From contig NZ_FOLL01000002.1 in NCBI RefSeq assembly GCF_900112315.1, positions 1 to 64,000 of the forward strand: DNA of 64,000 bases, written 5' to 3'. The position numbers and the translations under genes are program-made. Below are positions 1-64,000 of the stretch, piece after piece. Numbering within the stretch: position 1 is the stretch's first letter; each line of letters begins with the position of its first letter. The notes beneath the pieces are model-generated. The model was not told the origin of the DNA. It saw nothing but the letters and a program-made list of their open reading frames with translations, and made no database searches. The DNA is from Parapedobacter composti. GTDB lineage: Bacteria; Bacteroidota; Bacteroidia; Sphingobacteriales; Sphingobacteriaceae.

Positions 1-259
1 CTGACGCAGACCATACCGGGGCCAGCTAACCGTTGGCCGGGATGCACCAACCGGTTGACCGGTGGGCTGCTGCCCCTAATCGTCCGGCTGTCCGTCGACC
101 ATACACAGACAAACTCCGGCGTAACCTATTCGCACGTGCGCCCCATACAGTAGGCACCAGCCCCCTGTATGCTGCCGGCAAATCCTTAAACAGTGGCCAG
201 AGGCCTTTTCGGCCCCCATTATTCGGGCAAATGTCAAATATGCTGCCGGCCGCTTGGTA
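1..259. other. Unassigned left edge
   Basis: No convincing gene is visible here. Both strands hold short open stretches but none shows a recognisable family. The plus-strand frame from base 1 stays open for about 50 codons and could be the tail of a gene that begins outside the window, but its composition (many Thr, Pro, Arg) gives no family clue. Confidence 0.3.
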
Positions 260-613
260 TTAGCCAAGGGCGGCACGTTCTTTTCTGGGTAGCCCCGCCA
301 CCACTAAGTCATAGCTGTGGTCAATAAGTGCCTGCAATTGCCGGTCACTCAATTCTCCGTTGCAGGTAACAGTATTCCAATGCCGCTTATTCATGTGGTA
401 TGCCCCGGCAACGGTATGGGGATAGCGTTCACGGAGCTCAACGGCATATTCGGGCTCGCATTTTGCATTGAAGGAAAGGGGGCTGCTATCCAGTCCCGTA
501 AGCAGGAAAATCTTTCCTGCCACCTTAAACACCAAGGTATCCGGACCGAAGGGGCAACTTTCCGTCACCCCGGGTTTGGAAAGACAATAGTCGCGCAGTT
601 GTTCGATATGCAT
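260..613 (-). CDS. MmcQ/YjbR family protein
   Basis: A 117-residue protein of the MmcQ/YjbR family, small single-domain cytoplasmic proteins with a CyaY-like fold whose role is poorly known; some members are described as DNA-binding. The family pattern is visible: the N-terminal LRDYCLSKPGVTESCPFG, then a strand with FKVAGKIFLL, a Leu-Ser-Phe-Asn-Ala-Lys-Cys segment, and the C-terminal KRHWNTV followed by a helix ending in LIDHSYDLVVAGLP. Length is normal for the family, so the gene looks complete. It diverges from dnaK across a 434-bp gap that carries an 11-bp-period repeat array. The family call is firm; the function is not known. Confidence 0.85.
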   Translation of the reverse strand: MHIEQLRDYCLSKPGVTESCPFGPDTLVFKVAGKIFLLTGLDSSPLSFNAKCEPEYAVELRERYPHTVAGAYHMNKRHWNTVTCNGELSDRQLQALIDHSYDLVVAGLPRKERAALG

Positions 614-1047
614 GGGCTAAATTTACACATTTGATACCGCTTTTTGCTGAATCGATCGTGCTTTTCCAGCACCTTCTATAGGGCTGTCCTTGCTTTGTCT
701 ACCCTTTCCTTACCCCTTCGCTACCACGGTGGTAGGGAAATGGTAAATAATAGGTAAGGAATTGGTAAGGAATTGGTAAGGAATAGGTAAAGCCCGGGTA
801 AGGAAACAGTAAGGAAGGTGTAAGCGAGGACTAAGCAAACGATAAGCCTGAGGTAACCTAAAGGTAAAGAACAGGTAGAGCGCTGCGCGGAGAACAGCAA
901 AGATGACACAATGTCATGATGGCGTCATGGCCTCGTTTGGTGTTATAGGCCATCCTGCCGTAATTGGCGCCATCAATGCCGATTGGCACACGGCTTGTTA
1001 CGTTGAGATAGCATTGATTTATCAAACGTAGAAAAGGAAACAACGAT
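614..1047. other. Intergenic region between yjbR-like gene and dnaK
   Basis: This 434-bp divergent intergenic region holds the 11-bp-period array described separately (698-884) and, to its right, about 160 bp of unremarkable sequence before dnaK. No consensus TTTG-N19-21-TAnnTTTG promoter is obvious in front of dnaK; TAGCATTG at 1009-1016 is a one-mismatch -7 candidate but has no well-spaced -33 partner. A purine-rich stretch (AAGGAAAC) lies just upstream of the dnaK start. A minus-strand open frame across 721-909 is a by-product of the repeat and is not called. Confidence 0.6.
698..884. repeat. 11-bp-period tandem array (about 17 units) with a palindromic switch point
   Basis: Cutting the sequence every 11 bases from 698 gives 17 consecutive units that all have TA at their third and fourth positions. 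From 731 to 884 there are 14 units based on GGTAAGGAATT; three (753, 764, 775) are near-identical and the rest diverge mainly in their last six bases. The first three units (698, 709, 720) read TACC instead of GGTA, so they are the same unit in inverted orientation. The orientation switches at a perfect palindrome, CTACCAC-G-GTGGTAG (721-735). The period is close to one DNA helical turn. It is not a plausible coding repeat, because 11 is not a multiple of three. Role unknown. Confidence 0.85.
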
Positions 1048-2973
1048 ATGGCAAAAATTATTGGAATTGACTTAGGAACTACCAACTCTTGCGTAGCCGT
1101 GATGGAGGGTAACGAGCCGGTAGTCATCACCAACAACGAGGGCAAGCGGACCACGCCTTCGATTGTGGCATTCGTGGAGAATGGCGAGCGCAAAGTGGGC
1201 GACCCTGCAAAACGCCAAGCCATTACCAACCCGAAAAAGACCGTGTACTCCATCAAAAGGTTTATGGGTACCACATATGATGAAGCCTTGAAAGAGGTGA
1301 ATCGCGTGCCGTACACCGTGGTAAAAGGCGAAAACAATACGCCGCGTGTAGAGATTGACGACCGCAAATATACACCACAGGAAATCTCTGCGATGATTTT
1401 GCAGAAAATGAAGAAAACGGCTGAGGACTTCCTTGGCCAGGAAGTGACAGAAGCCGTAATCACGGTGCCTGCTTATTTCAATGACGCACAGCGCCAGGCG
1501 ACCAAGGAAGCTGGTGAAATTGCTGGCCTGAGCGTAAAACGGATTATTAACGAACCTACCGCCGCAGCATTAGCTTATGGACTGGATAAGGCGAACAGAG
1601 ACATGAAGATTGTGGTGTTCGACTGCGGTGGCGGTACGCATGACGTGTCTGTACTGGAACTGGGCGATGGCGTATTTGAGGTGAAATCAACCGATGGTGA
1701 TACGCACCTTGGGGGAGATGACTTCGACCAAGTTATTATCGACTGGTTGACCGAAGAGTTCAAAAACGACAACAACGGTTTTGACTTGAGCAAAGACCCG
1801 ATGGCGCTGCAACGGCTGAAGGAAGCTGCCGAGAAAGCGAAAATCGAGCTTTCGAGTGCTTCATCCACTGAGATCAACCTGCCTTATATCACGGCAGATC
1901 AAACCGGACCAAAGCACTTGGTACGCACGTTGAGCCGCGCCAAATTCGAGCAATTGGCAGACGACCTGATTAAACGTACCATTGAGCCTTGCAAATCGGC
2001 GTTGAGAAATGCGGGCTACTCGGCTGCTGACATCGATGAAATCATTCTGGTAGGTGGCTCCACACGTATTCCGGCTATTCAAGAGGCCGTAAAGAAATTC
2101 TTTGGCAAAGAGCCTTCAAAGGGTGTAAACCCGGATGAGGTGGTCGCATTGGGTGCCGCTATTCAGGGGGGCGTACTTACCGGAGAAGTAAAGGATGTAC
2201 TATTGCTGGATGTGACCCCGTTGTCACTGGGTATCGAAACCATGGGCGGTGTAATGACCAAGCTGATCGAAGCGAATACGACCATCCCGACCAAGAAATC
2301 GGAGGTGTTCTCTACGGCTTCAGACAATCAACCCTCGGTGGAAATCCACATCCTGCAAGGAGAACGTCCGATGGCTGCGCAAAACCGTACCATTGGCCGC
2401 TTCCACCTGGATGGCATCCCACCCGCTCCGCGGGGTGTACCGCAAATTGAAGTAACGTTCGATATTGATGCCAACGGAATCCTGCATGTGTCTGCCAAAG
2501 ACAAGGCTACCGGCAAGGAGCAGAAAATCCGTATCGAGGCATCTTCCGGCTTAACCGAAGATGAAATCAAGAAAATGAAGCAGGAAGCGGAGGCGAACGC
2601 TGAGGCGGACCGTAAGGCCCGCGAAGAGGTGGAAAAACTGAATGCCGCTGACGCCTTGGTTTTCTCAACAGAGAAGCAACTGAAGGAATACGGCGACAAG
2701 CTGAGTGCAGATAAAAAGGCGCCCATTGAAGATGGCTTGAAGAAATTGAAAGACGCCTATACGGCTAAAGATTTCGCGGCTATCGATGCCGCCCAAGCTG
2801 AACTGCAAAACGCTTGGAATGCGGCTTCGGAAGAGATGTACAAAGCTTCTCAGGACGCGGCGGCAGGCGGCCAAGCCGGAGGTGACACGGGCCAGGCAGC
2901 AGGCGATGCCGCCGGTGATGATGATGTAACCGACGTCGAATACGAAGAAGTGAAGGACAACGACAAGAAATAG
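1048..2973 (+). CDS. dnaK: Molecular chaperone DnaK (Hsp70)
   Basis: Full-length 641-residue Hsp70 that binds exposed hydrophobic peptides in the cytoplasm in an ATP-driven cycle with DnaJ and GrpE. It opens with the ATPase signature [18 protein letters not shown] and contains the [15 protein letters not shown] segment, the phosphate-loop region near residue 195, and [17 protein letters not shown] near 335. The interdomain linker [13 protein letters not shown] follows near 390, then the substrate-binding domain and a helical lid to about 610. The C-terminal tail is Gly/Ala/Asp-rich and ends in a variant of the EEVD-like motif ([11 protein letters not shown]). Compared with the E. coli protein, the second phosphate loop reads FDCGGGTHD instead of DLGGGTFD; I believe this is a lineage variant. 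No dnaJ or grpE is adjacent. A strong hairpin terminator follows. Confidence 0.98.
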
Positions 2974-2999
2974 TTTTTTCCTTCTGACACTGTAAAAAA

Positions 3000-3054
3000 G
3001 AGGCCGTCTCCTATTTTTGTCTCGGACAAATGTAGAAGACGGCCTCAGTTTTTA
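3000..3054 (+). terminator. Rho-independent terminator of dnaK
   Basis: GAGGCCGTCT (3000-3009) pairs perfectly with AGACGGCCTC (3037-3046) and a T-rich run follows (3049-3054). It lies 27 bp after the dnaK stop. Confidence 0.85.
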
Positions 3055-3156
3055 TTCGTTGGTTATTCGTTGAGACTTCCTAAGTTCCCGATAGTGAAAC
3101 TGCAATTGAGCCCGGTACTCCTTGAGCTTGATGAATTGTTTACGAAGCCAAAGTAG
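3052..3156 (-). pseudogene. Possible 34-codon C-terminal gene remnant
   Basis: Reading the minus strand from 3156 gives an open stretch of 34 codons with a gene-like, charged composition (LLWLRKQFIKLKEYRAQL, then a tail rich in Arg, Gln and Glu) and a TAA stop at 3052-3054. It has no start codon, being preceded by an in-frame stop at 3157-3159. It could be the tail of a gene whose front was replaced by the A+T-rich segment to its right. It overlaps the dnaK terminator, so it may equally be chance. Confidence 0.2.
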
Positions 3157-3161
3157 TTAGA

Positions 3162-3866
3162 CTAATAACTATTTAAATAGTTTTCTACGAAATGGGGCAA
3201 ATCGTTACTAATTTCTTCAAAGATCAGTTCAGATACTATGTCCGAACCATGATCTTCCGGCATAGAAACCCACAATACCTGATATGGTAAGCCAGGAACA
3301 TACGCATTTAATGGAGACGTTACAGGAAGTTTTTCTTTCGTGTAAGCAAATTCAAAAGGAAGTCCATTGAACTCAGCTTTTCCGACAAAACATGATACAT
3401 TTGCTATGTTCTTCCTTATTGTAGACGTTGTATCGATATTGCTAATGGAATACTTACGAAGAACTATTCCCGCTTTGAATGCGATGTCGTCCATAAAGGT
3501 CTCTAAATCTGATCTTTTATCAATCTTAATAGAGTCGGATGAATAGGTATATACTTGTGTAGTCTTTAGATCAATCAGATATATTGGTGTAACGATTCTG
3601 GACTCCAGCTTTAGAACAGAATGTTCGTTAGCTTCATAACTAACAGCATTCAATGTTGTATCATTTGGGTCCTCTTTTCGAAGTACTAAACTATCTTTAA
3701 TATAGTACGTGAATTTAGTAAAGAGTTCACGATATTCCGGATCGGATATTCTGTACAAGACTGCACTGATTACAATTTTACCCGATCCCTGATCTTGCTG
3801 TGCATTCAAATTATTACAGAATGCAACAACTGCACTAATGATTAGCGGTATCGTTACGCTCTTCAT
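3162..3866 (-). CDS. Exported protein, weakly GLPGLI-like
   Basis: A 234-residue protein with an N-terminal signal peptide (MKSVTIPLIISAVVAFC, cleavage probably near NAQQ), so it is likely periplasmic or secreted. The middle has alternating strands. A late segment, NAYVPGLPYQVLWVSM, resembles the PGLP...L core of the Bacteroidota GLPGLI family (Porph_ging), whose function is unknown; the match is partial and I would not insist on it. The gene and its upstream flank are visibly richer in A+T than both neighbours (frequent AAT, TTT, ATA codons), which suggests separate origin. It stands alone, with no operon partner. Confidence 0.6.
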   Translation of the reverse strand: MKSVTIPLIISAVVAFCNNLNAQQDQGSGKIVISAVLYRISDPEYRELFTKFTYYIKDSLVLRKEDPNDTTLNAVSYEANEHSVLKLESRIVTPIYLIDLKTTQVYTYSSDSIKIDKRSDLETFMDDIAFKAGIVLRKYSISNIDTTSTIRKNIANVSCFVGKAEFNGLPFEFAYTKEKLPVTSPLNAYVPGLPYQVLWVSMPEDHGSDIVSELIFEEISNDLPHFVENYLNSY

Positions 3867-4361
3867 TGCTTAGTATTTTGTTAGTCGCCATAGATTGGAT
3901 TACTACCCTTTAAAGATAAAAGATTGCTTCACAATTAAGTACCTATATTTTAATCATTTTCAACCTTATTTTAACTCATCTATCTGTGTTTTGAAGCTAA
4001 TTAGATTTTTGCAGTCAAACTTTTGTACGGCAGGTAAGTAAGCTCTAACTAACGAGCAAGCTTATCTGGCTGAATGTCGAGTATAAAACGGTCATGGCAA
4101 TGAAAGGAGCTGGTCATGCGTGTGGTCTTAGGGGGGCTATACAAAAAAATCTGAATAAGGAAGGTCCAAATGTTCGGAAAAAGGCAGCCAGTATCCCGTC
4201 CAAAATAAACAGGTCGTTCCTTTTTATGGGAAACGACCTGCCAATCCAACGTCTAAAAGCTGCACACTGTCAGAACCGAACCGATACCCCCATTTAATCA
4301 CCGGAAAGATCGAAAGACGGAAAGTCAGGCGCGGTCCCTTTTTCTGTTTTTACGTTCCTAT
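3867..4361. other. Intergenic region, partly A+T-rich
   Basis: This 495-bp stretch shows no convincing gene. Its left half (3867-4020) shares the A+T-rich character of the exported-protein gene; the right half returns to the window's usual composition. It holds one clear hairpin (4210-4240). Short open frames on both strands between 4049 and 4297 overlap each other and the hairpin, and show no family resemblance. Confidence 0.5.
4210..4240 (-). terminator. Hairpin, possible terminator of the nucleotidyltransferase transcript
   Basis: CAGGTCGTT (4210-4218) pairs perfectly with AACGACCTG (4232-4240). Read on the minus strand it is followed by TTTATTTT, a modest T-rich run. It lies about 120 bp beyond the end of the minus-strand nucleotidyltransferase gene, which makes that gene the best candidate. 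Confidence 0.45.
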
Positions 4362-5297
4362 TTAAAATAGCTTTTCCGGATAGGTACCTTCTTCCACCAG
4401 TTGAGCAATATTCTCCTGCACAATAGGCTTGTCTTCCGGATAGGTTACACCAAACCATTTCTGCGAGGTGGGAATAACCTTGAAGGTCGCTTTTCCCTGC
4501 TTAATCAAGGTATCGGCCACAGCCGGAATTAAGAACTCAGATTTGGGATTATCGGCATTCGCGGGGACAAATTCCTTGAATAATGTCTCACTTACACCAA
4601 ACACCGCCGGCGTGAATCCCCAGAAATTCATGGATACCCGGCTATCACTGGACAGTTCGGTTTCCACACCGTCCTCCTCGAAGAAGATACGCTTCTGCCC
4701 CTCCACTTCTTTGAAATATACTTTCGTCCGTTCGTTGATCTCGGTCATATTGCCTTGTTCGTCTACCTTACATACCCCACGTGATACCGAACCGTACGCC
4801 GATAATGTTTTATCGATTTGGTAGCCCATCAACGAAAAGCGGTTATCCGTGACCTCTTCCGTGAGGAACTTGGCCATTTTCTGAAAGGCTTCGAAGCCGT
4901 AGAAATCGTCGGCATTAATCACGCAGAATGGTTCGTTGATTTGGTTGCGCGCAGACAATACCGCATGGGCCGTACCCCAGGGCTTGGAGCGCTCGATTTG
5001 CCTGTCAATGCCGAAAGGGGTCAGATCATAGCTTTGGTACACATAATCCGTCTGGATTTTTCCTGCCAATTTGGGTTCAAAAATTTCCTTGAACCTGTCT
5101 GCAAATTCTTCACGGATGATGAAGCTTACTTTTCCGAATCCCGCACGGATAGCGTCATAGATGGAATAATCGATAATCGTTTCGCCATTGGGACCAAAAG
5201 CATCGATTTGTTTCATACTTCCGTAACGGCTGGCCATTCCGGCCGCAAGAATCAACAAGGTGGGTTTACTCATCACTAATTTATTTACTGGTGTCAT
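4362..5297 (-). CDS. Nucleotidyltransferase family protein (NDP-sugar pyrophosphorylase type)
   Basis: A 311-residue cytoplasmic enzyme of the GT-A-fold nucleotidyltransferase family, which joins an NTP to a sugar phosphate. The N-terminal signature LLILAAGMASRYGSMKQ (about residues 14-30) is a variant of the G-x-G-T-R loop. FCVINADDFYG near residue 130 supplies the metal-binding acidic residues, and SVSRGVC and SMNFWGFTP fit the sugar-binding half. The exact substrate cannot be read from sequence. An ATG nine codons in (5273), just ahead of the conserved LLILAAG, is a plausible alternative start. It follows the YjgR-like gene by 40 bp on the same strand and may be co-transcribed. Confidence 0.85.
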   Translation of the reverse strand: MTPVNKLVMSKPTLLILAAGMASRYGSMKQIDAFGPNGETIIDYSIYDAIRAGFGKVSFIIREEFADRFKEIFEPKLAGKIQTDYVYQSYDLTPFGIDRQIERSKPWGTAHAVLSARNQINEPFCVINADDFYGFEAFQKMAKFLTEEVTDNRFSLMGYQIDKTLSAYGSVSRGVCKVDEQGNMTEINERTKVYFKEVEGQKRIFFEEDGVETELSSDSRVSMNFWGFTPAVFGVSETLFKEFVPANADNPKSEFLIPAVADTLIKQGKATFKVIPTSQKWFGVTYPEDKPIVQENIAQLVEEGTYPEKLF

Positions 5298-5337
5298 TTA
5301 TATTGTATTATACCGAATCCTTAATTAACGGCTCCCG

Positions 5338-6882
5338 TTAACGTCTTTTACGGAACATGGCCGTCAATAAACCGTTGGCAAGCCGGGCCAGCAATTTGGT
5401 ACCCTCCCGTGCCAGGGTGGTCGTGGCCGCCTTCTGTGCCGCTTCCAACGGGGTCTGGCGGACGCGCCCACCGGATCGGCTTTTCGGCCTTTCCTTAACC
5501 GCCGCCTCCCGGGCCATTTCAGCGGCATGTATTTGCAGCTTCTCTTCCAGTATTTCCGCAGCGCTCCGCCGTTCAACCGCTTCATGGTATTTATCATGGA
5601 AAGGCGATGCCCTAACCAGTTGTTGGTATGTTTGCATGTCCACAGGTCCCATTATAGCGCGTGGCGGTATAAGGTGTGTGGCTACCACTTCCGTGGGAAT
5701 TCCCTTTTCATTAAGCACAGTAATAAGCGCCTGCCCGGTGCCCAAGGTTGTCAGCACCCGGTCGATTTCATAAAATTCAGAGCGCGGATAGGTTTTAACC
5801 GTTTTGCGCAGCGCTTCGGCATCATTTGGCGTAAATGCTCGCAATGCATGCTGCACCCGGTTACCCAACTGCCCTAACACACTCTCGGGAACATCTGTTG
5901 GCGCCTGTGTACAAAAGAAAACGCCTATGCCTTTCGATCGGATTAGCCGCACTATCTGATCCACCTGGGTCAGAAACGCCTTAGGCGCATCTTTGAACAG
6001 CAAATGTGCTTCGTCAAAGAAAAACACCAGCTTGGGTTTATCCTGATCGCCAACCTCTGGCAGGTTCTTGAACAACTGCGCCAGCAAGCTCAGCAAAAAC
6101 GTGGAAAACAGTACCGGCTGGTCCTGTATATCGGAAATATTCAGCAAGCTGATAATACCTTTGCCGTCGACCCTGCCGAACAAATCGTTGATATCAAACT
6201 CCTTTTCCCCGAAAACACCGGACACGCCCTGCTGTTCCAGCGCGACCAGTTTACGGAGGATGGTACCGGACGTAGCACCGCTAATCCGCCCGTAGCTGTC
6301 CTTGATTTCTTTAGCTCCCGGGCCATCGGTGAGGTACATAAGCAGTTTCTTCAAATCCTCAAAATCTACCAACGGCAACTTCGTATCTTCGGCATATTTA
6401 AATACCGCTGCCAATACGCCGGTTTGAGTATCATTCAACTGCAATATACGCCCCAGCAAAACGGGGCCGAAATCTTCGATGGTAAGCCGCATGGGATTCC
6501 CCACCTTTCCAGACAGGGAGAACAGCTCCACGGGAAATCCCGCGGGGGCAAACGGCCATTCAAGCGCTTCCCCCCTTTCTACCAGTGCCGGATTAGGTTC
6601 TCCCGGTTGGTGCAGTCCCGAAAGATCGCCTTTGACATCGAGCATAAATACCGGCACTCCCGCATCGGATAGTTGCTCAGCAATAAGCTGAAGCGTACGG
6701 GTTTTCCCCGTGCCTGTAGCGCCGGCAATCAAGCCGTGACGGTTCATCATTTTCAGCGGAAGGTTAACCCTGGCCGCAGCCACCACCTCGCCGTCCAATA
6801 GCCCTGCCCCCAGGAAAATAAAAGCCCCCTTGGGGTTATAGGAAGCCGATATTTTTTCGATAAACTTGGCCTGATCTCCCAT
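5338..6882 (-). CDS. HerA/YjgR-type ATPase (DUF853, helicase HerA-like C-terminal domain)
   Basis: A 514-residue P-loop ATPase of the YjgR/DUF853 family, related to the HerA-FtsK superfamily. Walker A is GATGTGKTRTLQ near residue 55. Walker B is KLVFFFDEAHLLF near residue 285, followed by a sensor-like FFCTQAPTDVP near 325 and a GNRVQHALRAFTPNDA segment typical of the family. The C-terminus is basic (Lys/Arg-rich linker, last residues RKRR), which would suit nucleic-acid contact. Length is normal. The biological role of YjgR proteins is not established. It sits between an old-yellow-enzyme homologue (62 bp upstream) and a nucleotidyltransferase (40 bp downstream), all on the minus strand. Confidence 0.92.
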   Translation of the reverse strand: MGDQAKFIEKISASYNPKGAFIFLGAGLLDGEVVAAARVNLPLKMMNRHGLIAGATGTGKTRTLQLIAEQLSDAGVPVFMLDVKGDLSGLHQPGEPNPALVERGEALEWPFAPAGFPVELFSLSGKVGNPMRLTIEDFGPVLLGRILQLNDTQTGVLAAVFKYAEDTKLPLVDFEDLKKLLMYLTDGPGAKEIKDSYGRISGATSGTILRKLVALEQQGVSGVFGEKEFDINDLFGRVDGKGIISLLNISDIQDQPVLFSTFLLSLLAQLFKNLPEVGDQDKPKLVFFFDEAHLLFKDAPKAFLTQVDQIVRLIRSKGIGVFFCTQAPTDVPESVLGQLGNRVQHALRAFTPNDAEALRKTVKTYPRSEFYEIDRVLTTLGTGQALITVLNEKGIPTEVVATHLIPPRAIMGPVDMQTYQQLVRASPFHDKYHEAVERRSAAEILEEKLQIHAAEMAREAAVKERPKSRSGGRVRQTPLEAAQKAATTTLAREGTKLLARLANGLLTAMFRKRR

Positions 6883-6944
6883 AAAGCGTATTATAAAAGT
6901 GGCGGAAAGCTACACACTTCCTGGTGGAATTGCAAATAGCAGAA

Positions 6945-8021
6945 TCATTTTGGGTATGATGGTTTCGCCCGGTCATACTGGACGGGCCAGGCCGTGTCAT
7001 CATTCAGTTCCGACGCCGCTTTCAGCGGGAAATAGGGGTTGCGCAACAGTTCCCTGGCCATCATCACCACATCGGCATCGCCTTTGGCCACGATTGCCTC
7101 GGCCTGTATCGCGTCAGTAATCAGGCCGACCGCGGACGTCAATATACCTGTTTCCCTTTTTATTCTTGACGCAAACGGCAATTGATAGGCAGGCTTCACC
7201 GGGATCCGCTGGTGGCTTGCTAATCCACCGGTCGATACGTCAATCAAATCCACGCCTGCACTTTTCAAAATACCGGCCAAACGTACGGAGTCATCGGCAT
7301 CCCACCCTCCTTCGGCCCAGTCAGTCGCCGAAATGCGCACAAACAGTGGCAATTCGTCTGGCCATGTGGTTTTCACGCCCTCCACGACTTCCAATAGCAG
7401 GCGGATTCGGTTCTCAAAGCTGCCACCGTAAACATCCGCACGTTTATTGCTCAACGGAGAAAGAAACTGGTGTAGCAGATACCCGTGTGCCGCATGGATT
7501 TCAACGACCTCAAAGCCCGCCCTTAGCGCCCGCTCGGCGGCGGCGGTGAAATCGGAGACTATTTTGCGGATACCGTTCGCGTCCAGTGCCGTCGGCATCG
7601 GGTAATTATCGGCGAAAGCCAATGCCGACGGTGCTACCGGCACCCATCCGCCGTCGTTTTCGGCTACCTTGCCCCTTCCCTTCCAAGGTGCGGCTGTACT
7701 TGCTTTCCTACCTGCATGAGCCAGTTGGATACCCGGAATGCATTGCTGTTCCCTGATGAATGCCGTAATTTGCCCCAGCTTTTCGATGTGTTCATCCTTC
7801 CAGATGCCCAAATCATCCGGCGAAATCCGGCCTTCCGGCGAAACCGCTGTAGCTTCTGCGATGATCATGGACGCTCCACCTACCGCCCGGCTTCCCAGGT
7901 GCACCAGATGCCAGTCGTTCGCGAACCCATCCACCGAAGAATACTGGCACATGGGCGACACCACGATCCGGTTTTTTAAGGTAACGCTTTTTATGGCCAA
8001 GGGACTGAAAAGTGAAGACAT
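6945..8021 (-). CDS. NADH:flavin oxidoreductase, old yellow enzyme family (YqjM-like)
   Basis: An FMN-dependent ene-reductase of the YqjM subclass, about 358 residues. It reduces activated C=C bonds with NAD(P)H in the cytoplasm; natural substrates of this class are mostly unknown. Visible features are the N-terminal LFSPLAIKSVTLKNRIVVSP with the Cys of SPMCQYSS (the regulatory cysteine of YqjM), HAGRKAS, the substrate-binding His pair in EIHAAHGYLLHQFLSP, and YGGSFENRIRLLLEV. I prefer the ATG at 8021 because the protein then begins MSSLFSPLAI as in homologues, and because a TATCTTTG -7 element lies at 8042-8049. An in-frame ATG at 8042 would start within that element. It is the last gene of the minus-strand PUL series and may not belong to it functionally. 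Confidence 0.92.
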   Translation of the reverse strand: MSSLFSPLAIKSVTLKNRIVVSPMCQYSSVDGFANDWHLVHLGSRAVGGASMIIAEATAVSPEGRISPDDLGIWKDEHIEKLGQITAFIREQQCIPGIQLAHAGRKASTAAPWKGRGKVAENDGGWVPVAPSALAFADNYPMPTALDANGIRKIVSDFTAAAERALRAGFEVVEIHAAHGYLLHQFLSPLSNKRADVYGGSFENRIRLLLEVVEGVKTTWPDELPLFVRISATDWAEGGWDADDSVRLAGILKSAGVDLIDVSTGGLASHQRIPVKPAYQLPFASRIKRETGILTSAVGLITDAIQAEAIVAKGDADVVMMARELLRNPYFPLKAASELNDDTAWPVQYDRAKPSYPK

Positions 8022-8041
8022 ACGAACTGCGTTTATCACCA

Positions 8042-8049
8042 CAAAGATA
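8042..8049 (-). promoter_or_regulatory. Candidate -7 element (TATCTTTG) for the flavin oxidoreductase
   Basis: The minus strand reads TATCTTTG, a perfect TAnnTTTG match, 20 bp before the preferred ATG of the flavin oxidoreductase. No good TTTG partner is found 19-21 bp upstream, so this is tentative. If real, the gene has its own promoter despite lying 14 bp behind the GH43 gene. Confidence 0.35.
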
Positions 8050-8056
8050 CCGATAC

Positions 8057-9163
8057 TTAACGACCTGTCGTAGGCCCCAGCACCGTTAATATTCCATTGC
8101 TGTCTATTTGCATCTCGTCGATGAACACTACCCGGTCATCGCCCGTCTTTTTGGTACGGCCATGGTACACGCACAGCATACGGCCGTCCGGAAGGAACAC
8201 CACGCTGTTATGGCCCGTACCGGTCACCTCTCCGCCCCTTCCGGTATTCTTCTCCAGCACCGGATTATTGGACGCTTTGGTATATGGGCCGAGGGGGTGT
8301 TTAGCCGTTGCATAACCCACCGCATAGTTTTCTCCGGCAAAATGATTTGCCGAGTACATCATGTAATATGTATCGCCATGCTTGAACGTGAATGACCCTT
8401 CTGTCCACCGGCGGTTGACCTCCCGGCTGGTTACCGACCGGCTTTCCCATTCCGCCTGGGTATCGTCCATCGTTACGGGCGGGCGCAATAGCAGCACCGG
8501 CTCGCCTATGACACCTGAAAAATCGGGTTTCAGTTCCACGCCGTACACCCAGCTTTCCTCAATCTCGTCAAACCATCCTTTCTGTTTTGCCCAGTCGGCC
8601 ACCTCACTCTCCACTGGATGTTTATAACAGCAACGGGAGTAATACAGAAACACCCGGCCATCTTCTGCAAAATAAACGTTAGCATCGATAATGGGATAGC
8701 CGGGATCGAAAACCGGACGGCTTTGCAGATCGACAAAAGGCCCTGTGGGCTTGTCCGCCACAGCAACGCCAATACGGAAATTTTCCAGTTCCTTGTTTGG
8801 GTTATCTTTCCACTGTGCGCTGTAAAACAGGTAAAATTTACCGTTATGCCTATATACTTCAGGTGCCCAATAAGCCCCACCCCAGGCAGCGGTGGAATCG
8901 CTCCAGCCATTTTCGTTTCCGGCATGATAAACCTGCCCCTCATTCTGCCAATTTACCAGGTCGGCAGAAGAATACGCCGCAAAGCCATGGCGGGCGCCGC
9001 CGGTGCCGTACATATAGTAACGGGCTGTCGCATCATCATAGATAACATACGGATCGCCAAATGCCACTTCGAGCGGGTTGTTGAACGGTGAAGAGGTTTT
9101 TTGGGCATCGCAGTGATACGGCATCGTGCAGCACAAAACGGCTGCGACAAGTGTTAATCTCAT
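8057..9163 (-). CDS. Glycoside hydrolase family 43 (secreted)
   Basis: A 368-residue five-bladed-propeller glycosidase of family GH43, which contains beta-xylosidases, alpha-L-arabinofuranosidases and arabinanases. A signal peptide ends near DAQKTSS, so it acts outside the cytoplasm. The three acidic residues expected for GH43 can be placed: Asp in FGDPYVIYD (about residue 37), Asp in IIDANVYF (about 158) and Glu in WTEGSFTFKHGDTYYMMYS (about 255). WAPEVY near 100 is another family hallmark. The Glu sits in EGS rather than the more usual EGP. It follows the esterase gene by 6 bp in the PUL series. Confidence 0.93.
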   Translation of the reverse strand: MRLTLVAAVLCCTMPYHCDAQKTSSPFNNPLEVAFGDPYVIYDDATARYYMYGTGGARHGFAAYSSADLVNWQNEGQVYHAGNENGWSDSTAAWGGAYWAPEVYRHNGKFYLFYSAQWKDNPNKELENFRIGVAVADKPTGPFVDLQSRPVFDPGYPIIDANVYFAEDGRVFLYYSRCCYKHPVESEVADWAKQKGWFDEIEESWVYGVELKPDFSGVIGEPVLLLRPPVTMDDTQAEWESRSVTSREVNRRWTEGSFTFKHGDTYYMMYSANHFAGENYAVGYATAKHPLGPYTKASNNPVLEKNTGRGGEVTGTGHNSVVFLPDGRMLCVYHGRTKKTGDDRVVFIDEMQIDSNGILTVLGPTTGR

Positions 9164-9169
9164 CTTTCT

Positions 9170-10009
9170 TTATTTCTTGGTTAATTCGTTTACATGGCGG
9201 AGCAGGATATGAAATCCAGGTGCGGCCATGGCACCATGATCAAAACCATCCAGCTCATAGAGGTATACCTGTTGATGGCCGGCCACTTTCATCATGCGGT
9301 AAAAATATGCGGTTTCTTCATACCTGCCCAATAGCTCCAGCTCGCGGTCTCCCGATACCAGCACCAGCGGCGGCGCATCGCTGCGCACATGAAACAACGG
9401 CGCATATTCATCTACGATGGGCTGGGTCTCTTTTATGCCCCGCTCCGCGCGGACGGTCATATGGGTAACAGCGTGTCCGCTGAAGTCGATAATCCCCGCA
9501 AGTTTGTCGGCATCCACGCCGTACCGTTGCAGCCACGACTTGTCCAAGCCCACCATTGCAGCGAGGTACCCGCCTGCGGAATGGCCGGAAATAAAAATTT
9601 TACCGGGGTCGCCCCCATAATCTGCGATTTGCTTGAATACCCACGCGATTGCAGCCGCAGCATCGTCAATATACACAGGGTTTTTCACTTTCGGGCTCAG
9701 CCGGTAATTGACCGCCACGACAGCAATCCCTTTTTCCTTCAGCTCGTTGGGAATAAATTTTTCGCCCCCCGTGAGCCCGCCGCCATGGAACCAGACCACC
9801 GTTGGGAAGCCTGTTGCATCTTCGGGATAGTAAATATCCAATACGCACCGTTCATGAATGTAAGTATCATCGGAAACGCCAGACCGGTAATGGATATTCT
9901 CTTTGACCCGGTACGTTTCCTGTGCTGTCGCTGGACCTGTCAGGCAGGCGACAAACAAGCCAATAAATAATGTGCAGAAGTTATATTGAGCGGTATGTAT
10001 ATGATTCAT
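9170..10009 (-). CDS. Secreted alpha/beta hydrolase (esterase)
   Basis: A 279-residue alpha/beta-hydrolase with a signal peptide (MNHIHTAQYNFCTLFIGLFV..., cleavage near TAQETY). The oxyanion motif HGGG (about residue 75) and the nucleophile motif GHSAGG (about 143) place it in the HSL/BD-FAE-like carboxylesterase group; the catalytic His is probably in FDHGAM near 262. In this PUL a role in removing acetyl or other acyl groups from the glycan is a natural inference, but the sequence cannot show which ester is cut. The gene lies 10 bp after the HepT remnant and 6 bp before a GH43 gene. Confidence 0.9.
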   Translation of the reverse strand: MNHIHTAQYNFCTLFIGLFVACLTGPATAQETYRVKENIHYRSGVSDDTYIHERCVLDIYYPEDATGFPTVVWFHGGGLTGGEKFIPNELKEKGIAVVAVNYRLSPKVKNPVYIDDAAAAIAWVFKQIADYGGDPGKIFISGHSAGGYLAAMVGLDKSWLQRYGVDADKLAGIIDFSGHAVTHMTVRAERGIKETQPIVDEYAPLFHVRSDAPPLVLVSGDRELELLGRYEETAYFYRMMKVAGHQQVYLYELDGFDHGAMAAPGFHILLRHVNELTKK

Positions 10010-10019
10010 CGATTTGAGG

Positions 10020-10280
10020 TTAGTCGAGACTACTTACAATAGATTTAATTTGCTCTTCAAGATTTGGCAAATCATATTTGGCAATTTCCCATACCAAATG
10101 GAAATTTACACCAAAGTATTCGTGTACCGAAATATTCCGGAATCCTCTGATTGGGCTCCACGGAACTTCGGGATGCTCAGCTTTTAGTTTGTCGGTTAAT
10201 GCGTTGCACGCCTCTCCAATTATCTCGATTTGCTTCACGGTCATCACTACAAATATAAGATTCGGATAGCGAAATATCAA
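10020..10280 (-). pseudogene. Truncated HepT-like (DUF86) toxin remnant
   Basis: The 86-codon frame matches only the C-terminal two thirds of a HepT/DUF86 ribonuclease toxin: IEIIGEACNALTDKL, then RGFRNISVHEYFGV, which carries the family's R-N-x-x-x-H-x-Y-F-G core, then the VWEIAKYDLPNLEEQI helix. Normal HepT proteins are about 110-115 residues and begin with a helix of some 40 residues that is missing here. Upstream sequence is the sulfatase gene, which ends 2 bp away. No MntA nucleotidyltransferase antitoxin is next to it. The local sequence is A+T-rich. An internal ATG at 10244 would give a 74-residue product right behind a consensus promoter. Probably a broken insertion, although a small product may still be made. 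Confidence 0.7.
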
Positions 10281-10281
10281 A
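10250..10281 (-). promoter_or_regulatory. Consensus Bacteroidota promoter at the sulfatase/HepT junction
   Basis: On the minus strand TTTG (10278-10281) is followed after exactly 20 bp by TATATTTG (10250-10257), a full match to the TTTG-N19-21-TAnnTTTG consensus. It starts at the sulfatase's end and would start transcription at about 10243, right at the internal ATG of the HepT remnant (10244). It could drive the remnant and the esterase and GH43 genes behind it. Confidence 0.7.
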
Positions 10282-10282
10282 A

Positions 10283-11842
10283 TTAGTCCCTGCGCGGACG
10301 CTGTGGTCGGGGAGGCGTAGCTCCCGGGTGCCGGGCCAATATGGCGCAGAGTTTTGCAACGATTTCCGGGTGCTGGCCAGCAATATTCTTCAGCTCGAGA
10401 TGATTATCCCGATAGTCGTACAGCTCGTACTCAGGCGAAGCCGCCGGGTCGCCAATTTTTTTCCACGCTACCATGCGATAACGATCGGTGCGGATTGCCC
10501 TTCCAAGGTAACCGCCCCTGGGAAAGCAATGGTAAACATGATCCCGGATCTGACTTTCGGGATCGTTGAGCACAGGCACCATGCTGATTCCATCGATCGG
10601 CTGCCCGACATCCGGTGCTGGCAGTCCGGCGAGTTCCACCAATGTCGGGTAGATATCGACCGTTTCCGTCAGCTGATCGGTATGCGAGCCCGCCCGGGTG
10701 ACGCCCGGAGCCGAGATGACCAGGGGGATATGATTGGCCAATTCATAATTGACATGTTTGGTCCACATTCCCATTTCGCCCAGCAGGTAGCCGTGATCGC
10801 CCCAAAGCACCACGATCGTGTTTTCATCGAGACCGAGCGCAGCCAGTTCGTCCAGCACCTTGCCAATCTGGGCATCCACATAGCTGACGCCCGCGTAGTA
10901 ACCATGTATCAGTTTTCGCGCCAGGCTATCCGGGAATGGCTCCTCGGTCACCTTTGCGGGGACGGGCGCATACTGATCGATCTCATCGCCGTATTTAACG
11001 GCATAAGGGGGAGCGCCCTCCGGCCGGGCAACGTGCTGAGGCAGGGGAAGTGTATTTTCATCATACATATCCCAGTATTTTTTAGGCACCGAAAACGGCA
11101 GGTGCGGGCGCGCGAACCCTACAGCGAGGAAAAAGGCGCCTTCAGACTGTGACTTTAACGCCCTGAGCCGTTCAACTGCCCGATTCGCTATGCGTCCATC
11201 AGCGTAGGCATCATCGGCAACGTCCGGCGATTCCCAGGCCAAGCCCCGCGGCAGCGACCGCGAATAACCCCATTCCATATTGGAGAACAAGGCTTCCTCA
11301 CGGGTAGTTCCCGCCGCTTTGCTGGCCGGATCAACATATTCGATAACTAAATCCTTATGATGGGGCACGCTCCATGAAGCGGTGTCATCATACGTATTGT
11401 GACCGATGTGGAACACTTTTCCCATCGATTCGGTGTGGTAGCCGTGTTGCTTAAAATATTGCGGGAGTGTCACGGCGTCCGGATAATAATCGCGGAAATC
11501 TCTTCCGAAATCATAGATACCCGTTGATGTGGATCGGCTGCCCAGCATCAAGTTATATCGGGAAGGCGCGCAAACCGCCTGGTTCGAATACGCCCTGTCG
11601 AAGCGGATAGCCCGCGCCGCCAATTGATCGATATGCGGCGTCAGGGCAACCGGATCGCCGTATGCACCAATAGCGGGGCGCAGGTCATCCACAAGAATCA
11701 GCAGCACGTTGGGGTGCTTCTTAACCAGGCCAACGTCCGAACCTTCCACATCAGACGGACAAAGGGCCAGCGGCAACCAAGTAAGCAGCAGCCGACATCC
11801 AAAATCGCGAATTCCCCATTTATTAATAATCGTTACCATCAT
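10283..11842 (-). CDS. Sulfatase, S1 family (iduronate-2-sulfatase-like)
   Basis: An arylsulfatase-fold enzyme that hydrolyses sulfate esters after its active-site Cys is converted to formylglycine. HPNVLLILVDDLRP gives the metal-binding Asp pair; the maturation signature is C-A-P-S-R in AVCAPSRYNLML. GKVFHIG and WGDHGYLLGEMGMWTKH supply further metal and sulfate ligands. Overall order resembles iduronate-2-sulfatases (S1_7-like). I start the gene at the ATG pair at 11842, which puts the hydrophobic segment RLLLTWLPLAL in signal-peptide position and leaves 19 bp to the upstream gene; an in-frame ATG at 11896 would overlap that gene by 35 bp. No sulfatase-maturating enzyme lies in the window. 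Confidence 0.93.
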   Translation of the reverse strand: MMVTIINKWGIRDFGCRLLLTWLPLALCPSDVEGSDVGLVKKHPNVLLILVDDLRPAIGAYGDPVALTPHIDQLAARAIRFDRAYSNQAVCAPSRYNLMLGSRSTSTGIYDFGRDFRDYYPDAVTLPQYFKQHGYHTESMGKVFHIGHNTYDDTASWSVPHHKDLVIEYVDPASKAAGTTREEALFSNMEWGYSRSLPRGLAWESPDVADDAYADGRIANRAVERLRALKSQSEGAFFLAVGFARPHLPFSVPKKYWDMYDENTLPLPQHVARPEGAPPYAVKYGDEIDQYAPVPAKVTEEPFPDSLARKLIHGYYAGVSYVDAQIGKVLDELAALGLDENTIVVLWGDHGYLLGEMGMWTKHVNYELANHIPLVISAPGVTRAGSHTDQLTETVDIYPTLVELAGLPAPDVGQPIDGISMVPVLNDPESQIRDHVYHCFPRGGYLGRAIRTDRYRMVAWKKIGDPAASPEYELYDYRDNHLELKNIAGQHPEIVAKLCAILARHPGATPPRPQRPRRD

Positions 11843-11861
11843 ATTCGCAGGCGCCCAGCAA

Positions 11862-13073
11862 CTACGCCAATAACGCCATTCCAAACCCCGGTGCATCCGG
11901 TGGAATCAATTTCCCATCTGCTATGCGGTATTTGCTAAGATCTACGTCGTCCGATGTGCTTGTGACCCCTTCTATGGTAACTGTATTGCCCAGCCCCCCT
12001 GCCAGATGGGCGGTATAATATGACTTAAGCAACGATCCCCAGGCATGCGGTGAGGCCTGTACGTCGTATCGAATCAGCTTCGGCATGAGCTTCCGCCAGT
12101 TGGTAAATCCAAGTCCCTCGATATCCGTGAGGTGCACATCCATCAGTTTCAGTTCCATCAGTTCGTCCAGCAACGCGGGGTCTGGATCAGCCTCTCCATC
12201 GGCCAGTAGGCTTTTGACATTTGCCTTATTCATCCAGTCGCGCAGCTTCCGGTAGTCTTCGACAGTTTCGTGGAACGGTTCCTCAATCCAAAACAGCGGA
12301 ATATCCTGCACCCCTTTAAGATAAGCAATAAACTCGTTTACCGTAAAGCCGTTATTGCCATCTACCAAGATTTCGCAGTCTGGAAATGCCGCCGCAACCT
12401 GCTTGGTCACTTCAATATCACGGGCCAGCCCCGCTGTTTGCGACATCCAGCGATTTCCTCTTCCGATTTTCAATTTAAACTGCCGATACCCCAAATCATA
12501 ATCATACCGGCATTCGTTGAGGATTTTATCGATACCACCTGGCGCGTGCGCCGGCTCCAGATCGTCAAAATAAATCATACCGCTGTAATACTTGGTGATA
12601 TACGGCTTGTCTCTACCCAATAAGGCATATACCGGTTTATTCAATACCACCCCTGCCAGGTCGTGCAACGCCATATCGAACGGAAGGTACTTGTCATCAG
12701 TAATGCCGATGGAGACCTGGAATACCGCTGATAGCTTTTTGCCAACTAGTTCCGGTACAAGACGGTGCGCATGACCACGGCCGCCCCGCAGTGATGCCCA
12801 GCCCTTTGCGCCTTGGTCTGTGGTAATCATGCAGAATTCATTCCGGATACCATACCCGTGTATGTCCAGCCGCGCATTCTTGCCTACCAGACGCGGGTAT
12901 TGCAGACGCACATCACCGAACGTGACGGACTGTATGGTGTGATAGCCGAGTTCTTCCTGCCAGCGCTTGGCTTGGGGTGCGGACTGAAGCCATCCTGCAA
13001 GGGATGGTTTGGCGATCAAGCTTACCGCCGCTCCCGTGTTTAACAGATGGATAAACGTTCTCCTTTTCATCAT
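11862..13073 (-). CDS. Exported enolase-superfamily enzyme (mandelate racemase / muconate-lactonizing type)
   Basis: A 403-residue member of the enolase superfamily, whose enzymes abstract a proton next to a carboxylate; many dehydrate sugar acids. Visible residues are the KLKIG motif with its lysines (about residue 205), metal ligands in ILVDGNNG (about 240), WIEEPF (about 267) and LADGE (about 293), and the His of SPHAWGS (about 345). The N-terminus MMKRRTFIHLLNTGAAVSL looks like a Tat-type signal (RR followed by T-F-I-H and a short hydrophobic stretch), so the enzyme is predicted to be exported, which is unusual for a sugar-acid dehydratase. Uronic acid released by the alpha-glucuronidases is an attractive but unproven substrate. 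Confidence 0.88.
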   Translation of the reverse strand: MMKRRTFIHLLNTGAAVSLIAKPSLAGWLQSAPQAKRWQEELGYHTIQSVTFGDVRLQYPRLVGKNARLDIHGYGIRNEFCMITTDQGAKGWASLRGGRGHAHRLVPELVGKKLSAVFQVSIGITDDKYLPFDMALHDLAGVVLNKPVYALLGRDKPYITKYYSGMIYFDDLEPAHAPGGIDKILNECRYDYDLGYRQFKLKIGRGNRWMSQTAGLARDIEVTKQVAAAFPDCEILVDGNNGFTVNEFIAYLKGVQDIPLFWIEEPFHETVEDYRKLRDWMNKANVKSLLADGEADPDPALLDELMELKLMDVHLTDIEGLGFTNWRKLMPKLIRYDVQASPHAWGSLLKSYYTAHLAGGLGNTVTIEGVTSTSDDVDLSKYRIADGKLIPPDAPGFGMALLA

Positions 13074-13164
13074 TGTTTTTTTAATTGGTTAATCCTTTTA
13101 GCATGTTAGTACGTGCAAGTTCCGAATCCAAAACGAACTTTACAAGCCCTAAGCTTATGATTTT

Positions 13165-14265
13165 TCAGAAAACAGTTTGCCGCTGCCCGAACCGCGGCGC
13201 TTCCTGAGGCGTCATACTGGGTACCCCACCCGCAATCTCGGGCCAGCCATCATTCCAATGTACTTTATCGAGCATCAGCATGCGCCGGCTGGCACCGCTT
13301 GACACTTTACCCTTGGAACGGTCGATACCGTGATAGATAAACCAGTCCGTTCCTTCATCATCGGCAATCAGCTGCGCATTGTGTCCGGGGCCTGCTATTT
13401 TTTCATTTCCTTTGAGAAACAACGTCCCCTTACCGCGCTCGGTAATCGCATGACCTTCTTTGTCGAGATATGGTCCCATCAAGTTGTTTGACCGGGCTAC
13501 CAATACGTGATACTGACTGTTGGCACCATCGCAGCAGCTGCCTTTGGAGCCGAAAAAATAATAATATCCGTCTCGTTTATGAATCATCACCGCTTCGTAA
13601 TCCCCAGCCGCGATCTTTATCTTCTGCGACAAGTCAGGCACGGAAAGCCCATCATCCGCCAGCCTCACGGCATAGGTACCTTGTGCAGGCAAATCGCTGA
13701 AACTTCCCCAAAACAGGTATTTCTCTCCTTCCTCCTCGAAAAAGAAAGCGTCGATGGAATTGGGCACCCCCACTTCCTCGCTCGTGAACAACTTGCCATG
13801 GTCTACAAAAGGTCCGGTGGGTTTCTCCGCTACGGCCACGCCAATTCCCGGATTGGGGTCACCCCAAGTAGAATACGCATAATAGAGATAATACTTACCA
13901 TCTACTTCGTTTACGTCAGGCGCCCAGAGTCCGCCGTTGTTTTTCCATGCGGGTTTGCTGGAAAGCGCCTCCCCCACCACCTGCCAGTCTACCAAATCTG
14001 TCGACCCCAAAATGGGTATCAACCGGCTGCCCTGCCCATCGCCCCAATCGTCTTGCGTGCCGTAAGCATAAAAATGCCCGGTTTGCGGATCCCGGATCAC
14101 AGTAGGATCAGCAAGGATGGGCTCGAAAACAGGGTTAGTATAGGTACTCGCCCCAGTCGCGGGTGGTTGCTGATCATTGGGATGCTGGTCCTTTGGTAGT
14201 CTTCCGCAGCCCGCAATGGTCAGCAGGACTATAAACACCTGAGAAAATAATACATGTAACATCAT
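13165..14265 (-). CDS. Glycoside hydrolase family 43 lipoprotein (arabinanase-like)
   Basis: A 366-residue GH43 enzyme. The N-terminus MMLHVLFSQVFIVLLTIAGCG contains a lipobox (TIAGC), so it is likely anchored to a membrane. The acidic triad is placed at LADPTVIRD (about residue 54), NSIDAFFF (about 172) and probably AGDYEAVMIHKRDGYYYFF (about 223); the last block followed by SKGSCC resembles GH43 endo-arabinanase/arabinofuranosidase sequences. GPGHNAQL and WFIYHG are further family blocks. It follows the sialidase-like gene by 40 bp; a 91-bp gap separates it from the enolase-superfamily gene. Confidence 0.92.
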   Translation of the reverse strand: MMLHVLFSQVFIVLLTIAGCGRLPKDQHPNDQQPPATGASTYTNPVFEPILADPTVIRDPQTGHFYAYGTQDDWGDGQGSRLIPILGSTDLVDWQVVGEALSSKPAWKNNGGLWAPDVNEVDGKYYLYYAYSTWGDPNPGIGVAVAEKPTGPFVDHGKLFTSEEVGVPNSIDAFFFEEEGEKYLFWGSFSDLPAQGTYAVRLADDGLSVPDLSQKIKIAAGDYEAVMIHKRDGYYYFFGSKGSCCDGANSQYHVLVARSNNLMGPYLDKEGHAITERGKGTLFLKGNEKIAGPGHNAQLIADDEGTDWFIYHGIDRSKGKVSSGASRRMLMLDKVHWNDGWPEIAGGVPSMTPQEAPRFGQRQTVF

Positions 14266-14305
14266 TGCTTACTACTTTTTATTGGTCATCACCGGCTTGA
14301 TGGCC

Positions 14306-15523
14306 TTATCTATCAGTCTGATTTATCGCAGCCGGCATACCAGAAACTATACGTCCGAAAATCATCCATGCACCAATCCGCCCGCCGTCGAAGTTGGTTG
14401 CCGAAGTGGCTACTACGGTTGTATCGTCCCATACGGTTATCGCGTTCCACTTCGCCTCCCGATCCGTCGGAACGGGAAACGGCTGTGAGATATATTGAAA
14501 ATTACGTCCCGTCTTATCCCCGATTGCTACCTCCATCGTTGATTTTTCCCAGTCGGTGCCACGCCCCTTCGTCGTTTGATACGATAGCAGCACCTCGCCG
14601 GTAGTGAGACGCGCTAAATACGGCGCTCCGGCGTAAACGCTGTCCGGCAACGCGTCCTTCAGCGCGTACTCCCGCATGGGTGAGTCAGCCGTCACGGGTG
14701 CTTTCCAATTGTCGCTGATGCCTGTGCGTACGATGTAAGGTTGGAACTGCCCCTCCTTATTGTCCTCAATGGCGACAAGGATTTCACCGTCTATCAATAG
14801 CGGCACAGGCATTCCATCGCGTCGGCCCGCCCGGAAACTGACGGTTTGGGGTTCAGTATCCCATGATTGACCGTTATCAGCGGACGCCAACATCGATATT
14901 TCCTGTTCATCCGAAGCGGTATACGGCGCTTCATTGGCAAAATAAACCTGCAACGTGCCGTCTGGCAACTGCAAGAAAGCCGGTTCCCAACAGCCGTCTT
15001 TGAACCGGGGCTCGGCTTCGTAGATCACCTGCGGTTCGCTCCAGGTCTTTCCCCTATCTCTGCTTCGCGAAATGGCAATCGCAAAAGGAACTACTTCATC
15101 CCGGCGCGGACGGTAATTACAGGCAGCTACCCAGTCGCCGTTTTCAAGCTCGATGATTTCTGGGTTAGCCATATTGACCTTCACTTCATTGCCATGGGCA
15201 TCTGTATGGCTATATCCGCGAAATGTGACAACCGGGTTACTCCATGTCTTTCCGGCGTCAACGCTCGAGATCAATTCCGTGTTACCGTCGGCTTCGTACA
15301 CCGCAACAGCGGTGCCGTCGCGGAATCGCTTCACCCGTGGGTATCCAGCGTAGTTTAATTGCCGTCCGCCTCTTGGGGCAAGCTGCTGCAATGTGCTGGA
15401 GTCCCATTCTATGCGGATATCCCTGTGTTTGGAAAACGTTTCGTTGCGTTCAACCTGTTGGGCGATGACGAATCGGAAAGCCACCATGCAAATCAGTATT
15501 AAACGACAGCCTTTCTTTTTCAT
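14306..15523 (-). CDS. Secreted sialidase-fold (BNR/Asp-box) propeller protein
   Basis: A 405-residue exported protein (signal peptide MKKKGCRLILICMVAFRFVIAQ) with at least three Asp-box blocks: SSVDAGKTWSNP, SRSRDRGKTWSEP and SADNGQSWDTEP. These mark a six-bladed sialidase-type beta-propeller. The FRIP motif of true sialidases is not seen at the expected place; the equivalent segment reads YPRVKRFRDG. In a pentose-directed PUL a GH93-like exo-arabinanase or another propeller glycosidase is as likely as a sialidase, so no substrate is assigned. It lies between two GH43 genes with short gaps (19 and 40 bp). Confidence 0.85.
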   Translation of the reverse strand: MKKKGCRLILICMVAFRFVIAQQVERNETFSKHRDIRIEWDSSTLQQLAPRGGRQLNYAGYPRVKRFRDGTAVAVYEADGNTELISSVDAGKTWSNPVVTFRGYSHTDAHGNEVKVNMANPEIIELENGDWVAACNYRPRRDEVVPFAIAISRSRDRGKTWSEPQVIYEAEPRFKDGCWEPAFLQLPDGTLQVYFANEAPYTASDEQEISMLASADNGQSWDTEPQTVSFRAGRRDGMPVPLLIDGEILVAIEDNKEGQFQPYIVRTGISDNWKAPVTADSPMREYALKDALPDSVYAGAPYLARLTTGEVLLSYQTTKGRGTDWEKSTMEVAIGDKTGRNFQYISQPFPVPTDREAKWNAITVWDDTTVVATSATNFDGGRIGAWMIFGRIVSGMPAAINQTDR

Positions 15524-15542
15524 GTGCAGTAAGCTACCTGAG

Positions 15543-16514
15543 TTACCTTCTCACCGGAGTGACATAATCCTTATCAATCTGCATAACGGTTTGGCCTTCT
15601 TTTTCGGCAAACGTAACCCTGCCGATATGCATGATGCGGGGATGTATTTTTGTTTCGCTATGATGCGAATGGAACACGATACGGAGGTTTCCTTCCTTGT
15701 CGGTAAACATGGCACTATGCCCTACTCCTACCAAATCGCCTGGTTTCTGGAAAACGGGGTTGCCTTCGTACTTCGTCCACGGTCCCATCGGATGCGCCGC
15801 GGTAGCGAAACCAATCCCGTAAAACGGACTCTCATAACTATTGGCAGAATAGGTCATATAGTACGTATCGCCATGCTTCAGCACAAATGGCCCTTCGTTG
15901 ACCCTCGGCCAAACCTTTTCCCACTCTTGGGAAACATTGATGCATTTTTTCATCGTCGTCGTCCGTATCGTCATCAAGTCATTCTCCAGTTCAGCTACCC
16001 AGATATTGAGCCCATCGTTGAATCGATCGAAAAACAGGTAAGGTTTACCATCATCGTCAATGAACAGCGAATTGTCAATACTTTTTTCACCTTTAAGCAT
16101 CGGTTCCTGCACCTTTTGCCTGAACGGACCTAATGGGCTATCGCCAACGGCTACACATATATGTTCATTTGCCGTATAGTACATGTAGAATTTACCCTTT
16201 ATGTAGTACACCTCCGGAGCCCAGAACCAACGGTCGCCCCAGGAATCGTCTTTATGCAATGCCAGTCGGTTGCCGGGCACGGCTTTCCAGTTCAGCAGAT
16301 CATCGGATATAAACACGGCGATTCCATCCGCTGCAGAGGTGCCATAGGCATAATATGTACCCTCATACAACATGATAAACGGGTCGCCAAAGAAAACACT
16401 TGCCTCGGCAGGCTGAGGGGCACCCTCTTCCGTCCCAGAACCTGGCACTGAAAAAGTGGCTTCCGAAAAAAATACGGGCAAAAAACTGATTAGAAGTATG
16501 AATCGCATTTTCAA
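15543..16514 (-). CDS. Glycoside hydrolase family 43 (secreted)
   Basis: A compact 323-residue GH43 enzyme with a signal peptide (MKMRFILLISFLPVFFSEAT). The acidic triad is clear: FFGDPFIM (about residue 43), SIDNSLFIDDDG (about 148) and VNEGPFVLKHGDTYYMTYS (about 210). WAPEVYYIKGKFYMYY near 95 is the usual second-blade block. The sequence pattern is close to that of the GH43 at 8057-9163, suggesting both act on related side chains. It is the first gene after a 209-bp gap in the minus-strand series, so it may have its own promoter. Confidence 0.93.
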   Translation of the reverse strand: MKMRFILLISFLPVFFSEATFSVPGSGTEEGAPQPAEASVFFGDPFIMLYEGTYYAYGTSAADGIAVFISDDLLNWKAVPGNRLALHKDDSWGDRWFWAPEVYYIKGKFYMYYTANEHICVAVGDSPLGPFRQKVQEPMLKGEKSIDNSLFIDDDGKPYLFFDRFNDGLNIWVAELENDLMTIRTTTMKKCINVSQEWEKVWPRVNEGPFVLKHGDTYYMTYSANSYESPFYGIGFATAAHPMGPWTKYEGNPVFQKPGDLVGVGHSAMFTDKEGNLRIVFHSHHSETKIHPRIMHIGRVTFAEKEGQTVMQIDKDYVTPVRR

Positions 16515-16723
16515 TATCCGATCTTTTAAACTGGTTGTAATAGTGTCTGTTTATCCGAGGCAAAGAACGAAATTATGACCGTATTGCCGATGGCAATTTG
16601 TTTCAATCTTTCTCCATTTTGTCTTATACCGGTTGATACAACGCCTGGCAATGTTCCCGGCGGACTACGGAGCCCTGCCCCGAATTAACGAGTTTCAGCG
16701 GATGGAACCGTATTATCTGTTAG
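16515..16723. promoter_or_regulatory. Largest internal gap of the PUL series, with a 15-bp palindrome
   Basis: This 209-bp gap is the longest inside the otherwise tight minus-strand run. It contains ATTGCC-GAT-GGCAAT at 16583-16597, a perfect 6+3+6 palindrome. Next to it the minus strand reads TAATTTCG, one mismatch from TAnnTTTG, 18 bp after an ATTG. An internal, possibly regulated promoter for the three downstream glycosidase genes is plausible but weakly supported. Confidence 0.3.
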
Positions 16724-18205
16724 TTAATAAGCCGCTGCCCGAATATCGCGCTTCCTCAAGGGCCCTTTTTTTGTTATTTTTTCCGCATGTTTAGCCGCAC
16801 CGGGCTTTTCTCCTTTTTGCCAGTCTCCAGGCAGCCGGTTCCCATAGATATCGTCGCGGTCGGGAGTTGGGTTTTCTGGGACAGTATCTCCTGTTTCGTC
16901 AATCCATTGATCCATCACTTTTCGTAAAAAACGCAGCTTTTTACGGTATCTTTTGGTATTAACAACATTATGGAACTGATGAGGGTCTGCGGTAACGCGG
17001 TACAACTCCTCAGGTGGCCGAGGTACACGGAAGATGTCTTCCTGTTCTTTTCGTGTCAGGCCGTTATCATACGCGTCCCAGAGTTCATTCCCCGCTGGAT
17101 AATGGCGCGTTGATTCAGCGGCATACGCCGCCTTCTCGGGAAAGGCGTTCCGGATATAAACCCAATCCTTATACCGAACCATCCGTTGGTGTGCCTGGAA
17201 AACATGCCAATTATGTTCAGCGAATACAAAATCCCGGGAACCCTTTTTCGTGCCGTTTTTCAAGAATGGGCGGAAGCTCTGCCCTTGTATACGGCCATCC
17301 ACCGCCATACCTGCCAACTCCAACAATGTTGGTGCAACATCAATGGTGCTCACCAATGCTTTGGTTCTTCCGGTTGCTACCCCTGGTCCATAGACAATAA
17401 ATGGAGTCTTGATACCACTATCATATAAACGGGTCTTATTTCGTGGAAAAGGGCTTCCGTTGTCACTCATAAATATCACGTAAGTATGGTCTAACAACTG
17501 TTGCCTTTCCAGCTCTTCCATAAGTGCCCCTAAATAATAGTCGACACGTGAAACTTCATGATAATAACCGGCAAGATCGCTCCGAGTAACCGGTCCGTCA
17601 TATAGCATTGGTGGTACGAACACCGCATCGGGACTGTACGCTGTTCCTTTGTCATCAAACTGCCAATCCCGATGGGCGTCATAAGAAGCAAACCAAGCTA
17701 AAAACGGTTTGTCCCTTGGCCTCGTTTTTATGATTGAAACCCAGTCTTCCTCTCCTCCCGGCCCTTTCCCCGGCGAAATTAAGCTAAAAGCCTGCTTAAC
17801 TTGCGGGCCCATATGGTTCTTTCCCGATAATACGGTATAATATCCAGCTTCTTTGAGCAACTGCGGGAACATTACCTGTCCAGGGGGAAGCGGATCATGC
17901 AGCTCCGGTGCGCCGGTATTATGCGGATAACGCCCTGTAATCAGACTAGCGCGACTTGGACTGCAGCTACTTGCTGTCAAATAGGCATTTTCAAACAATA
18001 GTCCCTTGTTAGCCAAGCTGTCAATATTAGGTGTTTTAACCGTCGGATTCCCATAACATGCGATGTCTCCCCACCCGATATCATCGGTGATGAACAGAAT
18101 AAAATTGGGCCTTTTAGTGGCCTGTCCATGAAGATTGGTGGAAATTCCAGCGGCCAGCACCGTTAATATCCACCAAAGCCAGTATTTAACCTGATCGGCC
18201 ATCAT
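16724..18205 (-). CDS. Sulfatase, S1 family (N-sulfoglucosamine sulfohydrolase-like)
   Basis: A 493-residue S1 sulfatase with a signal peptide (hydrophobic ILTVLAAGISTNLHG after MMADQVKYWLWW). PNFILFITDDIGWGDIACYGNP carries the metal-binding Asp pair; the formylglycine signature is C-S-P-S-R in ASSCSPSRASLITG (about residue 80). LSGKNHMGPQ, FASYDAHRDWQ and FMSDNGSPFPRNKTRLYD are typical of the S1_8-like/SGSH group. The C-terminus is strongly basic. This is a different sulfatase subtype from the other two in the PUL, which suggests a different sulfate position. It is 31 bp behind the GH115 gene. Confidence 0.93.
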   Translation of the reverse strand: MMADQVKYWLWWILTVLAAGISTNLHGQATKRPNFILFITDDIGWGDIACYGNPTVKTPNIDSLANKGLLFENAYLTASSCSPSRASLITGRYPHNTGAPELHDPLPPGQVMFPQLLKEAGYYTVLSGKNHMGPQVKQAFSLISPGKGPGGEEDWVSIIKTRPRDKPFLAWFASYDAHRDWQFDDKGTAYSPDAVFVPPMLYDGPVTRSDLAGYYHEVSRVDYYLGALMEELERQQLLDHTYVIFMSDNGSPFPRNKTRLYDSGIKTPFIVYGPGVATGRTKALVSTIDVAPTLLELAGMAVDGRIQGQSFRPFLKNGTKKGSRDFVFAEHNWHVFQAHQRMVRYKDWVYIRNAFPEKAAYAAESTRHYPAGNELWDAYDNGLTRKEQEDIFRVPRPPEELYRVTADPHQFHNVVNTKRYRKKLRFLRKVMDQWIDETGDTVPENPTPDRDDIYGNRLPGDWQKGEKPGAAKHAEKITKKGPLRKRDIRAAAY

Positions 18206-18236
18206 TTAAATCCATTTAACAACTTCTATTCCAAGA

Positions 18237-21209
18237 TTATTCTACCTTCGTCATGGAAGGCCCTAAATAGGATTTTTTCAGCCCGCCGAAATCAAGCACA
18301 ATCTTCTGTATGACCATGCCCGGATCGCCGCACTTGATGTGAAGCGTATGCTTACCGGGCTTGTCAATATAGAGCGTCGATTTATTTACGGCGGCATTAC
18401 GGAGCACATTATCCGCCCAAGTCTGTGTATATTCCGGTGCGGAGGACGATGGCAGTGCTACCGGTCCGTCGTCGATGCATACCGCATACCGGGTTTGGGA
18501 GGTATGCTGTTCATGAAAGCCGAAGTCACGATCGGAGTTCAGCGGAAAAACAGGCAATACATAAGTGTATACATCAACCGGACCGTGGTGAAAGGTATAA
18601 AAATCATACGCTACGCCCGGCGATTGATCATCCCGCGGATTACGTACCTTAGCGACCGGATCACCTATCATCACGCATCTGTCCTCTACCCCCAGGTTAT
18701 CGATCAAGTACATCTTGATATCTTCCGTTTCGCGTTTGCGATGAAAATCAGCCCCTGGAATTGCAATAACACCATTGTCTTCAACAAAGTGTCCACGTAC
18801 ATCCGTTATGGCTGGTAATTCGGGATTAAAGACCGACACCAATACGTGTTCGGTTATATCGCCGCTGGTAAACCGGATATATCCGGATACCTTTTCGCCG
18901 ACCGGCACGCGCTCCCAATCAACACCCACCGCTACCCTGTCGCCATAAACCACTGTGCCCTGTGCCTTGCTTACCGTTATCCAATCGGCTGATACCTCCA
19001 ATTGCCAGTCAAAGGAACCGCCACCGGTATTGAACACATCAACAACGTATTTTTTATTGGAGAAAAACTTTGAAAATGCGGGCAAATGATGATAACTGCT
19101 GACACCTTTCAATGGCTCCTGTCCCTCCACAAACAATGCCATGGCGGGTTGTACAGGAACCTTCAGAGAATCCAGCTTGGGCAACTCAAAATAAGAGGCT
19201 ACCACGCCTTGTTTCAGCGACATTATCCGCTTCCACTTGCTTTCCAACAAATCGTTGTATTCGTAAGAAATAGTATACAACGTATCATAGTAGTGCTTTA
19301 CTTTATCCTTCAGCAAATTGGCTTCCGACCGGCCTTGGGCTAAAAATAACCGTTGTTGCTGCGCGGTAAGCCACTTTTTGTTCATCAGTTCAGCCCCTTT
19401 GACCGGATAATAGACCAACTGGAAAAACGACGGCCTTTCTTCCGGCGAGACCTCGTTCAATAAGCGCTCAGCTTTTTTCCCGATACGGTGATAATCAGCA
19501 ATTCTTTTTTCGGCTTCGCCGTAGTTGACAAACGAAAAATCCGTATCTGTGGGCCTTTCCCTGCCTTGTTTGAATGTATTCCACTGATAGCCCCACCCCA
19601 TGAACTCCGGCTTGCGGGCAAAAGCAAGACGGTGATATTCACGGCTTATCTCCCTGAACTCGTCAAAATAGTGCTGGCCATACATCGCACTCCACCAGTG
19701 GGCCTGGAAGTCAGGAACATTATCAAAATTGAACTGCGTGAGGTCATAGGCCATGGCCAGAAACAGGGTAACCGGGAATTCGCACGACTTGATGTCGCCG
19801 GCATTCAGCAGCCAAAGCCGGTCGGCTCCTGTACGGTATGCTTTATGCAGCTCCTCGTACATCAATGCCGGTGGTGTGGAAGAAAGCCAGAGGTAATCGT
19901 GCGGTATCCCCAGGTATGAGGCATGGTAGTATACCCCCGAACCGCCGGAGCGTTTCCGTTCTTTCTCGTTGCTCAATTGTTTCATGTAGCCGTAATTATC
20001 ATCCGGCCATACCAAAATCACGTCGTCCGGCAATTCCAGTCCGGCAAGGTACAGATCCAGCACCTCTTTATATGGAGTAAACGCCTGCGGAATTTCTTCA
20101 ATTGGTTTATCAATATACTTTTGGAGGATAGTCCGTTGGTCTTTCAACGCTTGGCCCACCAGTTTAACGCGTTGTTCCAGCGTGTAGTTGCCCGTCATGG
20201 CCCGGTCATGCAACCCACGCAGCGCCAGCGTATATACGTTCTCATACGGCGCATTTTCCTTTACCCGTTTGTCCAGCACCCGTAAAATACCTTCCTTATT
20301 AGTCATGTAATTCCATTCGCCCATCGTCTTTTTATCCCATTCGCTGGCGTTGTTGAACAATAGGGGTTCCGGGTGCACGGATCCCATAACAATCCCGAAC
20401 GAATCGGCGACGAGCTTATTCTCAGGATATTTGTTAAAAGCCCCGCTTGCTTCGTGCATTGCCGGACATAAATAATTGGCCTTCAGCCTGAGCAGCAGTT
20501 CGAACACTTTAGCGTACGTTTTCGGGCCGATGTCTTTCCGTTCGGGGTCAAACGTATGCTTGGCCCATGGCAGCAGGCCCCAATCCTCATCATTGATAAA
20601 AATACCACGGTATTTAACTGTTGGCGCAGGAGCTGTAAAAGGTTTGACATCGAGATAGAGGCGATCCCTTTTCTTTACCGGAACATCTGCCCACCAATAC
20701 CAGGGCGAAACACCTATCGCCTCCGATATGGAAAATAGTCCGTAAGCCGTCCCCCTGCGGTCGCTCCCGGCCACCACTAACGCCTTGGACACACCTGGGA
20801 ATGGATTGATTACCAATTGAATGGTATACCGTTCCCACGCTCCCACGATGGAGTCAACCGTCATTTTCTTTTCTTCAACCAACCGGTCAATCAAGCCGTT
20901 TTGCCCCAAACTACCCACCAACACCATATTTTTAGCCATTTTCCCTGTTACCGGACCAACAGCGACTGACATTCCCGACACACGTTCCACATCCTCAGCA
21001 AAAAGGCGGGCACTGGTTTTGACCGCAGTAAAATCTGCCGTATCGTAGTAAATGGCCGTAGCCTCCCGCACATCAACCAACGGAAACCTGTTGCGATGAT
21101 TGGTCCCGGCATCCGAAAGGAAAACCTGTGCGTTTGCCATGGCTACTAATGCAAGTAAAAAGCCTGCCGTAACTATTGATTTGCTGATGTGATTTGTAAA
21201 GTTTAACAT
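18237..21209 (-). CDS. Glycoside hydrolase family 115 (xylan alpha-1,2-glucuronidase)
   Basis: A 990-residue exported protein (signal peptide ending near ANAQVF) that matches GH115 over its whole length. GH115 enzymes remove (4-O-methyl)glucuronic acid from internal as well as terminal xylose units of xylan. Family blocks seen are GSDRRGTAYGLFSISEAIGV near residue 160, PWYWWADVPVKK, KYRGIFINDEDWGLLPWAK near 205, LKANYLCPAMHE near 250, ILVWPDDNYGYMKQLS near 400 and YHASYLGIPHDYLWLSS near 435. A GH115-type C-terminal beta domain follows (residues about 820-990). The size is normal, so the gene is complete. Sulfatase genes flank it on both sides (20 and 31 bp). Confidence 0.95.
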   Translation of the reverse strand: MLNFTNHISKSIVTAGFLLALVAMANAQVFLSDAGTNHRNRFPLVDVREATAIYYDTADFTAVKTSARLFAEDVERVSGMSVAVGPVTGKMAKNMVLVGSLGQNGLIDRLVEEKKMTVDSIVGAWERYTIQLVINPFPGVSKALVVAGSDRRGTAYGLFSISEAIGVSPWYWWADVPVKKRDRLYLDVKPFTAPAPTVKYRGIFINDEDWGLLPWAKHTFDPERKDIGPKTYAKVFELLLRLKANYLCPAMHEASGAFNKYPENKLVADSFGIVMGSVHPEPLLFNNASEWDKKTMGEWNYMTNKEGILRVLDKRVKENAPYENVYTLALRGLHDRAMTGNYTLEQRVKLVGQALKDQRTILQKYIDKPIEEIPQAFTPYKEVLDLYLAGLELPDDVILVWPDDNYGYMKQLSNEKERKRSGGSGVYYHASYLGIPHDYLWLSSTPPALMYEELHKAYRTGADRLWLLNAGDIKSCEFPVTLFLAMAYDLTQFNFDNVPDFQAHWWSAMYGQHYFDEFREISREYHRLAFARKPEFMGWGYQWNTFKQGRERPTDTDFSFVNYGEAEKRIADYHRIGKKAERLLNEVSPEERPSFFQLVYYPVKGAELMNKKWLTAQQQRLFLAQGRSEANLLKDKVKHYYDTLYTISYEYNDLLESKWKRIMSLKQGVVASYFELPKLDSLKVPVQPAMALFVEGQEPLKGVSSYHHLPAFSKFFSNKKYVVDVFNTGGGSFDWQLEVSADWITVSKAQGTVVYGDRVAVGVDWERVPVGEKVSGYIRFTSGDITEHVLVSVFNPELPAITDVRGHFVEDNGVIAIPGADFHRKRETEDIKMYLIDNLGVEDRCVMIGDPVAKVRNPRDDQSPGVAYDFYTFHHGPVDVYTYVLPVFPLNSDRDFGFHEQHTSQTRYAVCIDDGPVALPSSSAPEYTQTWADNVLRNAAVNKSTLYIDKPGKHTLHIKCGDPGMVIQKIVLDFGGLKKSYLGPSMTKVE

Positions 21210-21229
21210 TTTGTCTATGGTTTAATAGC

Positions 21230-22708
21230 TTACTTAGCATATACACCGGTATTTCCCCGTTCCCAAAGCGGCGTTAGTTGGCGGATAATATCCGGAGAGC
21301 GCTCCGCTATGTTCCGGGTTTCCAGCGGATCAGTCGCATGATCATATAACTCTATAACTGGTTGTTCCTTACGGAAATACCGGGTAAGCCGGAACTGAGG
21401 GGTCACCATGCTAATTCCGTGATTATAATAACTATAGGCCACGTCAGCCCAGGCTTTGTCTTGTACATCGTTCAGTAAGGGGATCAAGCTCCTGCCGTCG
21501 GCCTGCGATAACGGGGGCAGATCACACAGTTCGAGCAGCGTGGGCCCAATGTCGATGGTACTCGTTATCCGATTAACAACCTTGCACCGGCTCATAGCCG
21601 GTGTCTTAATCATCAGCACGCTTCGGAGTGCCCGGTCAAACAACGTATGCTTTCCCCAAACCCGGTAATCTCCTAAATGCCAACCATGATCGCTCCACAA
21701 GACCACGACGGTCCGGTCAGCTAAACCCGTTTCCTCCAGCGCCTGCAGAACCTTGCCCACCTGAGCATCTACATAACTGATGCAAGCATAGTAGCCGTGT
21801 ATCAACTTTCGCGCGTACCCGTCTGAAAGAGGTTGGTCAAGCGCCGCGCTTTCCTCGCCCAGCCGGTACTGATTAAATTCGGCACTGTTGTGCAAGCTAG
21901 CCAAGTTTATATTCGCTGGAATATTGGGAACAGCAGTAAGAGGCAAATGGCCAGCGTCATATAAATCCCAATATTGCTGAGGTGCATTAAAGGGTAAATG
22001 AGGTTTGAAAAAGCCTACTCCCATAAAGAAAGGCTTTTCTTGTCGGGCAAGCATCTTCAGTTTATCAACGGCCAATGCAGCCGTCAGGCCATCGGGATAC
22101 CCTTCATCAGGCACATCGGCAGCCTCATAAGGCGGCACTTCTCCCTGCATAGTAATCCGGCTTTCGCCATCTGCGTATGCAAAAAACGCATTCCAACCGT
22201 GCCCCCACTTACCCGGATTAAACGACACTTCATCCCAACTCCGGGGCAGTTCCCGCTGGTCGCTCTTAGGACCGGCATATGGATACCGATATCCATCAGG
22301 CGAGTGGCTGATTTTCCCGATACCAACGGTATGGTAACCGTTTCTACGGTACTGCTCAATAAACGTTTCCGGCTCATTTCCTATCGCCGTTTCCGGATCC
22401 GACAATATTTTCGCAGCTTCATTGCCCAACGCTGCCTTCGTACGCGGCAGCGTGCTACGTAGCAGGCTGTAACGGGAAGCCCCGCAGGTGGGTACCGTCA
22501 CATAATGTTTCGTAAATACAGCAGACCGGGCGGCCAAGCTATCGATATAAGGCGACTTCACGATGCTGTTACCGTAACAGCCCAATTCAGGCATTAAGTC
22601 GTCAACGCATATCAACAACACGTTATAGCGCTTGTTATGCATTGTTTGCGTCCACGCGTAAGACGGCAGAAGCAAAAAAAATGTCACGATCCGCGGCAAG
22701 AATCTCAT
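21230..22708 (-). CDS. Sulfatase, S1 family (iduronate-2-sulfatase-like, CGASR signature)
   Basis: A 492-residue S1 sulfatase with a signal peptide (MRFLPRIVTFFLLLPSYAW). RYNVLLICVDDLMPELGCYGN supplies the metal-binding aspartates. The maturation motif is C-G-A-S-R in VPTCGASRYSLL, with Ala instead of the usual Pro at the third position, a variant known in iduronate-2-sulfatase-like enzymes. GIGKISHS, GFFKPHLPFNAPQQYWDLYD and LWSDHGWHLGDYRVWGKHTL follow. It resembles the sulfatase at 10283-11842 more than the one at 16724-18205. Its start overlaps the stop of the upstream GH43 gene by 4 bp, implying translational coupling. Confidence 0.93.
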   Translation of the reverse strand: MRFLPRIVTFFLLLPSYAWTQTMHNKRYNVLLICVDDLMPELGCYGNSIVKSPYIDSLAARSAVFTKHYVTVPTCGASRYSLLRSTLPRTKAALGNEAAKILSDPETAIGNEPETFIEQYRRNGYHTVGIGKISHSPDGYRYPYAGPKSDQRELPRSWDEVSFNPGKWGHGWNAFFAYADGESRITMQGEVPPYEAADVPDEGYPDGLTAALAVDKLKMLARQEKPFFMGVGFFKPHLPFNAPQQYWDLYDAGHLPLTAVPNIPANINLASLHNSAEFNQYRLGEESAALDQPLSDGYARKLIHGYYACISYVDAQVGKVLQALEETGLADRTVVVLWSDHGWHLGDYRVWGKHTLFDRALRSVLMIKTPAMSRCKVVNRITSTIDIGPTLLELCDLPPLSQADGRSLIPLLNDVQDKAWADVAYSYYNHGISMVTPQFRLTRYFRKEQPVIELYDHATDPLETRNIAERSPDIIRQLTPLWERGNTGVYAK

Positions 22709-23772
22709 TCCCCAGAAGGCTTTTTTATTCGTTCACCGATTTTCACCGGCACACCAAAATTCGGCGTACCGTCTGGATTCCACGTAAACTTCTGGATACG
22801 CGGATTACGATAGTTGGTGCTTCCACCATCGGGCAGGTTACGTGCATGGTATATGATCCAATCTTCCGTGCCATCCGGTGATTTAAAGAATCCATTGTGA
22901 CCTGGGCCATAGGCTCCGTTTTCCGCACGCATGGAAAACACCGGCTGGGGATGTTTGGTCCAATGCGAAGGATCCATCGGATCGCCTCCATTTTTAAGTC
23001 TAAGCCAGCCCAAACAATAATGGTCGGACGAAAAGAGACTTGCAGAAAAAATGACAAACAACTCTCCTTGCGGATTAAAAAGAGGTTGAGGCCCTTCATT
23101 AATGCCGCTCGGAGCCCGCTGCTTCTCCCAGCTATATATCGGTGTGCTTATTTGCACACGCTCGCCCTCAATTGTCCAAGGATTACTCATTTTAGCTATA
23201 AAAATCTTCTGGTTCCCGCCTGTTCCCCCAGACCATAACATGTAAAGCTGATCGTTATATTTCATTACCGTTCCGTCAATCGCCCATTCGTCCGTCGGGT
23301 CAGCCACCCGCCCTTTAAGTTCCCAAGCCCCTCTTAACGGGCTTCCTGATTTGTTTTCAATCACATACATCCTATGGCTGGTTCCATTTCCATCAGCCGC
23401 AAAATACATATACCATTTGCCATCTATCTCATGTAATTCGGGAGCCCAGATATTTTGGGAATAGGTTTCTCCCGGTGGCGGGACAAATATATTGATGGGA
23501 GTTGCGTTGGCCAACTCACTTACTTTTTTGATCACATAAAGCACCAAACGACTCCCGTGGGTATACGTATAGTAATACGTTCCGTCCTTTTGTGTTATCC
23601 AGGGATCCGCGCCACGCGGGAGGAGCGGGTTGGTAAACGTATTATCATCAATGGGAGTCTCTTCCTCGGAGGGGGGTGGCATGGCCTCGGATGGCCCTTC
23701 AGTTTTACAAGCGAGTATCAATACGATACATATCCCCATTAAAATACGGAAGTGCGCTTTTTCTAATTTCAT
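22705..23772 (-). CDS. Glycoside hydrolase family 43 lipoprotein
   Basis: A 355-residue GH43 enzyme with a lipoprotein signal (ILMGICIVLILACK, lipobox LILAC). The triad is placed at RGADPWITQKDG (about residue 57), EWAIDGTVMKY (about 166) and SGINEGPQPLF (about 222). The IWAPELHEIDGKWYMYF block is typical; GPGHNGFFKSPDG and WIIYHARN near the end match GH43 alpha-L-arabinofuranosidase-like sequences. A Pro/Glu-rich linker follows the lipid anchor, as in surface-exposed PUL enzymes. Its last four bases overlap the start of the following sulfatase gene. Confidence 0.92.
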   Translation of the reverse strand: MKLEKAHFRILMGICIVLILACKTEGPSEAMPPPSEEETPIDDNTFTNPLLPRGADPWITQKDGTYYYTYTHGSRLVLYVIKKVSELANATPINIFVPPPGETYSQNIWAPELHEIDGKWYMYFAADGNGTSHRMYVIENKSGSPLRGAWELKGRVADPTDEWAIDGTVMKYNDQLYMLWSGGTGGNQKIFIAKMSNPWTIEGERVQISTPIYSWEKQRAPSGINEGPQPLFNPQGELFVIFSASLFSSDHYCLGWLRLKNGGDPMDPSHWTKHPQPVFSMRAENGAYGPGHNGFFKSPDGTEDWIIYHARNLPDGGSTNYRNPRIQKFTWNPDGTPNFGVPVKIGERIKKPSGE

Positions 23773-23787
23773 GATTCTTGATTTTTT

Positions 23788-24933
23788 CTACCGAGTGTAT
23801 AACCCTACTTCTGCCAAAGCGATATTATTTTCGCTGCTACTTTGGGCGCTTTTCCCGATAATCCTAAAATATCGGGCCTTCACAGCTGTAGGAATCGTGA
23901 TGAATTGCTTTTCCCCGTTATTTTCCAAATCAAATTCACCGTGGGGCTGCCAATCTTCACCATCTTCGCTGGTCAACAACTCCACGGTCTTTGGCCGCGC
24001 CGCAGAATTGCCCACACGGGTGATGATGACAAACCCTTCTATATTTTCATGCAGCACACCCATATCCACAGTGATGGTATGTGGATAGGTGAACGGTGGA
24101 GTAGCGCCCAACTGATTCACCCATATTGTGCTGGGGTTACCATCAATAGCGTTGGACGCTAATCGGTTGCCGGCGGCATCCTGACTTGAGGCTGTAGCAA
24201 TCCAACCGGTTTTTTCTAGTTCAATTGGCGGGCCTTTTACCCGTTGTGTATACCAGTCGGTATAAAACGTATCAATGGCCAATGGACTGGGTAGGTATAC
24301 CGTACGATATTGGATAAATTCCGTAAATTCAAACTCCTTGAGGACACTCCTATCCGCATCGGCGTAGGCCCTTACCAAACGGTCATTACCATTGACATCC
24401 TGATAACTGATTTCCGAATAATAGGCTTGTGCACTGGGGTTGCCTCCCCAAACCGCCATTACGCTGTCTCCTTCGTATAGCGCTTCATCCACCGGCCTCA
24501 CCAGCAGGGTTTGCTGGTATTGGTCACCATAGGTGTTGGCAATAAAATCGGTCTTAACGGATCGGTTGCCCAATTCGTCGTATATATAGATTTCAAACAA
24601 GTAAGTGCCCTCTTGAAGGTTGTCGATCACGATTTTCACCGTGTCGTTTGGCGGGTTTTTGATGTTAGCTACCAACGAATCTTGTCTGCCATTCCAATAG
24701 ATGTGGGCTTCTGAGACCTTGGGATCTGGCGCTGCGGGCCAGGAAAGCTGGAGTCGGTTTTTCCCAGGATGCACTTTGAGCGAGTCGCCCGGTGTGGGGG
24801 CATAGATGATACGCCCGCCTTTGACAAACTCACGGAAGGTTTCGTCCATTTTACCGCAGGCAGACACTATCATTACAAGCAATGCTGTCGCGGCCACATT
24901 TAGGGCATTAAATCGAATATTGATGATTTTCAT
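23788..24933 (-). CDS. DUF4998 and F5/8-type C domain lipoprotein (probable glycan-binding protein)
   Basis: A 381-residue lipoprotein (LLVMIVSACGKMDETF). The N-terminal part, with GRIIYAPTPGDSLKVHPGKNR followed by fibronectin-like strands, fits the Bacteroidota DUF4998 domain. The C-terminal 140 residues fit a discoidin (F5/8 type C) domain: WIATASSQDAAGNRLASNAI, PHTITVDMGV, ARYFRIIG and ALAEVGLY. Lipoproteins of this kind encoded just after SusD usually serve as surface glycan-binding proteins. No catalytic residues are expected. It lies 20 bp behind the other binding-protein gene. Confidence 0.85.
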   Translation of the reverse strand: MKIINIRFNALNVAATALLVMIVSACGKMDETFREFVKGGRIIYAPTPGDSLKVHPGKNRLQLSWPAAPDPKVSEAHIYWNGRQDSLVANIKNPPNDTVKIVIDNLQEGTYLFEIYIYDELGNRSVKTDFIANTYGDQYQQTLLVRPVDEALYEGDSVMAVWGGNPSAQAYYSEISYQDVNGNDRLVRAYADADRSVLKEFEFTEFIQYRTVYLPSPLAIDTFYTDWYTQRVKGPPIELEKTGWIATASSQDAAGNRLASNAIDGNPSTIWVNQLGATPPFTYPHTITVDMGVLHENIEGFVIITRVGNSAARPKTVELLTSEDGEDWQPHGEFDLENNGEKQFITIPTAVKARYFRIIGKSAQSSSENNIALAEVGLYTR

Positions 24934-24953
24934 GATATTTCTATTGAATGCGT

Positions 24954-26156
24954 TTATTGTTCTACCCTACCCCAAAGGCTAATCTCACCGAGATACATAT
25001 AGTCGACGAATCCCCAAGTTTCGATGGTCCTAAAGCGGATATACCGTACAGGCGGATTACCGTCGGGGAAGTCGTAGTCTTCTCCGATTTCGGTGGCATA
25101 ACGATTATCTTCGGCCGTGTTGGTACCCACGGGTTCGCCCGACGGCTTTTGCGCCTCGAACGTGCCCAGCAGTATCCAGCTACTCCAATCATCGGTGGGG
25201 TTGTTGCTTCCATAGATTTCCCATACCCTTGGAGCACCCAACTGGTATGCCCAGCTAGCGCCTGGCCCCCTGTGCCAAAGCTTGTACCTACTCAGCGTGG
25301 CTCTGGTACCCATGTCGAAGGTGAAGTGCTGCGGCATGCCGGTACCCGGAGCCGTGTGATGCACGGCTACTCCTCCATTGGGGGCTATTCGCCCATCTAT
25401 GGCCTTGTCAATCGTATTTTGGGCACCGCCATGTCCCCCCTCTGTATCGGACGCCAGGGGGTACACCCTAAAATTACCCTTAGGGATTTCCTCTTCGAAA
25501 ATCGGTGTCACCGTTGCCTTGGCCGTGTCGGAAAGACTACCGAAGCGATCACGTGCTACAGCACCAAAAACGCGCTCTTCGGCCGCAAAGCCGCGAACGG
25601 TAAAGCGGCCATTCCGCGATTGGTTGTAGTAAGTATCTATTTCATACCATTCGCCATTTTCATCAGTGGTCAATATGGCTACAGCCATGCTCGCTTCACC
25701 GGAATTCTCAAAGGCAACGGTTACCCCTCCGAACGTTTCCTGAAACGTCATTGTCCCATAAACTTCCAGCAGTGGTGGAGTCAGTGGATTGATTTTAACC
25801 TTGACCGGCTCGGACGCTTTCTCGCCACTACTTACCGCATATAGTGTCACTTCGTATTCATCAGTGGAGGGGAACCCCACCACTTCCACGAAATTCACAT
25901 AACTCGACGACCGGGTCTCGCGCCATACACCTTCACGGATAGCATAATCAGCCCGTACGTAGCGAAAGCTCGGCTCGGGAGGTATTGCATAAAAAATCCT
26001 TGCCCCTCCGGGTGTGGGCTCTACCCGTATATCGGTGATTGGTGATGGCGCACTGTCATCATCCAACCGGATATATCCCTGATCCTCTGTACAACCCATG
26101 GCGGCCAAAAGCAGGCCACAGATAAGGGTCATGTAGGTTATTTTCTTCATCTTCAT
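24954..26156 (-). CDS. DUF4959/DUF5126/DUF5000 surface lipoprotein (probable glycan-binding protein)
   Basis: A 400-residue lipoprotein (LICGLLLAAMGCTEDQGY). Three Bacteroidota domains can be traced: an N-terminal DUF4959-like fibronectin fold (ITDIRVEPTPGGARIFYAIP), a middle DUF5126-like domain (about residues 125-225) and a C-terminal DUF5000 discoidin-like domain (FTFDMGTRATLSRYKLW, PRVWEIYGSNNP, VRYIRFRTIETW, YLGEISLWG). The position immediately after susD, 32 bp away, and the architecture suggest an outer-surface glycan-binding role working with the SusC/SusD pair. Confidence 0.88.
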   Translation of the reverse strand: MKMKKITYMTLICGLLLAAMGCTEDQGYIRLDDDSAPSPITDIRVEPTPGGARIFYAIPPEPSFRYVRADYAIREGVWRETRSSSYVNFVEVVGFPSTDEYEVTLYAVSSGEKASEPVKVKINPLTPPLLEVYGTMTFQETFGGVTVAFENSGEASMAVAILTTDENGEWYEIDTYYNQSRNGRFTVRGFAAEERVFGAVARDRFGSLSDTAKATVTPIFEEEIPKGNFRVYPLASDTEGGHGGAQNTIDKAIDGRIAPNGGVAVHHTAPGTGMPQHFTFDMGTRATLSRYKLWHRGPGASWAYQLGAPRVWEIYGSNNPTDDWSSWILLGTFEAQKPSGEPVGTNTAEDNRYATEIGEDYDFPDGNPPVRYIRFRTIETWGFVDYMYLGEISLWGRVEQ

Positions 26157-26188
26157 TTCTTTTTTTAGGTCAAGAAAAAGCTGGTCCG

Positions 26189-28093
26189 TTACCAGCCCGG
26201 ATTCTGCACGGTGTTTTTATTGGCCAGCAATTCGTTTTCGCGGATGGGCCACAAATAATCGCGATGCGAGAACTGCCGATTGAAAATATGGTTTACCCGA
26301 TAATATCCCTCGGTGGTACGCTGGCTAATGTCCCAGCCAGTGATGGGCTGGTTAAATTCAGTAACGGCCATTTTCCACCTACGCAAATCCCAGTAACGTA
26401 TGCCCTCAAAGGCCAGTTCGATTAGACGCTCCCTCCGTATGATATCGCGGAGCCCTTCTTGTGATAACGGCTTATCTGGATGGGTCGAGAAGTTGGCCCA
26501 TGATTCCACCACACCATCCAACCCGGCACGCTCTCTCACCAAGTCCAGCCAGTAATAGCACTCAGGGATGGCCCCGTGCACTTCGTTGAGCACCTCCGCA
26601 TATAGCAGATACAAATCCGCTAAGCGGATTACGGGCCATGCATAGTTTGTCTGGCTATAATTAGTAATGGTAGTAACCTCATTGGTATAGTACACCAACT
26701 TTTTCGGCCAATAACCTGTCACGTTATGTGTCGCATTGGATTTTGTGGATGACGGTTGTCCCTGCTTCGCCTGGACATAGAAGAAAGCTTGGTCGCGCGT
26801 GTATCGACCCTGCCCATACCATATTCCGCCGTCAAACCCCAAGCTCGCGTAAAATCGTGGCTCCCTATCAAAGTTGAGCGCGGCTGTAGTGTAGCCTTCC
26901 CGGATATAGTACCGATCGGCTGAACCACCGGAACGTAGCGTATATCGGTTTGCGTAGTTCCATGTATGGTCTTCATTAATGGGAACGCCATTGTGGGTGT
27001 AAAATGTTTCAACGATTTTGAGGGGCACTGCTAGGTTGCCGGCAGCGCGGGCACTGGCCACCATCGCCGGGTCAAGGCCGCGGGCATGGGCTTGTGATTG
27101 AATCGCTACGGCACGGCTATTGGTGTTGCCCCAAATGATTTCGTCGTTCCATCTTTGGGTCACGGCATTGCGAATGTTCATCTGTATACGCAAAGAGTCG
27201 GGGATGTCATACTGCAACGCACTTTGGTTATAGTAATACAGGCGCCTACCCGTAGTTTCGGCAAGCGCTATGGCATCACGGCATGCTGTCTCGGCCAGCA
27301 CCCATTTCTGTGGATCAAAGGTGGGATTGAACAACTGCACGCCATCATGGTCTACAAAATTATTGTAGTCTGCATTGCCATTGAAAAACGGACTGGCAGC
27401 CGTGGCGAGCACCTGCGCTTTGAAAGAAAGTGCAATGAGCCGGGTGATGCGCCCGAGCTCAGACGCCTCGTCCTGTATGCGATCAGGCAGGTGATTGGGC
27501 AGTGACGCTTCGTCTAACAACTGGACAATGTAGGCGAAACATTCATCCACCGGATCCCTTTTTACTTTTACTTCATCGATACCAGCGAAAACAGGAAGAT
27601 TTTCCCGTTTGATGGGGATCGGGCCGTACATTTGCACCAGCCAGAAGTGATAATAGGCTTTCAAAAATTTCACCTCGGCTATCCATCTGTTGCGTTCAAA
27701 TTCTGGAAGGTCAGGCACATTGCCCACGTTTTCCAGGAAAATATTGCAGTCCCGGATACCCTGATAAAGATCTTTGGCTCCTTCGGTGCCCTGCCAAAAA
27801 TTAAGGTAGGGGTTCACGACGTTCTGTCCACCACGGGCGATCTCCCACCCTGGGGTTGTGTAGTTGTTATGCAGCCAAAACTCATCACCTGCAGTGAAGC
27901 CTGGATTACCCGTTAGGCTGCTATGCAAGGGCATGTATGAGTAGCAGGTAAACAGGAATCGCTCTGCACTGACACGCATAGTAAACGCGTTCTCAATGGT
28001 TGGTATATCATCTGGCACAATGTCCAGATACGACTGGCAGGATACCGAACATGCCGTGAAAAAAGCCCAAAAACGTATACTGATATTTTTCAT
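26189..28093 (-). CDS. RagB/SusD family nutrient-uptake outer-membrane lipoprotein
   Basis: A 634-residue SusD-like lipoprotein that captures oligosaccharides at the outer membrane and hands them to the SusC transporter. It has a lipoprotein signal (FTACSVSCQSYLDIVPDD), the SusD-type early helix with ENAFTMRVSAERFL and FTAGDEFW, a FLKAYYHFWLVQMYGPIPI block near residue 150 and the C-terminal LIELAFEGIRYWDLRRW and YLWPIRENEL blocks. It lies 11 bp behind susC. The sequence does not reveal glycan specificity. Confidence 0.95.
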   Translation of the reverse strand: MKNISIRFWAFFTACSVSCQSYLDIVPDDIPTIENAFTMRVSAERFLFTCYSYMPLHSSLTGNPGFTAGDEFWLHNNYTTPGWEIARGGQNVVNPYLNFWQGTEGAKDLYQGIRDCNIFLENVGNVPDLPEFERNRWIAEVKFLKAYYHFWLVQMYGPIPIKRENLPVFAGIDEVKVKRDPVDECFAYIVQLLDEASLPNHLPDRIQDEASELGRITRLIALSFKAQVLATAASPFFNGNADYNNFVDHDGVQLFNPTFDPQKWVLAETACRDAIALAETTGRRLYYYNQSALQYDIPDSLRIQMNIRNAVTQRWNDEIIWGNTNSRAVAIQSQAHARGLDPAMVASARAAGNLAVPLKIVETFYTHNGVPINEDHTWNYANRYTLRSGGSADRYYIREGYTTAALNFDREPRFYASLGFDGGIWYGQGRYTRDQAFFYVQAKQGQPSSTKSNATHNVTGYWPKKLVYYTNEVTTITNYSQTNYAWPVIRLADLYLLYAEVLNEVHGAIPECYYWLDLVRERAGLDGVVESWANFSTHPDKPLSQEGLRDIIRRERLIELAFEGIRYWDLRRWKMAVTEFNQPITGWDISQRTTEGYYRVNHIFNRQFSHRDYLWPIRENELLANKNTVQNPGW

Positions 28094-28104
28094 GTTTTCT
28101 CTCT

Positions 28105-31100
28105 TTAGAATGATGCATTGATACCCAAATTAAACACACGCTGCACGGGGTAACCCAAGCCATTGCCGGCCATTTCCACGTCCCACAGCTTAAACCGGCT
28201 CCAAGTAAGCAAGTTTGTGCCTGTGAGATATATCCGTAAGCTCGTCATATTAACCCGATCAATCAGTCGCTTGGGCAACGAATACCCCAACTCCACCTGT
28301 TTGAGCCGCAAGAAGGTGCCATCTCGCATGAACCAAGTGCTGTTTTGCCCATTATTGGTATAATATACGGGACTCAGGCGGGGCCACATCGCATAGATGT
28401 CGCGGTTGTCTTCAGACCAATGGCTCTCAGCGTAGGCTTTAAGCAATTGATTTTGCAGGTTGACGCCTGCCAATTGTCCATTGTCAATTTCCGATTGGTA
28501 CCGGACGTTGATAAACGGTGCGGTGGCTCGCGGATCTATCCAGAATGACTCCCTGGCCAACCCTTGAAAAAACGCAGAGATATCAAAATTCTTGAAGCCT
28601 GCTGAAAAGCCCATGCCATAGATAATTTCGGGCACGGTGGGGTATCCGAGGGGTACTTGGTCCAGCGTGGTGATCTGTCCATCTCCGTTGATATCACGGT
28701 ATTTAATGTCTCCGGCCATATACTGTCCGAAATTCTGTCTCGGAGAATTAGCCACCTCGTAATCATCGATAAACAAGCTTTCGGCAATATACCCCCATTG
28801 TTGGTTAATGGAGTGGCCCACCCGGGACATCCAGGGCTCATTGACGTAATCATACTCCTCATACACGAGGTACTTACCCGTGGAATAGGTGAAATTGCCT
28901 CTGCCTTGCAGCCAAGCGCCATTGCTCATGGCATGGTTGTATTCCAAGGCAAGGTCTATGCCACGGCCCTTGGCCTTACCGATGTTGGCCGCAGGTTGCG
29001 CAGCAAGGCCCATGGACGCAGGTGTGGCCACACGCGTCTGTAAGATATTTTCTCTGAGCTCGGTATAATACTCGGCTGTCAGCTGCATTCGGTTGAAGAG
29101 CCCCAGTTCCAAGGCAAAATTGGTCTTTTTAGCCATTTCCCACGTGATATTTTCATCAGAATAGCGCGACACTGAGATACCGTTTCTTGAATATGTGTTG
29201 TCCATCCCAAATACAGCGCCGTAGTTCGGGTCGTTCATATTGACCTCCGACAGGTAGAGGAAGCGACCAGAACCGATGTTGTCATTGCCCACAATCCCAT
29301 ATGTTGCCCTCAACCTCAGGTTGGAGATTACATCACGATAAGGCTCGAAAAATTTCTCATTGGATATGCTCCAAGCCACACCTCCGGCGGGGAAGAAACC
29401 ATAGCGGTGATCTTTGTAAAATCGCTCGGTACCATTGTAACCGAAATTAAGTTCGAGGAAATAGCGGCTGTCATAGGCATAAGTAGCCCGTCCGGAGAGA
29501 CCAAAGTTGCGGAATGGCAGCGACCCTTGTAATGTCGCTGCATTCGCCGTAAGATGATTTCGCAGAATATTCACTAACATACCACTCACGCCATGTTTCC
29601 CAAACTGCCTGTTGTAACTGGCTGCCGTCTCGATGTAGAATTGTGACTGAATGGTTTTTTCACCCGGCTCATAAGTCAGGTAATCCGTACCTCCATCCGG
29701 ATTAATGATGTTTACCTGATAGGTATTATTTCGTCTGTCATGTGAACCCAATTGGTAATAAAATGGTGCATACTGGCGCCTCACGTCAAAGAACGAATAG
29801 CGCGTGGTATTGGTCATCGACCGTATGGCAAGCCCTTCCAACAAGAATGATAGATCCTGCTTGATTTCAAACTGTGCCACCACATTGGATCGTGCATAAT
29901 TCCGGTATCCCCTTACCAGATCGGCATACGGATTCAGGTAGTTACCCTCGCCAAAGTTCCCGAACATGATGTGATTCACAAACCGGTGATCTTCATCTAC
30001 CGGATAGGTGGCCGGAAACAATACAGGGTTTGATCGCATGGCCTTCCTATATATAGCCGTGCCTCCATCCAATGGGCCAGTGTAATCGTCAAAACTACCA
30101 CTCAACCGCACGATCAATTCCGTCGACTTCGTGAGATTGATGTTTACATTGGAGCGGAGGTTATAGGTGGTCAGGCTAATATTGTTATTGAAATTATTTC
30201 TTCCATCCACTTTCAGTATACCGTTGTCTTGCGTCAAGTTTCCGGACACGTAATATTTTGCCACCGAGCCGCCGCCAGACACACTGAGGTTTGCGCGTTG
30301 GTTGGAGGTGTAATCCTTGAAGAGCTCGCTACGCCAATCCGTCGCCGGGAAAATCAGCGACCCCGAACCCGGCACGGTATTGTCTATTTTCTCATCCGAA
30401 TACAGGAGCTCTCCAACGGGGTCACGTGTCAGTATCGCTTCATTGTGCAATTTCATGTAGGTGACCGGGTCAGCAAGCTCTACATTGCGCGTCGGTGCAG
30501 ACAGCGATTGCTCCACCCGGAATTGTACACGTGCCTTGCCTTCCCTGCCTTCCTTGGTCGTCACCAGTATCACACCATTGGCTGCCCGGGATCCGTAAAG
30601 GGCCGTGGCGGTGGCATCCTTCATGACCGAAAAACTTGCAATATCGTCCGGCGGGAGCCGGGCCAAGTCAGTGGTAGTCAACTCGATGCCGTCAATCAAT
30701 ATCAGCGGATTCTGATTTGCCCCAAACGTGGTGATTCCCCTCACAAAGAAGTTGGCATTGTCTTGCCCAGGTTCGCCACTTCTTTGGAATGCAATTACGC
30801 CGGCAAGCCGACCCGCGAGCGCCGTGGTAAGGTTGCTGGAAGGCACTTTCAGTTCGCTTGGATTAATGGTGGTGATTGAGCCGATGACGGATTGTTTTTT
30901 TTGCGTACCGAACGCCACAACGACAGCTTCGTCCAAATGCCCTTCGGCTCCTTCCAATACCACATCAATGACGGACTTGCCATTGACTGCGATTTCCTGT
31001 GTCTGGAATCCGACCATAGTAAATACCAAGATGGCATCATCCGGCACGTCCAAAATATACTTTCCATTTACGTCCGTGGCCGTACCGACAGTGCGGCCCT

Positions 31101-31329
31101 TGATAACCACGGACACTCCCGGCAACGGATTGCCGGTGGTGTCTGTTACAGTACCCCGAACTTCTGTGTCTTGCACGGAAGTTAGCCTTTCGCCATGCGA
31201 GGCGCCCTGCACCCGGTTTCCCGCCGTAGCGTCAGAAGCTATGACCACACCGCAGCAGGTAGCCATCCCCATGGTACCCAGAAACAGGCAGAGCCGTAAC
31301 AAAAGCAGTTTGTTCATAATTTTTATCAT
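28105..31329 (-). CDS. SusC/RagA family TonB-dependent outer-membrane transporter
   Basis: A 1074-residue TonB-linked transporter that imports oligosaccharides through the outer membrane with its SusD partner. After a signal peptide come a CarboxypepD_reg-like domain (VRGTVTDTTGNPLPGVSVVI, about residues 57-135), then HLDEAVVVAFGTQKK as the TonB-box region, a plug domain (PLILIDGIELTTTDLARLPP, DATATALYGSRAANGVILVT) and a 22-strand barrel ending in FNLGINASF. Length and order are normal. It is preceded by 52 bp without a consensus promoter, so it is probably transcribed with the GH67 gene. Confidence 0.97.
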   Translation of the reverse strand: MIKIMNKLLLLRLCLFLGTMGMATCCGVVIASDATAGNRVQGASHGERLTSVQDTEVRGTVTDTTGNPLPGVSVVIKGRTVGTATDVNGKYILDVPDDAILVFTMVGFQTQEIAVNGKSVIDVVLEGAEGHLDEAVVVAFGTQKKQSVIGSITTINPSELKVPSSNLTTALAGRLAGVIAFQRSGEPGQDNANFFVRGITTFGANQNPLILIDGIELTTTDLARLPPDDIASFSVMKDATATALYGSRAANGVILVTTKEGREGKARVQFRVEQSLSAPTRNVELADPVTYMKLHNEAILTRDPVGELLYSDEKIDNTVPGSGSLIFPATDWRSELFKDYTSNQRANLSVSGGGSVAKYYVSGNLTQDNGILKVDGRNNFNNNISLTTYNLRSNVNINLTKSTELIVRLSGSFDDYTGPLDGGTAIYRKAMRSNPVLFPATYPVDEDHRFVNHIMFGNFGEGNYLNPYADLVRGYRNYARSNVVAQFEIKQDLSFLLEGLAIRSMTNTTRYSFFDVRRQYAPFYYQLGSHDRRNNTYQVNIINPDGGTDYLTYEPGEKTIQSQFYIETAASYNRQFGKHGVSGMLVNILRNHLTANAATLQGSLPFRNFGLSGRATYAYDSRYFLELNFGYNGTERFYKDHRYGFFPAGGVAWSISNEKFFEPYRDVISNLRLRATYGIVGNDNIGSGRFLYLSEVNMNDPNYGAVFGMDNTYSRNGISVSRYSDENITWEMAKKTNFALELGLFNRMQLTAEYYTELRENILQTRVATPASMGLAAQPAANIGKAKGRGIDLALEYNHAMSNGAWLQGRGNFTYSTGKYLVYEEYDYVNEPWMSRVGHSINQQWGYIAESLFIDDYEVANSPRQNFGQYMAGDIKYRDINGDGQITTLDQVPLGYPTVPEIIYGMGFSAGFKNFDISAFFQGLARESFWIDPRATAPFINVRYQSEIDNGQLAGVNLQNQLLKAYAESHWSEDNRDIYAMWPRLSPVYYTNNGQNSTWFMRDGTFLRLKQVELGYSLPKRLIDRVNMTSLRIYLTGTNLLTWSRFKLWDVEMAGNGLGYPVQRVFNLGINASF

Positions 31330-31381
31330 AATTGTTTATTAATTGGGTGTTTAAAAATCGGTATCGCGTCAATTGCAATCA

Positions 31382-33631
31382 CTAAGGCAGCTGTAGCGAT
31401 GTACTGAAATGTTTCATATCCTTTGATTCCATTTCTCGCTTTTTAATTTCCTGCGCTGTGTATCGCGGCTTTTCATACTGCGGAGGCACGTCTTTTTGAG
31501 CGACCGTGGCAAAATACCACAGACAGGCGTCTCTCCACCATACCGCCTCATCTTCCTGGACAGCCAGCAATCTATTAACCCGTTGAAACGTTTCAGGGCA
31601 GACCGCATGCCGTACTGTTTTCCAAGCTTCCTGTAGCTGCCGCACACCCGCCACCCCATCGTGGTAACGGAAGCAGAGCTCTTCCCAAAGTGTCCGCCCC
31701 GAAGCCATCTCGTAATCCCACGGCAACCGGTGAAACCAAAGGAGGAATTTATCCGGACAATTGGCTACATTACCGAACGAGTCCTGCAAAACCGATGAAT
31801 ACTGAACGACGGCATTGCTGCCCGTGCCCGTGCGATCGAACCCGATCCCGGCGGTATCCGCACGGTGGAAGCCGGCCCTCCGCCAAGGTTGCGGACCGTA
31901 GTGATGCCCTACACTGCTCAATACGTTTAATCCTAACGGGGTTTGGTAATTCACCAGATGCTCGTATGACGATACCATCATTTCCGTAATGGTGTTAACG
32001 GCGACTTCATCCGTTGTCAATGTCATTCGGATCCACTCTTGCGCAATCTCCGTGGCGGTAAGTGCGTGATCCCAGGCCAGTCGCCCGTAAGCGTACCAGT
32101 TGGCTTGTCCAAAAGGATGGTAGGTCCAATTGCCAACATTCCCGATGTTGGCAACACCTGCCACCCCGGTCATCCTTTGTCCTTGCTGGCTGCCATCAAT
32201 TATCTTTGCTACGGTAGCCCCTTTACCCCCCACATAGGTGTCGGATTCCAGCACTTCTTTATAAAGCGTGGCCAGGTATACCAAATGGGTGCTAAATCCA
32301 AGATACTCCTGTGTTATCTGAAATTCCAGCATTTGGGGCGTGTTGGGCATCGCGCCAAACAAGGGAGCAAACGGTTCACGAGGCTGGAAATCTAAGGGAC
32401 CGTTTTTCGTTTGCACAAAAACATTGGGTAAAAACTGGCCATCAAACCGTGCAAACTCATCATAGGCATCCATGACCCGGTCACTCCCCTTAGCTTCGTA
32501 AACAAAAGCACGCCAGATTAATGTACCGCCGTGGGCATCCAAGGCCCGTGCTAGCATATTTGCACCTTCTGCATGCGTCCGTCCATAATCCTGTGGACCC
32601 GGCTGTCCCTCCGAATTGGCTTTTACCAGAAACCCGCCGAAATCAGGAATAAGCCGATAAATCGCTTCGGTCTTGGCCTGCCACCATGCCCTGACCCGTT
32701 CATCCGAAGGATCCGCTGTGTCCAGACCACCCAGTACTTTCGGGGAAGCAAAGTTTACCGACAAAAAGACCCGTATGCCGTACGGCCGGAAGACCGCAGC
32801 CAATGCGGCTACTTTGGAAAGGTATTCTTCACGTAGTATTTCAGGAGATGCGTTCACGTTATTAAGCGCCACGCCATTTATACCTACCGATGCGTTCGCA
32901 CGCGCATAATCGACATACCGCTGTTGTATCGTCTGCGGCAGCGTTTCCCAGTCCCAAATGGATAGTCCGGCATATCCCCGCTCCACAGTACCGTTAAGGT
33001 TATCCCAATGGTTCAGCATCCGCCATTGCACTTTTGGCGCATCGCTCACGTCTATCCCATCAAGCTCAACGTGCATTTGCAACAGGCGTAAAAAATGGAA
33101 AACACCGTATAATATGCCGATGTCTTCATTGGCGATGATTGCTATTGATGAACGTCCGCCCACGGTTACTTCACGTATCGTATATCCCTCGGGTCCCAGG
33201 TGCGAAAATGCGTACCGGGGAATTTGATGTGTATACCTTTGGGGAAGATCAGCCAACGTACCTACGATAACCATATTGGAATCGATTCCAGTGCTGTTCC
33301 CAGCAGATACCGCCCGGCCCAATAAGCCTTCCAACCCACGTTTTAGCTCTGTTTCGGCCACGGCAAGAGTTGGCGAGCTTCCCCATATGCGAAATGCTTC
33401 TATCCGTCGCTGGTAAGCGTCCATACGGGCTGCATCGGTTATCCTATCGTACTTCAGCCATAACCGATAGCCTTCATCGGCAGTTGAAACCGAAGGACTT
33501 ATAATCAAACACCAAGCAATGCCGAGAGTGGTCAACAAGTGATTTAAAAGCTGCTTAGCTATCTTTTTACTAAGCAAGTTCTCCGAACTACTTGGAATCG
33601 ATTGCAACGTATGGTTTATTGGAGTGTTCAT
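31382..33631 (-). CDS. Glycoside hydrolase family 67 alpha-glucuronidase
   Basis: A 749-residue GH67 enzyme, which releases (4-O-methyl)glucuronic acid from the non-reducing end of xylo-oligosaccharides. Family blocks include GYRLWLKYDRI at the mature N-terminus, WRMLNHWDNLNGTVERGYAG near residue 210, ANASVGINGVALNNVNA near 250, and GGFLVKANSEGQPGPQDYGR near 340. The signal peptide is unusually far in (LLTTLGIAWCLIISPSVS), after some 30 polar residues. A TTG at 33577, preceded by GGAG, could be the true start and would leave a normal-length signal peptide. A LacI-type palindrome lies at 33592-33607, within the annotated first codons. The gene follows lacI by 11 bp. Confidence 0.95.
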   Translation of the reverse strand: MNTPINHTLQSIPSSSENLLSKKIAKQLLNHLLTTLGIAWCLIISPSVSTADEGYRLWLKYDRITDAARMDAYQRRIEAFRIWGSSPTLAVAETELKRGLEGLLGRAVSAGNSTGIDSNMVIVGTLADLPQRYTHQIPRYAFSHLGPEGYTIREVTVGGRSSIAIIANEDIGILYGVFHFLRLLQMHVELDGIDVSDAPKVQWRMLNHWDNLNGTVERGYAGLSIWDWETLPQTIQQRYVDYARANASVGINGVALNNVNASPEILREEYLSKVAALAAVFRPYGIRVFLSVNFASPKVLGGLDTADPSDERVRAWWQAKTEAIYRLIPDFGGFLVKANSEGQPGPQDYGRTHAEGANMLARALDAHGGTLIWRAFVYEAKGSDRVMDAYDEFARFDGQFLPNVFVQTKNGPLDFQPREPFAPLFGAMPNTPQMLEFQITQEYLGFSTHLVYLATLYKEVLESDTYVGGKGATVAKIIDGSQQGQRMTGVAGVANIGNVGNWTYHPFGQANWYAYGRLAWDHALTATEIAQEWIRMTLTTDEVAVNTITEMMVSSYEHLVNYQTPLGLNVLSSVGHHYGPQPWRRAGFHRADTAGIGFDRTGTGSNAVVQYSSVLQDSFGNVANCPDKFLLWFHRLPWDYEMASGRTLWEELCFRYHDGVAGVRQLQEAWKTVRHAVCPETFQRVNRLLAVQEDEAVWWRDACLWYFATVAQKDVPPQYEKPRYTAQEIKKREMESKDMKHFSTSLQLP
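33592..33607 (-). promoter_or_regulatory. Candidate LacI-family operator at the GH67 gene start
   Basis: The plus strand reads TTGGAATCGATTGCAA, palindromic at 14 of 16 positions around a central CG, as is typical for LacI-family operators. Its central 14 bases are identical, in opposite orientation, to the site in the lacI promoter at 34731-34744. It sits 24 bp inside the GH67 frame as annotated, or just upstream of the gene if translation starts at the TTG at 33577. Confidence 0.65.
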
Positions 33632-33642
33632 TTTCCCAACTA

Positions 33643-34704
33643 TTATATTATGACGGTATCCGCCATTTTCTGGCTTGATTCCCGTTCAACCAGTTCTACC
33701 GGAATCGTCACTGAAATGTAATTCTTACCGGGCTTAATCGTCCCTCCGATCAACCCCAGCATGAGCGATGCAGACTGCTCTCCCACCTCATACGGATGCT
33801 GTTCAACAGACGTAATTGAAGGATTCACTACGTCCGTGAGTGGATCATTTGAATAGCCCACTATCTTCAGTTCGTCGGGCAATCTCATCCCCAGTTTCTT
33901 TGCGTGTGTGACCAAGGCCAATGCAATGGTATCATTCCCGGCAAAGATGGCATCCAGCTCTTTTTTCATCCGCAATATTCCGTCGAAGGTTTTTACTGCA
34001 TTTTCCGGCGTGAGGTCGTGAAAGAAGACCATTTCCTCATCAGGTACTATCCCATAGTTTGCCAAGGCATCGCGGTATCCGTCATAACGTTCCCTATATA
34101 TGGAGCAGGTAGTGGCACCGCCGATATAGGCGATGTTGCGGCACCCCTGCCGCAGCAGATGGTCTGCAGCAAGATATCCGCCTTTGTAGTCGTCGCCCTG
34201 GATTTTATGGGCCGGATAGCTTTTGGGCGTGCGGTCAAAAAACACCAAAGGCCGTCCGCTGCGAGCGAAGATGTCGAATACAGAAAAGTCGGTCGTATAA
34301 AGTGTGGTGGAAACGATAAGCCCTTCAACCCGCGAAGCAAATAAGGCGTCAACCAATTCCTTTTCGATTTCCGGTGATTCATTAGATTGGCAAATCATCA
34401 GGTTATACCGGTTTTCATGCAACCTGTTTTGGATGGCTGTAATCACGGCCGACTGGTAATACCTCGAAATCCGGGGCACAATTAAACCGATGGTATTCGA
34501 TTTTTTCTTCCGAAGACTGGCAGCCATAGCATTATACTGATAGCCCAGCCGCTTTGCTTCATCCATGACCTGCGCCTTCGTGTCGGCGCTGATATGCGGA
34601 TGCCCCTGCAATGCCCGGCTGACCGTTGAACGCGAAAGCCCTAACGCTTCGGCAATATCTTTCATCGTGATCTCAGTCTTGCTATTCATCTTGTGCCTTG
34701 CCAA
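33643..34704 (-). CDS. LacI family transcriptional regulator
   Basis: A 353-residue LacI/GalR-type repressor. The N-terminal helix-turn-helix is clear (TMKDIAEALGLSRSTVSRAL, about residues 13-32) with the hinge YQYNAMAASLRKKKSNTIGL, followed by a periplasmic-binding-protein-like effector domain (AIFAGNDTIALALV, GYSNDPLTDVVNPSITSVEQ). It should bind palindromic DNA until a sugar effector releases it. Two matching candidate operators are seen, one in its own promoter and one at the start of the adjacent GH67 gene, so autoregulation plus control of the PUL is the simplest reading. Effector unknown; an aldobiouronic acid or a pentose oligosaccharide would fit. Confidence 0.95.
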   Translation of the reverse strand: MARHKMNSKTEITMKDIAEALGLSRSTVSRALQGHPHISADTKAQVMDEAKRLGYQYNAMAASLRKKKSNTIGLIVPRISRYYQSAVITAIQNRLHENRYNLMICQSNESPEIEKELVDALFASRVEGLIVSTTLYTTDFSVFDIFARSGRPLVFFDRTPKSYPAHKIQGDDYKGGYLAADHLLRQGCRNIAYIGGATTCSIYRERYDGYRDALANYGIVPDEEMVFFHDLTPENAVKTFDGILRMKKELDAIFAGNDTIALALVTHAKKLGMRLPDELKIVGYSNDPLTDVVNPSITSVEQHPYEVGEQSASLMLGLIGGTIKPGKNYISVTIPVELVERESSQKMADTVII

Positions 34705-34722
34705 ATATTAATTTATTCACAA

Positions 34723-34754
34723 AAACCTTATGCAATCGATTCCAGTGTTTCAAA
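34723..34754 (-). promoter_or_regulatory. Candidate lacI promoter with operator in the spacer
   Basis: The minus strand has TTTG (34751-34754), a 20-bp spacer and TAAGGTTT (34723-34730), an imperfect TAnnTTTG. The 14-bp palindrome-like site TGCAATCGATTCCA (plus strand, 34731-34744) fills the part of the spacer next to the -7 element, an ideal place for a repressor to block RNA polymerase. The same 14 bases occur inverted at the GH67 gene start. Confidence 0.6.
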
Positions 34755-35003
34755 AATGCATTGATTTTTAATCACTTCCTGATTCCATACTCATGCTGAA
34801 GAGGTTTACTAACTGGCATGGGGATAGTGTAAAGTCCCCATGGCACAAAGAAACATAATCGCCGATAAACACAGCGATACACTTTGTCTCAATTTTTCGT
34901 TATTTTGTCTTAAGATTATGACACAGGAAGCCTGATAGCCAATGGCATGTGGGGACAACGCTGGCCACTTATATCGTCTGCTACGCAATTCGAATTTTAC
35001 GTT

Positions 35004-35011
35004 TATCTTTG
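35004..35011 (+). promoter_or_regulatory. Candidate -7 element of the sensor-kinase gene
   Basis: TATCTTTG matches TAnnTTTG and lies 19 bp before the ATG at 35031. A matching -33 TTTG at the right distance is not seen (the nearest is TCTG, 23 bp away). Confidence 0.4.
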
Positions 35012-35030
35012 ACGTGACCAAAGGGGCCTT

Positions 35031-38000
35031 ATGAGACTGAACGTGTTGATATACCTGTTGTGCCTATTCGTGTCATGTGGCTATGTGCACGGTCAGCCTT
35101 ATTATTTCTCGCATTATCAGGTGGAAGATGGCTTGTCAAACAATGGTGTGTTATGCAGTGCACAAGACCGGATGGGGTTTATGTGGTTCGGCACTAAAGA
35201 TGGACTTAACCGATTTGATGGGTATTCTTTCAAAGTTTTCCAGCACGATCCCAACAATCCCAACGGATTGGGCAGTAACTTTATCCGTGCATTGTTCGTA
35301 GACCAGACTGGGATTATTTGGGTGGGTACCGATCAAGGGGTTTATCTATTTAATCCGGTGACCGAAACATTCTCCTTATTTCACCCTACCGTTACTAACG
35401 AAATTCTAGGCATACAAGGCGACTTTTCAGGTAATATCTGGATTATTGACAACCTTACTTTATACGGCTACATCCCCGGTATTGACAGCCTCGCACAAGT
35501 GTCTGACCTCCCTAGATCAGCAGTCAGTTCATTTGGCATCGCTGAAACGGGAGATATCTGGATAGGCACTTCCCAGGGCGATTTGATTCATTACCGCCCT
35601 GCCCAAGGCATCCTGAACACTTATTCGTTGTACGACCACTCTCCACCCGTGACGTCACGGTGGATCGAACGTGTATATTGTGTTAATAAGCAATTCATTC
35701 TTGTCGGAACGACCAAACAAGGCGTAAAGTTAGTTGATATTGCTGGACGGACATATACGGATCTGCTACCTCACGATGAGACAGGAACAGATATTTTTGT
35801 AAGGGACATTCTCCAAAACGGTGAAAATGAATACTGGTTTGCCACCGAACAGGGAATTTTTATCTATGACCAAGGTACCGGACAGCACACCGCGATAAGG
35901 AAACAGCGTGCTGACCCCTGGGCACTGTCTGACAATGCGGTATATACGCTTTGCAAAGATCGGGAAGGGGCCATCTGGGCAGGCACTTATTTCGGGGGCA
36001 TCAATTACTACGCCGAAGACAACACATTCTTTGAAAAATTCTTCCCTTTAACAGAAGGTCAGGCCATTGCCGGGAATGCCGTTAGGGAAATTTGCGGGGA
36101 TAACATGGGGAATATCTGGATCGGCACGGAGGATGAGGGATTAACCAAGCTGGAAACTGCCACCGGCCGGATAACCAATTTCCAACCGGACGGTAAACAC
36201 GGTAGTCTGGCCTACGCCAACATCCATGGGTTATTGGCTACCGGTGATACGCTGTGGGTCGGCACATTCGATCATGGCCTTGACCTGTTGGACATCCCAA
36301 CCGGAAAGGTCATCAAACACTACCGGGCGGAAAACAAAGAAGGGGCATTGCGCAATAATTTTATTTTTACCATGTATCGCACGAGAGAGGGGCGGATACT
36401 TTTGGCAACGGGGCGGGGATTGTACCAGTACGCCGCTGCCGATAAACGTTTTACCCGTGTTCCGGAATTCCCAAACTATATCTTTTACACGGCACTTTTT
36501 GAAGACAGCGATGGCACGATATGGGCGGGTACTTGGCGCGACGGACTGTATTATTCGAATCCAAAGACCGGAAAACACGGTAAATTCATCCACGATCCAG
36601 CGGTTCCCGCGAGCCTCGCCAGCAATCGTGTGAACCGGATATATGAAGACAGCCATGCCACTGTCTGGGTAGCCACGGAAGGCGGCTTATGCAGGCTGAA
36701 CCCTCGCGATAGCACATTCCGGCGATATGGGATCGCTCAGGGATTTCCAGGCAACCTGATACTGGCCATGCTCGAAGACGATGTCGGCAACCTTTGGGTA
36801 ACGACTTCCAAAGGCCTTGTGCAACTTAATAGGACAACAGAAGCGATTCGGGTATTTACCAAAGCGAATGGCTTGTTGAGCGATCAGTTCAATTACAATT
36901 CTGCTTATAAAGCACCGGACGGTACGCTGTACTTCGGCAGTGTAAAAGGGATGATCCGGTTTAACCCCGCCAACTACCGGGAGCAGACCTATCAGCCGCC
37001 CGTTTACATAACGGGGCTGCAGGTGTATAATCGGGAACTGGAAATCAACAGTCCGGGCTCTCCCCTTACCCAATCCATTACATTTACTGATCATATAGAA
37101 CTCCAGTACAACCAGTCTTCGTTCAGTATCGACTTTGCTGCGCTCAGCTTCGTTTCACCGGGTATGACAGAATACTCGTATAAGATGGAAGGGTTGGACA
37201 AAGAGTGGACGCATATCCGTACCAACCGGAAAGCCTATTTTACTGAGCTTCCTCCCGGCGACTACCTGTTTAGGGTAAATGTAGCAGACAGCCAAGGCGG
37301 TTTCAAGGGCAAAGAAAGACAACTGCGCATCACCATCATGCCGCCGTTTTGGGCGAGCTTCCCGGCTTACGTCTTATATATCGTGTTAATAACCGCCCTT
37401 ATCTGGTATATCATCAGAAGCTACCACCGCCGGATCAGGGAACGAAACCGGCGAAAACTGGAACTGATGCGCCACCGCAAAGAAGAAGAGTTGTACCGGG
37501 CCAAAATCGATTTCTTCACCAATGTAACCCACGAGATCCGGACGCCACTTACGCTCATCAAAGCTCCGCTGGAAAAAGTGATGAAAAAAGCCGAAGAACT
37601 GCCTACCGTAAAACGGCACCTGCAAACCATGGAGCGCAATACCGAACGGCTGATTGAGCTGATCGATAGGCTATTGGATTTCCGGAAAACGGAAGTTACC
37701 GGATACCAACTGAATTTCTCAGCCATCGACATCCATGAGCTCCTCCGGGAAAACCACATGGGTTTCAAATTGGCGGCTGCACAGAAAAACATCCGGCTTA
37801 AACTCACGTTGCCCGATACGCCCTGCATCGCATATGTAGATAAAGAAGCCGTAACACAAATTATTGGTAATTTATTGACCAATGGATTAAAGTATGCTGA
37901 ACGGATTATCCATATTACGCTGCACGAATTATCGTCGTCAGACTCCCAGTTCACCATTTCGATCAGGAACGACGGCTACCTGATTCCCTGGGATATGCGC

Positions 38001-38216
38001 GACAAGGTTTTCGAAACCTTTGTCCGGCTCAAAGCCACCAACCATCAGCAGGGAGCCGGCTTGGGGCTGGCTTTGGCTCGTTCGCTTGCACAACTGCACA
38101 ACGGGGAACTCTATCTGGCAACCCCTGAAGACGGGATGAATGTGTTCGTATTAAAGTTGCCGCTAAAACAACACCGAAATAAAACCCAATATGGAACAGG
38201 AATTGTCAAAATCTGA
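35031..38216 (+). CDS. Two-component sensor histidine kinase with periplasmic propellers (HTCS type, lacking its receiver)
   Basis: A 1061-residue membrane sensor of the kind that controls PULs. After a signal peptide (MRLNVLIYLLCLFVSCGYVHG) come two propellers built from repeats such as GNIWIGTEDEGLTKL, a Y_Y_Y domain (SYKMEGLDKEWTHIRTNRKA, about residue 705) and one membrane helix (AYVLYIVLITALIWYII, about 778). Then come the phosphorylated-His block FFTNVTHEIRTPLTL (about 828) and a HATPase domain with NLLTNGLKYAE and GAGLGLALARS. In classical hybrid systems the receiver and AraC domains follow in the same protein; here the frame stops and a separate response-regulator gene starts 26 bp before that stop, in another frame. 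It should sense a glycan fragment in the periplasm. Confidence 0.93.
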   Translation: MRLNVLIYLLCLFVSCGYVHGQPYYFSHYQVEDGLSNNGVLCSAQDRMGFMWFGTKDGLNRFDGYSFKVFQHDPNNPNGLGSNFIRALFVDQTGIIWVGTDQGVYLFNPVTETFSLFHPTVTNEILGIQGDFSGNIWIIDNLTLYGYIPGIDSLAQVSDLPRSAVSSFGIAETGDIWIGTSQGDLIHYRPAQGILNTYSLYDHSPPVTSRWIERVYCVNKQFILVGTTKQGVKLVDIAGRTYTDLLPHDETGTDIFVRDILQNGENEYWFATEQGIFIYDQGTGQHTAIRKQRADPWALSDNAVYTLCKDREGAIWAGTYFGGINYYAEDNTFFEKFFPLTEGQAIAGNAVREICGDNMGNIWIGTEDEGLTKLETATGRITNFQPDGKHGSLAYANIHGLLATGDTLWVGTFDHGLDLLDIPTGKVIKHYRAENKEGALRNNFIFTMYRTREGRILLATGRGLYQYAAADKRFTRVPEFPNYIFYTALFEDSDGTIWAGTWRDGLYYSNPKTGKHGKFIHDPAVPASLASNRVNRIYEDSHATVWVATEGGLCRLNPRDSTFRRYGIAQGFPGNLILAMLEDDVGNLWVTTSKGLVQLNRTTEAIRVFTKANGLLSDQFNYNSAYKAPDGTLYFGSVKGMIRFNPANYREQTYQPPVYITGLQVYNRELEINSPGSPLTQSITFTDHIELQYNQSSFSIDFAALSFVSPGMTEYSYKMEGLDKEWTHIRTNRKAYFTELPPGDYLFRVNVADSQGGFKGKERQLRITIMPPFWASFPAYVLYIVLITALIWYIIRSYHRRIRERNRRKLELMRHRKEEELYRAKIDFFTNVTHEIRTPLTLIKAPLEKVMKKAEELPTVKRHLQTMERNTERLIELIDRLLDFRKTEVTGYQLNFSAIDIHELLRENHMGFKLAAAQKNIRLKLTLPDTPCIAYVDKEAVTQIIGNLLTNGLKYAERIIHITLHELSSSDSQFTISIRNDGYLIPWDMRDKVFETFVRLKATNHQQGAGLGLALARSLAQLHNGELYLATPEDGMNVFVLKLPLKQHRNKTQYGTGIVKI

Positions 38217-38973
38217 AAAACCGGTCATACTGGTCGTGGATGACCATGAGGAAATCCTTGAGTTTATTGCTGAAGACCTTGCCGATGATTACCACGTGCT
38301 AAAGGCGGGGGACGGTCTACAGGCCATGGACGTGCTTGCTGCCAACCCGGTGCAACTGGTGGTAAGCGATGTGATGATGCCCGGTATCGATGGATATAAA
38401 CTGTGCCAGCTCATCAAATCGGATGTGGAATATAGTCATATCCCCATCATCTTGTTGACCGCCAAAAACACGCTTCAATCCAAAATTAAAGGTCTTGAAC
38501 AGGGGGCCGATGCGTATATCGAAAAGCCGTTTTCACCGGAGCACCTGTATGCGCAGATAAACAGCCTGCTTTCCAATCGGATTAAGGTCCGTCAATACTT
38601 CGCCAACTCACCGCTGGCCCATATCAAGACCATGGCCTATACCAAGGCAGACGAACATTTCCTGGGCGCCCTAAATGAAATTATCCTGGAGCATTTGTCC
38701 GATGCCAGCTTTGACGTGGAACATCTTGCGGAAAAAATGCACATGAGCCGGCCAACGCTCTATCGCAAAATCAAAGCGATATCGAATCTCACGCCTAATG
38801 ACATCATCCACATAGCACGGTTGAAAAAAGCCGCCCAACTGCTTAGTGAAGGGCACTACAAAATTTATGAAGTGTCTGACATGGTCGGCTACAGCTCGCA
38901 GACGCATTTTGGACGGAACTTCCAAAAGCAATTCGGTATGTCGCCGAGCGAATACATTGCCCAGCAGCGGTGA
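38191..38973 (+). CDS. Response regulator with receiver and AraC-type HTH domains
   Basis: A 260-residue response regulator. The receiver domain has the acidic pocket VVDDHEE (about residues 15-21), the phospho-Asp in LVVSDVMMPG (about 60) and the Lys in EKPFSPEHL (about 111). The C-terminal 100 residues are an AraC/XylS helix-turn-helix pair (LAEKMHMSRPTLYRKIKAIS, then VSDMVGYSSQTHFGRNFQKQ). It starts inside the 3' end of the kinase gene in the +1 frame, so the two may be translationally coupled, or they may be a single hybrid protein broken by a frameshift; the receiver frame is open back to 38166. Expected to activate the PUL when phosphorylated. Confidence 0.93.
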   Translation: MEQELSKSEKPVILVVDDHEEILEFIAEDLADDYHVLKAGDGLQAMDVLAANPVQLVVSDVMMPGIDGYKLCQLIKSDVEYSHIPIILLTAKNTLQSKIKGLEQGADAYIEKPFSPEHLYAQINSLLSNRIKVRQYFANSPLAHIKTMAYTKADEHFLGALNEIILEHLSDASFDVEHLAEKMHMSRPTLYRKIKAISNLTPNDIIHIARLKKAAQLLSEGHYKIYEVSDMVGYSSQTHFGRNFQKQFGMSPSEYIAQQR

Positions 38974-39001
38974 CTTCCGAAGCAGCGCTTTGCCTTCAGA
39001 A

Positions 39002-39041
39002 GCTGTCTCCTATGTCTGTTGGCGCGAACATAGGAGACAGC
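39002..39041. terminator. Hairpin between convergent regulator and GH2 genes
   Basis: GCTGTCTCCTATGT (39002-39015) and ACATAGGAGACAGC (39028-39041) form a perfect 14-bp stem with a 12-base loop. It lies in the gap between the plus-strand response regulator and the minus-strand GH2 gene and can serve both. No long T run follows on either side. Confidence 0.65.
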
Positions 39042-39057
39042 GTTATATCAATCTATT

Positions 39058-40926
39058 TCAATCTACTCGGATATCGTAGAGTTTTTGATGCCAGCGGCTG
39101 AGTTCGGTTTCGGGTATTTTAATCACGGCGCGGTCGTACGTCATCAAGCCATTGGTTTCTACCTCCACGTCGGTGGTTTGGGTGTATACCGCGGCCGAAA
39201 GGCCGAGCGGTATCAGCCGGGCCAAATCGTCTACCATGCCCTGATAGCGCCGTTTTAACTCGTCAACATTCTTGAAGCTTTGGTATCCCCAGTTATCTTT
39301 ATTCTGCCAGGTGTGCCCTTCGACGGGTAGACCTAACCCACCGAATTCGCCGAGTGCCAACACTTGTTTGTCACCGAACAACTCTGGCCTGGGCATCACC
39401 GCATCTGGATAGTTGTGTATATCGAGAATATGCCCAGTGTTGAAGAAATTACCGCCACTGGCACTATTCACCAGCCGCGATGGGTCATAAGCCATGGTCC
39501 ACTCGGTGATTTCCTCGGTTTTGAATTGTCCCCATGCTTCGTTAAAAGGCACCCACACCACAATGCTGGGAAAGTTGTGCAAGGCATCCATGATGGCTTT
39601 CCACTCCTTGCGGAATATCGCCTCTGATGCTGCCGAACGGTCCTTGTCATGCTTCCTGCCCGAGGTGATGCCCGGCCGCATGTCCCAGTGGTTACCTCCC
39701 AGATCGCCGCTGGGCATATCCTGCCATACCAAAACGCCAATGCTATCGCAGTAGTAATACCACCTTGCTGGCTCCACCTTGATGTGTTTACGGATCATAT
39801 TGAAACCCATCTCCTTGGTTTTTTCGACATCAAAACGCAACGCTTCATCCGTAGGAGCGGTGTATAACCCGTCAGGCCACCAACCTTGGTCGAGCGGCCC
39901 GTATTGGAAAACAAATTCATTATTTAGCAACATCCGCTGGATTCCCTTGCTGTCTTTTGCCATGGTTATCTTGCGCATAGCGAAATAAGACGATACTTCG
40001 TCAATGGTTTTGCCTTTTCGCAGTACGGCTATTTTCAAGCCATAACGAAATGGGTTCGACGGCGACCATAACTCCGGGTTGCTGATTTTCAGGGAAGCGT
40101 CCGCTCCTGCCGCCACAGTTTCTTCGGCTACTTTTTCCGTTCCCTTCCAGGCAGAAATGCGAATCTGATCGCCATCTTTCGTTCCCGCTACGGCGGCAGT
40201 TACCGACAACGTACCTTCATCAATGTTGGGCGTATGTTTGGTAGACACGATGTGCGTTTCGGGCACCCCTTCCAGCCATACGGTCTGCCAGATACCGGTT
40301 ACGGGCGTATACCAGATTCCATGCGGGTTAACTACCTGTTTGCCGTTGGGTTGAGGGCCTTCGTTGGTTGGATCCCACACCCCGACGGTAATTTCCTGCT
40401 TGGCGCCTTTAGTAAGGTAGGGCGTGATGTCGAAGGAAAAGGGATCGAATCCTCCTTCGTGAGCACCTACACGCTTGCCGTTTACATAAACTTCGCACTG
40501 CCAGTCGACTGCCCCGAAATGCAGCAGCACGCGCTGCTTGCGTAACGCTTTATCGATATGGATAGTTCTGCGGTACCACAGCGTGCTATCCTTGCCTACG
40601 GTGCGCCCAACGCCGGAAAGCGCGGATTCCACCGCAAACGGCACCAGCAGTTGCCCTTCATACTGTGCCGGTGCGTTTCCGAGTTTGCCCGGCACGATCG
40701 CATAATCCCATAGGCCGTTCAGGTTTTGCCATCCCCCACGCACCAGGTGCGGACGCGGATATTCCGGAAGCGGGCTATCCGGGTTCAACTGGGCTACCCA
40801 CGGTGATTTAATTTTATCCCCTACAGGCTGCCACTCTTGGGTGTGCTGCGCCGAAACGGGCCGGCTCAACAAGCAGATTGCGCACAATACAAAAAGCGTA
40901 CTTCTGATTTTTCGTGATTTTTCCAT
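39058..40926 (-). CDS. Glycoside hydrolase family 2 (beta-galactosidase/beta-glucuronidase type)
   Basis: A 622-residue exported GH2 enzyme (signal peptide ending near PVSAQHTQEW). The order is sugar-binding jelly roll (about residues 45-210), Ig-like domain (about 215-315) and a TIM barrel. The acid/base Glu is placed in WVPFNEAWGQ (about 460) and the nucleophile Glu in LALGEFGGLGLP (about 526). GH2 covers beta-galactosidase, beta-glucuronidase, beta-mannosidase and arabinosidase activities; the sequence alone does not decide. The gene converges on the sensor/regulator pair and is separated from the main PUL run, but its place next to the regulators suggests it is part of the same locus. Confidence 0.93.
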   Translation of the reverse strand: MEKSRKIRSTLFVLCAICLLSRPVSAQHTQEWQPVGDKIKSPWVAQLNPDSPLPEYPRPHLVRGGWQNLNGLWDYAIVPGKLGNAPAQYEGQLLVPFAVESALSGVGRTVGKDSTLWYRRTIHIDKALRKQRVLLHFGAVDWQCEVYVNGKRVGAHEGGFDPFSFDITPYLTKGAKQEITVGVWDPTNEGPQPNGKQVVNPHGIWYTPVTGIWQTVWLEGVPETHIVSTKHTPNIDEGTLSVTAAVAGTKDGDQIRISAWKGTEKVAEETVAAGADASLKISNPELWSPSNPFRYGLKIAVLRKGKTIDEVSSYFAMRKITMAKDSKGIQRMLLNNEFVFQYGPLDQGWWPDGLYTAPTDEALRFDVEKTKEMGFNMIRKHIKVEPARWYYYCDSIGVLVWQDMPSGDLGGNHWDMRPGITSGRKHDKDRSAASEAIFRKEWKAIMDALHNFPSIVVWVPFNEAWGQFKTEEITEWTMAYDPSRLVNSASGGNFFNTGHILDIHNYPDAVMPRPELFGDKQVLALGEFGGLGLPVEGHTWQNKDNWGYQSFKNVDELKRRYQGMVDDLARLIPLGLSAAVYTQTTDVEVETNGLMTYDRAVIKIPETELSRWHQKLYDIRVD

Positions 40927-41131
40927 TATTTATATGTTGGTTTATTCTGCAGTTAATAGCTAAAATTGCACAAAACAAGTGATAAAAAATCTAATTTACC
41001 TCTTCATTTTGTATCAATATTTCTGCATATCGTCTTATCAGCGCCGACATTCGTCTGACAAATCATTTAATTGTCAATTTGTTAATAATATATTATATTA
41101 TTGAGCCGAATTGTAACTTTTTATCGCACAC

Positions 41132-41164
41132 TTTACCATTTTATCTATTTTTTCCATAAATTTG
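41132..41164 (+). promoter_or_regulatory. Candidate promoter upstream of the small exported protein
   Basis: TTTA (41132-41135), a 21-bp spacer and TAAATTTG (41157-41164) form a near-consensus promoter. Transcription would start near 41171, which supports the ATG at 41188 rather than an in-frame ATG further upstream. Confidence 0.45.
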
Positions 41165-41187
41165 CGATAGACCAAATACGGTGCAGG

Positions 41188-41526
41188 ATGTCTACTAAGA
41201 TAAAAAGGGAAATATATGCAAAGCTATTCTTTGCCATCTTCTTTGCGAAGATGCTGATTTCCACTGCGCCTATTTTTACCCCGGGTTTTGACCGCGAGGC
41301 ATTGTTACAAGTGGTTTTGCAACTCGAGATTGAAAACAACAATGGAAAGTCCGGTTCAACAGACCAAATGAAGGATGTTTTCGCGAAAGACTATTCAAAG
41401 TCTCTTGCTTATTTTAACTTCCAGCCGCCAACGGATTTCGCTGTTGAACCTACCTTTATCCCGGACGAAGCGCGGCATCCCCAAGCTTTTTATCCGGCCG
41501 TCCCTACCCCCCCTCCGAACGGTTAA
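41188..41526 (+). CDS. Small exported or membrane-anchored protein of unknown function
   Basis: A 112-residue protein starting MSTKIKREIYAKLFFAIFFA, with one hydrophobic segment that may be a signal peptide or anchor. The rest is polar (DREALLQVVLQLEIENNNGK) and ends in a Pro-rich tail (PAVPTPPPNG). I do not recognise the family. I chose this ATG because a candidate promoter would start transcription just before it and because GCAGG precedes it. The same frame stays open back to 41101 (141 codons). It lies 176 bp upstream of the SulP transporter on the same strand. Confidence 0.55.
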   Translation: MSTKIKREIYAKLFFAIFFAKMLISTAPIFTPGFDREALLQVVLQLEIENNNGKSGSTDQMKDVFAKDYSKSLAYFNFQPPTDFAVEPTFIPDEARHPQAFYPAVPTPPPNG

Positions 41527-41702
41527 TCATACACGTTAATGTGCTGCCAATGGCTGCCGTTTTCGATGATTATTGATTTTACATTTTTATTTGGTTGGTT
41601 TAATGCAAATACCCAATCGGGTTGGATATCGCGGCCACGGTGGGCGTGTCTGCGGTATAGATCAACTTATCAAGACAAACAGTTTATAACATTTAATTAA
41701 GT

Positions 41703-43349
41703 ATGTTTGGTACACGTGCATCTGCGTTTTTGAAGTTATCAAAGCGGGATTTGAAATATGATTTACCGGCAAGTATCGTGGTTTTCCTGGTAGCCTTGCC
41801 GTTATGTTTAGGGATTGCGATGGCTTCTGGGGCTCCGCTATTCGCCGGCCTGTTAACAGGAATTATAGGAGGAATCGTCGTAGCTTCGTTTAGTGGCTCT
41901 CAGTTGAGTGTCAGCGGCCCGGCTGCGGGGTTAACCGTTATTGTGTTGGGCGCCATACAAGACCTTGGAGCCTACGAAACGTTTTTGATGGCTGTTGTAC
42001 TGGCCGGTGTCGTTCAGGTGGTCTTGGGCATCATCAAGGCCGGCATGATCGGTAACTACTTCCCTTCATCGGTGATTATCGGAATGTTGGCGGCCATTGG
42101 TATTATTATCATACTCAAGCAGCTTCCGCACGCGGTCGGTTACGATGCGGCCTATTTCGGCGAGGAAAGCTTTTTGCAACAAAACCAGGAGAATACATTT
42201 TCTGCACTGCAGAATGCACTGGGTGCAATCAATTACGGAGCTACAATTATCTGTCTCATTTCCTTGGCGATACTGATCCTTTGGCCAAAGTTCAAGAAAC
42301 TGAAACTAATTCCCGCACCGCTGGTAGTGGTCATTTTAGCCGTTGGCTTGAGCCGTGCCTTTGAAGGCACTTCGCTGGCCTTGAACGCTGACCACCTGGT
42401 GGTGATCCCCGTCGTACAATCTTTCGGCGAGTTTTTGGGGCTGTTTACCTTTCCGGACTTCACCCAGATTTTAAACCAGGATGTCTGGATCGCGGCTTTT
42501 ACCATTGCGATTATCGCCAGTCTGGAAACACTGCTGAGTCTTGAGGCCGTCGACAAGATCGACCCATTCAAGCGGGTGTCCCCAACAAACCGCGAGCTTT
42601 TTGCGCAGGGCATCGGTAATACCACAAGCGGCTTATTGGGCGGTATCCCGATGACCTCGGTCATCGTGCGGTCATCAGCCAATGTCAATGCCGGAGGCCG
42701 TACACGGCAGAGCGCCATCCTACATGGCATCTGGCTGCTGCTGGCGGTGGTAACCATTCCGCAAATCATCAACCTCATCCCCCTCGCCTGTTTGGCAGCC
42801 ATCTTGCTGCACACCGGTTATAAATTGGCCAATCCGGCATCGTTCAAAGGGATGTGGCATAAGGGACTCGATCAATTCATTCCCTTCATCGTGACGATTC
42901 TTGCGGTGGTCTTCACTGACTTACTCACCGGTGTTGGAGTCGGGCTATTGGTTGCGATGTTTTACATCCTCAAGAACAATCTTACCAATGCCTTTGAATA
43001 TGACATCGATGAAAATGAGGATGGAGCCAAAATAACGTTTACCTTAGCGGAAGAAGTAACGTTCCTTAATAAAGCAGCAATACAGAAAGCACTCTACGGC
43101 TTGCCGAAGCGTATCAACGAAATCGTTATTGACGGCTCGCATAGCCGCTTTATTGATAAAGATGTCATTGAGGTGATCAAGGATTTTGAACAAAATGCGG
43201 TGACCAAAGGTAAAAGTATTGAATTGGTAGGCATCGTTAACAAAAAAAACGTACCAAACATCAAACGCTTTACACAAAGCATATTAAAGAACGATGCATT
43301 GAAAAAAAAAACGATTAAACAAACAACATCTGAAACCATAGAAAAATAA
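41703..43349 (+). CDS. SulP family inorganic anion transporter
   Basis: A 548-residue inner-membrane transporter of the SulP/SLC26 family. About a dozen hydrophobic segments fill residues 20-430, with the family block ISGSQLSVSGPAAGLTVIV (here SFSGSQLSVSGPAAG) near residue 65 and IASLETLLSLEAVDKIDP near 280. A cytoplasmic STAS domain follows (about 440-530). The next gene, 23 bp downstream, encodes a beta-carbonic anhydrase; this pairing is well known and suggests bicarbonate uptake rather than sulfate. The extreme C-terminus is Lys-rich. Confidence 0.93.
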   Translation: MFGTRASAFLKLSKRDLKYDLPASIVVFLVALPLCLGIAMASGAPLFAGLLTGIIGGIVVASFSGSQLSVSGPAAGLTVIVLGAIQDLGAYETFLMAVVLAGVVQVVLGIIKAGMIGNYFPSSVIIGMLAAIGIIIILKQLPHAVGYDAAYFGEESFLQQNQENTFSALQNALGAINYGATIICLISLAILILWPKFKKLKLIPAPLVVVILAVGLSRAFEGTSLALNADHLVVIPVVQSFGEFLGLFTFPDFTQILNQDVWIAAFTIAIIASLETLLSLEAVDKIDPFKRVSPTNRELFAQGIGNTTSGLLGGIPMTSVIVRSSANVNAGGRTRQSAILHGIWLLLAVVTIPQIINLIPLACLAAILLHTGYKLANPASFKGMWHKGLDQFIPFIVTILAVVFTDLLTGVGVGLLVAMFYILKNNLTNAFEYDIDENEDGAKITFTLAEEVTFLNKAAIQKALYGLPKRINEIVIDGSHSRFIDKDVIEVIKDFEQNAVTKGKSIELVGIVNKKNVPNIKRFTQSILKNDALKKKTIKQTTSETIEK

Positions 43350-43372
43350 ACTAAAAAATAAACTGATAGCTT

Positions 43373-44038
43373 ATGTACACGAAACAATTAGAAAATCCGG
43401 TGCTGAAAGCAGGATTTGAGAAAATACTCGAAGGAAACAAACAATGGATGAAATTGGTTGCCGAAGATACCTCCGGCAGGTACCAGCAACTTGCCAAAGG
43501 ACAAAGCCCGGAGATTTTATGGATCGGCTGCGCCGACAGCCGCGTACCGGCCAACCAAATCACCAACACATTGCCGGGCGAGGTGTTTGTACACCGCAAT
43601 ATCGCTAACATGTGCGTACATTCGGACATGAACATGCTCAGCGTGCTGGACTATGCCGTTAACGTCTTGAAAGTAAAGCACGTCATCGTAGCCGGCCACT
43701 ATGGATGCGGCGGTGTCGCAGCTTCCCTCAGCCGCAAGCAATTCGGGATCATCGACAACTGGCTGTGCCACATTAAAGACGTATACCGGTTCCACAGTGA
43801 GGAAATCGATGCCATTGAGGATGAAGAGAAAAAAGTGAATCGCTTGGTGGAACTGAATGTGGCCGAGCAGGTATTCAACCTCTGCACCACCTCCATCATA
43901 CAGAATGCATGGAAAGAACGCGATGATCTCGCTGTGCATGGGGTTGTGATTGATATCGCGACAGGCCAGATCGTCAATTTGGACATCAACGTTACCAAAA
44001 GCGAAGACCTGGGCAAAGAAGTATTTGCATACGCGTAA
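43373..44038 (+). CDS. can: Beta-class carbonic anhydrase
   Basis: A 221-residue zinc enzyme that interconverts CO2 and bicarbonate in the cytoplasm. The zinc ligands and catalytic pair are clear: Cys and Asp-Arg in WIGCADSRVPANQI (about residues 42-46), and His and Cys in VIVAGHYGCGGVAA (about 104-107). It forms a two-gene unit with the SulP transporter and is followed by a strong terminator, so together they probably supply bicarbonate for carboxylation reactions. Confidence 0.96.
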   Translation: MYTKQLENPVLKAGFEKILEGNKQWMKLVAEDTSGRYQQLAKGQSPEILWIGCADSRVPANQITNTLPGEVFVHRNIANMCVHSDMNMLSVLDYAVNVLKVKHVIVAGHYGCGGVAASLSRKQFGIIDNWLCHIKDVYRFHSEEIDAIEDEEKKVNRLVELNVAEQVFNLCTTSIIQNAWKERDDLAVHGVVIDIATGQIVNLDINVTKSEDLGKEVFAYA

Positions 44039-44062
44039 TTTTTGCCTGTCTATCTCCATAAA

Positions 44063-44101
44063 GAAAGGGCATCCGCTGGTGGGATGCCCTTTCCTTTTTT
44101 T
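44063..44101 (+). terminator. Rho-independent terminator after carbonic anhydrase
   Basis: GAAAGGGCATCC (44063-44074) pairs with GGATGCCCTTTC (44082-44093), with a run of T from 44095. The reverse strand shows only a weak T run, so it serves the plus-strand unit best, though it also lies just beyond the convergent pruA gene. Confidence 0.88.
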
Positions 44102-44125
44102 ATGTTAACGAGGCTGTTATAGCCG

Positions 44126-45760
44126 TTAATCCTGTTCTAAAAATGGATAGCGGTAATCCTTCGGCGGATCAAACGTTTCCTTTATGGTCCGCGGCGACAC
44201 CCAACGCAGCAGGTTTATCATGGAACCCGCTTTATCGTTCGTACCCGAACCCCGGGCCCCACCGAAAGGTTGCTGACCCACGACCGCTCCGGTGCATTTA
44301 TCATTGATGTAAAAATTACCGGCAGCATTGCGCAACGCATGGGTTGCCTGGCTGATGGCATAGCGGTCCTGTGCGATGATGGCTCCAGTGAGCGCATAGA
44401 CCGACGTCTTATCGATTACTCCCAGTGTTTCTTCCCATTGCTCGTCCTCGTATACGTAAATCGTCAGTACCGGACCGAACAATTCCTCGCACATGGTCAC
44501 ATAGTCTGGCCGACCGGTCAGGATAACCGTAGGGTGGATATAGTATCCCTCGGTTTTGTCATACGTACCGCCGACAAGGATTTCGACATCCGGATCCTGT
44601 TTCGCGGCATCGATGTAACGGGCCAGTTTATCAAATGATTTTTCGTCGATTACGGCGTTGATGAAGTTGCTGAAATCATCAACCGGACCGATCTTGAACG
44701 AACGCACGTCTTCTACGATCAACTCCTTCAGTTCGGGCCAAAGCGACGCGGGGACATACACGCGCGACGCGGCGGAGCATTTCTGCCCCTGGTATTCAAA
44801 TGCCCCCCGCACGATTGCCGTAGCCGCCGCCTTGACATCCGCCGAGGGGTGCACCAGGATAAAATCCTTTCCGCCGGTTTCGCCCACGATACGGGGATAT
44901 GATCGATAACGGTGGATGTTTTCGCCGATGGTTTTCCAAATCTGCTGGAACACGCCTGTCGACCCGGTGAAGTGGATCCCTGCGAAATCAGGATGCTTGA
45001 ATATCACATCACCTGCCTCGGGGCCGTCTACGTAAATTAAATTAATCACGCCGTCAGGCACCCCGGCTTCGCGGAAAACCTCCATCAATACATGAGCGGA
45101 ATAAACCTGCGTGTTCGCCGGTTTCCAGACCACCACGTTTCCCATCATCGCTGCCGAAGTGGGAAGGTTCCCGGCGATAGCCGTGAAGTTAAACGGTGTA
45201 AGCGCAAATACAAATCCTTCTAACGGCCGTTGCTCTACCCGGTTCCAACTGCCGCGCGGCGATATAGGCGGTTGCTGCGCATATATCTCTGTCATGTATT
45301 TGACGTTAAACCGGAGGAAATCGACAATCTCACAAGCCGAGTCGATCTCCGCTTGGAAAACATTCTTGGATTGCCCGAGCATGGTGGCTGCATTTAATTT
45401 GTACCGATAAGGGCCGGCAATCAAGTCAGCTGCTTTCAGAAATATGGCCGCGCGGTGTTCCCACGGCAGGCTTTCCCAAGCCGCCTTGGCGGAAAGCGCG
45501 GCAGCGATAGCTGCTTCCACGTGGCTCTTATCCCCGTAGTGATAGTACCCCAGAATATGCTTATGCCGATGCGGCGGGCGTATTGCTACCCGATGATCCG
45601 TCCGAACGGCCTTTCCGCCGATATACATCGGTATGTCGACCTCCTCCGAAAGCGCTGATTCAAGCGCCTGACGCAACAGCCCGCGCTCATTGCTGCCTAC
45701 GGCGTATGACAATACCGGTTCGTTTACCGGCTCGGGCACATTAAAAAAACCTTTTAACAT
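44126..45760 (-). CDS. pruA: L-glutamate gamma-semialdehyde dehydrogenase (1-pyrroline-5-carboxylate dehydrogenase)
   Basis: A 544-residue aldehyde dehydrogenase of the single-function PruA type, which oxidises glutamate semialdehyde to glutamate with NAD in proline catabolism. It begins MLKGFFNVPEPVNEPVLSYA as in other members. VVWKPANTQVYSAHVLMEVF and the glycine-rich FTGSTGVFQQIW line the NAD site; the catalytic Cys is in YQGQKCSAASRVYVP (about residue 320) with the Glu in IVGETGGKDFILVHP (about 288). GNFYINDKCTGAVVGQQPFGG is the usual C-terminal block. It has its own consensus promoter; no proline dehydrogenase gene is adjacent. Confidence 0.95.
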   Translation of the reverse strand: MLKGFFNVPEPVNEPVLSYAVGSNERGLLRQALESALSEEVDIPMYIGGKAVRTDHRVAIRPPHRHKHILGYYHYGDKSHVEAAIAAALSAKAAWESLPWEHRAAIFLKAADLIAGPYRYKLNAATMLGQSKNVFQAEIDSACEIVDFLRFNVKYMTEIYAQQPPISPRGSWNRVEQRPLEGFVFALTPFNFTAIAGNLPTSAAMMGNVVVWKPANTQVYSAHVLMEVFREAGVPDGVINLIYVDGPEAGDVIFKHPDFAGIHFTGSTGVFQQIWKTIGENIHRYRSYPRIVGETGGKDFILVHPSADVKAAATAIVRGAFEYQGQKCSAASRVYVPASLWPELKELIVEDVRSFKIGPVDDFSNFINAVIDEKSFDKLARYIDAAKQDPDVEILVGGTYDKTEGYYIHPTVILTGRPDYVTMCEELFGPVLTIYVYEDEQWEETLGVIDKTSVYALTGAIIAQDRYAISQATHALRNAAGNFYINDKCTGAVVGQQPFGGARGSGTNDKAGSMINLLRWVSPRTIKETFDPPKDYRYPFLEQD

Positions 45761-45785
45761 GATTCATTCATTTTGTGTGATGTTA

Positions 45786-45816
45786 CAAAGCTACCAAAAC
45801 CTGCACGGCCCCGCAA
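45786..45816 (-). promoter_or_regulatory. Candidate pruA promoter
   Basis: The minus strand has TTG (45814-45816), a 20-bp spacer and TAGCTTTG (45786-45793), close to the Bacteroidota consensus, 25 bp before the pruA ATG. Confidence 0.6.
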
Positions 45817-45900
45817 CTGCAAAAATCCCTTATATGTTATTAGCCATGATTTGTTATTTTTATTGCGTCCTTCATCAAAAAACAGAATAACGCGTGAAGT

Positions 45901-46359
45901 ATGATGACAACACAACAAAATCTACTGAAAGAATTATTTGCCTATAATTTCCGTTGCAACCAGCAGCTGGCTGAAGCGTTTGAACGCCAGCAACCGGCCA
46001 TCGACCCAAAATCGTTATCGCTGTTCAGCCACATCCTTAATGCTCACCAGATCTGGAATGGCAGAATCAGCCGGCAGCAGCCCAACAAACAACAGGTATG
46101 GGCAAACAGGCCGTTTCACGAGCTGGCTGCCACCGACCGGCTTAACCATGAACAGACACTGGCCGTCCTTGACACGCACGACCTAACCGCGAATATCGCG
46201 TACACCACCAGCACGGGCTCGGCTTTCTCGAATACGGTGGGCGACATCCTGTTCCATATCGTCAATCATTCTACTTATCACCGCGGGCAGATCGCACTCC
46301 TTTTCAGACAACATGGGCTGGAGCCCTTGGTTACCGACTTTATCTTTTTCAAACGCTAA
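45901..46359 (+). CDS. DinB family protein
   Basis: A 152-residue DinB/YfiT-like four-helix-bundle protein. Likely metal-binding histidines lie at LFSHILNAH (about residues 42-47) and HIVNHSTYHRGQI (about 121-132). Members include metal-dependent thiol transferases and many proteins of unknown function; no specific role can be assigned here. It diverges from pruA and converges on msrA with a 9-bp gap. Either of two consecutive ATGs could be the start. Confidence 0.85.
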   Translation: MMTTQQNLLKELFAYNFRCNQQLAEAFERQQPAIDPKSLSLFSHILNAHQIWNGRISRQQPNKQQVWANRPFHELAATDRLNHEQTLAVLDTHDLTANIAYTTSTGSAFSNTVGDILFHIVNHSTYHRGQIALLFRQHGLEPLVTDFIFFKR

Positions 46360-46368
46360 GCCCTGAGA

Positions 46369-47031
46369 TTATCGCTTTAGCCGTTCTTTGAACACCTTTT
46401 TGAATTTTTCCAGTTTTGGAACAATCACATATTGGCAATAGGCCTGTTCGGGATTCAGGTTAAAATAATTCTGATGGTAATCTTCGGCAACATAGAATGT
46501 GGTATACGGTTCCAGTGTGGTTACGACCGGGCGCTCATAAACCCGTTCTTCCGTTAACCGTTTAATATAGTATGCGGCCTTTTTCTGTTCTTCCTCGTCT
46601 CGGTAGAAAATAGCCGAACGGTACTGAGTGCCTATGTCATTGCCTTGCCGGTTGAGCTGCGTGGGATCATGAGCCATGAAGAAGGCTTCCAACAGTTCAT
46701 CGTACGTAATCACGCTGGGCCGGTAAATCACATTTACCGCCTCGGCATGTCCGGTATTCCCCTTGGTTACCTGTTTATAGGTGGGGTTGGCTACCGTACC
46801 CCCAATGTAACCGGAAATGACGGTATCCACACCTTCAAGCTGTTGGAACTGTGCTTCCGTACACCAGAAGCATCCGCCGGCGAATGTCGCCGTGTCTATC
46901 CCGTCCCTCGGCTCACCGCCGGGAAGCGCCTGCGTTCCAACGCGTGCATCCATATCGTGCCAGCAGGCCCCGTTCAACAGCACGGCACTCAATAATGCAC
47001 TTATGACCATCAGGTTTTTATGCATATGCAA
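46369..47031 (-). CDS. msrA: Peptide-methionine (S)-S-oxide reductase MsrA (exported)
   Basis: A 220-residue MsrA that reduces methionine-S-sulfoxide in proteins. The active-site motif is ATFAGGCFWCTEAQFQQLEG (catalytic Cys in GCFW, about residue 56), with SGYIGG, GHAEAVNVIY and MAHDPTQLNRQGNDIGTQYR following. The N-terminus has a hydrophobic stretch ending in LLNGAC, a lipobox-like sequence, so the enzyme is probably exported or lipid-anchored and repairs envelope proteins. No msrB is fused or adjacent. Confidence 0.94.
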   Translation of the reverse strand: MHMHKNLMVISALLSAVLLNGACWHDMDARVGTQALPGGEPRDGIDTATFAGGCFWCTEAQFQQLEGVDTVISGYIGGTVANPTYKQVTKGNTGHAEAVNVIYRPSVITYDELLEAFFMAHDPTQLNRQGNDIGTQYRSAIFYRDEEEQKKAAYYIKRLTEERVYERPVVTTLEPYTTFYVAEDYHQNYFNLNPEQAYCQYVIVPKLEKFKKVFKERLKR

Positions 47032-47048
47032 ACACCATTCATCATCAA

Positions 47049-48050
47049 TTAAGGGATTATGCTCAGCACCATTTTTCCGAATTGGGAAGACGTTTCCATC
47101 TTACCTAAGACCCGGTCTGCCGCTGCCAGTGGCGAAACACTGTCTATCACCGGACGGATACGATGCTGATCGGCAAACATCAGCATGTTCGCAAAATCCT
47201 TTGGTGATCCCATCGTGGTGCCCAACACGGAAAGCTGCTTCCAGAAAATCTTGCGGCCGTTCAGCGGGGGGATATCGCCGGCCGTGCCGCCGAAAAACAC
47301 GATCCTTCCCCCCGGGTTGGCCAGTTCCAGATATTCTTCAAACGCCGCTCCGAGGGCACTGTCCAAGATAACATCAAAGCCGCCAGCCTGCTCCTGCAGT
47401 TCTTCCCTCCATTGGGGGCCGGTATACAGCACCCCTCCCGTTGCGCCCAGGTTCATAGCCCGTTCTACCTTCGCCTGCGTACTGGAAGTGACATATACCG
47501 AAGCACCGGCATGGACGGCCCATTGCAGGGCAAAAGTGGCTACCCCGCCTCCGGCACCGGTAATCAGCACTTTTTCGCCGGCTTGTAAAGCGGCCCTACC
47601 GAAAAGTGCGCGGTAAGCCGTTACACCGCCCAGAGGCAGTGCCGCAGCCTCTTCAAACGAAAGATACGCCGGCTTTTCATGGAGGTTTACCGCCGGGATC
47701 CGCACATACTGGGCAAAGGTGCCGTCCTGTGGCAGCCCCAAAATGTTGAACGTCCGTTGCTGGAACGCCTCGTTGTCACCCCAGGCGATAGATGGATTGA
47801 TGATCACCTCCTTGCCTAACCAATGCCGATCAGCTTGGTCGCCCACCTGCTCGACAATCCCCGCACCATCGGACCCCAGTATGATGGGAAACTTCAAACC
47901 CGCGTATAGCCCCTGTTGTATCCACCAATCACGGCGGTTAAACGCCGCAGCATGGACACGAACCAAGGCATCGCCCGCGCCCAACTCCGGAAGCGGCACT
48001 TCCTTTACGGCTAACGGTTGTTTAACCCCTGCTAAAACGACTGCTTTCAT
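47049..48050 (-). CDS. Zinc-independent MDR-family NAD(P)H-dependent oxidoreductase
   Basis: A medium-chain dehydrogenase/reductase of about 333 residues. The N-terminal catalytic domain has the family blocks FNRRDWWIQQGLY and PIILGSDGAGIVEQVG; the nucleotide-binding motif is ITGAGGGVATFALQWA (about residue 155). Structural zinc cysteines are absent, pointing to the quinone-reductase-like branch. I start at the ATG at 48050 (MKAVVLAGVKQPLAVKEVPL) because the in-frame ATG at 48086 lies inside the terminator hairpin of the upstream sod gene. Substrate unknown. Confidence 0.88.
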   Translation of the reverse strand: MKAVVLAGVKQPLAVKEVPLPELGAGDALVRVHAAAFNRRDWWIQQGLYAGLKFPIILGSDGAGIVEQVGDQADRHWLGKEVIINPSIAWGDNEAFQQRTFNILGLPQDGTFAQYVRIPAVNLHEKPAYLSFEEAAALPLGGVTAYRALFGRAALQAGEKVLITGAGGGVATFALQWAVHAGASVYVTSSTQAKVERAMNLGATGGVLYTGPQWREELQEQAGGFDVILDSALGAAFEEYLELANPGGRIVFFGGTAGDIPPLNGRKIFWKQLSVLGTTMGSPKDFANMLMFADQHRIRPVIDSVSPLAAADRVLGKMETSSQFGKMVLSIIP

Positions 48051-48071
48051 CGGTACCGTACTTTTTTTGAC

Positions 48072-48110
48072 AAAAACGGCGGCCATACTGATGTACGACC
48101 GCCGTTTTTT
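48072..48110 (-). terminator. Rho-independent terminator of the superoxide dismutase gene
   Basis: AAAAACGGCGG (48072-48082) pairs with CCGCCGTTTTT (48099-48109); on the minus strand the stem ends in a T run. It begins 17 bp after the sod stop. Confidence 0.88.
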
Positions 48111-48126
48111 GTCTGATTATCAATTT

Positions 48127-48735
48127 TTACTTAGCGTCAGCATACCGCTTCGCTACCGCATTCCAGTCAATGACATTGAAAATAGCTTCAAGATAAGCCG
48201 GACGTTTATTCTGGTAGTTCAGGTAGTAGGCATGCTCCCACACGTCGATACCCAATATCGGTGTACCTTGTACTTCAGCAATATCGAACAACGGATTGTC
48301 TTGATTGGGTGTTGAGGTTACTTGCAATTTACCGGATTCGTCCACTACCAGCCAAGCCCAGCCTGATCCAAAGCGGGTAGCCCCGGCTTCCTGCAGCTTC
48401 TTCTTCAATTCATCAAATGACCCGAAAGTCTCGTCGATGGCAGCAGCCAAATCGCCTGAAGGTGCTCCACCACCGTTTGCAGATAGGATGGTCCAAAACA
48501 ATGAGTGATTGTAATGCCCTCCGCCATTATTCCGCACAGCCGCCGGATATTTGGAAATGTTCCGGCAAATCTCCTCGATGCTCAGATTTTCCGCGTCTGT
48601 GCCTGCAATGGCTTTGTTCAGGTTATCTACATAAGCCTGATGGTGTTTACCATGGTGGATTTCCATCGTCTCTTTGTCGATATGCGGTTCCAATGCGTCT
48701 GTGGCGTAAGGTAACGCCGGTAGTTCAAAAGCCAT
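48127..48735 (-). CDS. sodB: Superoxide dismutase (Fe/Mn family)
   Basis: A 202-residue Fe/Mn superoxide dismutase that converts superoxide to peroxide in the cytoplasm. The metal ligands are visible: His in [15 protein letters not shown] (about residue 28), His in [10 protein letters not shown] (about 76), and the Asp and His in [18 protein letters not shown] (about 163-167). Length and order are normal. Iron versus manganese cannot be decided with confidence, so the symbol is tentative. It has its own promoter and terminator, so it is a single-gene unit. Confidence 0.95.
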
Positions 48736-48782
48736 AATATGTATTATTTAAATTAATAATTAACAATTAGCGTTGTATTGGA

Positions 48783-48814
48783 CAAACTTAACTAAAGTTG
48801 CCCACACCTGCAAT
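48783..48814 (-). promoter_or_regulatory. Candidate sod promoter
   Basis: The minus strand has ATTG (48811-48814), a 20-bp spacer and TAAGTTTG (48783-48790), a near-perfect Bacteroidota promoter 48 bp before the sod ATG. Confidence 0.6.
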
Positions 48815-48900
48815 ATCACTTTGGTTACTCAGCCACCCCTGAAGCAGTGGTACTGCCGTAACATAACGGTTATATCAGGAATTTGTTTGGCGCCCCCTGA

Positions 48901-49374
48901 TCATTCGGTACGTTTATTACGGAAAAATGACGTGACAAGCGCTGCGCATTCTTCTCCCAGAATACCGTTGATAACCGTTGTCTTCGGATGCAACAGTCCG
49001 CTGCCGAATAAGGAGAACCCCCTTTTCGGATCCTTTGCACCGAAAACGATGCGCGAGATCTGCGTCCAATAAGCTGCACCTGCGCACATGACGCACGGCT
49101 CAACGGTTACGTATAATGTGCATCCGACCAAATATTTGCCGCCGATATAATTTGCTGCTGCCGTAAACGCCTGCATTTCTGCATGTGCCGTTACATCATT
49201 AAGCCGCTCCGTCAGGTTATGCCCCCGCCCTATAATCCGTCCGCCATGCACGATAACAGCACCGATGGGTACTTCATCCCCCGCTAATGCCTTATGGGCT
49301 TCTTTGAGCGCTTCCTTCATGAAAAATTCATCCGAAATGGTGTCTCCCGTATCCTCAAAGTTGACGTATTTCAT
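48901..49374 (-). CDS. tadA: Nucleoside deaminase, probably tRNA adenosine(34) deaminase
   Basis: A 157-residue zinc deaminase. The catalytic HAEM with its Glu is at VTAHAEMQAF (about residue 67) and the two zinc cysteines are in VTVEPCVMCAGAAYW (about 98-101). The overall pattern (EVPIGAVIV, GRGHN, KRGFSLFG) fits TadA, which converts A34 to inosine in tRNA-Arg; guanine-deaminase-like paralogues exist, so the specificity is likely but not certain. It is the last gene of a three-gene minus-strand unit with CsaA and a CsbD-like protein. Confidence 0.9.
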   Translation of the reverse strand: MKYVNFEDTGDTISDEFFMKEALKEAHKALAGDEVPIGAVIVHGGRIIGRGHNLTERLNDVTAHAEMQAFTAAANYIGGKYLVGCTLYVTVEPCVMCAGAAYWTQISRIVFGAKDPKRGFSLFGSGLLHPKTTVINGILGEECAALVTSFFRNKRTE

Positions 49375-49380
49375 GCCTAT

Positions 49381-49419
49381 CTGCCATTAAACCAACCGGT
49401 CTGCCATTAAACCAACCGG
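49381..49419. repeat. 20-bp tandem duplication across the csaA stop codon
   Basis: CTGCCATTAAACCAACCGGT (49381-49400) is followed at once by a second copy (49401-49419, with the last base differing). The csaA stop codon lies in the second copy (49407-49409), so the first copy is an untranslated duplicate of the gene's end. Confidence 0.9.
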
Positions 49420-49745
49420 GCCCCGTTCGGTACTTTACGCTCCACGGTGCTGAGTACGATATCGCCGTTTTCGTCAGCAAATCCTGTAACCAAGCATTCC
49501 GACATGAAATCGGCGATCTGTTTCTTTGGAAAGTTAACCACTGCAATAACCTGTTTCCCAACTAAGCTGGCCTTATCGTAATGCTTGGTGAGTTGAGCAC
49601 TGCTGCGGCGTACACCGATAGCATCGCCAAAATCAATCTGCAGCTTGTAAGCGGGTTTCCGTGCCTTGGGGAAATCCTCGACCGCAATAACGGTACCCAC
49701 GCGTAACTCCACCCTTTCGAAATCGGCCCACGAGATGGAATCCAT
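49407..49745 (-). CDS. csaA: CsaA-type tRNA-binding protein
   Basis: A 112-residue single-domain protein with a tRNA-binding (EMAP/Trbp111-like) OB fold. Family blocks are [20 protein letters not shown] at the start, [28 protein letters not shown] and [18 protein letters not shown]. CsaA proteins are described as chaperone-like or tRNA-binding. It follows the CsbD-like gene by 6 bp and precedes tadA by 32 bp. A 20-bp tandem duplication covers its stop codon. Confidence 0.92.
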
Positions 49746-49751
49746 ACGGTA

Positions 49752-49967
49752 TTAAAGTCTGTTGCTTTCCAAATCTGCCAGCCCTTTTTTCAGGGTAAAC
49801 AGGATATAATCGCGGTTACGCTTTACGCGTTTGGCGAGCCGGCTAACCAGTTCGTCTTCTTTTCCAGCTTCAAAAGCCAAGTCATCGTCCGAAAGGTGAT
49901 TGTATTTCCGCCGGAACTTCTCTTTCAATATTTCCCATTCACTTGGGGTTAATTTTATCGCTGACAT
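49752..49967 (-). CDS. CsbD-like small stress protein
   Basis: A 71-residue protein with the CsbD-like pattern seen in Bacteroidota: EWEILKEKFRRKYNHLSDDD, then LAFEAGKEDELVSRL. It is charged and lacks a signal peptide. The family is linked to general stress responses, but the molecular role is unknown. It has a consensus promoter in front and leads the CsaA-TadA unit. Confidence 0.75.
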   Translation of the reverse strand: MSAIKLTPSEWEILKEKFRRKYNHLSDDDLAFEAGKEDELVSRLAKRVKRNRDYILFTLKKGLADLESNRL

Positions 49968-49983
49968 CGTTTAATCGTTTAGA

Positions 49984-50014
49984 CAAAAGTAGGAATTTCC
50001 GAAGCGACGGCAAA
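49984..50014 (-). promoter_or_regulatory. Consensus promoter of the csbD-like/csaA/tadA unit
   Basis: The minus strand has TTTG (50011-50014), a 19-bp spacer and TACTTTTG (49984-49991), a full match to the consensus, 16 bp before the ATG. Confidence 0.7.
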
Positions 50015-50101
50015 CGTAATGTTGTATTTCAATTTCGGCTTGAATTTTGCGGAAGGTTTCGGCATACCTTATATTAAAAGAAAAAAGTAAAATTAAACGT
50101 T

Positions 50102-50698
50102 ATGAAAAAGTATTTTATCCTTACTTTCCTTATCGCGTCTACCGTTTTCGGGGCGAGCGCACAATTACTGCCAAGCATCCAGCTCGGTGTTAAAGGCGGC
50201 CTCAACTTCTCCACCCTGCGTTCCGAGGATGGCGGCTGGCTTGATGCGAGCACCCGCACCGGTTACCAAGCCGGTATCTGGGCACGTATCGGTGGCGCAG
50301 GCGTTCATTTTCAGCCCGAGCTTTACATTACCGGAAAAAGCTCGGAAGCCAAGCTGGTAGATAGAGATGAGGAAGGCAAAGTAACTTTTACTTCATTGGA
50401 TCTGCCTTTGCTGTTGGGCACCCGGGTTGGCTTAGGCCTGGCCGGCCTTCGTATCCATGCAGGCCCCGTAGTTTCATTTGTGGTCGATAAAAACATCGGC
50501 CAATCGCTGCAACAAGTAACCCAGTTCAGCGAATATAAAAATCAGGCTTGGGCGGTAACCGGCGGCCTCGGCGTTGACATCAGTAATTTCCGTGCAGACC
50601 TGCGTTACGAACATGGGTTGAGCGAACTGAGCAAAAATGACAGCGCTCCACAAAAGGTGAATCTGTGGACTATCGGAATAGGATACCGGTTGTTTTAA
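50102..50698 (+). CDS. Outer-membrane beta-barrel protein (PorT/OmpW-like porin family)
   Basis: A 198-residue exported protein: signal peptide MKKYFILTFLIASTVFGASA, then an eight-stranded barrel pattern of alternating residues (LGVKGGLNFSTL, YQAGIWARI, VHFQPELYITG, LDLPLLLGTRVG, LRYEHGLSEL) ending in WTIGIGYRLF with the usual C-terminal Phe. This is the common Bacteroidota outer-membrane beta-barrel family; no specific function is known. It is followed by a terminator. Confidence 0.9.
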   Translation: MKKYFILTFLIASTVFGASAQLLPSIQLGVKGGLNFSTLRSEDGGWLDASTRTGYQAGIWARIGGAGVHFQPELYITGKSSEAKLVDRDEEGKVTFTSLDLPLLLGTRVGLGLAGLRIHAGPVVSFVVDKNIGQSLQQVTQFSEYKNQAWAVTGGLGVDISNFRADLRYEHGLSELSKNDSAPQKVNLWTIGIGYRLF

Positions 50699-50723
50699 TC
50701 ATCCACCCCTAAGGTCTTAAGAG

Positions 50724-50754
50724 CGCCATGCCATACGGCATGGCGTTTCGTTTT
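50724..50754 (+). terminator. Rho-independent terminator of the barrel-protein gene
   Basis: CGCCATGCC (50724-50732) pairs with GGCATGGCG (50737-50745), followed by TTTCGTTTT. Confidence 0.85.
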
Positions 50755-50768
50755 AGAACTGTTCTAAA
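50752..50768. promoter_or_regulatory. 17-bp palindrome upstream of sdhC, possible operator
   Basis: TTTAGAAC-T-GTTCTAAA is a perfect 8+1+8 inverted repeat. It begins in the T run of the preceding terminator and lies about 45 bp upstream of the sdhC -7 candidate. The shape fits a dimeric regulator; none is named by the sequence. Confidence 0.45.
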
Positions 50769-50813
50769 TTACCGATTTTCCTTGTTTGTTTTCCCCGATA
50801 TTAAATCTATTGG

Positions 50814-50821
50814 TAGATTTG
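50814..50821 (+). promoter_or_regulatory. Candidate -7 element of the sdhCAB operon
   Basis: TAGATTTG matches TAnnTTTG, 29 bp before the sdhC ATG. A TTTG lies 25 bp upstream, longer than the usual 19-21 bp spacing. Confidence 0.4.
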
Positions 50822-50850
50822 CTTACCGAAATTTAAATTAATCGAGGAGA

Positions 50851-51624
50851 ATGAGTAAATCGCAACATCTGCTTTCTTCTTCATTAGGGAAGAAGCTGAT
50901 TATGAGTTTAACCGGGTTGTTTTTATGTACCTTTTTGGTGGTTCACCTGATTGGCAACCTCCAGTTGTTTTACAATGATCAGGGCAAAGCCTTCAACGAC
51001 TATGCCCACTTCATGACGCATTTCACGCCTATCAGGATTGTTTCTTATCTGCTCTATACGTCAATTGTTGTACATGCCGTTTACGCACTGGTGCTGGCCA
51101 TCCAAAACCGGAAAGCGCGTCCTGTGGGGTATGCGGTTTTCCGGGGTTCCGCCAACAGCGCATGGAGTTCGCGCAACATGGGTATCCTGGGAACGGTATT
51201 GCTTGTCTTTATCGTAACCCACATGAGCAATTTCTGGTGGAAATACCATAACGACGGCGTGCCGTATGTGGAGTATCGGACCGATTTGGCCACACAGCAA
51301 ACGACGGTAACGGAATTACTGGCTGCGGAATATTCGGATTATGTAAAGTACGTCGACAATGACATCGAAATACTGAAGACCAAGGATTTATACAAACAGG
51401 TACAGTTCACCTTCAAAAGCTGGTACCTTGTATTATTCTATGTGATTGCCATGGCCGCGTTGTCGTTTCACCTTATCCACGGCTTTAAAAGTGCTTTCCA
51501 AACGCTGGGTTTCGATCACAGAAAGTATGCTCCGATAATCCGGTTTCTCGGCATCTGGGTATTCGGGGTGGCCATTCCAATAGGGTTTGCCATTATGCCG
51601 TTGTATTTTTATTTCTCCAACTAA
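50851..51624 (+). CDS. sdhC: Succinate dehydrogenase/fumarate reductase cytochrome b subunit
   Basis: A 257-residue membrane anchor of complex II (the B-type, single large cytochrome b subunit found in Bacteroidota). Five hydrophobic segments are visible. Conserved histidines in LVVHLIGNLQLF, TSIVVHAVYAL, VTHMSNFWWK and SFHLIHGFKSAF are the likely heme b ligands. It hands electrons to or from the quinone pool. First gene of sdhCAB, 51 bp before the flavoprotein gene. Confidence 0.95.
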   Translation: MSKSQHLLSSSLGKKLIMSLTGLFLCTFLVVHLIGNLQLFYNDQGKAFNDYAHFMTHFTPIRIVSYLLYTSIVVHAVYALVLAIQNRKARPVGYAVFRGSANSAWSSRNMGILGTVLLVFIVTHMSNFWWKYHNDGVPYVEYRTDLATQQTTVTELLAAEYSDYVKYVDNDIEILKTKDLYKQVQFTFKSWYLVLFYVIAMAALSFHLIHGFKSAFQTLGFDHRKYAPIIRFLGIWVFGVAIPIGFAIMPLYFYFSN

Positions 51625-51675
51625 GCTAATTTACCTTGCCGCTTACCGAGCGGCATATTGATATAAAAATATCAG

Positions 51676-53610
51676 ATGATGTTAGATTCAAAAGTACCAG
51701 CTGGGCCGTTGGCCGAAAAATGGTCGAAACATAAGTTTAACCTCAAATTGGTCAATCCGGCCAATAAACGTAAATATACCATTATTGTAGTGGGCACCGG
51801 TTTGGCGGGATCGTCTGCTGCCGCTTCGCTGGCCGAACTGGGCTATAACGTGAAAGCGTTCTGCTATCAAGACAGCCCAAGACGCGCCCACTCCATTGCC
51901 GCCCAGGGCGGGATTAACGCCGCAAAAAATTACCAGAACGACGGTGACAGTGTATTCCGCTTGTTTTACGATACCATTAAAGGCGGTGACTACCGTGCTC
52001 GTGAAGCCAACGTATACCGGTTGGCCGAAGTATCCGTAAACATCATTGACCAATGCGTGGCCCAGGGCGTTCCCTTTGCGCGCGAATACGGGGGTTTGCT
52101 GGACAACCGTTCTTTCGGTGGTGCCCAAGTGTCGCGGACGTTCTATGCACGGGGCCAAACGGGCCAGCAACTGCTGCTTGGCGCCTATTCGGCATTGAAC
52201 CGCCAAATCAATAAGGGTACGGTTAAGATGTACAACCGCCATGAAATGCTTGATCTGGTAACTATCGACGGTCATGCACGCGGCATTATCACCCGCAACA
52301 TGGTAACCGGCGCCATTGAAGCCCACGAAGGCCATGCAGTGCTGCTTTGCACCGGTGGATATGGCAACGTGTTTTACCTTTCCACCAATGCTATGGGCTG
52401 CAACGTTACGGCGGCATGGCGCGCACATAAACGCGGCGCCTTCTTTGCCAACCCCTGCTATACGCAGATTCACCCAACGTGCATTCCGGTAACGGGCGAC
52501 CACCAGTCAAAACTCACGCTGATGTCCGAATCGCTGCGTAACGACGGACGGGTGTGGGTACCCAAGACGGTAGAATTGGCACAGAAGCTGCGTAAAGGCG
52601 AAATCAAAATATCAGACCTCAAAGAAGAAGACCGTGATTATTACCTGGAGCGCAAATATCCATCATTCGGCAATTTGGTGCCACGCGACGTAGCTTCGCG
52701 GAATGCCAAAGAAGTGGTGGACGAAGGCCGGGGCGTGGGTGCCTCGGGCATAGCGGTATATCTTGATTTTGAAGATGCCATCAAACGCCTGGGCGAAGAT
52801 ACGGTAAGGGCCAAATACGGCAACCTGTTTGACATGTATTACCAAATTACGGATGAAAACCCATACAAGCAGCCCATGCGGATTTATCCTGCTGTCCATT
52901 ACACCATGGGCGGCCTTTGGGTAGATTATAATTTAATGACCACCGTCCCCGGGTTATATGCACTGGGTGAATGCAACTTTTCCGACCACGGTGCCAATCG
53001 TCTGGGTGCGTCAGCTTTAATGCAAGGACTTGCCGACGGCTATTTCGTGATTCCCTATACTATTGGCGACTATCTTGCTGGACTTGGGTTTGATCCGGTC
53101 GACAGGAACCATCCTGAATTTGAGAAGACGCGTAAAACGGTGGAAGACAACGTACAGCGGCTGCTCTCGCTCAAAGGGTCCAAAACGGTGGATGACATCC
53201 ATAAAAAACTTGGCCACATCATGTGGGAATACTGCGGGATGGCGCGCAACGAGGCCGGATTGATAAAGGCCAAGGGGCAGATACAGGAACTCCGCCGTGA
53301 ATTTTGGAGTGATGTAACCGTGTTGGGCGAAAATGAAGAAATGAACCAATCGCTCGAAAAAGCCGGCCGCGTGGCTGATTTTCTGGAGCTGGGCGAACTC
53401 ATGGTAGACGATGCCCTTAACCGCCGCGAATCCTGCGGAGGACACTTCCGGGAAGAAAGCCAAACCGAAGAAGGTGAAGCCAAACGGGACGACGAGAATT
53501 TCAAGTATGTAGCGGCTTGGGAATACCGGGGCGAAAGCCAACCTGAAGTGCTGCATAAAGAGCCTTTGGAATTTGAGAACGTGAAATTAACGCAACGAAG
53601 CTATAAGTAA
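51676..53610 (+). CDS. sdhA: Succinate dehydrogenase/fumarate reductase flavoprotein subunit
   Basis: A 644-residue FAD subunit carrying the dicarboxylate site. The FAD-binding motif is [20 protein letters not shown] (about residues 34-53). [19 protein letters not shown] (about 72-90) carries the His that binds FAD covalently in this family. HPTCIP, the catalytic-site [10 protein letters not shown] and [20 protein letters not shown] follow. The C-terminal region with [13 protein letters not shown] is normal. Second gene of the operon. Confidence 0.97.
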
Positions 53611-53691
53611 TTGGCTTTAGGCCTCAGGTTGAGCCTTATGCCCATCGCATAGTGCTTAAACGCCGGGGACCTAAGCATAACGCATTGTAAT

Positions 53692-54462
53692 ATGAGTGGA
53701 AACATGAACCTGACGCTGAAAGTATGGCGTCAAAAAAATGATAAAACACGGGGAAAATTTGTAACCTATCAAGCCACTAATATTTCGCCCGACATGTCTT
53801 TCCTGGAGATGCTGGACGTCGTGAATGAAGAATTGGTACGTAAGGGAGAAGATCCCATCCACTTTGATCACGATTGCCGGGAAGGCATTTGCGGAATGTG
53901 CTCGCTTCACATCAACGGTAGGCCGCATGGTCCCAAACAAGGTACCACAACCTGTCAACTGCACATGCGCAGCTTCCACGATGGGCAAACCATTGTCATT
54001 GAACCTTGGCGATCCGCTGCTTTCCCGGTTATCAAGGATTTGGCCGTAGACCGTTCCGCTTTTGATCGTATACAACAGGCCGGCGGATACATCAATGTCA
54101 ATACCGGTGGCGTACCCGATGCAAATGCTATTCCAATCCCCAAAAAGGTAGCCGACGAAGCATTTGAATCAGCGACCTGTATTGCCTGCGGGGCTTGCGT
54201 GGCCGCCTGTAAGAATGCATCCGCCATGCTGTTCGTATCGGCCAAGATTTCGCAATACGCGTTATTACCCCAGGGCCAGACCGAGCGCTACAGCCGTGCC
54301 CAAGCGATGGTCGCGCAAATGGATGCCGAGGGCTTTGGCAGTTGCACCAACACCGGGGCCTGCGAAGCAGAATGCCCCGTAGGCATTAAGCTGACCAACA
54401 TCGCCCGGATGAACCGTGAGTACTTCACCGCTAAGATCTTCAAGCAGGAAGAACCCCATTGA
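53692..54462 (+). CDS. sdhB: Succinate dehydrogenase/fumarate reductase iron-sulfur subunit
   Basis: A 256-residue subunit that relays electrons between FAD and heme. The [2Fe-2S] cysteines are in [16 protein letters not shown] and TTTCQLHM (about residues 64-88). The second half has [17 protein letters not shown] and [15 protein letters not shown], which hold the [4Fe-4S] and [3Fe-4S] clusters. Last gene of sdhCAB, 81 bp after sdhA; a strong terminator follows. Confidence 0.96.
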
Positions 54463-54488
54463 TAGTCCGCTATCCCGCGGAGTGCCTT

Positions 54489-54540
54489 ATCCATGATATT
54501 CATCTACGCCGACGCGTAGCCGTATCATGGATATTTTTTT
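54489..54540 (+). terminator. Terminator of the sdhCAB operon
   Basis: ATCCATGATA (54489-54498) pairs with TATCATGGAT (54523-54532), with a small inner hairpin CTACGC/GCGTAG and a run of T afterwards. Confidence 0.85.
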
Positions 54541-54567
54541 ATATTTACATGGGTTTAACAGGCAGAT

Positions 54568-57500
54568 GTGAGTACCGTTGTTAAGATAAGGCTTTTACTA
54601 TTGGTATTGACCCTATGTTTTATAGGGACGGCAATTACCATCAGCCTCACGTTCAACGACGAAGAAATCCTGCTTCTTGACGGTCGGAATATACAGCGTA
54701 ACCTCCATGCGCAAGAACAGGTCGTCAATAACTTTATCCAAGACACCAGTCACTTCAACGCCTTCAGGTCAATTGCCGGCAACCCCGGGCTTGCCGAGGA
54801 CGTCATCGACTACTTTGTAAAAAAGCATGATATCTATCCGTTCGTTTATGCCAACAACGAATTGATCTTCTGGGGTACCGATAGGTTCGTGCCGGAAACC
54901 GATGCCGGCATCAGTGACGGGGTGGATATCATCAAAACCGGAAACGGTTGGTATGAATCGATCAAAAAGTCGGCTGGCAATTTTTCGGTCTTGTTCTTAA
55001 TTCCGATAAAAACCGAATTCGAGAAGAATAACACACACCTGCAGAACAGGTTTTCCAAGCGGCTGACCACCACGAACAACCTGGAAATCGCCAATTATGA
55101 CGACCCCCTGGTATACCCCATCCGAAGTATAACCGGAGAATACTTGTTCTCCATCAAGTTACGGAACGGCGAACCTGACTTCTTTTTTTCGAAATTGGGA
55201 CTGGCCATGTGGGTGCTCGCCGGCATTTCAACGGTATTGCTGCTCCATATCATGTGCGTATGGCTGGCCAAACGCGGGCGAGTTTGGTTGTCCATCTTGC
55301 TGTTCACGTGCTCGTTAATGGCTATACGGATACTGGATCTGCATTATGGATTGCTTTCTTCCCATTTTTACTATGGAATTTTCGACCCCCGGAACTTTGC
55401 TTCCAGTTTCCTGTTTCCTCATTTGGGCGGCTTTCTGTTCAATATCTGTGCGTTTACCTGGTCTATCGGGTACATCCACATATTTAAAGACCGATTAACG
55501 CTCCCCTCATGGGGTTACACCAAAGCCGGCCGTGTGGCGTTAATCGCCTTGTTCGCCCTGCTGATTTACCTCGTAAGCTATGGCATTGCTGACATTTTTA
55601 AAGGGCTTATCACCAATTCCGACATCAATTTCGATGTAACCAATATCCTTAACCTGAATGCCTATAGCTGGATGGGGATATTCGCATTATGCCTCAGCAT
55701 CATGGCATTGCTTCTGCTCATCGATCTGCTGGTTGCGCTGGCCCACAAGCTCATACCGGACATCCGCCAGCTACTTTTCGTCCAGATTATCGTTGCGGGA
55801 ATTGCTGCCGCGGTGCACGCCTATTTCGGCGGATTCAATTTACCCGATTTTTCATTCTCCTTTATCCTAATCGTCATACTCATCGGCCTACGCACGTGGT
55901 ACAGCAAACGCGAAGGCCGGATTGAGCTTCCCATTTTCATCTCTACCCTGTTGCTGCTGGCCGCAATCACGGCGATTAAACATAGTCAATATCAGCGCCA
56001 TAAAAAAGAAGAAGAACAAAAACTGGCAATTTCAAGATTAGAAGCCATTGATGATGCCAATGCCATCGCATTATTCTACGACTTGGAAAAGGAGATCCCC
56101 AATGATCCGCTGCTTATTGAATATTTTAGCAGAGGCGGTAAAAAGAGCCGGGAATTGCTCCATGAGCACCTCAAGCGGACTTACCTCAGCGGGCATTTGT
56201 CAAAATATGAGTTCACTGCCGATGCATACGACACCAACTGGATGCCGCTGGGGGGCAGCCCAGCAGGCAAACGCCTGGCTTACCGCGACAAGGTTATTGC
56301 CGGCGCCATAAAAGTATCCGAAAATTTCTACCGTGGCAGCAGCCGCTTCGGCAGTTTTGAATACTTTGCCCAGCTTCCGGTCACCGACGATGAGGGCGAT
56401 CCGCTCGGCATCCTGCTCATTGAACTGAAAAACCGATCGTTCAGCCAGTTATCCCTTTATCCGGATATTTTGGCTGACAGCCGTATCGGCCAGCAGCAGA
56501 CCGAGCTCATCACCCAGCATGCTTACGCGTTTTACCAGGATAATAAGCTGGTAAGCCAATACGGCGACTATGTATATCCGCTTTCCGCGGAGTCCTACCC
56601 TTCCCAACAGCGCAAACATATATCACTGGGCAATGAAGGCGGTTTTGAACACATGATTTACCGGCCGAACAGCAGAACGCTGATTGTAGTCAGCCGACCA
56701 CAGCAAAGCAACTGGATGCAACTGGCGGCATTATCGTTCCTGTTCCTGGTATTTCTGCTTTTTGCCATTCTGGCATTCGTTTGCCGGTGGCTCGTATTGA
56801 CATTGAACAGCAATGGCTTTAGTTTTAGGAACCTTCGCTGGAGTTTTCTGATTCTCACCAACAAAGTATTATACAGCACGCGTATCCAAACGTTTATGGT
56901 TGCCGCGGTTGTATTCACCTTGATTATTACCGGCATCATCACCTTCTTCAGCATCAGCAGCCAGTTCAAAAAGCAGCAAGAAAACGGGGTTCTGAAAGAT
57001 GCCATCGATATTGCCGGCCGGTTGGAATCAAGGATACTGAAAGAAGCCAGTACAAGTGGCGGAATTGCCATGGACGGCCCGCTTAATACACTGGCCGAAT
57101 CCATTGCCTCCGATCTTAACCTATACCGCACGAATGGACAACTGACGTTCTCCACGCAGCCCCGCATCTACGACCTCAAGCTGGTATCCCGTTATATGCA
57201 CCCAGAAGCTTGGTTGCACATGGCTCACTACCAGCGGTCAGAGTTTATCCAGCATGAGCAGATAGGAGATCTCAATTACATTGTCGCATACGCCCCTATC
57301 CGGAACGACACCTATGAACCCGTTGCCTTTCTCAGTCTGCCCTATTACGGCTATCAAAAGGAGTTCGATCAAAATGTCGGATTATTGCTCAACACCTTGG
57401 TTAATATATATGCCTTGGTCATTCTGGTTCTCGGGTTATTCGCCGTCTTTGTCGCCAACAAAATTACCGCTCCTTTAGCACTGGTACAACGCAGTCTTGC

Positions 57501-58344
57501 CAAAACAACCATAGGCCAGCAAAACGAGCCGATTTTCTGGAAACGGCACGATGAAATCGGCAGCCTGATCAGGGAATACAACCTCATGATTGCCGCGTTG
57601 GAACAAAGTGCCAACACCATCATGCGTTCCGAACGGGAATCGGCATGGCGTGAAATGGCGAAACAGGTCGCCCATGAAATCAAAAACCCACTCACCCCAC
57701 TGAAACTGGGCATTCAGCAATTGGAGCGCTCCTGGCGGGAAAAGGATCCCCGGTTCGACGAACGGTTCGAGCGTTTCAGTGCTTCGTTCATCGAGCAGAT
57801 AGAAAGTCTCTCGCGCATTGCCTCCGAATTTTCAGAATTTGCAAAGATGCCAGACACCCAGCTTAAAGAGGTTGATATCTTGGATATCATCAATAAAGCA
57901 GCCGAGGTATTCAGCAACAACGTAGACGTGAACATCCGGATTTCCAACCAATGCGGCACCAATACCATCAAAACACAAGGAGATCCCGATCAACTGCTCC
58001 GCTCGTTCAACAACCTCATCAAGAACTCCATCGAAGCCACGACACTGTCGAAACGCCGATGTTACATTGACATCAGTTTAACGTATGACCCCGACAAGCA
58101 TATCGTCATCGCTATCCGGGATAATGGGCATGGAATAACCCCCGAAGCCAGGGAGAAGCTGTTTCAACCTAATTTCACCACCAAAAGCTCCGGTACGGGC
58201 TTAGGTCTGGCATTCGTAAAGCAAGCCGTTGAGGGAATGGGCGGTAGCATCAGCTATGAAACGCAAGTAGGCAAAGGTACCGTGTTTTATGTACGCATAC
58301 CATCGGCACAAGTCAGGTCAGCAAGGCAACCGGTCGTCGGTTGA
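54568..58344 (+). CDS. Large membrane sensor histidine kinase (NtrY-like)
   Basis: A 1258-residue kinase that uses a GTG start (54568); an ATG two bases earlier is out of frame and meets a stop at once. An N-terminal membrane helix and extracytoplasmic part are followed by several membrane segments between about residues 210 and 480. A second sensor region follows, then a helix pair, a HAMP domain (NKITAPLALVQRSLAKTTIG, about 970), and the dimerisation/His block WREMAKQVAHEIKNPLTPLK (about 1030), which is the NtrY-type H box. The HATPase domain has NNLIKNSIEAT and SGTGLGLAFVKQAVEGMGG. No response regulator is adjacent. It stands alone after sdhCAB; the signal is unknown. Confidence 0.9.
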   Translation: MSTVVKIRLLLLVLTLCFIGTAITISLTFNDEEILLLDGRNIQRNLHAQEQVVNNFIQDTSHFNAFRSIAGNPGLAEDVIDYFVKKHDIYPFVYANNELIFWGTDRFVPETDAGISDGVDIIKTGNGWYESIKKSAGNFSVLFLIPIKTEFEKNNTHLQNRFSKRLTTTNNLEIANYDDPLVYPIRSITGEYLFSIKLRNGEPDFFFSKLGLAMWVLAGISTVLLLHIMCVWLAKRGRVWLSILLFTCSLMAIRILDLHYGLLSSHFYYGIFDPRNFASSFLFPHLGGFLFNICAFTWSIGYIHIFKDRLTLPSWGYTKAGRVALIALFALLIYLVSYGIADIFKGLITNSDINFDVTNILNLNAYSWMGIFALCLSIMALLLLIDLLVALAHKLIPDIRQLLFVQIIVAGIAAAVHAYFGGFNLPDFSFSFILIVILIGLRTWYSKREGRIELPIFISTLLLLAAITAIKHSQYQRHKKEEEQKLAISRLEAIDDANAIALFYDLEKEIPNDPLLIEYFSRGGKKSRELLHEHLKRTYLSGHLSKYEFTADAYDTNWMPLGGSPAGKRLAYRDKVIAGAIKVSENFYRGSSRFGSFEYFAQLPVTDDEGDPLGILLIELKNRSFSQLSLYPDILADSRIGQQQTELITQHAYAFYQDNKLVSQYGDYVYPLSAESYPSQQRKHISLGNEGGFEHMIYRPNSRTLIVVSRPQQSNWMQLAALSFLFLVFLLFAILAFVCRWLVLTLNSNGFSFRNLRWSFLILTNKVLYSTRIQTFMVAAVVFTLIITGIITFFSISSQFKKQQENGVLKDAIDIAGRLESRILKEASTSGGIAMDGPLNTLAESIASDLNLYRTNGQLTFSTQPRIYDLKLVSRYMHPEAWLHMAHYQRSEFIQHEQIGDLNYIVAYAPIRNDTYEPVAFLSLPYYGYQKEFDQNVGLLLNTLVNIYALVILVLGLFAVFVANKITAPLALVQRSLAKTTIGQQNEPIFWKRHDEIGSLIREYNLMIAALEQSANTIMRSERESAWREMAKQVAHEIKNPLTPLKLGIQQLERSWREKDPRFDERFERFSASFIEQIESLSRIASEFSEFAKMPDTQLKEVDILDIINKAAEVFSNNVDVNIRISNQCGTNTIKTQGDPDQLLRSFNNLIKNSIEATTLSKRRCYIDISLTYDPDKHIVIAIRDNGHGITPEAREKLFQPNFTTKSSGTGLGLAFVKQAVEGMGGSISYETQVGKGTVFYVRIPSAQVRSARQPVVG

Positions 58345-58367
58345 GCGGGCTGCAAGCAGCTTCAGCA

Positions 58368-59312
58368 TTATTTCAGCACTACGCTGCCTTGCCCCATAAC
58401 GGCATTGTCTGCATACAGTAACACGGTATACGTACCTTTTTGGAACCCTTTTGGATCTTTCCATTCAATGGTGTAAGAAGCGCCGTCATTTTCGAATTCA
58501 ATGGCCGTTTTGTAGGTATACTGGATCTGATTGCCGCCTTCCAGTTCGAACAACTCGTTACCTGTTTGCGTACGCAAGTTCCCATTAGGGTCAATTACCC
58601 GTAGGTAAACATCATGCATTCCCTTGGCGGCAAGGGGATTATCCGCAATGGTGAAATCAATTGTCAACTTATCCACGCGCCGCGCACGTGTTTCCATGCT
58701 TTCCCGTTCCTTGCTCCGTTCGCGGACACCGTTTATCGCGAGTGCTGACACTTTCAAAGCGGCAGCCCGCTTCACTTTGTCCACCAAATCGGTATTCTCT
58801 TCTTCAAGCTGCGTTACGCGGTTAGTAGAGGATGACACTTCACGCCGTAGATCGTTTCGCTCGGAAATCAGACGGGCATTTTGTCGGCGCAAATCCTCCA
58901 CTTCACTAACGTACTCAGATACCTGTGCTTTGAGTTTCCCGATTTCAAGCCGGGCGTCGGTCAATTGTTCTCGAGTCAGGTTATTTTGCGCCAATTGTGT
59001 TCTCAGCGCCGCGATGGTAGACCGCACACTATCCCGAGCGGCCTGCAACGATGCATTGAGTTCGACGTTTTCATCGGTCAGCCGGTCGAGCTCGGCTTCG
59101 ATGCGATCGATTTCAGCTTGCATGTTTGCTTTATCGCCCGTCAATTCATATACCTGCTCGCCGGTATTCTTATACTTCACATAAAAGTATACATTCGTTG
59201 CCAGCAGCGCCGCAATCGCCACCACGAAAAAATAAATTTTGGTAGAGTCCCGCCTGTTGTCGTCGGGTTGGCTATCGATACCTGTTTCCTGCTTCGTATG
59301 AATTCCTTGCAT
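58368..59312 (-). CDS. Membrane-anchored coiled-coil protein of unknown function
   Basis: A 314-residue protein with a short N-terminal tail, one membrane helix (IYFFVVAIAALLATNVYFYV, about residues 26-45), a long coiled coil (about 50-190) and a C-terminal beta-rich domain (KLTIDFTIADNPLAAKGMHD, EWKDPKGFQKGTYTVLLYAD). The layout suggests an envelope protein with its C-terminal domain in the periplasm. I do not recognise a named family. It lies 75 bp downstream of gmd on the same strand. Confidence 0.75.
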   Translation of the reverse strand: MQGIHTKQETGIDSQPDDNRRDSTKIYFFVVAIAALLATNVYFYVKYKNTGEQVYELTGDKANMQAEIDRIEAELDRLTDENVELNASLQAARDSVRSTIAALRTQLAQNNLTREQLTDARLEIGKLKAQVSEYVSEVEDLRRQNARLISERNDLRREVSSSTNRVTQLEEENTDLVDKVKRAAALKVSALAINGVRERSKERESMETRARRVDKLTIDFTIADNPLAAKGMHDVYLRVIDPNGNLRTQTGNELFELEGGNQIQYTYKTAIEFENDGASYTIEWKDPKGFQKGTYTVLLYADNAVMGQGSVVLK

Positions 59313-59387
59313 GACTTATTCTGCGGCAAACCCTTTCCCCATTTCAGGGTAGCCTCATGCAAAAATTGTTCCAACATCTTTTAGTCA

Positions 59388-60530
59388 TCAGGAGTGCGGT
59401 TCATATCCGTCGCCGAATCCACCGTTGCGGAGGTATTCTTCTTTACGCATCAGCCGTAAATCGGACAGCACCATGTCTTTCACCAATGCGCTAAGATCAT
59501 ACTTCGGCTCCCAGCCCAACTGCTGGCGGGCTTTTGTGGCATCGCCTATCAGTAAATCCACCTCGGTAGGCCGGTAATACGTCGGGTCTACAGTAACAAC
59601 CGTCTGCCCGAATTTGACCGTTGCTGGGTCTATCGCCAGCGCCGTCAGCCGTTGCTCGTCTGCATCGATAATCACCCCTTTTTCCTGTTCACCTTTTCCG
59701 CTGAATTCCACTTCAATACCCAGCTCGGCAAAGCTCATGCGTACAAAGTCGCGCACCGTGGTTGTAACACCGGTGGCTACCACGTAATCTTCGGGCGCTT
59801 CCTGCTGCAACATCAGCCACATCGCTTCTACGTAATCCCTGGCATGGCCCCAATCACGTTGTGCAGAAAGGTTACCGAGGTACAGCTTATCCTGTAACCC
59901 CAGGGCGATACGTGCTACCGCCCGGGTTATTTTACGTGTCACAAACGTCTCGCCCCGTATCGGGCTTTCGTGATTAAACAGAATGCCGTTACAGGCATAC
60001 ATCCGATAAGCCTCCCGGTAGTTCACCGTTATCCAGTAGGCATACAGCTTTGCCACGGCATAAGGGCTCCGCGGATAAAACGGTGTCCGCTCATGTTGTG
60101 GAACCTCCTGCACCAATCCATAGAGTTCAGATGTAGCAGCCTGGTAAAAACGGCATTTGCGGTCTAATCCCAGCAACCGGATCGCCTCCAATATGCGCAA
60201 TGTACCTAACCCATCGGCATTGGCCGTATACTCCGGGGTATCAAAACTAACTTTTACGTGGCTCTGTGCGCCCAGGTTATAGATCTCATCCGGCTGAGTC
60301 TCCTGCACGATGCGGATAATATTTGTGGCATCGGTGAGGTCTCCGTAATGCAGCGTCAAGCGACGATCAGGATCGTGTGGATCCTGATAGAGGTGATCAA
60401 TCCGGTCAGTGTTAAATAAAGAGCTTCTCCGCTTGAGCCCGTGTACCCGATATCCCTTTTCCAATAGAAATTCAGCCAGGTATGCCCCATCTTGCCCCGT
60501 TATTCCGGTAATCAATGCTGTTTTTGACAT
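59388..60530 (-). CDS. gmd: GDP-mannose 4,6-dehydratase
   Basis: A 380-residue short-chain-dehydrogenase-type enzyme that converts GDP-mannose to GDP-4-keto-6-deoxymannose, the precursor of GDP-fucose and related sugars. The NADP-binding motif is [20 protein letters not shown] (residues 5-24). The catalytic set is ATSELYG (Thr and Glu) and [15 protein letters not shown] (Tyr-x3-Lys, about 155-162). [20 protein letters not shown] matches the family. It begins 2 bp after the stop of rfbA, so the two are almost certainly co-transcribed. Confidence 0.96.
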
Positions 60531-60532
60531 CG

Positions 60533-61408
60533 CTATACGTTACTCTTTTTTAAGACCGACTTTAACAGGTACTGCCCGTAACCGCTCTTCAGCAGCGGCT
60601 GCGCTACAGCCTCAAGCTGCTGTTCATCGATAAAGCCCATGCGGTATGCCACCTCCTCAATGCAGCCGATCTTTAGGCCCTGTCGTTCCTCAATTACCTG
60701 TACAAACTGGCCGGCCTGCATGAGCGAGGTAAACGTGCCTGTATCCAGCCATGCCGTGCCGCGGCTGAATACGCCTACCTTAAGCCGTTGTTGTTGAAGG
60801 TACACTTTATTTACATCCGTAATTTCGTACTCGCCCCGTGCGGAAGGTTGGATGTGTTTGGCGATTTCAATGACCGAATTGTCATAAAAATACAGACCCG
60901 GCACCGCATAGTTGGATTTGGGGCGGGTAGGTTTTTCTTCGATAGACACCACGTTGCGCTGCTCATCGAACTCTACAACCCCGTATCGTTCAGGATCGGA
61001 TACCGGGTAGGCGAACACCACGCCACCATCGGGGTCGGCACTCCGCTGGAGCAAGCGCGAGAGTCCTTCCCCGTGAAAGATGTTATCGCCCAAAATCAAC
61101 GCTACCTTGTCGTTTCCGATGAAATCGGCTCCGATGACGAATGCTTGGGCGAGCCCATTTGGAACGGCCTGTTCGGCATAGGTAAATGTACACCCGATTT
61201 GCGAGCCATCCCCCAATAGTTTACGGAAAGCCGGTAAATCATGGGGGGTAGAGATGATCAGCATTTCCCGTATACCTGACAGCATCAGTGTAGACAGCGG
61301 GTAATAGATCATGGGCTTGTCATACACCGGCATGAGCTGCTTGCTCACAGCTAATGTCAAGGGGTGCAACCGCGTTCCTGATCCCCCAGCTAAAATGATA
61401 CCTTTCAC
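60533..61408 (-). CDS. rfbA: Glucose-1-phosphate thymidylyltransferase
   Basis: A 291-residue enzyme making dTDP-glucose, the first step toward dTDP-rhamnose. The nucleotide loop is [20 protein letters not shown] (residues 3-22), followed by [26 protein letters not shown] (metal-binding Asp, about 110) and the C-terminal [14 protein letters not shown]. It is followed 2 bp later by gmd. The rest of the dTDP-rhamnose genes (rfbB, rfbC, rfbD) are not in the window. Confidence 0.96.
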
Positions 61409-61483
61409 CTGTTTTTTCTTGATTTAAATACGCTTCAGGGCGTAAAAGTATTAATTTTAGCCTGAAACCGGAAGGCGGTGAAC

Positions 61484-62011
61484 TTATTTTGCAGCCTTAA
61501 CCGTGAAGGATACACCAACGTCGCCCCAAAGCAGGGTTACCGTACCGGTTTTATCCGCCTTGATGGTAAATTGTTCTGCATGCGGCTGTCCGGCAGTCGG
61601 CACAGCGGTTATGCGCAGTGCATCCTGCGACTCATCATAACGGGTGCCCCACTGATCCCAGATTTTGTTGAAGATGATGGTCATGCGCTGCTCATCTGGT
61701 ATTGAATACAAACTGTACTTACCTGCCGGCAGGCGTTGCCCTTCTACCAGCACATCCCGGTTTACCTCAAAGGTGGTGGCTTCATTGGCTCCTGTACGCC
61801 AAACCTTGCCCAATGGGGCCACATCTACACCTAACTGCCGCCCCTTCAACGAGGGTTTGCTGTAGTGGATGGTTATTGTCACCCCGTCAGCGGTAGTCGC
61901 CACTGTACTATCTGGCGGACTTGCCCGCTGGCTTTTGTCCTGCTGAGCAAACGCCAGCGTCGATATTGCCGTTGCCAACAAAAAGGATAGAATTTGTGCT
62001 TTCATCATCAT
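61484..62011 (-). CDS. DUF2911 domain-containing exported protein
   Basis: A 175-residue protein with a signal peptide (MMMKAQILSFLLATAISTLAFAQQ) and the DUF2911 pattern: ITIHYSKPSLKGRQLG, VAPLGKVWRTGANEATTFEV, GKYSLYSIPDEQRMTIIFN and WGDVGVSFTV. These are common in Bacteroidota; function unknown. It follows a lipoprotein gene on the same strand by 27 bp. Confidence 0.9.
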   Translation of the reverse strand: MMMKAQILSFLLATAISTLAFAQQDKSQRASPPDSTVATTADGVTITIHYSKPSLKGRQLGVDVAPLGKVWRTGANEATTFEVNRDVLVEGQRLPAGKYSLYSIPDEQRMTIIFNKIWDQWGTRYDESQDALRITAVPTAGQPHAEQFTIKADKTGTVTLLWGDVGVSFTVKAAK

Positions 62012-62038
62012 TCAAAAATTAGGTTTACAATAATGTGA

Positions 62039-62566
62039 TTATTTAAGCCTTTCAAAATTAAACACGAGATACCCTGTGTTGCCATCCAGCTGCAACGGCA
62101 TACGCAACACCATTTGGTCCGCGTCGGCATACGCCAGATCCAAACGGTATCCGGCTGTCACATTGCTGGGTTTATCGCCCGGATATATTTTTTTGAATTG
62201 GAATTGAGGTTCGCCGATCCCCTTTCCTGGATTGTAAATGGACCAGACAATATTCCGTACCGCACCGGGCGCGCACAGTTTGCCTTCCGCATCAAACGTG
62301 ATGCTTCCCTTGCCGTTGTTCGGCAGGTTCCATACGCTACCGACGAAACACTCTGCGGGCGCCTCCTCGAAGACCGTTTTTACACTGTAAGCCGCCGGGA
62401 AGCTCTCTTTATCAATCGACTGAAGCACCCACTGGCCTTTTACCCCACTCCGCCAGGCCGCGGCCGAGGGCGAACCGCCTACGGCCGCTTGTTTAGGGGT
62501 GCAGGACTCCAAAAAAAGGCCCAGGCAAACGGCAAAGGCAAACGGAAAAATGAACTTTTTTGTCAT
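62039..62566 (-). CDS. Lipocalin-like lipoprotein of unknown function
   Basis: A 175-residue lipoprotein (FAFAVCLGLFLESCTPKQ, lipobox LESC). WRSGVKGQWVLQSID near residue 40 and the strand-rich remainder (GSITFDAEGKLC, YRLDLAYADADQMVLRM, GYLVFNFERL) suggest a lipocalin-like barrel. No catalytic motif. Likely co-transcribed with the DUF2911 gene. Confidence 0.7.
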   Translation of the reverse strand: MTKKFIFPFAFAVCLGLFLESCTPKQAAVGGSPSAAAWRSGVKGQWVLQSIDKESFPAAYSVKTVFEEAPAECFVGSVWNLPNNGKGSITFDAEGKLCAPGAVRNIVWSIYNPGKGIGEPQFQFKKIYPGDKPSNVTAGYRLDLAYADADQMVLRMPLQLDGNTGYLVFNFERLK

Positions 62567-62596
62567 GTTAAACAGCTATTGTATGATTACGTATTG

Positions 62597-62604
62597 TACT
62601 TTTG
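62597..62604 (+). promoter_or_regulatory. Candidate -7 element for the small membrane protein gene
   Basis: TACTTTTG matches TAnnTTTG and lies 23 bp before the ATG at 62628. No well-spaced -33 element is seen. Confidence 0.35.
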
Positions 62605-62627
62605 TGATGTAAAGATAAAAGATTTGC

Positions 62628-62963
62628 ATGACTCTTCCATCCAAAAACCATACCACCAGCAAATTTGTCGCCAAACTTTTGGTGCGGTTATTTATGCTGT
62701 TGCTGCTCTTTTCCTTCGCGCCCTTTATCCTTGAGCAAGAAACGATACGGCCGCTGAGCCAGACGTTTGTCTACATCACCAATAAATGGGCGTTCATCTT
62801 CCCGGGGTTGTTATTCGTCAGCTTCTTGGCGCTGCTCATCCTCACGCTTCGGAACAAATACCGCCATATAGACATTAATTGGATGCTCTCGTTGAATACG
62901 GCACTGCTGATTGGCTACCTGATTATGCTCTATGTAAAAATCTACCCGCTGATTTTCGGCTAG
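62628..62963 (+). CDS. Small membrane protein of unknown function
   Basis: A 111-residue protein with three predicted membrane segments (LLVRLFMLLLLFSFAPFIL, WAFIFPGLLFVSFLALLIL and LNTALLIGYLIMLYVKIYPL). No family recognised. It lies 51 bp upstream of the flippase-like gene on the same strand. Confidence 0.65.
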   Translation: MTLPSKNHTTSKFVAKLLVRLFMLLLLFSFAPFILEQETIRPLSQTFVYITNKWAFIFPGLLFVSFLALLILTLRNKYRHIDINWMLSLNTALLIGYLIMLYVKIYPLIFG

Positions 62964-63014
62964 CCCCCGTTATTTTTTCCTTTTTTATACCTTTGGGGTC
63001 TTATCACCCGAGAC

Positions 63015-63938
63015 ATGGCTCAAAAGAGAACCTGGCGGATACTAAAGACGGCGCTCCAAATCTGCGTTACAGCAGGGGCATTATATTGGGTATTCCGTAC
63101 CAGCGAGATAAATCCAAACGACATCAAGGAAGCTTTGATTAAAGCCAATCCGGCTTTCCTTGCGGCTGCGTTCATCGCGTATGGCGGTTATGCTGTTTTT
63201 GCTTCCCTCCGGCTGAACGGCTTTTTCAAGGGCATCGGACTTCAATTGTCGGAGCGGTACAATTTCAAACTGTTTCTACTGGGCTTATTTTATAACCTAT
63301 TCCTGCCAGGGGGCATTGGTGGCGACGGTTACAAAATCTATTTCCTGCGCAGGAAATTCAAGATAAAGGGGCGTAAGGTGCTGTCGGCCGTCTTTTTTGA
63401 CCGGCTCAGCGGGCTATGGGCATTATGCCTGATTACATCGGCGCTGGTGATTTTCATCCCCCGGCTGCAGGTTCCGAATGAGGTTCCCATTCTGCTGGTT
63501 ATCGTCGGCACCATCGCCTACTATGCGACTATCCGCCGGTATTTCCCAGACTATACCCAGCGCTTTTTTTCAACGCATGCTAAAGCCCTTGCTGCACAGT
63601 CCATGCAGGTGATTTGCGCTATCTGCCTGCTATACGCCTTGCAATATGACGGCAAATTTTCACCTTACCTTTTTATGTTTTTGCTCTCTTCATTGGTTGC
63701 GGTAGTGCCGTTTACCGTGAGCGGACTGGGGCTGCGGGAAATTGTCAATGTGGCCGGAGCGCAGTACTTTCACATGGATGAACGCCTGGCATTGCTCATC
63801 AGCCTATTATTCTACGTGGTTTCCGCAGCGTTAGCCGCTTCGGGGGCCTATTTTATTTTCAGGCCACAAGGGTTAGGAACAGATAAACTCCCTACCAGTG
63901 AGGAAGTGGAAACAGCCAACGAAGATGAGCGCGATTAA
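63015..63938 (+). CDS. Lysylphosphatidylglycerol synthase transmembrane / flippase-like domain protein (UPF0104)
   Basis: A 307-residue polytopic membrane protein with seven or eight hydrophobic segments. The family hallmark LFYNLFLPGGIGGDGYKIYF (about residues 92-111) followed by a basic cytoplasmic loop (RRKFKIKGRK) and FFDRLSGLWAL is clear, as is the late VVPFTVSGLGLREIV block. Such proteins resemble the membrane half of MprF and are thought to move lipids or lipid-linked precursors; the exact cargo is unknown. Its end overlaps the start of the next gene. Confidence 0.88.
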   Translation: MAQKRTWRILKTALQICVTAGALYWVFRTSEINPNDIKEALIKANPAFLAAAFIAYGGYAVFASLRLNGFFKGIGLQLSERYNFKLFLLGLFYNLFLPGGIGGDGYKIYFLRRKFKIKGRKVLSAVFFDRLSGLWALCLITSALVIFIPRLQVPNEVPILLVIVGTIAYYATIRRYFPDYTQRFFSTHAKALAAQSMQVICAICLLYALQYDGKFSPYLFMFLLSSLVAVVPFTVSGLGLREIVNVAGAQYFHMDERLALLISLLFYVVSAALAASGAYFIFRPQGLGTDKLPTSEEVETANEDERD

Positions 63939-64000
63939 CGACAATACCATGGCAAACATCGTCATTACCGGAACAAGCAGCGGCATCGGGTTTGAAACAG
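63926..64000 (+). CDS. Short-chain dehydrogenase/reductase, 5' part only
   Basis: The window ends inside this gene. The visible 25 codons give MSAINDNTMANIVITGTSSG followed by IGFE, containing the SDR nucleotide-binding motif T-G-x-x-x-G-I-G. The ATG at 63926 overlaps the end of the previous gene; an ATG at 63950 directly before ANIVITG is an equally likely start. Confidence 0.8.

Follow-up and report, generated by a model that had tools for sequence, protein, structure and literature searches.

A predicted twin-arginine-exported branch of D-galacturonate dehydratase-like enolases, represented by a putative acid-sugar dehydratase of Parapedobacter composti

Introduction

Can a sugar-acid dehydratase of the enolase superfamily work outside the inner membrane, and if so, on which substrate? 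Sugar-acid enzymes of this kind are normally kept inside the cell. In a 64,000-nucleotide stretch of the Parapedobacter composti genome (hereafter the window), a gene within a polysaccharide utilization locus (PUL) encodes a protein that resembles mandelate racemase-type enzymes and begins with a twin-arginine-like signal. Here, we followed up a sequence-only reading of this gene by alignment, structure prediction, phylogeny and comparison of gene neighborhoods.

Results

The enzyme retains the catalytic residues of the mandelate racemase subgroup

Encoded on the minus strand at 11862-13073, the protein is 403 residues long with the N-terminus MMKRRTFIHLLNTGAAVSLIAKPSLAGW, and it matched Pfam MR_MLE_C (E 7.6e-30). 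An alignment of 75 rows was built from the P. composti enzyme, 73 homologues and the solved protein 3n4f; four of the 77 homologous loci (L037, L065, L068 and L072) were omitted as broken or cut. Results showed that K200, K202, D238, E264, E265, E294 and D317 were identical in all 75 rows, and H343 and E368 in 74, the remaining row having a gap. Altogether 34 residues were invariant, 3n4f included. By comparison with mandelate racemase, K200/K202 would correspond to K164/K166, D238/E264/E294 to the three metal ligands, H343/D317 to the dyad and E368 to E317. The enzyme and its features, all on the minus strand, are as follows.

11862-13073, minus strand: predicted exported acid-sugar dehydratase homologue of the enolase superfamily (mandelate racemase subgroup), 403 aa (from the open reading frame, Pfam, alignment and model)
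12996-13073, minus strand: twin-arginine-type signal, residues 1-26, with RRTF at 4-7 (from the motif; cleavage likely after SLA, by rule of thumb)
12468-12476, minus strand: KxK motif K200-L-K202, presumed base on one face (invariant in 75 rows)
12360-12362, minus strand: presumed metal ligand D238 (alignment)
12282-12284, minus strand: presumed metal ligand E264 (alignment)
12192-12194, minus strand: presumed metal ligand E294 (alignment)
12123-12125, minus strand: D317 of the presumed His/Asp dyad (alignment)
12045-12047, minus strand: H343 of the presumed His/Asp dyad, base/acid on the other face (alignment)
11970-11972, minus strand: E368, presumed counterpart of mandelate racemase E317 (alignment)

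An AlphaFold model, for which the prediction was fed with 34 of the homologues, reached a pLDDT of 87.9; residues 1-29 fell below 50 (disordered) and the rest was confident. The model has the capping domain and modified TIM barrel of the subgroup, with Z up to 43 against subgroup structures. Three acidic metal ligands carried by successive barrel strands, the KxK motif, the His/Asp dyad and an E317-type glutamate place the protein in the mandelate racemase subgroup of the enolase superfamily. The sequence-only reading had claimed a full set of catalytic and metal residues and had named mutation of the catalytic residues as grounds against it; in the alignment these residues are conserved, and the claim holds. 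The enzyme is probably an active acid-sugar dehydratase.

The twin-arginine-type signal is a family trait

The N-terminus carries RRTF at residues 4-7, followed by 15 uncharged residues. We scored a signal as RRx[FLIMVY] near the start and then 10 or more uncharged residues. Such a signal was found in 61 of 73 near-full-length homologues, compared with 21 of 712 other ATG-starting open reading frames from the same loci; L057 and L069 also have one when read from an upstream start, which brings the total to 63 of 73. The homologues with the RR motif span Bacteroidota, Planctomycetota, Kiritimatiellota and others. No such signal was found in L070 (Planctomycetota) or in five Chloroflexota/Thermomicrobiota proteins (L075-L079), and four Sphingobacterium members deviate from KRR (two KRS, two KRK). 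Across the 68 rows of the exported group, R4 was kept in 66, R5 in 62 and F7 in 66, and the other signal positions vary. Lipobox-like cysteines follow the hydrophobic stretch in L040, L043 and L047; the regular expression also picked L055 and L060, less convincingly.

The hydrophobic stretch is mild. Its best 11-residue Kyte-Doolittle mean was 1.66 in the P. composti enzyme (median 1.56 in 62 family members), whereas the Sec-type signals of neighboring PUL proteins were mostly more hydrophobic (2.0-3.4), with SusD (1.41) and the first sulfatase (1.54) as exceptions. The genome encodes TatC (E 2.0e-66), so that an RRx[FL]-type motif, a mildly hydrophobic stretch and the host translocase component occur together. 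Seven MR_MLE_C proteins in the genome exceeded the cut-off, and this enzyme alone has an RR-type N-terminal extension. A genome-wide DNA pattern for RR signals gave 1623 matches, against 1691 for a reversed control, and was uninformative. By these sequence comparisons, the RR-type signal is a trait of the family and not a peculiarity of P. composti, in agreement with the twin-arginine-like start first noted. Enrichment of the motif in the family, low hydrophobicity and TatC together make the predicted export very likely, and the lipobox variants also favor it.

Cytoplasmic-type folds behind an RR signal also occur among other exported sugar enzymes of Bacteroidota and Planctomycetota, such as Gfo/Idh oxidoreductases (for example L031:19406-20674 and L064:8535-9902); their family and chemistry are unrelated to those of the enzyme.

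The nearest known enzyme is a D-galacturonate dehydratase without a signal

The best PDB matches by sequence were 3n4f and its sister entries, at E 6.6e-45 as against 7.9e-15 for the family ranked next, and a profile search gave the same order (6.7e-103; next 1.5e-32). Fold comparison of the model gave D-galacturonate dehydratase at Z 42.7-43.1 over 356-361 residues and the next family at Z 31.8; among the matches listed there was no non-enolase fold. These entries belong to the D-galacturonate dehydratase of 'Geobacillus' sp. Y412MC10 (PDB 3n4f, 3ops, 3p3b, 3qpe, 3vcc and 3v5c), and the title of one top-ranked structure names bound D-galacturonate and 5-keto-4-deoxy-galacturonate. By sequence and by fold, the Geobacillus-type D-galacturonate dehydratase is therefore the nearest known enzyme. 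A review (PMC6353982), with reference to the 2014 thesis of Groninger-Poe, states that the Microscilla and Geobacillus D-galacturonate dehydratases yield 5-keto-4-deoxy-galacturonate.

The P. composti and 'Geobacillus' enzymes have in common the fold of the whole mature protein (Z about 43), the catalytic and metal residues and the HG and GRG motifs, but the 'Geobacillus' enzyme has no signal, is only 27-28% identical and differs at fixed positions beside the catalytic motifs. L-talarate/galactarate, mannonate, gluconate and arabinonate dehydratases have the same fold and catalytic frame but score Z about 31.6 or less against the model. The enzyme did not reach the NCBIfam equivalog cut-offs for arabinonate dehydratase (50.4 vs 650 bits), gluconate/galactonate dehydratase (38.1 vs 750), talarate/galactarate dehydratase (34.3 vs 500) or mannonate dehydratase (29.2 vs 550). 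Since the closest solved enzyme is a D-galacturonate dehydratase, a uronate-type substrate, as first proposed, is a reasonable guess.

In a tree of 45 of the 75 aligned sequences, six unexported rows (five from Chloroflexota/Thermomicrobiota, plus 3n4f) split from the 39 others with 100/100 support. The signal label requires two changes on this tree, one change in 53% of the bootstrap trees, and L070 and 3n4f sit on long branches. With L070 set aside, 39 positions were fixed differently between 68 exported-group rows and the six unexported ones, 4 in the signal and 35 outside it. At these 35 positions, the P. composti enzyme lacks the residues fixed in the unexported group. Several of them adjoin catalytic residues: S164-G165-M166 (YSGM) faces D-T-S (YDTS) in the unexported group, W209 faces H (RWM vs RHM), W345 faces Y (SPHAWG vs APHxYG), K350 faces G, and G369-V370 (EGV) faces W or Y then D (EWD/EYD). 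Because several of the 35 differences lie beside catalytic residues, the substrate of the solved enzyme is not simply transferable. L070 has no signal and carries exported-group residues at many of the differing positions, so signal and pocket are imperfectly tied. These comparisons suggest that the two groups likely share their chemistry, and that the exported-group substrate is probably related to, not identical with, that of the cytoplasmic D-galacturonate dehydratase.

The surrounding gene cluster points to glucurono(arabino)xylan

In P. composti the enzyme gene is part of a same-strand run with mostly short gaps, in the order GH67, SusC, SusD, DUF4959, DUF4998, GH43, sulfatase, GH115, sulfatase, GH43, BNR-repeat protein, GH43, enzyme, sulfatase, BD-FAE, GH43. 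The features are listed below by coordinate.

8057-9163, minus strand: GH43, last gene of the cluster
9170-10009, minus strand: BD-FAE-type esterase
10283-11896, minus strand: sulfatase directly downstream of the enzyme (35-base overlap, which disappears if translation begins at 11842 or 11839)
13165-14265, minus strand: GH43 directly upstream of the enzyme (homologue in 7 of 7 other Parapedobacter loci)
14306-15523, minus strand: BNR-repeat (sialidase-like propeller) protein
15543-16514, minus strand: GH43 related to 3kst (named endo-1,4-beta-xylanase)
16724-18205, minus strand: sulfatase
18237-21209, minus strand: GH115 alpha-glucuronidase
21230-22708, minus strand: sulfatase
22705-23772, minus strand: GH43 related to arabinofuranosidases and xylosidases
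26189-31329, minus strand: SusD (26189-28093) and SusC (28105-31329) pair
31382-33631, minus strand: GH67 alpha-glucuronidase with a plausible signal peptide

The combination of GH67, GH115 and GH43 points to glucurono(arabino)xylan as the target of the cluster. Some neighbors deserve a record of their own. The BNR-repeat protein, in a presumptive xylan cluster, gave only weak and partial matches to sialidases and an exo-arabinanase. The PUL sensor consists of two proteins in place of a single fused hybrid protein, namely a 1061-aa propeller-type histidine kinase (35031-38216) and an AraC-type response regulator (38191-38973) with a 26-base overlap; it is split likewise in P. luteus (L099 10898-14083 and 14058-14843), so the split does not stem from a sequencing error. 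A few kb from the cluster with its three sulfatases lie a gene of the sulfate permease family and a carbonic anhydrase (41703-44038).

The glucuronidase context is not conserved with the enzyme

The P. luteus homologue is 84% identical to the P. composti enzyme and its flanks are syntenic (GH43 78%, sulfatase 80%, esterase 78%, GH43 84%), with synteny extending upstream to the sensor kinase (73%) and a GH2 (79%). GH67, GH115 and close SusCD relatives are absent from this locus, where a different block stands. The GH67-SusCD-GH43-sulfatase-GH115 block (16724-33631) therefore looks like a gain or replacement in P. composti. Neither GH67 nor GH115 was matched in any of the 77 homologous loci, whose flanks are 10 kb or less; at its P. 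composti spacing of 18 kb GH67 would lie beyond such flanks, and whole genomes were therefore searched. Among 13 enzyme-bearing genomes, GH67 was present at E <= 1e-50 in 7, GH115 at that threshold in the same 7 and neither in 6. The GH67 and enzyme genes of P. luteus are some 257 kb apart (120 kb vs 379.5 kb on contig C14, with G268 C14 and G004 C14 taken as one record).

A point in favor of a link between the enzyme and this kind of PUL comes from three Sphingobacterium loci (L031, L051 and L052), in which the enzyme is encoded about 1 kb downstream of a PUL related to that of P. composti (SusD 46-47%, DUF4959 36-39%, DUF4998 27-29% and GH43 56-62% identity); the L031 and L051 genomes contain neither GH67 nor GH115. 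Thus, the placement of the gene in a glucuronidase PUL was correctly read for P. composti, but as a general guide to the substrate we rejected this context, given the P. luteus locus, the 77 loci and the 6 of 13 genomes without both glucuronidases. A lactone, the other substrate named in the sequence-only reading, drew no specific support.

Sulfatase adjacency was set aside as a clue as well, because sulfatases are abundant in these genomes. The downstream sulfatase is kept near the enzyme gene in P. luteus and P. koreensis (about 79-80% identity), and the first sulfatase had a match in 5 of 7 Parapedobacter loci and in 8 of the 21 Planctomycetota and mixed-phyla loci.

A putative oxidation cassette recurs beside the enzyme in two lineages

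All seven other Parapedobacter loci have, near the enzyme, genes for ThuA, a Gfo/Idh oxidoreductase, a TIM-barrel protein akin to ketose 3-epimerases and a PVC-type dehydrogenase with DUF7133 and azurin-like domains; an MFS carrier joins them in 3 of 7. Relatives of this cassette lie 4-10 kb from the enzyme in S. cellulitidis; in S. mizutaii, those of the dehydrogenase and Gfo/Idh genes lie near it. A DUF1080-like protein accompanies them in both species. P. composti carries a cassette on contig C30 (L106 7093-14241; MFS carrier, ketose-epimerase-like TIM barrel, Gfo/Idh and PVC-type dehydrogenase) that is 44-54% identical to the one beside the P. luteus enzyme. The cassette was missing from 36 of 38 Sphingobacterium loci, from all 6 loci of other Bacteroidota and from all 5 Chloroflexota/Thermomicrobiota loci, and the 21 Planctomycetota and mixed-phyla loci gave one weak dehydrogenase match. 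This adjacency, based on two lineages, is suggestive of a periplasmic oxidation pathway.

As a separate observation, 8 of these 21 loci (L054, L060-L063, L067, L071 and L073) encode a member of a protein family of about 465 aa near the enzyme, directly upstream in most; the one member scanned (L060:8412-9860) had no Pfam or NCBIfam match.

The enzyme is rare in its class and a downstream route appears open

Among 247 genomes drawn evenly from the class, P. composti alone had a member at E <= 1e-90, so the enzyme would serve a specialized accessory step. A plasmid search yielded one homologue with 57% identity, carried by a plasmid of Spirosoma; the other matches listed were 24-27% identical. 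KduI is encoded in P. composti, and each of the eight enzyme-bearing genomes of the genus has it, whereas the sole remaining genus member (G001) lacks both KduI and the enzyme; KduI also occurs without the enzyme in genomes of other genera (G009-G011 and G019), and was not matched in any of the 77 enzyme loci. A 5-keto-4-deoxyuronate route thus appears open to P. composti through KduI. Two UxaC uronate isomerases are encoded in the genome and already give free uronates a cytoplasmic route; a missing classical uronate route was accordingly rejected as the rationale for the enzyme.

Discussion

We consider the protein to be best explained as a Tat-exported periplasmic acid-sugar dehydratase of the mandelate racemase subgroup, most likely acting on a hexuronate or its aldonate or aldarate form, with a probability of roughly 0.5. 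This reading draws on the invariant catalytic set, the RR motif with its lipobox-like variants, the closest structures being those of D-galacturonate dehydratase, the presence of TatC and KduI, and an RR-type N-terminus in just this one of the seven MR_MLE_C proteins. Against it stand the 35 fixed differences from the unexported proteins, the two UxaC, KduI in enzyme-less genomes and in none of the 77 loci, the KRS and KRK variants of Sphingobacterium, and L070, which lies on the exported side with no recognizable signal. Export itself is the firmer part, and the chance that the substrate class is hexuronate is about even. We infer that the protein would fold in the cytoplasm and cross to the periplasm through Tat. 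There, D238, E264 and E294 would hold a Mg2+ ion that binds the carboxylate of the substrate, most likely a hexuronate (or its aldonate or aldarate form). K202 or the H343/D317 dyad would abstract the proton alpha to this carboxylate, and loss of the beta-hydroxyl would leave a keto-deoxy sugar acid. With a hexuronate, the product would be a 5-keto-4-deoxyuronate that the cell could import and process through KduI.

Other readings were weighed against the same evidence. An isofunctional, exported D-galacturonate dehydratase would account for the best sequence and fold match being a ligand-bound enzyme of that specificity and for R61, N66, H72, Y163, Y168, D170, R205 and W326, invariant and common to both; we nevertheless regard it as unlikely, given the identity of only 27-28%, the fixed differences adjoining active-site motifs, the 100/100 branch between the groups and a P. 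composti cluster in which no pectin genes were recognized. The cluster itself offers D-glucuronate or 4-O-methyl-D-glucuronate. GH67 and GH115 both have plausible signal peptides and stand in the same-strand run, so the sugar acid would be freed in the compartment of the enzyme. The C4 methyl of 4-O-methylglucuronate sits on the hydroxyl that UxuA must remove, and a separate route would therefore be useful. But the two glucuronidases accompany the enzyme in none of the 77 loci (within the reach of their flanks), are both missing from 6 of 13 genomes, and are absent from the syntenic P. luteus block, which makes glucuronate or its methyl ether a somewhat weaker candidate still. For 4-O-methylglucuronate in particular the odds are poor, and poorer yet for a periplasmic beta-eliminating enzyme on C4-substituted uronic acids that would take methanol (or another C4 leaving group) off 4-O-methylglucuronate and feed the KduI route; no description of such methanol removal was found in the open-access literature searched.

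Periplasmic sugar oxidation has a different basis, in that the PVC-type dehydrogenase with its azurin-like domain would make an acid or keto sugar, the enzyme would dehydrate it, and the MFS carrier, Gfo/Idh and ketose-epimerase-like TIM barrel would use the product inside. The cassette adjoins the enzyme throughout the other Parapedobacter loci, recurs in S. cellulitidis and in part in S. mizutaii, and exists on contig C30 of P. composti. However, it is not beside the enzyme in the window, it is absent from most other lineages, and such cassettes are common in these phyla; we think this reading doubtful, on a par with the D-galacturonate one. Improbable by a wide measure is the reading that the N-terminus is a relic on an ordinary cytoplasmic sugar-acid dehydratase. 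Unexported relatives do exist (L075-L079 and 3n4f) and L070 is signal-less, but R4, R5 and F7 are kept while the rest of the signal varies, and lipobox-like versions occur.

What appears to be new here is a predicted exported branch of galacturonate-dehydratase-like enolases: among the open-access literature matches listed, passages of PMC5306329 and PMC13059095 included, no description of an exported enolase-superfamily enzyme was recognized. If the predicted export is true, several phyla have a branch of the enolase superfamily that acts in the periplasm, and sugar acids are dehydrated outside the inner membrane, which would imply a carrier for the keto-deoxy product. The enzyme, whose differences from a solved relative are known, would then offer a concrete target in the search for an unassigned step of glycan breakdown.
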